Below, piece after piece: positions 1 to 35,257 of a stretch of 35,257 nucleotides of DNA. The DNA is from Nautiliaceae bacterium (lineage in GTDB: Bacteria; Campylobacterota; Campylobacteria; Campylobacterales; Nautiliaceae). Below the pieces are notes generated by a model that worked only from the letters and a program-made list of their open reading frames with translations, searched no databases and had not been told where the DNA came from. How positions within the stretch are numbered: position 1 is the stretch's first letter; each line of letters begins with the position of its first letter. A program made the translations under genes and the position numbers. The DNA is taken from contig JALWNI010000142.1 in the NCBI GenBank assembly GCA_027083695.1, forward strand, positions 1 to 35,257, written 5' to 3'.

Positions 1-1
1 A

Positions 2-928
2 AACAATATAAAGGGTTTGATTACAGGTAAAAATTTTGATACAAAAGTCCTTTTAAAAAATATAAAAAATTTCCATTTTCCAATTTTTAAAAACATACCA
101 ATTTCAGGATACAATAATTTGGTTTTTAAAATAACAGATAAACCTGTACTTTGGTCTGATTTTCAGGGAAATTTAAATATAAATAATATAATTATACCAA
201 TTACAAGCAAATTAAAAATTAATTTTTTTAATAATGAAAATTTTGTCTTTAACTTAAATGTAAATTCTTCTAAAATAATTGGAAAAATTAAAGGAATTAA
301 AAATAATAATTCATTAATAATCAACGGATTATTAAATAGGTTTGATTTGAATTTGATAAAAAAATCTGTGTTAGTGCCAGTTAAAGGTATAGTAACTTTA
401 AGATTCAAATATAATAATCAAAGTGATATTTTTACTTTTTTTTCTACATATTTTAATGGATACAGTGATGGAGATAATATAAATATTCAAATTAATATGC
501 CTTTGAAAAGATTTTTTAAATTTTTAAAAATCCCTCCAATACTTTCAGGGAAAATAAGCGGTAATATTATTATTAATAATAATAAAGGATATTTTAACCT
601 TTTAATTGAAAATGCCACTTTCATCCCTAATAAAATAATTAAAAAACTTGATTCAATTACCCATATAAAACTAGAAAAAATAAAAAGTACTTTCTTTTTA
701 AATGGTAGTTTTGATAATAAAAAGATAATTTTTGATTTTATAAGTAAAAATCAAAATTATTATATGTATCTTTCAAAGGGTATATATTATTATGAAGGGT
801 TTTATAATTTTGATTTTGATTTAAAAATTGATGATAATAATTTATATAAATTTAATATTACAAATGGACAAATTAAATTATTGCAGCATAATATTAATAA
901 ATTAGGATATGATATTTTAGTCGATTAA
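2..928 (+). CDS. AsmA-like envelope protein, C-terminal fragment
   Basis: The frame is open to the left edge of the window: the codons before the first possible start (TTG at 17) have no stop. This is therefore the 3' part of a longer gene, with about 308 residues visible. The protein is Asn/Lys/Ile-rich with repeating short beta-strand patterns (alternating hydrophobic residues, SGKISGNIIINN, TTFFLNGSFDNKK-like turns). This resembles the C-terminal beta-groove region of AsmA/YhdP/TamB-type proteins, which sit in the periplasm and help lipid transport to the outer membrane. No signal peptide or membrane helix is visible because the N-terminus is missing. The family call rests on composition and strand pattern, not on a diagnostic motif. 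It could also be another large repetitive periplasmic protein. Confidence 0.45.
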   Translation, partial: NNIKGLITGKNFDTKVLLKNIKNFHFPIFKNIPISGYNNLVFKITDKPVLWSDFQGNLNINNIIIPITSKLKINFFNNENFVFNLNVNSSKIIGKIKGIKNNNSLIINGLLNRFDLNLIKKSVLVPVKGIVTLRFKYNNQSDIFTFFSTYFNGYSDGDNINIQINMPLKRFFKFLKIPPILSGKISGNIIINNNKGYFNLLIENATFIPNKIIKKLDSITHIKLEKIKSTFFLNGSFDNKKIIFDFISKNQNYYMYLSKGIYYYEGFYNFDFDLKIDDNNLYKFNITNGQIKLLQHNINKLGYDILVD

Positions 929-939
929 TATCAACTATC

Positions 940-968
940 TTGACAAATTAAAATCAATATTGTATAAT
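940..968 (+). promoter_or_regulatory. Consensus sigma70 promoter for hsp20
   Basis: TTGACA (940-945), a 17-nt spacer and TATAAT (963-968) are a full match to the sigma70 consensus, with TG immediately before the -10 box. The predicted transcript starts near 975, which places the hsp20 start at 1002 behind a leader of about 27 nt. A perfect -35 box is unusual here, because the other promoters in the window show only an extended -10. Confidence 0.85.
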
Positions 969-1001
969 TTCATTAGAAAAATCCATTTAAAGGAGGGGAT
1001 G

Positions 1002-1424
1002 ATGTGGCCAACAGTATTTGATCCATTTAAAGAATTACAAGATATTGAAAGAAGACTTGGAGCAGTATTAAATGTAAATCAACCTGCAAATGAAGTTAAA
1101 AGTTTTACACCTGCCGTAAATGAAAAAGTAGATGAAAAAGGTTATCATTTAGAAATAGATTTACCGGGGGTTAAAAAAGAAAATATTGATATTTCAGTGA
1201 ATGATGGAATTTTAACAATTTCCGGGGAGAGAAAATTCGAAAAAAAAGAAGAGAAAGAAAATTACACAAGAATTGAAAGTTTCTTCGGTAGATTTGAGAG
1301 AAGTTTTAAATTACCTTCTGATGCGGATTTAGACAATATTGAGGCAAAATATGAAGATGGTGTTTTAAAAATATTTATTCCAAAAAAACAAAAAGCAGAA
1401 GGTAAAAAAATAGAAATTAAATAA
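1002..1424 (+). CDS. Small heat-shock protein, Hsp20/alpha-crystallin family
   Basis: This is a 140-residue ATP-independent holdase that binds unfolding proteins in the cytosol. The alpha-crystallin domain spans about residues 38-130, with the signatures YHLEIDLPGVKKENIDISV, LTISGERK and a second half ending in the conserved A-x-x-x-x-GVL motif (AKYEDGVLKIFIPK). A short N-terminal arm begins MWPTVFDPFKEL. The frame is open back to 960, but that region is the promoter. AGGAGG at 991-996 supports ATG 1002, with ATG 999 next to it as the alternative. It is a single gene unit bounded downstream by a hairpin. No CIRCE or HspR-type operator was recognised, so heat control is not demonstrated. Confidence 0.93.
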   Translation: MWPTVFDPFKELQDIERRLGAVLNVNQPANEVKSFTPAVNEKVDEKGYHLEIDLPGVKKENIDISVNDGILTISGERKFEKKEEKENYTRIESFFGRFERSFKLPSDADLDNIEAKYEDGVLKIFIPKKQKAEGKKIEIK

Positions 1425-1446
1425 GTTATATTAATTGAAAATTAAG

Positions 1447-1488
1447 TTTTTCTCTCCTTTTTGTTATAATACAAAAAAGGAGAGAAAA
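1447..1488 (+). promoter_or_regulatory. Near-perfect hairpin holding the permease promoter and RBS
   Basis: Two arms of about 16 nt (1447-1463 and 1472-1488) are inverted complements of each other (CTCTCC versus GGAGAG flanked by T/A runs, one extra A in the right arm). They enclose an 8-nt loop containing TATAAT (1465-1470). The right arm carries the Shine-Dalgarno sequence GGAGAG and the first base of the permease ATG. On readthrough RNA from hsp20 it would act as a terminator-like stem and would bury the RBS. RNA initiated at the internal -10 box would lack the left arm. The symmetry is seen directly. The regulatory reading is inference. Confidence 0.6.
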
Positions 1489-2777
1489 TGAACTTTTTAG
1501 AAAAGTTTTTTAAATTAAAAGATAAAAACACTACTGTCTCTACTGAAATTAGAGCCGGTTTTACTACTTTTCTGGCAATGATGTATATTGTTCCTGTAAA
1601 TGCTTCAATTATGAGTCTAACTGGTATGCCTTTTGATGCTTTAATTACAGCAACTGCTGTTGTTACTATAATCTCTACGATATTAAATGGAATATGGTCT
1701 AATACTCCTGTTGCTATGAGTGTTGGAATGGGGCTTAATGCATATTTTACATTTGGACTTGTTAAGGGGATGCATATTCCATGGCAGACAGCTCTTGGAA
1801 TTGTAATGATTTCAGGTCTTATTTTTTTAGCACTTTCATTTACAAAATTTAGAGTATGGGTACTTGATAGTGTGCCTGTGGATTTACGAAGAGCAATAAG
1901 TGCGGGAATTGGTGCTTTCATTGCTTTTATCGGTCTTAAAGGAATGGGGATAATTGTGAGTAATCCAGCTACTTTTGTATCTCTTGGGGATATAAAATCT
2001 CCTGATGTATTGCTTGGTATATTTGGTTTTTTGCTTGCAGCCGTTTTTTATTCTTACAGAATTAAAGGGGCATTTATTTTATCTATTGGCTTAACTTCAA
2101 TTGTAGCTTGGGTTTTAGGGCTTGCTAATTTACCAAAAGGTATTATTTCAATGCCAGCAAGCATTTTGCCAGTTGCATTCCATTTTGATTTAATAAGTGC
2201 TTTAAAACTTAGTCTTTTGCCGGTTATTATTACATTTTTGGTTACAGATATGTTTGATACAATTGGCACGCTTGCTGGAATAGGTCTTAGAGCCGGTCTT
2301 TTTAAAAATTCAAAAGAATTACAAAAAACACTTGAAGCTGATGCGGCTGCCACTGTAATAGGTGCAAGTCTTGGAACTTCTACTACTACCTCATTTATAG
2401 AGAGTGCAGCAGGTGTTGAAGAAGGTGGGAGAAGTGGGCTTACAGCAGTGGTAACTGGACTTTTATTTATTACTACACTTTTTTTCTTGCCTATATATAA
2501 AGCAATTCCGGATAATGCAATTTATCCTATTTTAGTAATGGTTGGTGTGTTAATGTTTAGCGAACTTAAAAATATAGATTTTAGCGACCATGTAATTGCG
2601 GTTAGCAGTTTTATAACTGTTATATTAATGCCTCTTACTTATTCAATTACGATAGGACTAAGTGCCGGATTTGTTTTATATTTAATTCTAGCACTATTAA
2701 AAAAAGAGTTTGATAAAATAAATATAGGCACTATTACACTTGCGTTGATAGGTTCTTTGGCTTTTATTTTCCATTAG
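1488..2777 (+). CDS. NCS2-family purine permease (adenine/guanine/hypoxanthine type)
   Basis: This 429-residue polytopic inner-membrane transporter of the AzgA/PbuG/YicO branch of NCS2 is probably a proton symporter for adenine, guanine or hypoxanthine. Recognisable segments are STEIRAGFTTFLAMMYIVPVN near the N-terminus, SVGMGLNAYFTFG in the TM3 substrate region, VPVDLRRAISAGIGAFIAFIGLKG, FLVTDMFDTIGTLAGI, and ASLGTSTTTSFIESAAGVEEGGRSGLTAV in the TM8-10 region. The length is normal for the family. Translation starts at ATG 1488 behind GGAGAG. The neighbouring genes do not indicate a specific substrate, and the exact base preference cannot be read from the sequence. Confidence 0.93.
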   Translation: MNFLEKFFKLKDKNTTVSTEIRAGFTTFLAMMYIVPVNASIMSLTGMPFDALITATAVVTIISTILNGIWSNTPVAMSVGMGLNAYFTFGLVKGMHIPWQTALGIVMISGLIFLALSFTKFRVWVLDSVPVDLRRAISAGIGAFIAFIGLKGMGIIVSNPATFVSLGDIKSPDVLLGIFGFLLAAVFYSYRIKGAFILSIGLTSIVAWVLGLANLPKGIISMPASILPVAFHFDLISALKLSLLPVIITFLVTDMFDTIGTLAGIGLRAGLFKNSKELQKTLEADAAATVIGASLGTSTTTSFIESAAGVEEGGRSGLTAVVTGLLFITTLFFLPIYKAIPDNAIYPILVMVGVLMFSELKNIDFSDHVIAVSSFITVILMPLTYSITIGLSAGFVLYLILALLKKEFDKINIGTITLALIGSLAFIFH

Positions 2778-2778
2778 T

Positions 2779-2797
2779 TTTCCTTTATTAAAGGAAA
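2779..2797 (+). terminator. Possible terminator hairpin after the permease gene
   Basis: TTTCCTTT and AAAGGAAA form an 8-bp stem around a 3-nt loop directly after the permease stop codon. The following sequence is T-rich but has no clean U-tract, so termination is plausible rather than certain. Confidence 0.4.
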
Positions 2798-2866
2798 TAT
2801 TGTAACAAATTTCTTCTTTTTTCTTTTGTTTTCTATGTAATATTTTCTATCTTTATATGGTTATTA

Positions 2867-2875
2867 TGATATAAT
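2867..2875 (+). promoter_or_regulatory. Extended -10 promoter of the rpmJ operon
   Basis: TGA-TATAAT (TATAAT at 2870-2875) is an extended -10 box with only T-rich sequence upstream, the usual Campylobacterota form. The start point is expected near 2881-2883, which is the first base of the CCCCC run that opens the structured leader. Confidence 0.7.
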
Positions 2876-2880
2876 TCCAT

Positions 2881-2976
2881 CCCCCTGAACACAAATGAGG
2901 CTTTGCAATAATTACGGAATTATTGCAAGGGCTGGCCGTTGTGCCTAAGGGGATAAAGTTAATTTTAAGGGGATAA
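2881..2976 (+). promoter_or_regulatory. Structured 5' leader RNA of the ribosomal operon
   Basis: Three nested helices can be drawn. P1 pairs CCCC (2881-2885) with GGGG (2949-2952). P2 pairs CACAA (2890-2894) with TTGTG (2939-2943). P3 is a 13-bp stem of 2901-2913 with 2918-2930 closing an ACGG tetraloop. The asymmetric internal loop between P2 and P3 is G-rich (ATGAGG / GCTGGCCG). The 11-nt sequence TAAGGGGATAA occurs twice, at 2946-2956 and at 2966-2976. The second copy is the rpmJ Shine-Dalgarno region, so the 5' CCCC could pair with either copy. I match it to no Rfam family from memory. It may be a ribosomal-protein autoregulatory leader. Confidence 0.6.
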
Positions 2977-2978
2977 TA

Positions 2979-3092
2979 ATGAAAGTTAGAGCATCAGTTA
3001 AAAAAATTTGCCCTAAATGTAAAATTGTTAAAAGAAAAGGTGTTATTAGGGTAATTTGTGAAAATCCAAAACACAAACAAAGACAAGGATAA
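2979..3092 (+). CDS. rpmJ: 50S ribosomal protein L36
   Basis: This 37-codon gene encodes the smallest large-subunit protein, which packs near the L6/L16 region of 23S rRNA. The protein begins [17 protein letters not shown] and continues to the conserved tail [11 protein letters not shown]. The zinc ligands C-x2-C, C and H of the zinc-binding form are all present. The start is fixed by AAGGGGATAATAATG. It is the first gene of a six-gene operon and is followed after 3 nt by rpsM. In relatives I would expect infA just upstream; here a leader RNA and an unrelated permease gene occupy that position. Confidence 0.97.
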
Positions 3093-3095
3093 AAC

Positions 3096-3464
3096 ATGGC
3101 AAGAATTGCGGGTATAGATTTACCAAAAAACAAAAAAATTGAATATGCACTTCCATATATTTATGGAATCGGACTTACAACAAGTAGAAAAATTCTTAAA
3201 GACACAGGAATTGATCCTGAAAAAAGAGTTTATGAGCTTACAGAAGATGAAATTTCAATTTTAAATAAAGAAATTCAAAATAACTATATAGTTGAAGGTG
3301 AACTTAGAAAAATTGTTCAGCTTAATATTAAAGAACTCATGGATTTAGGATGTTATAGAGGTCTAAGACACAGACGCGGTCTTCCAGTTAGAGGACAAAG
3401 AACTAAAACAAATGCCAGAACTAGAAAAGGCAAAAGAAAAACTGTTGGTGCAAAAGCTAAATAA
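3096..3464 (+). CDS. rpsM: 30S ribosomal protein S13
   Basis: This is a 122-residue small-subunit head protein that contacts the P-site tRNA and L5. The N-terminal helix-two-turn-helix region starts [19 protein letters not shown], and [11 protein letters not shown] follows. The C-terminal basic tail carries the family signature [29 protein letters not shown]. Full length. It sits second in the operon, 3 nt after rpmJ and 10 nt before rpsK, so it is translationally coupled or nearly so. Confidence 0.98.
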
Positions 3465-3474
3465 GGGGAGTTAA

Positions 3475-3867
3475 ATGGCGAAAAGAAAAGTAACAAAAAA
3501 GAAAAAAATTAAAAAACAAGTAGGAAGAGGAGTAGTTTATATATCAGCTACTTTTAATAATACAATGATTACCGTAACTGATGAAATGGGAAATGCACTT
3601 TGTTGGAGCAGTGCAGGTGCACTTGGATTTAAAGGAAGTAAAAAATCAACTCCGTTTGCAGCTCAGCAAGCAGTAGAAGATGTAATGGCAAAAGCAAAAG
3701 AATACGGAATTAAAGAAGTAGGAATTAAAGTACAAGGACCAGGAGGTGGTAGAGAAACAGCTATTAAAACAGTAGGTGCTACTGAGGGTATTAAAGTATT
3801 ATGGATGAAAGATATTACTCCTCTACCACATAATGGTTGTAGACCAAGAAAAAGAAGAAGGGTGTAA
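3475..3867 (+). CDS. rpsK: 30S ribosomal protein S11
   Basis: This is a 130-residue platform protein of the small subunit that helps shape the mRNA exit region. A lysine-rich N-terminus ([14 protein letters not shown]) precedes the conserved core [47 protein letters not shown]-like motif and the C-terminal signature [18 protein letters not shown]. Full length. AAGGGGAG provides the RBS, and only 2 nt separate it from rpsD. Confidence 0.98.
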
Positions 3868-3869
3868 CA

Positions 3870-4496
3870 ATGGCTAGATATACAGGACCTGTTGAAAGAA
3901 TAGAAAGAAGACTTGGAGTATCACTTGAACTTAAAGGTGAGAGAAGATTAGCTGGTAAAAGTGCGCTTGATAGAAGACCTTATGCACCGGGTCAACACGG
4001 ACAAAGAAGAACTAAAATTTCTGAATATGGACAACAGTTAAGAGAAAAACAAAAAATCAAATATTATTATGGTGTACTTGAAAAACAATTTAGAAAATTC
4101 TTTAAAGAAGCAAACAGACAAGAAGGTTCAACTGGGGAAAACCTTATTAAACTTCTTGAAAGAAGACTTGATAATGTAATTTACAGAATGGGATTTGCAA
4201 CAACTAGAAGATTTGCAAGACAGCTTGTAACACATGGTCATATTTTAGTAAATGGCAAAAAAGTAAATATTCCATCATATCTTGTAAAAGAAGGTGATAG
4301 AATAGAAATTAAAGAAAAATCAAAAAACAATCCTCAAATTCAAAGAGCATTAGAACTTACTGCTCAAACAGGTATTGCACCATGGGTTGATGTAGATAAA
4401 GAAAAAATGGTTGGAGTATTCCAAAGAGTACCTGAGAGAAGTGAAGTAAATATTCCAGTAGATGAAAGACTAGTAGTTGAGTTATACTCTAAATAA
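3870..4496 (+). CDS. rpsD: 30S ribosomal protein S4 (zinc-free form)
   Basis: This 208-residue protein is a primary 16S rRNA binder and assembly initiator. The N-terminal region ([23 protein letters not shown]) has Val/Glu where the zinc form has a four-Cys knuckle, so this is the C-minus type. The S4 RNA-binding domain begins near residue 95: [37 protein letters not shown]. In E. coli S4 represses its own operon by binding the leader. Whether S4 binds the leader described here is unknown but worth testing. It is followed by rpoA after 13 nt. Confidence 0.98.
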
Positions 4497-4509
4497 TAGG
4501 GGCTAAAAA

Positions 4510-5514
4510 ATGAATAAAATAAAAACAGAAGTTTTAATTCCTAGTGAATTCACATATAAAAAAGAAGACAACAAAGCGGTTATCGAAGTATATCCTTTCG
4601 AAGCCGGCTTTGGTGTAAGTGTAGCCCATCCAATTAGAAGGACATTAATTTCAGCAACATTGGGATATGCTCCTGTGGCGTTGCAAATCGAAGGAGTAAA
4701 ACACGAATTTGATTCGCTTAAAGGAATGCTTGAAGATGTTGCAAGTTTCATTATTAATCTTAAAAATATAAGATTTAAAATAAAAGATGAAAGCAAAAAT
4801 GAAGTTACAATAAATTATCATTTTGTAGGACCAAAAGAAATCAGAGGCGAAGATTTAATAAACGATGAAGTGGATGTAGTTACACCAAATGAATATATCG
4901 CAACACTTAATGATGAAGGTGAACTGAAATTGTCTTTAATTATTAAAAAAGGTATGGGATTTGTAGCTGTTGAAAATTACAGAGATGAACTTCCAGATGG
5001 TTATATAGGACTTGATGCATATTTTAGTCCAATTAAAAAAGTTGTTTATAATATTGAAAATATACTTGTTGAAGATGATCCTAATTTTGAAAAAGTAATT
5101 TTTGAAGTTGAAACAGATGGCCAAATTGATCCAATTGATGCATTTAAAGATGCGGTAAATACATATTTAAATCAATTTGCGGTATTTTCAAAAGAATTTA
5201 AACTTGAAACAAAACAAAAAGAAGAAGTGGAACTTCCAGAAGAATATAATGTATTATTTGAACCTATTGAAAATTTAAATCTTAGAAGTAGAAGCTTTAA
5301 CGCGCTTGATAGAGCGGGTATAAGATTTATTGGTGAACTTGTATTAATGGGTAAAGAAAAAATTGCAAATGTTAAGAATCTTGGAACAAAATCACTTGAA
5401 GAAATATTTGAAAAACTTGAAGAAATTGGATTTTCTTTAAGCAAACCATTGCCGCTTAATATAAAAAAAGTTGTAGAAGAAAAGATAGCAAAATTAAAGG
5501 AGAGTGAATCATGA
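4510..5514 (+). CDS. rpoA: RNA polymerase alpha subunit
   Basis: This 334-residue subunit nucleates core polymerase assembly through its N-terminal domain (about residues 1-230, with [30 protein letters not shown]). It binds UP-element DNA and activators through its C-terminal domain (about 250-320: [31 protein letters not shown]). The Arg that aligns with E. coli R265 (RSFN) is retained, so DNA minor-groove contact is expected. The N-terminal domain is more divergent from E. coli than the C-terminal domain, which fits Campylobacterota. Its stop overlaps the rplQ start (ATGA). Confidence 0.97.
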
Positions 5515-5879
5515 GACATAAACATGGATACAGAAAGCTTGGAAGAGATTCTGAGCATAGAGCTGCACTTTTAAGAAATCTTGCTTGTGACTTGATTGAA
5601 AACGGTAGAATTAACACTACTGTCCCAAAAGCAAAAGAGCTTAGAAGATATATCGAAAAAATCATTACAAGAGCAAAAGTAAATGATTTGAATACTCACA
5701 GATATGTATATTCAAAATTAGGATCAAATGAAAGAGCAAAAGCGGCAACTAAAAAAGTTATAGAAGAAATTGCACCAAAATTTGAAAATAGAAATGGTGG
5801 TTATACAAGAATTATTAAAACTAATTTCAGAAGAGGTGATGCAGCAGAAATGTGTATAATTGAAATTATTGCTGAGTAA
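5511..5879 (+). CDS. rplQ: 50S ribosomal protein L17
   Basis: This is a 122-residue large-subunit protein near the exit-tunnel side of 23S rRNA. The family N-terminus [20 protein letters not shown] is intact, followed by [20 protein letters not shown]. The C-terminal region ends in [24 protein letters not shown]. It overlaps rpoA by 4 nt (ATGA), and AAGGAGAG lies just upstream. It is the last gene of the ribosomal operon. nfu follows after 9 nt with no visible terminator, so readthrough is likely. Confidence 0.98.
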
Positions 5880-5888
5880 GGATAAATA

Positions 5889-6185
5889 ATGGCTGAAATC
5901 CCTTTTTCTAATGAAGAATTAAAAGAAGCAGTGGCGGGTGTTTTAGAAGAAATCCGTCCTATGCTTCAAATGGATGGAGGAGATGTTACTTTAATTGATG
6001 TAAGAAAACCAATTGTTTTTGTTCAATTACAAGGCGGATGTGTAGGATGTGCAAGTGCAGGGGCTACACTAAAATATGGTATAGAAAAAGCATTAAAAGA
6101 AAAAATACATCCTGATTTAGTAGTAATGAATGTACCTCATGGATATGAGGATAAATTAGATGAACTTGCGAAATATTCATTTTGA
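5889..6185 (+). CDS. NifU C-terminal-domain iron-sulfur scaffold/carrier
   Basis: This 98-residue protein consists of one Nfu domain. It carries a labile Fe-S cluster between two protomers and passes it to client enzymes. The diagnostic CxxC is in QGGCVGCASAGATLKYGIE, preceded by LQMDGGDVTLIDV. There is no A-type or IscU-like N-terminal domain, so it is the short Nfu form. As I recall, Campylobacter also places this gene two genes before murE. Its last 26 nt overlap the next gene. Confidence 0.93.
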   Translation: MAEIPFSNEELKEAVAGVLEEIRPMLQMDGGDVTLIDVRKPIVFVQLQGGCVGCASAGATLKYGIEKALKEKIHPDLVVMNVPHGYEDKLDELAKYSF

Positions 6186-6528
6186 TTTAAAAGCTCTTCT
6201 TGAAGAAGCTATAAATAAAAAAGATTATAAAAAAGCTCTAAAAATAATCAATGAGCTTATAGCTTCTCCTAAATCAGTTAATGCGGAAGAAATTGATGGT
6301 ATCTTTTTTAAAGATATAAAAGATATTGTAAAATCAAAAGAAGATTTAGAAAATATTTTATTATCAACAAAAGTATTGTTTGAAAAAAAAGAAGAGTTAC
6401 TTGAATTTTTTGAGATGCTTTTGAAATATGGATTTAAAGAAAATGCAATAAGTTATTTTGAAGACTTGGTTTCCCAAATTGATGATATTGAGATAATTGA
6501 TGGATTTAATTCATTACTTACAAAATGA
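6160..6528 (+). CDS. Conserved small helical protein of unknown function
   Basis: This is a 122-residue acidic, lysine-rich, probably all-helical protein without a signal peptide. I do not recognise a named domain. It begins MNLRNIHFDLKALLEEAIN, and two helical halves look weakly repetitive (IINELI..., LLKYGFKENAISYFE...). It starts inside nfu (26-nt overlap, GAGGAT as RBS) and ends inside murE (29-nt overlap). This tight coupling argues for a real gene. A hypothetical ORF occupies the same slot between nfu and murE in Campylobacter as I remember it. Function unknown. Confidence 0.75.
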   Translation: MNLRNIHFDLKALLEEAINKKDYKKALKIINELIASPKSVNAEEIDGIFFKDIKDIVKSKEDLENILLSTKVLFEKKEELLEFFEMLLKYGFKENAISYFEDLVSQIDDIEIIDGFNSLLTK

Positions 6529-7723
6529 TTTAATTACAGACAACACTTCTAAATTATCACCAGATAAAATTTTTTTAAAAACCTTTCAAAATGCAAAATA
6601 TGCAAAAGATATTAAAAATTTTATAACCCCAAAAGAGCTTTTAAAAGCTCTTAAACTCACAACTAAATTTATTGGAATCACAGGTACAAACGGTAAAACA
6701 ACGACTGCATTTGTGCTTTCATATCTTTTAAAAGAGCTTGGGTTTACCGTGGCAACACAGGGAACTGAGGGATTTTATTATAATTTAGAAAAAAAAGAAT
6801 CAAAGACACTCACAACACCTCCGATATTTACTACCATAAAAAGAGCATTTGAATATAAACCTGATTTTTATATTATGGAAGTAAGCTCTCATGCGATAGC
6901 CCAGCAAAGAATTGAAGGGATTGAATTTTTTGCTAAATTATTTACCTCTTTTTCGCAGGACCATCTTGATTTTCACAAAAGCATGGAAGAATATAAAAAG
7001 GTTAAAGAGTCTTTTTTTCAGGATGAGGCGGTAAAAATAGTGAATGGAAAATTGAAAATTGAGAATGGAGCATGGAATATAGTTAATATTGGCGGATATG
7101 ATTTTAAAATAAATGCTAAAAGTTTATATGTGTTGGAAAATCCTATTGTTGAAAATATTCCGATGGCTGGTGAATTTAATAAAATGAATTTTTCATTGGC
7201 CTTAAAAACTGCTGAAATTTTCACAAATTCTCCATTCTCCATTCTTAATTCTTCATTAAAAAATTTTAAAGGTGTTCCCGGCAGAATGGAGATAGTTTCT
7301 AAAAATCCTTTAATTATTATAGATTTTGCCCATACACCTGATGGAATTGAAAATATCTTAAAAAGTATTAAGGGCAAAAAAATAGTGGTTTTTGGTGCAG
7401 GAGGAGATAGAGACAGAGAGAAAAGATCTTTAATGGGAAAAATGGCAAGTGAAAATGCTGATTTCGTGATACTTACAAATGATAATCCAAGATGTGAAAA
7501 TGAAGAACAGATTTTAAACGATATTAAAAAAGGTCTTATAAATAATAATTATCTGATTATTCCTGATAGAAAAGAAGCAATAAAAAAAGGTATTGATCTT
7601 GCTATTAAAGAAAATGCTGCTCTTTTAGTTTTGGGAAAAGGTGATGAGGAATATATTGAAAGATGCAAAGAAAAAATCCCTTTTAGCGACAGGGATGTTA
7701 TTCTTGCTCTTTTAAACTCTTAA
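6500..7723 (+). CDS. murE: UDP-MurNAc-tripeptide synthetase (meso-DAP adding)
   Basis: This 407-residue Mur ligase adds meso-diaminopimelate to UDP-MurNAc-L-Ala-D-Glu in the cytosol. The ATP-binding loop GTNGKTT is at residues 62-68, followed by MEVSSHAIAQQRI and SFSQDHLDFHKSMEEY. The DAP-specific DNPR motif is at residues 328-331. The N-terminal domain is short, as in Campylobacter. ATG 6500 is preferred over TTG 6497. Two stretches are odd: residues about 181-194 and 243-254 are encoded by degenerate 7-bp repeats in opposite orientation (separate entries), probably surface-loop insertions. The 3' end overlaps the convergent Wzz-like gene by 26 nt. Confidence 0.95.
   Translation: MDLIHYLQNDLITDNTSKLSPDKIFLKTFQNAKYAKDIKNFITPKELLKALKLTTKFIGITGTNGKTTTAFVLSYLLKELGFTVATQGTEGFYYNLEKKESKTLTTPPIFTTIKRAFEYKPDFYIMEVSSHAIAQQRIEGIEFFAKLFTSFSQDHLDFHKSMEEYKKVKESFFQDEAVKIVNGKLKIENGAWNIVNIGGYDFKINAKSLYVLENPIVENIPMAGEFNKMNFSLALKTAEIFTNSPFSILNSSLKNFKGVPGRMEIVSKNPLIIIDFAHTPDGIENILKSIKGKKIVVFGAGGDRDREKRSLMGKMASENADFVILTNDNPRCENEEQILNDIKKGLINNNYLIIPDRKEAIKKGIDLAIKENAALLVLGKGDEEYIERCKEKIPFSDRDVILALLNS
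7039..7080 (+). repeat. 7-bp degenerate tandem array inside murE (plus sense)
   Basis: Six consecutive heptamers read AGTGAAT, GGAAAAT, TGAAAAT, TGAGAAT, GGAGCAT and GGAATAT, consensus KGARAAT. They are translated in the murE frame as VNGKLKIENGAWN-like sequence. A matching array in the opposite orientation lies about 146 nt downstream. Confidence 0.7.
7227..7261 (-). repeat. 7-bp degenerate tandem array inside murE (inverse sense)
   Basis: ATTCTCC, ATTCTCC, ATTCTTA, ATTCTTC and ATTAAAA are the reverse complement of the GGAGAAT-type heptamer of the upstream array. In the murE frame they encode NSPFSILNSSLK, just before the conserved FKGVPGRME segment. Confidence 0.7.
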
Positions 7724-8552
7724 CAAATTCAATTAAAAATACCAAAAATATTGAAAGTATAAATCCTACAATAAATGCAACTGTAATAATAAGTTTCTTT
7801 TTAGGTTTTATTGGGTTTGGAGATTTTTTAACCGTTCCTATTATATGAGTTGGTGTGATATTAGCAGGAGAGAGTGTGTTTTTAAGATTTGTAATTGTTA
7901 ATTCGTTTTTTGTAATTTTTGATTGAAGTTCTGAAATATTATTTAATATTGTTGCATATAATTGTGCGTCTTTGGTGTTTTTTAGTTTTTCATTCAAAGT
8001 GTTTAATTCATATTTAAGTCTATTATTTGCTTTTTTTAATATGTCTATTTTTTTATTTATTTCTGATTTAAATGCTTTTAATTTTTTGTTTTCTTTGTTT
8101 TTTAAGTCTTTTAAAATTTTATTCAGATAATCATCGGCATTTTTATTTGAATATGCATCAATATTTAAATTATAAATATCTTTAATGTTTTTTGGAGTGG
8201 TTATATTGATTGTAGGATATGGAATTTTGTCAAATTTGTCTTTTTTGTATACATTTTTGAGATAAACTTTTGTGGCATACGGGTCAAGAAGATATATTTT
8301 GGAAATGGAAACAGCATTAGAATTGGTATTAGAATTAGAATTAATATAACCTAATTGAATGGATGTTGTAATTTCATAGACGGGTTTTTTTATAAATACA
8401 TAAATAATGGCTAATGCTGTTATAAGCAATGTGAAACCTACAATAAATTTTTTATATTTTAAGATAGTTTTTACTATATCTTTGAGGCTGATTTCATTGT
8501 CTTCTTCTATTGGAATATATTGAACAGGGATTATTTTTTGTTCTTGCGACAT
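7698..8552 (-). CDS. Wzz/chain-length-determinant family protein
   Basis: This 284-residue inner-membrane protein has the Wzz (polysaccharide co-polymerase) layout. A cytoplasmic N-terminus (ISLKDIVKTILKYKK) leads into TM1 (about residues 36-54). A lysine-rich periplasmic coiled coil follows (about 140-225). The Pro-rich SPNPIKPKKK segment comes just before TM2 (about 252-276), and the tail is short and cytoplasmic. Such proteins set O-antigen or capsule chain length. It is the only gene on the minus strand. It is convergent with murE (26-nt overlap) and far from the sugar genes at 19-35 kb, though possibly serving the same glycan. A BY-kinase domain is absent. Confidence 0.85.
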   Translation of the reverse strand: MSQEQKIIPVQYIPIEEDNEISLKDIVKTILKYKKFIVGFTLLITALAIIYVFIKKPVYEITTSIQLGYINSNSNTNSNAVSISKIYLLDPYATKVYLKNVYKKDKFDKIPYPTINITTPKNIKDIYNLNIDAYSNKNADDYLNKILKDLKNKENKKLKAFKSEINKKIDILKKANNRLKYELNTLNEKLKNTKDAQLYATILNNISELQSKITKNELTITNLKNTLSPANITPTHIIGTVKKSPNPIKPKKKLIITVAFIVGFILSIFLVFLIEFVKSLKEQE

Positions 8553-8569
8553 TAGTAACCTTTTTTAGG

Positions 8570-8582
8570 TAGAATTTTATCA
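8570..8582. promoter_or_regulatory. Overlapping divergent -10 boxes
   Basis: In the 42-nt gap between the Wzz-like gene and the macro-domain gene, TAGAAT (8570-8575, plus) partly overlaps the minus-strand TGA-TAAAAT (plus coordinates 8574-8582). Two polymerases could not occupy both at once, so the two genes may be expressed in competition. No -35 boxes are evident. Confidence 0.4.
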
Positions 8583-8594
8583 AAAAGGAAGGTA

Positions 8595-9083
8595 ATGTTT
8601 AAATTAAAACTCTCAGACATTTCAAAAGAAAAGGGAGAATATGTTGTAAATCCAAGTAATACAATACTATCACTTGGCAGCGGGGTTAGCGGAGTGTTAA
8701 AAAGGATGTGTCCGGAGCTTCAAAATGTTATGTGGGAATATCTTAATAGAAACGGATATCTAAATCCGGGAGATATTGCAGTTACACCATATCCTTGTGA
8801 AGAGTTTGAATACGCAATACACGCGGCTGTGATGGATTATACAAAAGAAGCGGTTGAGATTGATCCAGATTATGAAAGAATTGAAAAAATCTGTCAAAAT
8901 ATAGCCAAGTTTCTGGGTGATAAAAAAACAAAAGTAATAACACCTCTTCTTGGAACGGGAGTTGGCGGACTTAATAAGGAAAAAGTTTATAAAATCATGA
9001 AAAAACATTTTGAAAATTTAAATGCCGAAATTATACTTGTGGTACATAAAAAAGAAGATTATGATAAATTAATTTTAATTTAA
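8595..9083 (+). CDS. Macro-domain protein (ADP-ribose binding family)
   Basis: This 162-residue stand-alone macro domain binds ADP-ribose or its derivatives and may remove ADP-ribose from proteins or nucleic acids. The two ligand loops are visible: YVVNPSNTILSLGSGVSGVLKR (equivalent to VNAAN..L..GGGVxGAI) near residues 16-37, and PLLGTGVGGLNKEKVYKIM near 119-137. The usual second Asn of VNAAN is retained as VNPSN, while the GGG loop is GSG. AAGGAAGG gives a strong RBS. No ADP-ribosyltransferase partner lies nearby, so the substrate is unknown. Confidence 0.85.
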   Translation: MFKLKLSDISKEKGEYVVNPSNTILSLGSGVSGVLKRMCPELQNVMWEYLNRNGYLNPGDIAVTPYPCEEFEYAIHAAVMDYTKEAVEIDPDYERIEKICQNIAKFLGDKKTKVITPLLGTGVGGLNKEKVYKIMKKHFENLNAEIILVVHKKEDYDKLILI

Positions 9084-9091
9084 TAATTAGA

Positions 9092-9099
9092 TGTATAAT
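9092..9099 (+). promoter_or_regulatory. Extended -10 promoter before the ferredoxin-panD operon
   Basis: TG-TATAAT (TATAAT at 9094-9099) lies 9 nt after the macro-domain stop and 45 nt before the ferredoxin start. It likely drives ferredoxin, vapD, panD, ybaB and perhaps further genes downstream. Confidence 0.6.
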
Positions 9100-9144
9100 T
9101 GCATTACTTTCAAAAAAAATATATAATAATAAAAAGGAGCGCAT

Positions 9145-9480
9145 ATGCAAATGCCAAAACCAAAAAATATAATTTTTATGTGTCAGGTAAAAAGACCTCC
9201 AAATTTTCCAAAACCTAGTTGTGTTAGAGAAGGTAAAGAGGATTTATTTCCATACACACAGCAAAAAATGATGGAGATGGGAATCGATCCTATGACAAAC
9301 TGGATTGTGCCAACAGGTTGTCTTAACAGATGTAATTTCGGACCAGTTATGCTTGTTGAGCCTGGAAGTTATATGTATGTAGATCTTGATAAAGAAAAAA
9401 TTGACAGAATTTTAGAAGAACATATCAAAAACGGAAATCCTGTAAAAGAATATTTAATACCAGAGGAGTTTTGGGCGTAA
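9145..9480 (+). CDS. Thioredoxin-like [2Fe-2S] ferredoxin
   Basis: This 111-residue protein resembles the thioredoxin-fold 2Fe-2S ferredoxins (the NuoE C-terminal/Shethna-like type). Four cluster Cys are in place: C-x(n)-C in MCQVKRPPNFPKPSCVREG and C-x3-C in PTGCLNRCNFGPVML. The stretch YMYVDLDKEKIDRILEEHI with G-x-P-V-x-E matches the family's C-terminal part. It is a soluble electron carrier whose partner enzyme is not in the window. ATG 9145 follows AAGGAG. The stop is immediately followed by AGGAGAGTAAATG, which serves vapD. Confidence 0.88.
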   Translation: MQMPKPKNIIFMCQVKRPPNFPKPSCVREGKEDLFPYTQQKMMEMGIDPMTNWIVPTGCLNRCNFGPVMLVEPGSYMYVDLDKEKIDRILEEHIKNGNPVKEYLIPEEFWA

Positions 9481-9492
9481 GGAGAGTAAATG
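9480..9492 (+). repeat. 13-bp direct repeat, left copy (RBS+ATG of vapD)
   Basis: AGGAGAGTAAATG here is identical to 9779-9791. The two copies are 299 bp apart and enclose exactly the vapD gene. Each comprises the RBS and start codon of the gene that follows. It may be a duplication made when vapD was inserted, or simply a favoured RBS. Confidence 0.6.
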
Positions 9493-9780
9493 TATGCCGT
9501 AGTATTTGATTTGGATACAAGCTGTTTGGGAGATGAGTATCATACTCCATCAGCAAATAATGCTTATGCAGGTATAAGAAAATTTATGGAAAAACATAAT
9601 TTTAAATGGCAGCAAGGAAGTGTTTATTTTGGAGACGATAGTATAGATGCTGTAAAATGTGTATTGGTAGTACAAAAATTAGCTCAAACATACAGTTGGT
9701 TTAAAGCATGTGTAAAAGATATTAGAATGCTTAGAATAGAAGAAAATAATGATTTAATGCCAGCAATAGATATGGTATAG
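9490..9780 (+). CDS. vapD: VapD-type endoribonuclease (Cas2-like fold)
   Basis: This 96-residue protein belongs to the VapD family, whose members (for example the Helicobacter pylori protein) are purine-specific mRNA endonucleases with a ferredoxin-like, Cas2-related fold. Conserved features are FDLDTSCL at the N-terminus (acidic residues at 7 and 9), GSVYFGDD, YSWFKACVKDIRMLRIEENNDLMP. The length is normal. No antitoxin-like ORF is adjacent: the upstream gene is a ferredoxin and the downstream gene is panD. No cas genes occur. The gene is bounded by an exact 13-bp direct repeat, consistent with clean insertion into a ferredoxin-panD operon. Confidence 0.93.
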   Translation: MYAVVFDLDTSCLGDEYHTPSANNAYAGIRKFMEKHNFKWQQGSVYFGDDSIDAVKCVLVVQKLAQTYSWFKACVKDIRMLRIEENNDLMPAIDMV

Positions 9781-9791
9781 GAGAGTAAATG
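9779..9791 (+). repeat. 13-bp direct repeat, right copy (RBS+ATG of panD)
   Basis: Identical to 9480-9492. Recombination between the copies would delete vapD exactly and restore a ferredoxin-panD junction with one RBS and start codon. Confidence 0.6.
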
Positions 9792-10163
9792 AAAATAGAA
9801 ATGCTTTATTCTAAAATCCACAGAGCCACAGTAACGGATGCCAACTTGAATTATGTTGGCTCTATTACGATAGATGAAGAGCTGATGGATGCTGCAAATC
9901 TGCTTGTCGGGCAAAAAGTGGATATTGTAAATATAAATAACGGTGAGAGATTTTCCACTTATGTAATTAAGGGCGAAAGAGGCAAAAAGGATATCTGTCT
10001 AAACGGTGCCGCAGCAAGAAAAGTGCATCCTGGTGATAAAATAATCATTATTGCCTATGCACAGATGGATATAAATGAAGCAAAAGAATTTAAACCTGCC
10101 GTGATAATTGTAGATGATAATAACAATATAATAAAAAATACCGATAATTTGAAGGAAGAGTGA
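9789..10163 (+). CDS. panD: Aspartate 1-decarboxylase proenzyme
   Basis: This 124-residue pyruvoyl enzyme makes beta-alanine from L-aspartate for pantothenate and CoA. The self-cleavage site G24-S25 lies in NYVGSITID; Ser25 becomes the pyruvoyl group. The active-site neighbourhood [12 protein letters not shown] and the later [23 protein letters not shown] are intact. The length is standard. It overlaps the ybaB start (TGATG). The rest of the pantothenate pathway is not in the window. Confidence 0.97.
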
Positions 10164-10450
10164 TGTTTGGAAATATTGATTTAAACGAAATGATGAAAAA
10201 ACTTCAAGAAAGCATGGAAGAACAAAACAATAAAACATATACTGCAAAAAGCGGTGGTGGACTTGTAGAAGCTACTGTAAATGGACAGTTTGAACTTGTT
10301 GATTTAAAAATTGACGACTCTTTACTTGAAGATAAAGAATCTTTGCAGATACTTATTATGAGTGCTGTAAATGATGCAATAAAAATGGCTGTTGATGATA
10401 AAAAAGCTCAGGCTATGAATATGTTTGGAGGTCTTAATTTGGGACAATGA
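10163..10450 (+). CDS. YbaB/EbfC nucleoid-associated protein
   Basis: This is a 95-residue small dimeric DNA-binding protein of the YbaB/EbfC family, which coats the nucleoid. An N-terminal helix ([22 protein letters not shown]) leads to the strands GGGLVEATVNGQFELVDLKID and a C-terminal helix ending MNMFGGLNLGQ. ATG 10163, sharing its A with the panD stop, is preferred over GTG 10160. It overlaps the next gene by 4 nt. Confidence 0.93.
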   Translation: MFGNIDLNEMMKKLQESMEEQNNKTYTAKSGGGLVEATVNGQFELVDLKIDDSLLEDKESLQILIMSAVNDAIKMAVDDKKAQAMNMFGGLNLGQ

Positions 10451-11337
10451 AAAAATTAATTTTTTTAATACCTTTTTTGTTGTTTGGGAAAGTAATAGAT
10501 TTTTCAATCTGTTATGATAAATATTCGTTTATAAAAGATTTGATTCCTGTTACAAAAACTAAAAGTGTAACTTTTTCAAAACCTTCTAAATATTTATATT
10601 ATGACCCTTTTACAGGTTTGTATGTCGTAAATCACAAAAACACAAAAATAGTTAAATTTTTTACTAATGCAAAGCTTGGCTGGTGGATGGCAGGTATTAA
10701 AAATAATTCAGTTTTTGGCGGCACATATGCAAAAAAAGGATATTTCTTACAATTTTCAGTTTTAAGTGTTAAAACCCCTATAAATTCAATAATAAGCGAT
10801 ATTTTTTGCAGAGCGTATGGGGTAAGCTCAAACAGAGGTTTTTTAGATTCTAAAAAATTAATCCATTTTGTAAAATACGGATATTGGGGAGATATTGGAA
10901 TAGGCGTGGATGAAAATTTAAAAGTATTGTATTCGGATCCTTTTTATACGGACATAAAACCGGGTGAAAGGATTTTGTTTATAAATTCTAAAAAAGCCAC
11001 TCCAAAAATTTTTACAGATTATATACTTCTTGGTAAAAAAGGTCAAAAAGTAACAATAATTACAAATAAAAATGGATATACCTTAAAAATAAGAAAACTC
11101 AAATATCTTTATACTCCTCTTGAAAATTACGGAATAAAAGTCGATAAAAATTTAGAAGCACTCTTACCTAAAAATTTAGCTAATAGATATTTTTTGAAAA
11201 AGGGTAAAATAGTGGCAGTAAATTTTCAAAAAATTTTTTCATTCAAACAGCTTTTATATCTTCTTTCATTTGACAAAAATGTTACAATTACGCTTGAAAA
11301 TAACGGAATTAAAATTAACATACCTTTAAGGAAATAG
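10447..11337 (+). CDS. Periplasmic protein with C-terminal PDZ-like domain
   Basis: This 296-residue exported protein has a signal peptide of about 16 residues (MKKLIFLIPFLLFGKV, with no lipobox). The mid part is rich in aromatic residues, with two Cys (ICYDK near residue 23 and DIFCRAYG near 120) that could pair. A PDZ-like segment follows at about residues 150-220 (IGVDENLKVLYSDPF, IKPGERILFINSKKATPKIF, GQKVTIITNKNGY). As I recall, Campylobacter keeps an equivalent periplasmic protein between ybaB and ispA. No protease catalytic triad is visible. Function unknown; peptide binding in the periplasm is an inference. Confidence 0.75.
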   Translation: MKKLIFLIPFLLFGKVIDFSICYDKYSFIKDLIPVTKTKSVTFSKPSKYLYYDPFTGLYVVNHKNTKIVKFFTNAKLGWWMAGIKNNSVFGGTYAKKGYFLQFSVLSVKTPINSIISDIFCRAYGVSSNRGFLDSKKLIHFVKYGYWGDIGIGVDENLKVLYSDPFYTDIKPGERILFINSKKATPKIFTDYILLGKKGQKVTIITNKNGYTLKIRKLKYLYTPLENYGIKVDKNLEALLPKNLANRYFLKKGKIVAVNFQKIFSFKQLLYLLSFDKNVTITLENNGIKINIPLRK

Positions 11338-12180
11338 ATGGAAGAATTTATAAAAGAAAACTTAATAAAAGCAAAATCTTTTCATCCTTTTTTTGAAAAA
11401 GCTCTAAATGAGATGCTTCTTGCCGGCGGTAAAAGATTTAGACCCGAGCTTTTGCTATCAGTTGTTAAAGCTTACAATCCTCTTTTGATTGACAATGCTA
11501 AATATGCAGCTTTTGCACTTGAACTTGTACATACATACTCTCTTATACATGATGACCTGCCTGCGATGGATAATGCTTCTCTTAGAAGAGGACATCCGAC
11601 TCTTCATATAACATATGATGAGGTTACGGCAATTTTAGTAGGAGACGCACTTAATACTTATGCTTTTGAGGTTTTAAGCAAGGCTCCTATGCATAACGAT
11701 ACAAAAATTGAACTTATAAGAATTTTGGCTGAAAATGCCGGAGCTAACGGAATGATTTTAGGTCAGGCTATTGACTGTTATTTTGAAAATAAAAATCTGA
11801 ATTTGGATGAACTTAAATTTTTGCATCTTAACAAAACCGGAAAACTTATAGCGGCAAGTATGAAAATGGGAGCCGTTATTGTAAATAAGAATGATTTGGC
11901 TGACAGACTTTATGATTTCGGGCTTAAATTAGGACTACTTTTTCAGATTCAGGATGACTTGCTTGATTTGCTTGATGAATCAAAAACCGGTAAAAGCAGC
12001 GGTGTGGATGAGAATAAAAACACTTTTGTAACCCTACTTGGAAAAGATGAGGCAATAAAAAAAGCTGACAGGTTTGCAAAAGAGATAGAAAAAGAGCTTA
12101 ATGATTTTGATGAAAATTTAAAAACTGAACTTAACAAGCTTCTTAAAAAATATTTATACAGGCATAAAAATGTCAATTAA
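11338..12180 (+). CDS. ispA: Polyprenyl synthetase (geranyl/farnesyl diphosphate synthase)
   Basis: This 280-residue trans-prenyltransferase builds C10/C15 diphosphates from IPP and DMAPP for undecaprenyl and quinone synthesis. The first Asp-rich motif is HDDLPAMDNASLRRG with the inserted residues typical of bacterial FPP synthases, and the second is FQIQDDLLDLL. GGKRFRPELLL provides the IPP-binding Arg/Lys. The length is close to other bacterial FPP synthases (about 290). ATG follows the previous stop directly, with AAGGAAA as RBS. It overlaps the MNT gene by 11 nt. Confidence 0.93.
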   Translation: MEEFIKENLIKAKSFHPFFEKALNEMLLAGGKRFRPELLLSVVKAYNPLLIDNAKYAAFALELVHTYSLIHDDLPAMDNASLRRGHPTLHITYDEVTAILVGDALNTYAFEVLSKAPMHNDTKIELIRILAENAGANGMILGQAIDCYFENKNLNLDELKFLHLNKTGKLIAASMKMGAVIVNKNDLADRLYDFGLKLGLLFQIQDDLLDLLDESKTGKSSGVDENKNTFVTLLGKDEAIKKADRFAKEIEKELNDFDENLKTELNKLLKKYLYRHKNVN

Positions 12181-12460
12181 AAATGAAGTTTTGAATTTTT
12201 TAAGGGAGAATAAAAAAGTTTTTAGGAAAAAATACGGTATTAAGGAAATCTGGCTTTTTGGTTCAGTGGCAAGAGGAGAGGATACTCCAAGCAGTGATAT
12301 TGATTTGATTAATGATTTTAAATTTAACACTTTTGATAATTATTACGGATTTTTAGAAGATATGAAAGAAAAATTTAAAAGAAAAATTGATTTAGCAACA
12401 AAAGAAATAATAAAAGAGAGGTTAAAACCGTATATTTATAAGGATTTAATTAGTACGTAA
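12170..12460 (+). CDS. Minimal nucleotidyltransferase (MNT) domain protein
   Basis: This 96-residue single-domain pol-beta-type nucleotidyltransferase has active-site motif GSVARGEDTPSSDIDL (G31, S32, D43, D45) and a third acidic position in KIDLATKE. Such MntA proteins usually pair with a HEPN RNase and silence it by AMPylation. No HEPN ORF (Rx4-6H) is present on either side: ispA precedes with an 11-nt overlap and tkt follows. It is either an orphan antitoxin or has taken on another role. Confidence 0.88.
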   Translation: MSIKNEVLNFLRENKKVFRKKYGIKEIWLFGSVARGEDTPSSDIDLINDFKFNTFDNYYGFLEDMKEKFKRKIDLATKEIIKERLKPYIYKDLIST

Positions 12461-12463
12461 AAA

Positions 12464-12510
12464 GGTATATTTGTTATTGGTTAATAAAAATAACAAATAA
12501 CAAATATACC
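12464..12510 (+). repeat. 19-bp inverted repeat before tkt
   Basis: The arms 12464-12482 and 12492-12510 are complementary over 19 positions with one mismatch, around a 9-nt A-rich loop. The arms contain tandem heptamer-like AACAAAT units. It starts 4 nt after the MNT stop and ends 21 nt before tkt. There is no following T-tract, so a standard intrinsic terminator is unlikely. It may be an attenuator-like stem or a small palindromic element. Confidence 0.65.
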
Positions 12511-12531
12511 AATATACAAAAAGGAAGGTCT

Positions 12532-14397
12532 ATGAACTTGGAAATGAAGAAAAAAATGGCGGATACTATAAGGTTTTTAGCGGCGGATATGGTGCAAAAA
12601 GCAAATTCGGGACATCCAGGGGCTGCACTTGGTATGGCTGATATTTTTGTTGAATTCAGTGATATTGTAAGACTCACACCTCACAATCCTGCGTTTATAA
12701 ACAGAGACAGGGTTGTATTCTCGGGAGGACATGCAACACCTCTTATTTATTCAATGCTTTATTTATGGGGATATGATATTTCTATGGATGATTTGAAAAA
12801 TTTCAGACAACTTGGAAGCAAGACTCCGGGACATCCTGAATTTGGACACACTCCTGGAATCGAAGTAACTACCGGTCCTCTTGGTCAAGGTGTGGCAAAT
12901 GCGGTAGGCTTTGCAATGGCAAAAAAATATATTTCAAATAAATTTCCTGAAATTAACCACAAAATATGGTGTTTTTGCGGGGACGGGGATTTGGAAGAAG
13001 GTATTTCTTATGAAGCTTGCTCTATTGCAGGAACAGAAAAATTAGAAGATTTGATTTTAATTTATGACAGCAATAATATCTCTATTGAAGGACCTGTTAA
13101 ACCGGTATTTGCAGATGATATCCATAAAAGATTTGAATCGCAAGGGTTTAGAGTGCTTGAAATGAACGGGCATGATTATGAAGACATTAAAAAAACTCTG
13201 ATTAGGGCAAGAGAAAGTGATGGAAGACCGACTCTTGTAATAGCAAAAACAGTAATAGCAAGAGGGGCTGTGGGGCTTGAAGGAAGTGAAAAAACACACG
13301 GTGCTCCGCTAGGAGTTGATGTTATTAAAAAAAGTAAAGAAGCGGCAGGATTTGACCCAGAAAAAACATTTTATGTACCCCAAGACGTTCTTATCAGATT
13401 TAGATGTGTAAAAGAAAAAGGCGAACTTTTAGAGGCTGAATGGAACAAAAAAGCAAGAGTAAAAGAAATAGAAGAATTTTTTGAAAAAGATTTCAGTAAA
13501 ATAAACTGGCCTGAATTTAAAGATGGTGAAAGCATTGCAACAAGAAAAAGCAATGGGAAAATTCTTAATGCAATAGCAAAAGCTATTCCAAGTTTTCTTG
13601 GAGGAAGTGCGGATTTGGCACCTTCAAACAATACTCATTTAGAAGGTGAAGATGATTTTCCATACGGAAGAAACCTTCATTTTGGTATTAGAGAACATGC
13701 AATGGGCGCGATTAACAATGCATTTAGTGCATACGGATTCTTGCCATTTGCAGCGACGTTTTTGGTATTTAGCGATTATTTAAGAGGTGCTTTAAGGCTT
13801 TCGGCTTTAAGTAAACATAAAAACTACTGGATTTTTACTCATGACAGTATAGCTCTTGGAGAAGACGGACCGACTCATCAGCCGGTGGAACATCTCACTT
13901 CACTTAGAGCAATTCCAAATCTTTATGTAATGAGACCTGCTGATGCGAATGAAAATGTAAATTGCTGGAAGGCGGCGTTAAATATCGACGCTCCCGTTGC
14001 ATTTGCTCTGACAAGACAAGGGGTTAAAAATCAGACTCCAAAAGATATCGATTTAAGCAAAGGCGCTTATGTTTTAAGAGAAGGAAAAGCTGATATTACA
14101 TTAGTTGCAAGCGGAAGTGAAGTCGAACTTGCCATGGATGTGGCAGAGGAGATTGATGCAAGAGTTGTGAGTGTGCCTTGTTTTGATTTGCTTGAAGAGC
14201 AGACTCAGGAATTTAAACAAAGTCTTTTTAAAGGAAAAGTTATAGCAATTGAAGCCGCAAGAGGACTTGAATGGTATAAATATGCCGATATGGTTATCGG
14301 AATGGATACATTCGGTGCAAGCGGAAAAGGAAGCGAAGTTTATAAATATTTCGGATTTGACAAAGATAAAATAATCGAAAAAATAAAAAATTTATAA
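12532..14397 (+). CDS. tkt: Transketolase
   Basis: This 621-residue thiamine-diphosphate enzyme moves two-carbon units between sugar phosphates in the non-oxidative pentose phosphate pathway. Signatures in order: ADMVQKANSGHPGAALGMAD, GGHATPLIYS, GHPEFGHTPGIEVTTGPLGQG, the ThDP motif GDGDLEEGISYEA, later GGSADLAPSNNT and the pyrimidine-domain FGIREHAMGAINN. The length is a little short of the 630-660 typical. AAGGAAGG RBS. It ends in a clear terminator. Confidence 0.97.
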   Translation: MNLEMKKKMADTIRFLAADMVQKANSGHPGAALGMADIFVEFSDIVRLTPHNPAFINRDRVVFSGGHATPLIYSMLYLWGYDISMDDLKNFRQLGSKTPGHPEFGHTPGIEVTTGPLGQGVANAVGFAMAKKYISNKFPEINHKIWCFCGDGDLEEGISYEACSIAGTEKLEDLILIYDSNNISIEGPVKPVFADDIHKRFESQGFRVLEMNGHDYEDIKKTLIRARESDGRPTLVIAKTVIARGAVGLEGSEKTHGAPLGVDVIKKSKEAAGFDPEKTFYVPQDVLIRFRCVKEKGELLEAEWNKKARVKEIEEFFEKDFSKINWPEFKDGESIATRKSNGKILNAIAKAIPSFLGGSADLAPSNNTHLEGEDDFPYGRNLHFGIREHAMGAINNAFSAYGFLPFAATFLVFSDYLRGALRLSALSKHKNYWIFTHDSIALGEDGPTHQPVEHLTSLRAIPNLYVMRPADANENVNCWKAALNIDAPVAFALTRQGVKNQTPKDIDLSKGAYVLREGKADITLVASGSEVELAMDVAEEIDARVVSVPCFDLLEEQTQEFKQSLFKGKVIAIEAARGLEWYKYADMVIGMDTFGASGKGSEVYKYFGFDKDKIIEKIKNL

Positions 14398-14416
14398 AAA
14401 GCCTTTTTGGCTTTTT
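14396..14416 (+). terminator. Intrinsic terminator after tkt
   Basis: AAAAAGCC and GGCTTTTT form a perfect 8-bp stem with a 5-nt T loop that overlaps the last bases of the tkt stop. The 3' arm supplies the U-run. The symmetric A/T tails could also stop antisense transcription. Confidence 0.8.
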
Positions 14417-14452
14417 CAGATTAAAATGTTTTACTGAGCTAAATGCTCTTTG

Positions 14453-14461
14453 TGATATAAT
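14453..14461 (+). promoter_or_regulatory. Extended -10 promoter of the aminotransferase operon
   Basis: TGA-TATAAT (TATAAT at 14456-14461), the same nine bases as before rpmJ, lies 20 nt upstream of the next start codon. It follows the tkt terminator and opens a new transcription unit. Confidence 0.7.
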
Positions 14462-14481
14462 TTCGTTAAAAAAGGAATAGA

Positions 14482-15582
14482 ATGATTTTAGCCACCCCTG
14501 GACCTGTTGAAATTCCTCTTTTTGTAAGAGAAACATTTTTAGGTGAAACAATTCACCACAGAACTCCTGAATTTAAAGCAATTTTACTTGAAACGCTTGA
14601 AAGATTTAAAAATATTACACATCTGCCTTTCAATGTTTTTTTAAGCTCATCTGGTACGGGCGCAATGGAAGCAGCTGTTATCAATACAGTAAAAAATAAA
14701 GCGCTTACAGTAAATGCCGGCAAATTCGGCGAGAGATGGGGAAAAATCTGTGAAGCTCACGGTATAGAGTACAAAGAAATCAAATATGACTGGGATACAC
14801 CGGCACAGATTGATGATATTATTGCCGCAATAAAAGAAGATTCTTCAATTGATACGCTTTTTATCCAAATAAGCGAGAGTGCGGGTGGGCTTAGACATCC
14901 GGTGGAAGAAATTGCCGCTGAGGTTAAGCTGATAAATGAAGATATTATTATTGTAGCGGACGGAATTACGGCTCTTGGAGTGGAAGATATAGATACAGCA
15001 AATATCGATATAGTAATAGGAGGAAGTCAAAAAGCGTTTATGTTGCCTCCCGGACTTGCTATGCTTGGTATCAGCGAAGCCGGGTTTAAAAGAATAGGCA
15101 AAGGTAAAGGATTTTATTTTAACCTTGCAAATGAAATAAAAAAACAAAGCGAAGGCTCAACTGCATTTACACCGGCAACAAGCCATATAATCGCACTTAA
15201 TGAAGTACTTAAAAAACTTGAAGAAATCGGACTTGAAAACCATTATAAAAATACGGCAAAAAGACATGATGCCTTAATTCACGCAATAGAGGAACTTGGA
15301 CTTTCAATATTCCCGCAAAATCCAGCACTTTCTATGGCTGCTGTTTATTTTGAAAAAGCCGAAGAGCTTAGAAAAATTCTTAAAAAATACGAAGTAAACG
15401 TTGCCGGCGGACAGGATCATATGAAAGGCAAGCTGTTTAGAATCAACAATATGGGAATTATAGAAGATTACAAAATGGCACATATTATAAATGCGGTGGA
15501 ACTCGCACTTGATGAGCTTGGTGTCAGAAAATATGACGGAAGCGGGGTTAAGATTTACACAGCTGAAAAAATAAAAGTATAA
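14482..15582 (+). CDS. Class V PLP aminotransferase (alanine-glyoxylate/serine-pyruvate type)
   Basis: This 366-residue fold-type I PLP enzyme has the N-terminal signature TPGPVEIP and HHRTPEFKAIL, then SSSGTGAMEAAVIN. Asp and the PLP lysine lie in VADGITALGVEDI and VIGGSQKAFMLPPG (Lys184). It groups with alanine-glyoxylate / serine-pyruvate aminotransferases. In Campylobacterota this class may serve serine or glycine synthesis in place of a classical SerC. The exact substrate cannot be read from the sequence. It has its own promoter and is followed after 1 nt by a small membrane protein gene. Confidence 0.88.
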   Translation: MILATPGPVEIPLFVRETFLGETIHHRTPEFKAILLETLERFKNITHLPFNVFLSSSGTGAMEAAVINTVKNKALTVNAGKFGERWGKICEAHGIEYKEIKYDWDTPAQIDDIIAAIKEDSSIDTLFIQISESAGGLRHPVEEIAAEVKLINEDIIIVADGITALGVEDIDTANIDIVIGGSQKAFMLPPGLAMLGISEAGFKRIGKGKGFYFNLANEIKKQSEGSTAFTPATSHIIALNEVLKKLEEIGLENHYKNTAKRHDALIHAIEELGLSIFPQNPALSMAAVYFEKAEELRKILKKYEVNVAGGQDHMKGKLFRINNMGIIEDYKMAHIINAVELALDELGVRKYDGSGVKIYTAEKIKV

Positions 15583-15583
15583 A

Positions 15584-15802
15584 ATGATAAGTGATAAGAT
15601 AAAAATTGAAATTGATTTACTAAGAGATAGTTTAAGAAATATATTTTTTGTAATGTTTGCACTTGTCAGTGGTGAAGTGAGTCTTTTGTATAAAATTTTT
15701 CATAGAGAAGATTTTGTTAGTATAGTTTTTAGTGTAAATGGGTTTTTAATATTAATTTTATTTTATTTTGTTCAAATTAGTTATAAAGTAATTGGAGGAT
15801 AA
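15584..15802 (+). CDS. Small two-helix membrane protein, unknown function
   Basis: This 72-residue protein has a short cytoplasmic N-terminus (MISDKIKIEIDLLRDSLRN). Two probable membrane helices (about residues 19-40 and 46-67) are joined by a charged loop containing HRED. It begins 1 nt after the aminotransferase stop without a strong RBS, so translational reinitiation is likely. No family recognised. Its proximity to the 29-codon single-helix gene suggests a small membrane pair. Confidence 0.6.
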   Translation: MISDKIKIEIDLLRDSLRNIFFVMFALVSGEVSLLYKIFHREDFVSIVFSVNGFLILILFYFVQISYKVIGG

Positions 15803-15805
15803 AAA

Positions 15806-15891
15806 ATGAAATACATACTTTTAACTGTATTATTGCTTATTTTAGCATGGTTTTTAATAAAATCTGTTGATGTCTCAGTAAAAGAGGATAA

Positions 15892-15895
<4 letters not shown>
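15806..15895 (+). CDS. 29-residue single-span membrane miniprotein
   Basis: ATG 15806 follows an excellent Shine-Dalgarno GGAGG (15794-15798, 7 nt away). The protein reads MKYILLTVLLLILAWFLIKS followed by VDVSVKEDK: one hydrophobic helix with a charged, presumably exposed tail. Its stop overlaps the hisZ-like start (ATGA), so it is fully embedded in the operon. It is easily missed because of its length. It has no lipobox. Function unknown. Confidence 0.72.
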
Positions 15896-17923
<2,028 letters not shown>

Positions 17924-17931
17924 ATAATTAT

Positions 17932-18013
17932 ATGGGAGGATGAGTATATGAGTTTATGGGATTTAAAAATTTATAAAATATCAACTCATTCACCCATTTA
18001 CCCATCTTCTCAT
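17932..18013. repeat. Inverted pair of 8-bp arrays, purA/FliJ-like junction (no gene inside)
   Basis: The left half (17932-17960) reads ATGGGAGG, ATGAGTAT, ATGAGTTT, ATGGG. The right half (17981-18013) reads TCAACTCAT, TCACCCAT, TTACCCAT, CTTCTCAT, the reverse complement of the same ATGRGTRA unit. The spacer is about 20 nt of A/T. Mismatches between the arms are mostly purine-purine swaps, giving G-U pairs or A-C mismatches. It is read here as a payload-less form of the element at 22004-22548. Confidence 0.8.
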
Positions 18014-18027
18014 ATACTATTAAAAAC

Positions 18028-18450
18028 ATGAAAACAAAATTTGATTCGGTTTTGAAAGTAAAAAAAAACGAAGTTGAAAAGATTGAAAGAAATATTCAAA
18101 AAATAAATGTTTCAATAAATATGTTAAAAGAAAAAATTAAAAAATTAAATGATAAACTCTCTTTACTTTCTTTCCCTAAAAATGGGAGTTTTAGCGAATT
18201 CAATCAATATAAATTAATGCAAAATATTTTAATTGACGAAATAGATAATCTGGAAAATCAGATAAATGTACTTGAAAACCGCAAAAATGAGCTTTTTAAA
18301 GAGTATAAAAAAGCAAATATTGAGTATGAAAAAATAAAATATCTCCAAGCAGAAGAGATAAAAAAGCTGATTAAAAAACAAAAACAAAAAGAGAATATCC
18401 AAATGGATGAAATTGCAATTCTTTTAAGGAATAAAAATGAATCCAACTAA
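18028..18450 (+). CDS. FliJ-like coiled-coil protein
   Basis: This 140-residue highly charged, continuous coiled coil (heptads across nearly the whole length, Lys/Glu-rich, with a small break at LSFPKNGSFSE) has the size and shape of FliJ, the flagellar export ATPase stalk and chaperone-escort protein. Campylobacter carries a FliJ-like gene next to purA as far as I recall. Coiled coils are poor evidence for homology, so the call is moderate. The start is 15 nt after the inverse octamer array. The 3' end overlaps the next gene by 14 nt. Confidence 0.6.
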   Translation: MKTKFDSVLKVKKNEVEKIERNIQKINVSINMLKEKIKKLNDKLSLLSFPKNGSFSEFNQYKLMQNILIDEIDNLENQINVLENRKNELFKEYKKANIEYEKIKYLQAEEIKKLIKKQKQKENIQMDEIAILLRNKNESN

Positions 18451-18877
18451 AATATATCTGACACAGACCGATACGACCGTAGGATTTTTGTCACAGGATT
18501 ATAAAAAATTAAACAAGATAAAAAAAAGACCTTTTAATAAAAAAATTTTGATAGAAGTTGATAGTTTAAATACTTTAAAAAAATTTTCAAGAATTCCTAA
18601 AAGATTCAAAAAACAAGTTAGAAGAGCAAAAAAAACAACTTTTATTTACCCAAAAGGAGAATCATTTAGAGTGGTAAAAGATGAAAAACATTTGGAATTT
18701 TTGAAAAAATTCAAATGGATGTATTCGACTTCTGCAAATTTAACCGGGCAAAAATTCGATAAAGAGTGGGCCATTTCCAAAGCGGATGTGGTTGTTGAAG
18801 GGAAAGAGGGGCTTTTTGAAGGAGAAGCTTCAAAAATTTACAAAATAAACAATTATAAAATAAAGAAGATAAGATGA
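18437..18877 (+). CDS. Short Sua5/YciO/YrdC-family protein
   Basis: This 146-residue protein carries degenerate forms of the YrdC-domain motifs: TQTDTTVGFLSQD (equivalent to PTDTvYGL), KLNKIKKRP (the KxR element), and MYSTSANLTGQKFD (the SAN.TG element). TsaC/Sua5 proteins make threonylcarbamoyl-AMP for the t6A37 tRNA modification. This copy lacks about 40 residues from the middle of the fold relative to TsaC (about 190 aa), so it may be a diverged paralogue rather than the main enzyme. It overlaps its neighbours by 14 and 4 nt. Confidence 0.75.
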   Translation: MNPTKIYLTQTDTTVGFLSQDYKKLNKIKKRPFNKKILIEVDSLNTLKKFSRIPKRFKKQVRRAKKTTFIYPKGESFRVVKDEKHLEFLKKFKWMYSTSANLTGQKFDKEWAISKADVVVEGKEGLFEGEASKIYKINNYKIKKIR

Positions 18878-19425
18878 TAATTAACTCAAAACTTTCAGCT
18901 TCGAATCACGCATTTTCCCATTCACCCATCCACCCATTCACCCATCCACTCATCCACCTTTTAAAAAAAATCCTTATCCCTTTTGCCATCTTCTTCATTG
19001 CTTTTTTTATCATCGGCTGTACTACAAAAATTACACCGGTTTTTGTAACAATTAAATCTCCAAAAATCAAAATATCAGATGAGGGTTTTTTAAAAGAAGG
19101 ATTTGGATATAAAGAGATTATAATATATAAAGCTGGAAATGTTCCGGTTAAATTTTTGTTAAAACAAAATCAGATATGTGTGAATAAAAAATGTTTTAAT
19201 AAATATTTATTTATAAAACACTATTTTAAAGGGTATAAAAAAAATTTTTTTGATAAAATTCTATCTAAAAAGCCTTTGTCACTTAAAAATATACAAAAAA
19301 TACCAGAAGGATTTATACAAAAAACGCAAAACATTACCTATATAGTTAAAAAAAACAGTGTTTTATTTAAAGACAAAAAAAAGCATATTATTATTTTTAT
19401 TAAATATTTAAAGGAGAAAGGATGA
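18874..19425 (+). CDS. Lipoprotein with repeat-encoded N-terminal leader
   Basis: This 183-residue protein has a normal lipoprotein signal core (LLKKILIPFAIFFIAFFIIG before Cys49; lipobox IIGC). It is preceded by about 28 extra residues rich in His, Pro and Ser ([14 protein letters not shown]) encoded by the inverse octamer array at 18906-18953. No ATG exists between the array and the signal core, so ATG 18874 (ATGA overlap with the YrdC gene) appears to be the working start. The mature part is Lys-rich with two Cys (ICVNKKCF). Function unknown. Its stop overlaps galU. Confidence 0.7.
   Translation: MIINSKLSASNHAFSHSPIHPFTHPLIHLLKKILIPFAIFFIAFFIIGCTTKITPVFVTIKSPKIKISDEGFLKEGFGYKEIIIYKAGNVPVKFLLKQNQICVNKKCFNKYLFIKHYFKGYKKNFFDKILSKKPLSLKNIQKIPEGFIQKTQNITYIVKKNSVLFKDKKKHIIIFIKYLKEKG
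18906..18953 (-). repeat. 8-bp array inside the lipoprotein leader (inverse sense)
   Basis: Six contiguous units: TCACGCAT, TTTCCCAT, TCACCCAT, CCACCCAT, TCACCCAT, CCACTCAT (consensus TYACYCAT). In this orientation no frame contains a stop, so it is translated as part of the lipoprotein N-terminus. There is no plus-sense partner at this junction. Confidence 0.8.
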
Positions 19426-20234
19426 TAAAAAAAGCATTATTTCCGGCAGCGGGGTATGGAACAAGATTTTTGCCGGCTACAAAGTCGGTGCCAAAAGAGA
19501 TGCTTCCAATTGTAAACAAGCCTTTGATTCATTATGGGATTAAAGAATGTATGAATGCCGGGATTTTTGAGATAGGTTTTGTTACCGGAAGGAATAAAAG
19601 AGCAATTGAAGACTATCTTGATTATTCACCCGAACTAGAAGGAAAAATAAAAGATTCGAGCAAAGCAAAACTGCTTCATGAAACAAATGAAATGATTGAA
19701 AAATGTACATTTACGTATGTCAGACAAAAAGAGATGCTTGGACTTGGACATGCTGTGCTTACAGGTGAGCCTCTAATAGGAAATAATCCTTTTGCCGTTG
19801 TTTTGGCTGATGATTTATGTGAGGGGGAAGTGCTTACCCAAATGGTAAAGTTGTATAAAAAATATAAATGTACTATTGTAGCAATCGAAGAAGTGCCAAG
19901 AGAAGAAGTTAATAAATATGGGGTGATTAGCGGAAGAGAGATTGAGAAAGATGTTTTTATGGTAGATAATATGGTAGAAAAACCAGAAATTGAGAAAGCT
20001 CCAAGTAATTTAGCAATTATTGGAAGATATATTCTAACACCTGATATTTTTGATCTTTTAAGAAATACTAAACCCGGAAAAGGTGGAGAGATACAATTAA
20101 CTGATGCTCTTTTAAAACAAGCAAAAGAAGGTATGGTAATAGGGTATAAATTTAAAGGAAAAAGATTTGATTGCGGAAGTGTTGGAGGATTTATTGAAGC
20201 AACAAACTATTTTTATGAAAAGGAATTTAAATAA
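19422..20234 (+). CDS. galU: UTP-glucose-1-phosphate uridylyltransferase
   Basis: This 270-residue enzyme makes UDP-glucose, the entry point for UDP-galactose and UDP-glucuronate. The nucleotide-binding motif AAGYGTRFLPATKSVPKEMLPI is at the N-terminus, with VLADDLCEG (metal-binding Asp) near residue 127, VEKPE and GKGGEIQLTDAL. The length is that of a GalU monomer. It is tightly coupled: ATG overlaps the lipoprotein TGA, and TAATG joins it to glmS. Confidence 0.95.
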   Translation: MIKKALFPAAGYGTRFLPATKSVPKEMLPIVNKPLIHYGIKECMNAGIFEIGFVTGRNKRAIEDYLDYSPELEGKIKDSSKAKLLHETNEMIEKCTFTYVRQKEMLGLGHAVLTGEPLIGNNPFAVVLADDLCEGEVLTQMVKLYKKYKCTIVAIEEVPREEVNKYGVISGREIEKDVFMVDNMVEKPEIEKAPSNLAIIGRYILTPDIFDLLRNTKPGKGGEIQLTDALLKQAKEGMVIGYKFKGKRFDCGSVGGFIEATNYFYEKEFK

Positions 20235-22003
20235 TGTGTGGAATAGTAGGGTGTATTGGAATAAATGATCCAGTTAAGTATCTTATAGAAGGGCTCAAAG
20301 AGCTTGAATACAGAGGCTATGATAGTGCCGGTATTGCCGTAATGGATGAAGAGGATTTAAAAATAATAAAGGCTGTTGGAAAACTTAAAAACCTTGAAGA
20401 TAAAGTAAAAAAGGTAATATTTAAAAATCCTTTTTCAGGTATAGGACATACGAGATGGGCCACACACGGGAAGCCGACAGAGCTTAACGCTCATCCTCAT
20501 AAAGGGAAGTTTAGTGCGGTGGTGCATAACGGTATTATTGAAAACTATCAGGAGATTAAAGATAAACTTCAAAAAGAAGGAGTTGATTTTATATCCCAGA
20601 CGGATACCGAGGTTATAGTAAAGCTTTTTGAATATTATTATGAGGGGGATGCATTTAAGGCATTTAAGAGAGTGCTTGATGAGATTGACGGTGCTTATGC
20701 AGTGCTTCTTATTACAAAAAAAGAGCCTAAAAAGATATTTTTTGCCAAAAAAGGTTCACCTTTAATAGTGGCTAAAAACAATAAAGAGATCTATTTTGCT
20801 TCATCTGATGCACCTCTTATCGGATATGCAAACAGTGCACATTATTTAGAAGACGGGGAATTTGGATGGGTGGATAATGAAATTCATCTTTTTAATGAAA
20901 ATAAAGAGATAATCCCCGCATTCAAACCTCTTCCTTCAAATAAAGAATCGGCAAAAAAAGGCGGATTTAGATTTTATATGGAAAAAGAGATTTATGAGCA
21001 GTTTGACGTTTTAAAAGAAAACACCCTTGGGAGAAATACAAAAGATGGGATTAAATTCGATGAGCTTGATAGGGAATTTTTTGATGGAATTAACAATATT
21101 ATAATTTCAGCATGCGGTACAAGCTATCATGCGGGACTTGTGGGTAAATATCTGATTGAAAGAAATGCGAAAATAAGAGTCGATGTGGAAGTTGCAAGTG
21201 AGCTTAGATACAGAGACCCTCTTCTTACAAAAGACACTCTTTTTGTCGTGATATCACAAAGCGGGGAGACGGCGGATACTCTTGAAACGCTTAAAATGGC
21301 AAAAAAAGCAGGGCTGAAAACCCTTGCGCTTTGTAATGTAGACAACTCTTCAATCGTAAGGGAAGCGGATAAAACAATCTTACTTAGAGCCGGGATAGAA
21401 AAAGGTGTGGCTTCTACAAAAGCGTTTGCTACACAGGTGATGACTCTTTGGATGTTTGCAAATTATCTTGGAGATAAAAACGAATATGATGCCATTAATG
21501 AAGCTATTGAAGTTACAAAAGTAGACGCTTCAATCCATGAAAAGATAAAAAGACTCTCAAAAAGATATCTTCACGGACATGGATTTTTCTTTATCGGAAG
21601 GGATATTTTCTATCCTCTTGCGCTTGAAGGTGCATTGAAGCTAAAAGAGATAAGCTACATCCACGCCGAAGGCTATCCGGCAGGAGAGATGAAACACGGA
21701 CCAATCGCACTTGCAGACCCCGAGCTTTTCGTAGTCGCACTTTTATCTAAAAACATACTTTTTGAAAAAACAAAATCAAACATTGAAGAGCTTGTAGCAA
21801 GAGATGCCACAACGCTTACAATTTCAAGCGAATATATCGAAATGACAGATGATTTCGTAAAAATCAGTGAAGCAAACCATCCGATGGTGGAATTTTTTGA
21901 AATGATGGTAATTACACAGCTTCTTGCTATGGAAGTGGCAATAAGAATGGGCAATGATGTCGATATGCCAAGAAACTTGGCTAAATCGGTTACGGTGGAG
22001 TAG
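20234..22003 (+). CDS. glmS: Glucosamine-6-phosphate synthase (glutamine-hydrolysing)
   Basis: This 589-residue two-domain enzyme converts fructose-6-P and glutamine to glucosamine-6-P for peptidoglycan and LPS. The N-terminal Ntn domain begins MCGIVGCIG with nucleophile Cys2. HTRWATHG and HNGIIENYQEIK follow. Two SIS domains carry SACGTSYHAG, ISQSGETADTLETLKMAKKAG, and GRDIFYPLALEGALKLKEISYIHAEGYPAGEMKHGP. The C-terminus ends in the family NLAKSVTVE. The octamer array starts at the stop codon. No glmS ribozyme or sRNA-type leader was seen upstream. Confidence 0.98.
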   Translation: MCGIVGCIGINDPVKYLIEGLKELEYRGYDSAGIAVMDEEDLKIIKAVGKLKNLEDKVKKVIFKNPFSGIGHTRWATHGKPTELNAHPHKGKFSAVVHNGIIENYQEIKDKLQKEGVDFISQTDTEVIVKLFEYYYEGDAFKAFKRVLDEIDGAYAVLLITKKEPKKIFFAKKGSPLIVAKNNKEIYFASSDAPLIGYANSAHYLEDGEFGWVDNEIHLFNENKEIIPAFKPLPSNKESAKKGGFRFYMEKEIYEQFDVLKENTLGRNTKDGIKFDELDREFFDGINNIIISACGTSYHAGLVGKYLIERNAKIRVDVEVASELRYRDPLLTKDTLFVVISQSGETADTLETLKMAKKAGLKTLALCNVDNSSIVREADKTILLRAGIEKGVASTKAFATQVMTLWMFANYLGDKNEYDAINEAIEVTKVDASIHEKIKRLSKRYLHGHGFFFIGRDIFYPLALEGALKLKEISYIHAEGYPAGEMKHGPIALADPELFVVALLSKNILFEKTKSNIEELVARDATTLTISSEYIEMTDDFVKISEANHPMVEFFEMMVITQLLAMEVAIRMGNDVDMPRNLAKSVTVE

Positions 22004-22107
22004 ACGGGTAAATGAGTAGATGGGTGAATGAGTGAATGAGTAAATGGGTGAATGGGTGAATGAGTAAATGAGAAAATGGGTAAATGAGTAGATGAGGAAA
22101 TGGATAA
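22004..22107 (+). repeat. 13-unit 8-bp array after glmS (plus sense)
   Basis: Thirteen contiguous octamers in perfect 8-nt phase from ACGGGTAA through repeated ATGAGTGA / ATGGGTGA / ATGAGTAA to ATGGATAA, consensus ATGRGTRA. It begins directly after the glmS TAG and ends 24 nt before the four-helix-bundle gene. It is the longest array in the window, and the variable positions are mostly purine transitions. Confidence 0.9.
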
Positions 22108-22131
22108 AAGAATAAGATGAGTGGGAAAGTA

Positions 22132-22500
22132 ATGAGGACACACAAAGATTTAGATATTTGGAAACTTGGAATCGAATTGGTTGAAAATATTTATAAATTG
22201 TGTGAAGTTTTTCCGTTGGAAGAAAAATTCGGTATTGTTTCCCAAATAAAAAGGGCCGCCGTTTCCATACCTTCAAATATTGCAGAAGGCAGTGCGAGAA
22301 ATTCCAAAAAGGAATTTATTCAATTTTGCTATATTTCATTAGGCTCTTTATCAGAAATTGAAACTCAACTAATTATATCCAACAGATTAAAATTTATTTC
22401 GAATGAAGATTTAGAAAAAAACATATTAACGATAGAAACACTAAGAAAAAAACTGTTGAATTTTATCAAATATCTCAAAAGGAAAGCTTATGAAACATAA
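22132..22500 (+). CDS. Four-helix-bundle protein (23S rRNA IVP type, TIGR02436)
   Basis: This 122-residue protein begins [20 protein letters not shown] and carries the family core [25 protein letters not shown], with the usual [11 protein letters not shown] helix. These proteins occur in intervening sequences of bacterial 23S rRNA genes and elsewhere. The related Avd protein assists diversity-generating retroelements. No reverse transcriptase or rRNA is near. ATG 22132 is preferred over 22117 because the family begins at MRTHKDL. The gene lies between oppositely oriented octamer arrays and overlaps the galE start by 11 nt, so it looks like the payload of a small element. Confidence 0.9.
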
Positions 22501-23569
22501 TAACTTATCAACCCATCCACCCATTCACTCATCCACCCATCCACTTATATTAGTCACCGGCGGTGCCGGATACATCGGCAGTCATACCCTTATTGAATTA
22601 GAGAAGGCAGGATTTGATTTTTTAGTGCTTGATAATCTTTCTAATTCAAGTGAGGAAGCTATCAGAAGGGTTGAGAAGATTATAAATAAAAAAATTCCTT
22701 TTATTAAAGGCGATATAAGAGATAAAAATCTTTTAAAAGAGGTTTTTAAAGAAAATAAAATTGACAGCGTAATTCATTTTGCCGGGCTTAAAGCGGTGGG
22801 TGAATCGGTAGAAAAGCCGCTTATTTATTATGAAAACAATGTATGCGGTACAAATACGCTTCTTGAAGTTATGAAAGAATTCGGTGTCAAAAAGTTTGTA
22901 TTCAGCTCATCTGCGACAGTTTATGGCGAGCCGGATAAAATGCCGGTAACTGAGGATATGCAAACGGGAATCGGGATAACAAATCCTTATGGCAGAAGCA
23001 AATATATGATAGAAGAGATATTAAAAGATTTGTTTATTAGTGATAATTCATGGAAAATTGCAATTTTAAGATATTTTAATCCGGTAGGTGCACATGAGAG
23101 CGGTATTATAGGAGAAGACCCGGAAGGCATTCCAAATAACCTTATGCCGTTTATCACTCAAGTAGCTGTCGGGAAGCTTCCTAAACTTAGAGTATTTGGA
23201 GGGGATTATCCTACGCATGACGGAACGGGCGTTAGGGATTATATACATGTAATGGATTTGGCAAATGCGCATGTAAAGGCTCTTGAATATCTAAATAACA
23301 ATGATTTAAATGAGCCTTTAATAGTAAATCTAGGTACCGGTCAGGGATACAGCGTGCTTGATATGGTAAAAGCGTTTGAGAGGGCAAGCGGAGTAAGAAT
23401 CCCTTATGATATAGTTGACAGAAGGCCCGGTGATATTGCCAAAATATACGCAAATCCAAAAAAAGCCAAAGAGCTTTTAGGCTGGGAAGCTAAAAGAGGG
23501 ATTGATGAAATGTGTGAAAGTGCATGGAAATGGCAAAATCTTAATCCTAAGGGGTATAAGGGTGAGTAG
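22490..23569 (+). CDS. galE: UDP-glucose 4-epimerase with repeat-encoded leader
   Basis: This 359-residue extended SDR enzyme interconverts UDP-glucose and UDP-galactose. After about 20 leader residues the normal start region appears ([13 protein letters not shown]). The catalytic Ser/Tyr/Lys are in SSSATVYGE and [12 protein letters not shown], and the C-terminus ends [25 protein letters not shown]. The leader [20 protein letters not shown] comes from the end of the four-helix-bundle gene plus the inverse octamer array. No ATG, GTG or TTG exists at the native position, so the cassette supplies the start codon and the RBS (AGGAAAG). The stop codon lies inside another octamer unit. Confidence 0.95.
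22508..22548 (-). repeat. 8-bp array inside the galE leader (inverse sense)
   Basis: TCA-ACCCAT, CCACCCAT, TCACTCAT, CCACCCAT, CCACTTAT: about five units in the TYACYCAT orientation, translated in frame in galE. The inner boundary ATCAACCCAT resembles ATCAACTCAT at 17980-17989, supporting common origin of the two right ends. Confidence 0.85.
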
Positions 23570-23625
23570 ATGAGTGAATGGGTGGATGAGTAAATGGGTG
23601 AATGGGTGAATGAGAATATGGAGTA
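23562..23625 (+). repeat. 8-bp array after galE (plus sense)
   Basis: Eight units: GTGAGTAG, ATGAGTGA, ATGGGTGG, ATGAGTAA, ATGGGTGA, ATGGGTGA, ATGAGAAT, ATGGAGTA. The first unit contains the galE stop codon. No inverse partner follows. The next 80 nt hold only A-rich sequence before the next gene, with no convincing ORF or site. Confidence 0.85.
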
Positions 23626-23708
23626 GAAAGAAAAAAATGAATATTTTAAAAGAAAAGGGAAAAATGCTTTATGCAAAAGAGTGAAAATTTGAATTTAAAG
23701 GAAAAAGT

Positions 23709-24752
23709 ATGAAGATACTTGTTACTGGTACTGCTGGATTTATAGGATTTCATCTTGCAAATAGACTGCTTGAAAGAGGAGATGAGGTTGTAGGACTTGA
23801 TAATATCAATGATTATTATGATGTGAATCTGAAATACGGGAGATTAAAAGAATCTGGAATTGAAAGAGAGGATATTGAATACAATAAACTGGTACAAAGT
23901 AAAAAATATCCGAATTACAAATTTATCAAACTGAATCTTGAAGATAAAGAAAATCTTTTTAAACTTTTTGAAAAAGAAAAGTTTGACAAAGTATGTAACT
24001 TAGCGGCTCAGGCGGGAGTGAGATATTCTCTGAGTAATCCTGATGCTTACATAAACAGCAACATTGTAGGGCATATGAATATTTTAGAAGCGGTAAGGCA
24101 CCACGGTGTAAAAGCTCTAAGCTATGCCAGCAGCAGCAGCGTTTACGGGCTGAATAAAAAACAGCCTTTTTCAACGGATGACAATGTAGACCATCCGATA
24201 AGCCTTTATGCCGCTACAAAAAAGGCGGACGAGCTTATGAGTCATACTTATTCGTATCTTTATAATATCCCTACAACAGGTCTCAGGTTTTTTACAGTTT
24301 ACGGTCCATGGGGAAGACCTGATATGGCACTTTTTTTATTTACAAAAGCTATTTTGGAAGATAGACCTATTGATGTATATAACTATGGAAATATGCAAAG
24401 GGATTTTACTTATATTGATGATATAGTTGAAGGAGTGGTAAGAGTAATCGACAATCCTCCAAAACCTAATCCAAACTGGGATGGAAGAGCCAGTGAGAGC
24501 GTAGCTCCTTATAAAGTTTATAATATAGGAAACGGCTCACCTGTTAAGCTGATGGATTTCATAGAGGCAATTGAAGAGACTCTTGGCAAAAAAGCCAAAA
24601 AAAATCTTTTGCCAATGCAGCCGGGGGATGTACCGAGCACTTGGGCAGATACAACAGATTTAGAGAGGGATTTAGGGTATAAGCCATATACTCCTGTAAA
24701 GGAAGGGATTAAAAAATTTGTAGAGTGGTATAGGAAGTTTTATAGTATTTAA
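23709..24752 (+). CDS. UDP-glucuronate 4-epimerase
   Basis: This 347-residue extended SDR enzyme has NAD-binding [21 protein letters not shown] and the GAE-family phrase [47 protein letters not shown] with [13 protein letters not shown] (Tyr-x3-Lys), and [17 protein letters not shown] follow. This set is characteristic of UDP-glucuronate 4-epimerases (LspL/WbpP-like), giving UDP-galacturonate. No UDP-glucose dehydrogenase is in the window, so UDP-glucuronate must come from elsewhere. AAAGGAAA RBS. The 3' gap contains a promoter for manC. Confidence 0.9.
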
Positions 24753-24794
24753 TTTTTGTCAAAAAAGTGTAATATAAGTGTCATTGAATTAAAA

Positions 24795-24823
24795 TTGATT
24801 TTTGATATTTAAATTGGTAAAAT
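24795..24823 (+). promoter_or_regulatory. Possible promoter for the manC-gmd-fcl operon
   Basis: TTGATT (24795-24800), a 17-nt spacer and TAAAAT (24818-24823) lie in the 96-nt gap before manC. TATAAG near 24773 is an alternative -10 box. Moderate matches only. Confidence 0.45.
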
Positions 24824-24848
24824 TTCGTATCTTAAAAAAGGGGAAAGG

Positions 24849-26216
24849 GTGAAAACCGTCATATTAAGCGGGGGAAGCGGTACAAGGCTTTGGCCGCTAA
24901 GCAGGAAATTAATGCCAAAGCAGTTTTTAGTGTTGTTTGATGGAAAAAGTTTATTTCAAGAGACAGTTGAAAGAAATAAAGAAATCAGTAATGATTTAAT
25001 GGTTATTACCAATGAAAATCAATATTTTCTAGCCCTCGATCAGTTAGAAGAACTAAACATTAAATTCAATTCCCAAAATACTAAATTTTTACTCGAAAAA
25101 ATCGGGAAAAACACCGCTCCCGCAATAGCTTTTGCAGCATTAGAGAGCAATGAAGAAGATATACTTTTTATAACTCCAAGCGATCATCTTATAAAGAATC
25201 AAGAAAAATATAAAAAAGCAATAAACAGAGCAAAAGAACTGGCTAAAAAAGGTTATTTGGTTATATTTGGAATTACCCCTGCTGAGCCTCACACAGGATA
25301 CGGATATATAGAAGCAAAAGGCGAAGATGTAATAAAATTCCATGAAAAACCTGATATAAAAACAGCAAAAGAGTATTTAAAAAGAGGTAATTATTATTGG
25401 AACAGCGGAATGTTTATGTTTAAAGCAGGAGTTTATTTAGAAGAGCTTAAAAAATATTCTCCTGAAGTTTATGAGAGTTGTTTGGAAGTTTATAAAAATT
25501 ATATAAAACCAATCACTGATAATCAATTAAGAATAACAAATATGAAAGAAATACCGGATATCAGTATAGATTATGCGGTAATGGAAAAGAGCGATAAAAT
25601 AAAAGTTATTCCGAGTAATTTTGAATGGAATGATGTAGGAAGTTTTGATAGTTTGGTTGAAGAAACAAATTCAAAAGAAGCAATAGAAATAGACAGTAAA
25701 GATAATTTTTATTACTGTGATAATGAAAATAAAGTAATAGCTGCAATAGGATTAGAAGAGTATATAGTAATTGACACAAAAGATGCTTTGCTTATTACGA
25801 AAAAAGGGCAAACCCAAAAAGTAAAAGAGATAGTAAATCAACTTAAAACCACCAACTCACCACTTCTTACAACCCATTCAATTGTTCACAGACCATGGGG
25901 GACATTCGAAAATCTTATAGATGAAAACGGATATAAAATAAAAAGAATAATAGTAAAACCCGGAAAAAGACTTTCTCTTCAAAAACATTTTCATAGAAAC
26001 GAGCACTGGATAGTGGTAAGCGGTACAGCGGAGGTACAGGTAGGAGATAAAAAATATCTTGTAAGACCGAATGAATCAACATACATAAAGATGGGAGAAA
26101 TTCACAGACTTTCTAATCCAGGGAAAATACCAGTAGTATTAATAGAAGCACAGGTTGGTGAATATACAGGTGAAGATGATATTGTAAGAATCGAAGATGA
26201 TTTTAAAAGGAGTTAA
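24849..26216 (+). CDS. manC: Mannose-1-P guanylyltransferase / mannose-6-P isomerase (type II)
   Basis: This 455-residue bifunctional enzyme makes GDP-mannose. The N-terminal nucleotidyltransferase carries LSGGSGTRLWPLSRKLMPKQF, FITPSDHLI, and FHEKPD with YWNSGMFMF. The C-terminal cupin (about residues 345-455) carries RPWGTFENLIDENGYKIKRI and the metal-site LQKHFHRNEHWIVVSGTAEV. Translation begins at GTG 24849 after a purine-rich RBS. Residues KPITDNQLRITNMKE (about 220-235) look like a repeat-derived loop insertion before the conserved ISIDYAVMEK. The gene is followed directly by the Nudix gene. Confidence 0.95.
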   Translation: MKTVILSGGSGTRLWPLSRKLMPKQFLVLFDGKSLFQETVERNKEISNDLMVITNENQYFLALDQLEELNIKFNSQNTKFLLEKIGKNTAPAIAFAALESNEEDILFITPSDHLIKNQEKYKKAINRAKELAKKGYLVIFGITPAEPHTGYGYIEAKGEDVIKFHEKPDIKTAKEYLKRGNYYWNSGMFMFKAGVYLEELKKYSPEVYESCLEVYKNYIKPITDNQLRITNMKEIPDISIDYAVMEKSDKIKVIPSNFEWNDVGSFDSLVEETNSKEAIEIDSKDNFYYCDNENKVIAAIGLEEYIVIDTKDALLITKKGQTQKVKEIVNQLKTTNSPLLTTHSIVHRPWGTFENLIDENGYKIKRIIVKPGKRLSLQKHFHRNEHWIVVSGTAEVQVGDKKYLVRPNESTYIKMGEIHRLSNPGKIPVVLIEAQVGEYTGEDDIVRIEDDFKRS

Positions 26217-26678
26217 ATGTTAAATCAAGATATATTTAAATGTGTTGTTGAAAACACTCCATTAGTTTCAATAGATTTTTTGATTAAAAGAGATAATAAA
26301 TATCTGCTTGGCAAAAGAAAAAATCCTCCTGCAAAAGATTTTTATTTTACTATTGGAGGAAGAATATTTAAAAATGAAACTATTAAAGATGCTCAGGAGA
26401 GAATTTTGAAAGATGAGCTTAACTTAATTCCTGATGCAATAAAAGATAAAAATTTTTTAGGAATTTTTGAGCATTTTTATAAAGATTCAATTTTTGGAGA
26501 TAAAGTATCAACTCATTATGTAAATTTAGCATATGAAATCGAGATTAAGTATGATATAAAAAAATTACCTAATGATCAGCATAATGAATATAAATGGTTT
26601 AATAAAGAAGAAATTTTAGAATCAGATGAAGTACATAAATATGTCAAGAATTATTTCAAAGGAAGCAAATATGTCTAA
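26217..26678 (+). CDS. GDP-mannose mannosyl hydrolase (Nudix)
   Basis: This 153-residue Nudix enzyme resembles Gmm/WcaH, which splits GDP-mannose to GDP and mannose by attack at carbon. Features: [38 protein letters not shown] and the family's modified Nudix box [22 protein letters not shown] (one Glu of the standard box missing, as in Gmm). [28 protein letters not shown] follows. It would limit GDP-mannose or feed free mannose back. It overlaps gmd by 8 nt. Confidence 0.9.
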
Positions 26679-27849
26679 GAAAAAAGCATTAATAACAGGT
26701 ATAACAGGACAAGATGGAAGTTATTTGGCAGAGTTTTTACTTGAAAAAGGCTATGAAGTACACGGTATAAAAAGAAGAACGAGTCTTTTTAATACAAAAA
26801 GAATAGACCATCTCTATAAAGATCCTCATGAGGAAGATGTAAATTTTTTCCTTCATTACGGGGATATGACAGATAGTATGAATTTAACTCGTATTATTCA
26901 AGAAGTTCAGCCGGATGAAATATATAACCTTGCTGCTCAGTCACATGTGGCGGTAAGTTTTGAAGAGCCAGAATATACTGCAAATGCAGACGGGATAGGG
27001 ACACTGAGAATTCTTGAAGCTGTAAGACTTTTAGGATTAACTGATAAAACAAAAATATATCAGGCTTCAACAAGTGAACTGTATGGACTTGTTCAGGAAG
27101 TGCCTCAAAAAGAGACAACACCTTTTTATCCAAGAAGTCCTTATGCAGTGGCAAAACTTTATGCGTATTGGATAACAGTGAATTACAGAGAAGCATATAA
27201 TATGTTTGCTTGTAATGGAATACTTTTTAATCATGAATCTTCTAGACGTGGAGAAACATTTGTAACCAGAAAAATTACAAGAGGAATGGCAAGAATTCTT
27301 TTAGGACTTGATAAAAAACTTTATCTTGGAAATTTAAGCGCAAAAAGAGACTGGGGACATGCAAAAGATTATGTAAGAATGATGTGGATGATACTTCAAT
27401 ATGAAAAACCAGAAGATTGGGTAATAGCAACAGGAAGAACTACTGAAATTAGAGAATTTGTAAGACTTACTGGTAAATTTTTGGGACTAAATATAAGATT
27501 TGAAGGTGAAGGGGTTGATGAAAAAGGCATAGTGGAAAGTATTGATGAAAAAAGGCTAAATGAAGTATTAAAAGAAGCCGGAATTCAAAATCCAGAACAT
27601 ATTATTTCTCATGCAAAAAGTTTAATCGGAAACGATATTATAAATGTGGACCCTAAATATTTCAGACCGACAGAAGTTGATTTATTGCTTGGAGATGCAA
27701 CAAAAGCAAAAGAGAAACTTGGATGGGAACCAAAAATTACTCTTGAAGAGATGACAAAAGAGATGGTAGAGAGTGATTTAAAAGAGAATTATCAAGAACT
27801 TGTACTTAAAGAGTGCGGATTTGAAGTTCCAAAAAGTTGCGGAGTATAA
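26671..27849 (+). CDS. gmd: GDP-mannose 4,6-dehydratase
   Basis: This 392-residue extended SDR enzyme converts GDP-mannose to GDP-4-keto-6-deoxymannose. Signatures: [52 protein letters not shown] and the catalytic [16 protein letters not shown], then [19 protein letters not shown] (Ser replaces the usual Pro). ATG 26671 with AAGGAAG is preferred over ATG 26626, which lies deep in the Nudix gene. It is about 20 residues longer than E. coli Gmd, with an extra C-terminal tail ending [11 protein letters not shown]. Confidence 0.96.
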
Positions 27850-28875
27850 ATGTTAGAAGTAAAAGAGTATAAAAATATTTTAGAAGATTTAAAATTAAAA
27901 TTTAAAACATCTCAAATAAAAGCTTATATAAAAGTAAATAGTGAATTATTAAAATTTTATTGGTATCTTGGTAAAAAAATCATTGAGGTTCAAAATAATT
28001 ATAAATGGGGAAGTAAATTTTTAGAAAATTTAAGTAAAGATTTATCAAAAGCTTTTCCTAATGTTAAAGGATTTTCTAAAAGGAATTTAGAACTTATTAG
28101 AAAATGGGTTGGTTTTTGGGATAATGAAATTGCGAAACAAGCTGTTTCGCAAATTTTTCAAATTCCTTGGGGACATAATATTGTAATTATTCAAAAGTGT
28201 AAAGATATTGATGAAGCAATTTTTTATGTAGAAAATACTTTAAAAAACGGTATTAGCAGAAATGTTTTAGTCCATCAGATAGAAAGCGGGCTTTTTTATA
28301 GAAAAAATAAAGCCATAAATAATTTTGAAAAAACTCTGCCACCTGTTCAGTCTGATTTAGCAAAAGAGATAACAAAAGACCCATATATTTTTGATTTTTT
28401 AAGTTTAAGCGAAGAGTATAAGGAAAAAGAGCTTGAAAATGCTCTAATAGAAAATATTAAAGATTTTTTACTTGAGCTTGGAAACGGATTTGCTTTTGTT
28501 GGAAAACAGTATAAGATAGAAGTTTCCAATCAAGAGTATAGAATAGATTTACTTTTTTATCATTTAAAACTTCATTCATATATTGTAATTGAGCTTAAAA
28601 ATGATGAATTTAAGCCGGAATATGCAGGAAAATTAAATTTTTATGTTTCAGTTGTGGATGATAAATTAAAAAGTGATAAAGATAATCCCACAATAGGTAT
28701 TTTGATTTGTAAATCAAAAGATAATTTAATAGTTGAATATGCTTTAAGAGATGTTAATAAACCAATAGGAGTTAGTGAATATAAATTAACAAGAGAATTA
28801 CCGGAAGAATTAAAAAACAATCTGCCAAGCGAGGAAGATATTAAAAAACAATTTCACAAGGAAAACAATGAATAA
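27850..28875 (+). CDS. YhcG-type PD-(D/E)xK nuclease (DUF1016)
   Basis: This 341-residue full-length member of the YhcG/DUF1016 family has two parts. The N-terminal helical domain contains YWYLGKKIIEVQNNYKWGSKFLENLSKDLSKAFPNVKGFSKRNL-type motifs and IPWGHNIVII. The C-terminal nuclease-like domain (about residues 200-320) contains FVGKQYKIEV, YRIDLLFYHLKLHSYIVIELK and EYAGKLNFYVSVVDD. The Asp of IDLLFYH and the E-x-K of IELK form the nuclease core. Related proteins occur in defence and restriction contexts. Here it sits between gmd and fcl, with no gap to gmd and an 8-nt overlap with fcl, without a methylase. Confidence 0.92.
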   Translation: MLEVKEYKNILEDLKLKFKTSQIKAYIKVNSELLKFYWYLGKKIIEVQNNYKWGSKFLENLSKDLSKAFPNVKGFSKRNLELIRKWVGFWDNEIAKQAVSQIFQIPWGHNIVIIQKCKDIDEAIFYVENTLKNGISRNVLVHQIESGLFYRKNKAINNFEKTLPPVQSDLAKEITKDPYIFDFLSLSEEYKEKELENALIENIKDFLLELGNGFAFVGKQYKIEVSNQEYRIDLLFYHLKLHSYIVIELKNDEFKPEYAGKLNFYVSVVDDKLKSDKDNPTIGILICKSKDNLIVEYALRDVNKPIGVSEYKLTRELPEELKNNLPSEEDIKKQFHKENNE

Positions 28876-30010
28876 GAGAGAAAAAATCTTAGTATGCGGT
28901 GGGACTGGTCTTGTAGGAAGTGCTATTGTTAGAAAATTACTTGAAAAAGGATATAATAATATCTTAGCTACATATTACTCTAAAAAACCAAATATTGATA
29001 ATGTGAAATGGATTCAGATAGACTTAAAAGATAAAATAAAAACCGATGAACTGTTTGAAAAAGAAAAACCTGAATATGTTTTTCTTGCCGCTGCAAAAGT
29101 GGGCGGTATTATGGCAAATAATATCTATAGAGCCGATTTTATCTATGAAAATTTAGAAATTCAAAACAGTGTAATTTATAATGCTTATAAACATAAAGCA
29201 AAAAAACTTATGTTTTTAGGAAGCACTTGTATATATCCAAAAAACTGTCCTCAGCCTATAAAAGAAGAGTATCTTTTAACAGGAGAGCTTGAATATACAA
29301 ATGAACCTTATGCAATTGCAAAAATTGCCGGAATTAAAATGTGTGAAAGTTTTAATATTCAATATGGAACAAATTTTATTTCAGTTATGCCGACAAACCT
29401 TTACGGTGAAAATGATAATTTTGATTTAGAGACTTCTCATGTACTACCGGCTCTTATAAGAAAAATATATCTTGGGAAATGTTTGGAAGATGGTAATTTT
29501 GAAGCAATAAGAGAAGATTTAAATAAAAGACCAATTGAAAATATAGATGGAAATGCAAATAAAGAAGAAATATTAAATATTTTGGGAAAATATGGAATAA
29601 AAAATGGACAAATAGAAATTTGGGGTAGCGGTAAACCAAAAAGAGAGTTTTTATATTCTGATGATATGGCAGATGCATGTGTGTATCTGATGGAAAACAT
29701 TGATTTTGAAGATATTGTAAATTGGAAAGAGGGAGAAAATAGCTCTTGTGATACTATAAAACATCCTGTAAAAGAAATAAAAAACACTCATATCAATATA
29801 GGTACAGGTAAAGACATCTCAATAAAAGATTTAGCATATTTGATAAAAGATGTAATCGGATACAAAGGAGATTTTTATTTTAACACTTCAAAACCTGATG
29901 GTACTATGAGAAAGGTGACTAATGCCACTAAACTCCATTCTCTTGGATGGAAACATAAAATTGAACTTGAAAATGGAATTAAAAAAATTTTTGAGTGGTA
30001 TAAAGGGTAA
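28868..30010 (+). CDS. fcl: GDP-L-fucose synthase-like epimerase/reductase, enlarged
   Basis: This 380-residue SDR enzyme of the Fcl/WcaG family performs 3,5-epimerisation and reduction of GDP-4-keto-6-deoxymannose to GDP-L-fucose. Features: VCGGTGLVGSAIVRKL, AAAKVGGIMANN, FLGSTCIYPKNCPQPI, and catalytic EPYAIAKIAGIKMCE (Tyr-x3-Lys), then WGSGKPKREFLYSDDMADACVYLM. It is about 60 residues longer than E. coli Fcl because of two insertions (about residues 200-240 and 280-300). A related Campylobacter enzyme acts on GDP-6-deoxy-heptose, so the product could differ from fucose. Gmd upstream makes fucose the simplest reading. Confidence 0.88.
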   Translation: MNKREKILVCGGTGLVGSAIVRKLLEKGYNNILATYYSKKPNIDNVKWIQIDLKDKIKTDELFEKEKPEYVFLAAAKVGGIMANNIYRADFIYENLEIQNSVIYNAYKHKAKKLMFLGSTCIYPKNCPQPIKEEYLLTGELEYTNEPYAIAKIAGIKMCESFNIQYGTNFISVMPTNLYGENDNFDLETSHVLPALIRKIYLGKCLEDGNFEAIREDLNKRPIENIDGNANKEEILNILGKYGIKNGQIEIWGSGKPKREFLYSDDMADACVYLMENIDFEDIVNWKEGENSSCDTIKHPVKEIKNTHINIGTGKDISIKDLAYLIKDVIGYKGDFYFNTSKPDGTMRKVTNATKLHSLGWKHKIELENGIKKIFEWYKG

Positions 30011-30012
30011 AA

Positions 30013-30771
30013 ATGAAAAAATTAATAATTGAAAAAAATAATACAATAAAAGAAGCTTTAAAAAAATTAGAAGAAAATAAAAAACGTTTTTTAATTGTTT
30101 TAGAAAATGAAAAGGTAGTAGGAACTTTGACAGATGGAGATATTAGAAGGGGACTTTTAAACAATTTAGACTTAAATTCTAAAATAGAGCATGTTATAAA
30201 TAAACAGTTTAAATTTTTAACTATAAATTCAACTTTTGATGAAGTATGTGAAGCTTTTAGAAATTCTAAAATAGATTTTTTACCAATTTTAGATGAAAAT
30301 GGAAAGTTGTTAAATATAATTACAAAAAAACAATTTCATTTGTTGCTTTTAGAAGATGTTAAATTTGATTTATTGTATGATTTTTCTATTTTTGATTCAA
30401 AAACTTTAGAACATGAAATCTATAATAGACCTTGGGGATTTTATAAAAGCACTCTTTTATCTCCTTATGCTCAAGCAAAAATAATTACTGTGTTTCCGGA
30501 TGGAGAATTGAGTTTGCAAGAGCATAAAAAAAGAGAAGAGCATTGGGTAATTATAAAAGGAAAAGGGAAAGTGATTTTAGGAGAATCTGAATTAGAAGTA
30601 TATCCGGGTAAATATATTTATATTCCAAAAGGATGTAAGCACCAAATTATTAATACTTCTGATGAAAATTTAATTTTTGCAGAAGTTCAATTAGGTGAGT
30701 ATTTTGGAGAAGATGATATTATTAGATATTCAGATAAATATGGAAGAATTAATAAAAAGGAGAAAAAATGA
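30013..30771 (+). CDS. CBS-pair / type II mannose-6-P isomerase cupin fusion
   Basis: This 252-residue protein is built from two known parts. Residues about 5-115 form a CBS pair (LIVLENEKVVGTLTDGDIRRGLL, then LPILDENGKLLNIITKKQ). Residues about 135-245 form a cupin like the C-terminal domain of ManC: RPWGFYKSTLLSPYAQAKIITVFPDGELSLQEH, EEHWVIIKGKGKV, IPKGCKHQI, VQLGEYFGEDDIIR. CBS pairs usually bind adenine nucleotides and are normally fused to sugar nucleotidyltransferases in such loci. The guanylyltransferase domain is absent. It probably supplies mannose-6-P or regulates its supply; that is inference. It overlaps the next gene by 4 nt. Confidence 0.85.
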   Translation: MKKLIIEKNNTIKEALKKLEENKKRFLIVLENEKVVGTLTDGDIRRGLLNNLDLNSKIEHVINKQFKFLTINSTFDEVCEAFRNSKIDFLPILDENGKLLNIITKKQFHLLLLEDVKFDLLYDFSIFDSKTLEHEIYNRPWGFYKSTLLSPYAQAKIITVFPDGELSLQEHKKREEHWVIIKGKGKVILGESELEVYPGKYIYIPKGCKHQIINTSDENLIFAEVQLGEYFGEDDIIRYSDKYGRINKKEKK

Positions 30772-31655
30772 AATTTAATTTTGATTATAAAGAGCCAAAA
30801 GTAGTAGCAGAAATTGGATGTAATCATATGGGAGACTTTGAAATTGCAAAAGAACTTATAAAATTAGCAAAAGATGCAGGAGCTGGATATGTTAAATTTC
30901 AAAAAAGAGATAATGATTGGTGGAGAAGTATAAAACCTGAGTGGGACAATCCTCATCCAAACCCATGGAATAGTTATGGAGATACTTATTATGAACATAG
31001 AGTAGCACTTGAATTTACATTTGAACAGCATGCAGAGCTTAAAAAATATTGTGAAGAGATAGGAATTGTTTATTCTACTTCTGTATGGGATACAAATAGT
31101 GCAAGAGGAATAATTGAATTAAATCCAGAATTTATTAAAGTTCCAAGTGCTTGTAATACAAATTTTGAGATGTTGAAAGTTTTAAGAGATGAATATAAAG
31201 GGCAAGTTCAACTTTCAGTAGGAATGACAACAAGAGAAGAAATTGAAGAGATAGTTAAATTTTTTGAAGAAACTAATCAAGCTAAAGATAGATTAATGAT
31301 TTATTCTTGTACTTCCGGATATCCTGTACCTCCAGAAGATGTAGCTCTTTTAGAAATAAATTATTTATATGAAAAATATGGAGATAGAGTTAATGAAATA
31401 GGTTTTTCAGGACATCATTTAGGAATAGCTTTAGATGTAGCAGCTTATACACTTGGAGCAAGATGGATTGAAAGACATTTTACAAAAAATAGAGCGTGGA
31501 AAGGAACAGACCATGCAGCTTCACTTGAACCACAAGGTCTTCAAAAATTGTGTAGAGATTTAAATAATGTATATAAAGCTCTAAAATACAAAGAAAAAGA
31601 TTTACTTGATATAGAAGAGGTACAAAGAAAAAAATTAAAGGCGGTTATTAAATGA
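30768..31655 (+). CDS. NeuB-family nonulosonate synthase lacking the SAF domain
   Basis: This 295-residue PEP-condensing TIM-barrel enzyme has EIGCNHMGDFEIAKELIKLAKDAGAGYVKFQ at the N-terminus. STSVWDTNSARGIIELNPEFIKVPSA and VGMTTREEIEEIV follow, then GFSGHHLGIALDVAAYTLGARWIERHFT and GTDHAASLEP. NeuB, PseI and LegI are about 340-350 residues with a C-terminal antifreeze (SAF) domain. This one stops before it. SAF-less relatives that I recall act on phosphorylated sugars (for example KDN-9-P synthases using mannose-6-P). The neighbouring CMP-synthetase/HAD fusion and the mannose genes fit that. Substrate inferred, not shown. Confidence 0.85.
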   Translation: MKFNFDYKEPKVVAEIGCNHMGDFEIAKELIKLAKDAGAGYVKFQKRDNDWWRSIKPEWDNPHPNPWNSYGDTYYEHRVALEFTFEQHAELKKYCEEIGIVYSTSVWDTNSARGIIELNPEFIKVPSACNTNFEMLKVLRDEYKGQVQLSVGMTTREEIEEIVKFFEETNQAKDRLMIYSCTSGYPVPPEDVALLEINYLYEKYGDRVNEIGFSGHHLGIALDVAAYTLGARWIERHFTKNRAWKGTDHAASLEPQGLQKLCRDLNNVYKALKYKEKDLLDIEEVQRKKLKAVIK

Positions 31656-32794
31656 ATATAGCTTTTATTCCTGTTAGGTGCGGAAGTAAATCAATTCCTT
31701 TTAAAAATATTAAAAATTTTTGTGGTAAACCATTAGTTTATTGGAATTTATTAGCACTAGAAAATAGTAAGAAAGTTGATAAGGTAATAGTAGCAACAGA
31801 TTGTGAAGAGATTAAAGAAGTAGTTAAAAGTTTTAACTTTAAAAAAGTAGAAATTTATGACAGAGAACCAAAAAATGCTACAGATACAGCTTCAACAGAG
31901 GATGTTATGCTTGAATATATTAATAAAACTAATTTAAATGATAATGATTTATTTATTTTAGTTCAAGCTACTTCTCCTTTTACTCAAAGTAAAGATTTTG
32001 ATAAAGCAATAGAAAAATTAAAAAAAGAAGATGCGAGTTCTCTTTTAACTTGTGCAAGAATAAAAAGATTTTTATGGCATGAAAATGGAACACCTATAAA
32101 TTATGATTATAAAAATAGACCAAGAAGACAAGATTTTAAAGGCATTTTAGTAGAAAATGGGGCATTTTATATAAATTCTATAAAAAATATAAAAAAAGAT
32201 AAAAATAGATTAAGTGAGAAAATTACAATTTATGAAATGCCAGAGTATACTTTTATAGAATTAGATGAAGAAGATGATTGGTTTATAGCTGAAAAATTAA
32301 TGAAAAAATATGTGTTGCATTCTAAGAACTCAAAAATAAAACTTTTTGTTAGTGATGTAGATGGAACTCTTACAGATGCAGGAATGTATTATAGTGAAGA
32401 TGGTAATGAGTTAAAAAAATTTAATACTCGTGACGGAAAAGGATTTGAGTTATTAAGAAAAGCAGGAATTAAAACAGCTATCATTACAAGTGAAAATACA
32501 AAAATAGTAGAAAATAGAGCTAAAAAATTAAAAGTTGATTATTTATATCAAGGTTTAGAGCATATAGGAAAATTAGAAGCTATAAAGGAAATTTGTAATA
32601 AAGAAAATATTAAATTAGATGAAGTAGCATTTATTGGAGATGATATAAATGATAAAGAAGTATTAGAAAATGTAGGATTAGCGGGATGTCCTTTAGATGC
32701 TAGTGAAGAGATTAAACAAATTCCTAATATTTATGTTATGAATAAAAAAGGTGGTGAAGGAGCTGTTAGAGAATTTATAGAAATGATTTTATAG
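31652..32794 (+). CDS. CMP-nonulosonate synthetase fused to HAD phosphatase
   Basis: This 380-residue fusion has an N-terminal cytidylyltransferase of the NeuA/KdsB class (residues 1-225: FIPVRCGSKSIPFKNIKNFCGKPLVYWNL, LVQATSPFTQSKDFDKAI, LVENGAFYI). The C-terminal KdsC-like HAD domain (about 228-380) has nucleophile Asp235 and Asp237 in VSDVDGTLTD, with IITSEN, GKLEAIKEI and FIGDDINDKEVL. This order matches animal CMP-sialic-acid synthetase. It would dephosphorylate a nonulosonate 9-phosphate and activate it with CTP. It overlaps the synthase gene by 4 nt. The 105-nt gap that follows has no clear terminator. Confidence 0.9.
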   Translation: MNIAFIPVRCGSKSIPFKNIKNFCGKPLVYWNLLALENSKKVDKVIVATDCEEIKEVVKSFNFKKVEIYDREPKNATDTASTEDVMLEYINKTNLNDNDLFILVQATSPFTQSKDFDKAIEKLKKEDASSLLTCARIKRFLWHENGTPINYDYKNRPRRQDFKGILVENGAFYINSIKNIKKDKNRLSEKITIYEMPEYTFIELDEEDDWFIAEKLMKKYVLHSKNSKIKLFVSDVDGTLTDAGMYYSEDGNELKKFNTRDGKGFELLRKAGIKTAIITSENTKIVENRAKKLKVDYLYQGLEHIGKLEAIKEICNKENIKLDEVAFIGDDINDKEVLENVGLAGCPLDASEEIKQIPNIYVMNKKGGEGAVREFIEMIL

Positions 32795-32899
32795 GAAATT
32801 TGATTAGAAAATTGGAAAAATAAACACTAAAATTTATTTGAGTTTTTATGAGAAAAATTATACAAGTATTTTTTCAAAGAAAATGTTTAAGGTTTGATT

Positions 32900-34348
32900 A
32901 TGATAAGTTATATTGAGAAGTTAGATAAAATAATAAAAGAATATAAGATTAAAAAAGAAAATATTTGCATTGTAGGAAGCAGTGTATTAGCTTATTATGA
33001 TTTAAGAGATAATAAAGATATTGACATTGTAATAAAAAAAGAAGATAGGTTAAGACTTTTTAATACTTTACATACATTTCAAATTGATGATAATATTGAA
33101 TTAGTTCAATTTGGATGGATTCCAAATAATAAAATTACGGATGATATTTTAATAGAAAATGATAAATATCATTTTTTAGATCCTATTACAGGATATAAAA
33201 TTGCTAAATTAGAATTGGTTTTAGCTAAGAAAGAACTTCTAAAAAGGGGAAAAGATTTGGAAGACATAACATTAATTAAAAATTATTTTAAATATAATAA
33301 CTTTTCAAAAGATATATACGAAGAATCTAAGAGAAAAAATTATTTTTTACAAAAAATAAAAAACAAACTTAGACCTTATTATAAAAAAATAAAAGAGTTA
33401 GAATGGAGTAGTTGTATTAGCAAAGATATGCTTATAATGCAACATACAGATAAGTTATTTGCTTATCAATATAAAAACAATAAATTTAATAGATATGATA
33501 TTGTTGTGAGATATTTAGCAATTGAAGAGTTTTTTGGAAAAAATAATATTGGATTTAATTTATATAAAAAAATGCAAGAAAAAAGAGGATTTATTAAAAG
33601 AGTAGATCATAAAAATAAAGAAGATTCTTTAGAGAGATTTAAAAAATTAATTAAAAATATAGAGAAAAATGGATTTGATGAATATAGTTTTATTCCTGTA
33701 GATAAAAATCAAGCTATTATGGATGGTTCTCATAGAGTCTCATTGGCACTTTTTTTTGATATAAAACTGTTACCTATTAAAATATATAGAAAAAAATTTG
33801 AAGTTGATTATAGTATAGATTGGTTTAGAAAAAATGATTTTAGTGATGAAGAGATAAATATAATTAAAAGAAAAAAGGAAAAAATTTTTAGAGAAAAAGG
33901 TATTTATTTTCAAGTAATTTTATGGCCTCCTGTTGATAAATATTTTGATGAAATAGAAGAAGATATTAAAAAACATTATAATGTATTAAAAAGCTATGAT
34001 ATTAATTTTCCTAATAGGAATAGTTTTAAAAATTTTGTATTTGAAATATATGAGTCTGATGATATAGAAAAATGGAAAATAGAGAAAAAATTAAAAGGTT
34101 TTGAAAATCATAAATTAAATGTAAAAATAATAGAAATTGAAATTATAAATCCTAAATTTAGAAAAAAAGATTTAAATAATCATGATATTTCTCAAGAAGT
34201 AGAAAAAATTAAAAAATATTATAGAAATAAATATAAAAACAAAATAGATAATTATTTTTATGACATTATTATGCATATAGGAGATAATTATTCTCATACA
34301 AGGGAAATAGCAAAAGTATTAGAAAAATATAAAGGACCCAAATGCTAA
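32900..34348 (+). CDS. Nucleotidyltransferase-like / ParB-Srx-like protein of unknown function
   Basis: This 482-residue soluble protein appears to have three parts. Residues 1-130 resemble a nucleotidyltransferase: [21 protein letters not shown] (G26, S27-28, D40, D42) and [16 protein letters not shown]. Residues about 160-300 end in a ParB/sulfiredoxin-like signature [24 protein letters not shown] (D275-R279). Residues about 320-482 are an unassigned region with [13 protein letters not shown] and [17 protein letters not shown] 32900 with AAGG is chosen over TTG 32894. It lies between the CMP-sugar gene and cysD and is one of the most AT-rich genes in the window. A small-molecule kinase or glycan-modifying role is possible; no function can be assigned. 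Confidence 0.7.
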
Positions 34349-35253
34349 ATAAGAAAAGACTAACCCACCTAAAACAGCTAGAAGCGGAGAGTATATACAT
34401 ATTAAGAGAAGTTGCGGCAAATTTTAGCAATCCGGTAATGATGTACAGTATAGGAAAAGACAGCAGTGTTATGCTTCATTTAGCAATGAAAGCATTTTAT
34501 CCAGCAAAGCCACCGTTTCCTTTACTTCATGTAGATACATTATGGAAATTTAGAGAGATGATAGAGTTTCGTGATAAAAGAGCAAAAGAGCTTGGAGTAG
34601 AGCTTTTAGTGTATACAAACCCAGAAGGGATTGAGATGAATATCAATCCTTTTATTCACGGAAGTAAGGTCCATACAGATATAATGAAAACACAGGCACT
34701 AAAACAGGCTCTTAACAAATGGGGATTTGATGCAGTAATAGGCGGAGCTAGAAGAGATGAAGAAAAGAGTAGAGCAAAAGAGAGAATATTTTCTTTTAGG
34801 GATAAAAATCACAGATGGGACCCAAAAAACCAAAGACCAGAACTTTGGAATTTATACAATACTCACATAAATAAAGGTGAGAGTGTAAGAGTATTTCCTC
34901 TTAGTAACTGGACAGAGCTTGATATTTGGCAATATATTTATCTTGAAAAAATACCAATTGTTCCTCTTTATTATGCAAAAGAAAGAGAAGTAGTAGAATA
35001 TGAAGGGGCTAAAATTTTAGTAGATGATGACAGAATGCCTGAAAGTCTAAGAAAAAAAGCAAAAAAAGAGTGGGTGAGATTTAGAACACTTGGATGTTAC
35101 CCTCTAACAGGAGCAATTTCATCAAAAGCAAATACACTTGAAAAGATAATAGAAGAGATGCTTTTATCTAAAACAAGTGAAAGAGAAGGCAGACTTATTG
35201 ATAAAGACCAAGAAGGAAGTATGGAGAAGAAAAAAATAGAAGGTTATTTCTAA
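34342..35253 (+). CDS. cysD: Sulfate adenylyltransferase subunit 2
   Basis: This 303-residue adenylyl-transferring subunit makes APS from ATP and sulfate with the GTPase CysN. The PP-loop is [20 protein letters not shown]-like near residues 33-52. [61 protein letters not shown] and [12 protein letters not shown] follow. It is full length and the stop is 4 nt before the window end. AAAGGA RBS; 7-nt overlap with the preceding gene. Its position at the end of a nucleotide-sugar locus suggests that APS/PAPS is used to sulfate the glycan. cysN, cysC and sulfotransferase genes would be expected beyond the window. Confidence 0.96.
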
Positions 35254-35257
35254 TATA

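Follow-up and report, generated by a model that had tools for sequence, protein, structure and literature searches.

Inverted heptamer arrays read in frame in murE, and their probable relation to the tandem arrays that flank IVP genes

An inverted pair of 7-bp tandem arrays lies in the reading frame of murE in a Nautiliaceae bacterium, within a stretch of 35,257 nucleotides (contig JALWNI010000142.1; hereafter, the window), which raises the question of how repeats of this kind come to occupy the coding sequence of an essential gene. A first-pass annotation made from the sequence alone had described the pair, likened it to octamer pairs found elsewhere in the window and compared it with Rickettsia palindromic elements. 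The gene and its arrays are arranged as follows:

6497..7723, + strand: murE host gene, UDP-MurNAc-L-Ala-D-Glu ligase, 408 aa (ORF list, Pfam and solved homologue)
7042..7076, + strand: site 1, G-rich heptamer array, GAATGGA in 5.0 copies, class GARAATK, 82% matches (Tandem Repeats Finder)
7077..7226, + strand: segment between the arms, 150 nt that code for ordinary MurE sequence, with homologues in every relative
7227..7257, - strand: site 2, C-rich heptamer array, ATTCTCC in 4.4 copies, 87% matches (Tandem Repeats Finder)

The heptamer pair in the murE reading frame

Pfam places Mur_ligase_M and Mur_ligase_C on ORF 6497-7723, and its best solved homologue is MurE 4bub. Tandem Repeats Finder and the frame of the ORF confirm that two inverted arrays are read through, site 1 as NGKLKIENGAW (MurE residues about 182-193) and site 2 as NSPFSILNSS (about 244-254). 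The unit class of site 2 is the reverse complement of that of site 1, and the two arms, taken over a span of 42 nt (7032-7073 and 7227-7268), are 76% complementary. The annotation was right that the segment between them is ordinary MurE sequence, although the arms are separated by 150 nt and not by the 146 nt it gave.

In 60 windows simulated with an order-2 Markov model, no period-7 array was as strong as those in murE. When the two protein segments were recoded synonymously 20,000 times, 184 recodings reached the score of site 1, one that of site 2 and none both. Since neither procedure reproduces the arrays, the periodicity is a property of the DNA and not a by-product of the protein; chance and protein sequence do not suffice to explain it. 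In the AlphaFold model (mean pLDDT of 93), site 1 is predicted as a beta-hairpin, with strands 185-189 and 193-198, and site 2 as a turn followed by helix 247-256; neither is a disordered loop, and the annotation had expected surface loops.

Conservation and turnover of the murE sites

MurE was matched in 59 of 60 relatives, with a few partial or weak matches, and the heptamer pattern in 22 of the 60 genomes, mostly from one family (f1; hereafter, the family), with nearly none for a reversed control. In a codon alignment of murE from 17 family members, about 13 carried arrays at both sites, some of them degraded, with identical positions and orientation, the coding strand being G-rich at site 1 and C-rich at site 2. 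Class GARAATK occurs in the genome of the window (G000) and in G008, G011 and G020; class AAAAGTG in G014 and G016, as well as at site 1 of G002, G004, G006 and G013; and further classes occupy site 2 of G013 and G007. Judged by eye, the two arms share their class in about six of the 13 array-bearing genomes and differ in the rest, in agreement with the earlier suggestion that they originated separately. The four genomes whose murE lacks arrays (G015, G017, G018 and G019) are scattered over the MurE tree, the inner forks of which are partly weak, and thus either several losses or recurrent gains of the arrays may have taken place.

At site 2, DNA identity between array-bearing and array-less relatives from different genera is 0.29, about that expected by chance, at near-equal length, which indicates that this sequence was overwritten, in one direction or the other, with little or no change in length. 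At site 1, G000 exceeds array-less relatives by only a few residues. The two segments are thus no simple lineage-specific insertions: the loop that contains site 1 is a feature of this family, and site 2 overwrites a helix common to every MurE. Relatives without the periodicity have other residues in these places, so that the case named in the annotation as refuting, the same residues conserved in the absence of heptamers, was not encountered. The units of site 1 differ in register between the main classes (ARAATKG versus AAAGTKA), a difference that is compatible with mutation and slippage. Different genera have site-1 haplotypes in common, as local recombination of murE segments between them might produce, but the excess identity is gone within about 14 codons.

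Rickettsia palindromic elements are likewise translated in frame inside housekeeping genes; each is a self-contained palindrome of conserved sequence whose insertion lengthens the protein. The murE repeats share the in-frame translation in a housekeeping gene, but here native sequence lies between two distinct arrays, the class of which varies, and one of the two overwrites a helix. We found neither an in-frame addition of residues relative to an empty gene nor a conserved palindromic sequence common to the copies and, as the presence of the array hardly alters the length of site 2 and no fixed palindrome was inserted, the mechanism of these elements does not apply to murE.

Tandem arrays in the related genomes and around IVP genes

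A class-blind scan for periods 5 to 12 covered 1.6 Mb of sampled stretches from G008, G014, G011 and G044; for G000, genome-wide counts combine pattern searches and sampled stretches. Period 7 stood out over the other periods in all four scanned genomes, with about 20-70 period-7 arrays per 400 kb. Neighbouring arrays closer than 200 bp were arranged as G-rich then C-rich in 25 cases and never in the reverse order, with 11 GG and two CC neighbours. Many of these inward pairs have arms of different class, indicating that the polarity is independent of pairing. The C-then-G order dominates at 600-3000 bp (19 versus 8), in keeping with an intergenic location of the inward pairs.

Many arrays inside genes keep their position between genomes. 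Reciprocal orthologs were compared among G008, G011, G014 and stretches of G000. An ortholog was available for 59 arrays within genes, and 29 of these coincided within 10 residues with an array of that ortholog, where 0.3 would be expected at random and 3.5 if the gene is taken to contain an array; the comparisons share genomes and, hence, are non-independent. Twelve of the 29 are murE comparisons, leaving 17 of 47 without murE; the other genes include those for RNase HII, thiamine-monophosphate synthase and an MFS transporter (Pfam). G000 also has a second in-gene inward heptamer pair, on contig C118 (L079, 9999-10025 and 10404-10430), hosted by an ORF on the minus strand (9907-10425, 172 aa) that by eye resembles a mismatch-specific DNA glycosylase.

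The likeness of the murE pair to octamer pairs in the window also stands, the octamer arrays being real at four places, two of which bracket a gene for a 23S rRNA-intervening sequence protein (IVP):

18906..18958, - strand: C-rich octamer array inside the 5' end of ORF 18874-19425
21998..22122, + strand: G-rich octamer array GTRAATGR, left arm of the IVP unit (Tandem Repeats Finder)
22117..22500, + strand: IVP gene, PF05635, four-helix bundle, E=6.6e-38 (Pfam)
22507..22544, - strand: C-rich octamer array, right arm of the IVP unit, extending into the N-terminus of a galE-like ORF
23563..23621, + strand: G-rich octamer array at the 3' end of the galE-like ORF

The IVP gene, whose solved homologue is 2gsc (XCC0516 of Xanthomonas, five chains), sits between glmS- and galE-like genes, inside inward octamer arrays, and is the one IVP gene found in G000. 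Octamer GTRAATGR is concentrated in the genus of the window. ORF 18874-19425 is lipoprotein-like, with its octamer array in the N-terminal region, and its orthologs in G008, G011 and G014 contain heptamer arrays near the same place. In G002, the counterpart of this IVP locus, likewise about 14 kb from murE and beside glmS- and galE-like genes, has heptamers and not octamers; hence, the period as well as the class can be switched.

The association of IVP genes with arrays extends to many phyla. For the IVP genome scan, a closer subset of IVP sequences served as the alignment. Both flanks could be read at 24 IVP loci in relatives; arrays adjoin the gene on at least one side in 20 of them and on both sides in 14, 13 of these facing inward. 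Around 80 IVP loci of named genomes from many phyla, flanks of about 300 bp (47 kb) contained 72 arrays of period 7, 28 of period 8, three of period 9 and none of other periods, with 37 of period 7 and six of period 8 in 281 kb farther away. Regions far from IVP genes are mostly coding, and we therefore used ORF enclosure as a stricter control: matched inverted arrays enclose 21 of 74 IVPs and, of 149 other ORFs, five that all resemble IVPs in sequence; 22 of the 74 named loci have no detectable arrays. The arms match in 23 of 32 cases within an IVP locus and in 2% of comparisons between different loci. In all, close pairs point inward, sites frequently persist from one genus to another with a changed unit, and IVPs lie inside matched 7- to 9-bp arrays in many phyla.

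The class carried by an IVP can also be dispersed within the same genome. Arrays of GARAATN or AAAAGTG flank the IVPs of G002, G006, G008, G011, G014 and G016, such that the murE pair has period, polarity and unit class in common with IVP-flanking arrays; between its own arms lies MurE coding sequence and no IVP gene. Class GTGATTS, flanking the IVP of Luteimonas, has 74 matches there and none in ten other genomes, and GTYRWTG is present in G023 and G058 and absent from the IVP-less G042 of the same genus. In G025, GTYRWTG gave 121 matches, with equally many to the reversed control, and was discounted as another repeat. G044 (L172-L191) contains the coexisting heptamer classes AATGAGG, GAGCGTTG, GATTTTG, GTCATTG, GTGTTAC and AGTAACT, three of which resemble the flanks of its own IVP genes.

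In G064, class GTGARAY is found at a single place, and G063 has it once; it flanks the IVP in both genomes, so that arrays can accompany an IVP undispersed. This class is dispersed in G066 (119 matches), where the class flanking the IVP, GGTTTYY, has 12 matches, 11 of them in one place. G028 has a single period-7 array in 200 kb, yet both arms are present at its IVP (L123). The results with GTGARAY, GTGATTS and G028 favour the view that the arrays may belong to the IVP unit. At a junction between emrA-like and emrB-like genes (L326-L339), an IVP is found in several family members and in G023 and G025, from other families, while G001, G004 and G026 have no IVP there. Left arm and IVP are absent together from G001 and G004, and in G012 about 13 bp (GAAAAATGCAAGC) are repeated either side of left arm plus IVP. 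The right arm is kept without an IVP in G004 and G009, and thus arrays may also precede or outlive the IVP.

Matches to GARAATN are commoner in IVP-bearing than in IVP-less family genomes (Mann-Whitney p = 0.007, uncorrected for kinship). In sampled stretches, the number of period-7 arrays per 100 kb was 0 in G046 and 1.4 in G042, both IVP-less, and 0.5 in G028 (one IVP), 1.7 in G058 (three), 5.5 in G008 (two), 7.2 in G011 (five), 8.8 in G014 (two), 10 in G023 (five) and 18 in G044 (six). These figures are suggestive of an array density rising with IVP count, with exceptions: in these stretches G058 is no richer in arrays than G042, and arrays are present in G009, G007 and G020, where no IVP was found, the assemblies of the last two being incomplete.

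Possible origin of the arrays

We lean towards considering the murE pair an IVP-less member of a spreading and turning-over population of inverted arrays, the same thing as those that bracket IVPs. By analogy, the pair is best read as REPIN-like. The REPIN/RAYT system (RAYT, REP-associated tyrosine transposase, an HUH nuclease) comprises a small gene between inverted repeats and dispersed inverted pairs without the gene, with genome-specific classes and fixed sites. In the features described for that system, IVP arrays are alike, with a small gene in inverted repeats, dispersed gene-less pairs, genome-specific classes and lasting sites. They differ in that a 7- to 9-bp tandem array, the sequence of which varies between loci and genomes, takes the place of a fixed REP palindrome, in that the gene codes for a four-helix IVP (PF05635) and not for a transposase, and in that the arms need not match.

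New arrays would be written by copying from other arrays, through conversion or template switching, overwriting the target, and would then be homogenised by slippage. The IVP, or a complex containing it, might promote this writing in the way that RAYT promotes REPINs. The murE arrays would persist, without evident benefit, because a beta-hairpin and a helix can accommodate them, while selection would remove stops and frameshifts. Against a spreading array population, no array movement was observed, and neither a nuclease nor a polymerase activity of IVP is known to us. Moreover, the classes of the arms often differ, so the pairs do not all come from one copying event.

Plain replication slippage, with heptamer simple-sequence repeats growing where tolerated and without any link to IVP, and with inverted pairs formed by fold-back template switching, is an unlikely but serious alternative. 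It predicts the in-register turnover of units seen at site 1, fold-back copying overwrites without added length, as at site 2 of murE, and PMC4692102 quotes an origin of heptamer repeats in the polymerase footprint. However, slippage leaves unexplained why pairs face inward only (25:0), often with arms of unlike class, why in the control set only IVP genes were enclosed, and why genome-specific classes match the resident IVP. We regard it as rather improbable that array pairs come first and that IVP elements home into their loops, the arrays being a target and not a part of the element. The right arm without IVP in G004 and G009, the many array pairs without IVP and the location of rRNA IVSs, likewise in hairpins (PMC4990558), are in its favour, but G028 has both arms at its IVP and almost no other arrays, GTGARAY is confined to a single place in G064, and empty sites lack the left arm.

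Least probable is that the murE arms pair in mRNA or single-stranded DNA and regulate the gene, for instance through RNase III cleavage or ribosome pausing. The RNA of window positions 7030-7270 does fold better than 200 of 200 shuffles (z = -3.3), with the arms paired, and IVP elements of 23S rRNA sit in a stem cut by RNase III (PMC4990558). Against it, about half of the genomes have arms that differ in class, four genomes have murE without arrays, an Rfam search of window positions 6400-24500 gave no match, and inward polarity persists elsewhere without complementarity. Hence, we rejected an RNA-hairpin function as the explanation for murE, since the arms, despite a good fold here, are not kept matched across the family; a hairpin role is possible in murE of the window and is not conserved in the family.

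Parts of the array system that we favour have been seen before. The passages of PMC4692102 on the GGGAATC arrays of Xanthomonas describe a period of 7, 70-75 convergent inverted pairs, extensive variation in length and sequence between species at shared intergenic sites, and a rare intragenic location (7-11%). The murE pair, with 5.0 and 4.4 tandem copies of a dispersed 7-bp unit, is of this type, and the Xanthomonas pairs are convergent like ours, so that the inverted geometry is not new. Our arrays also resemble the TAACTGA repeats (PMC4679880) and the cyanobacterial STRRs, all of period 7 and numbering tens to hundreds per genome. Unlike here, those passages on Xanthomonas report no link to IVP and do not describe class switching at orthologous coding sites. 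In the intervening sequences of 23S rRNA, for example in Coxiella, an S23/IVP ORF lies in the loop between inverted repeats with a 28-bp stem (PMC4990558); IVP units share this arrangement, but their stems are tandem heptamer or octamer arrays and they lie between or beside protein-coding genes, not in rRNA. We found no link between IVP genes and tandem arrays in the open-access literature, nor a description of conserved coding sites with class switching.

Tentatively, and with somewhat less assurance than for murE itself, we propose that IVP (S23) genes and inverted 7- to 9-bp arrays may form an unrecognised selfish repeat system without a transposase, present in many phyla, in which the IVP would drive array writing and turnover across the genome, even in frame in murE. 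Heptamer arrays are known piecemeal, from Xanthomonas, cyanobacteria and Beggiatoaceae, with no agent assigned, and IVP/S23 has solved structures and no known function; a link between them would be a testable answer to both puzzles. The murE gene of this family would then be a case of a spreading repeat that rewrites the coding sequence of an essential gene at fixed sites.
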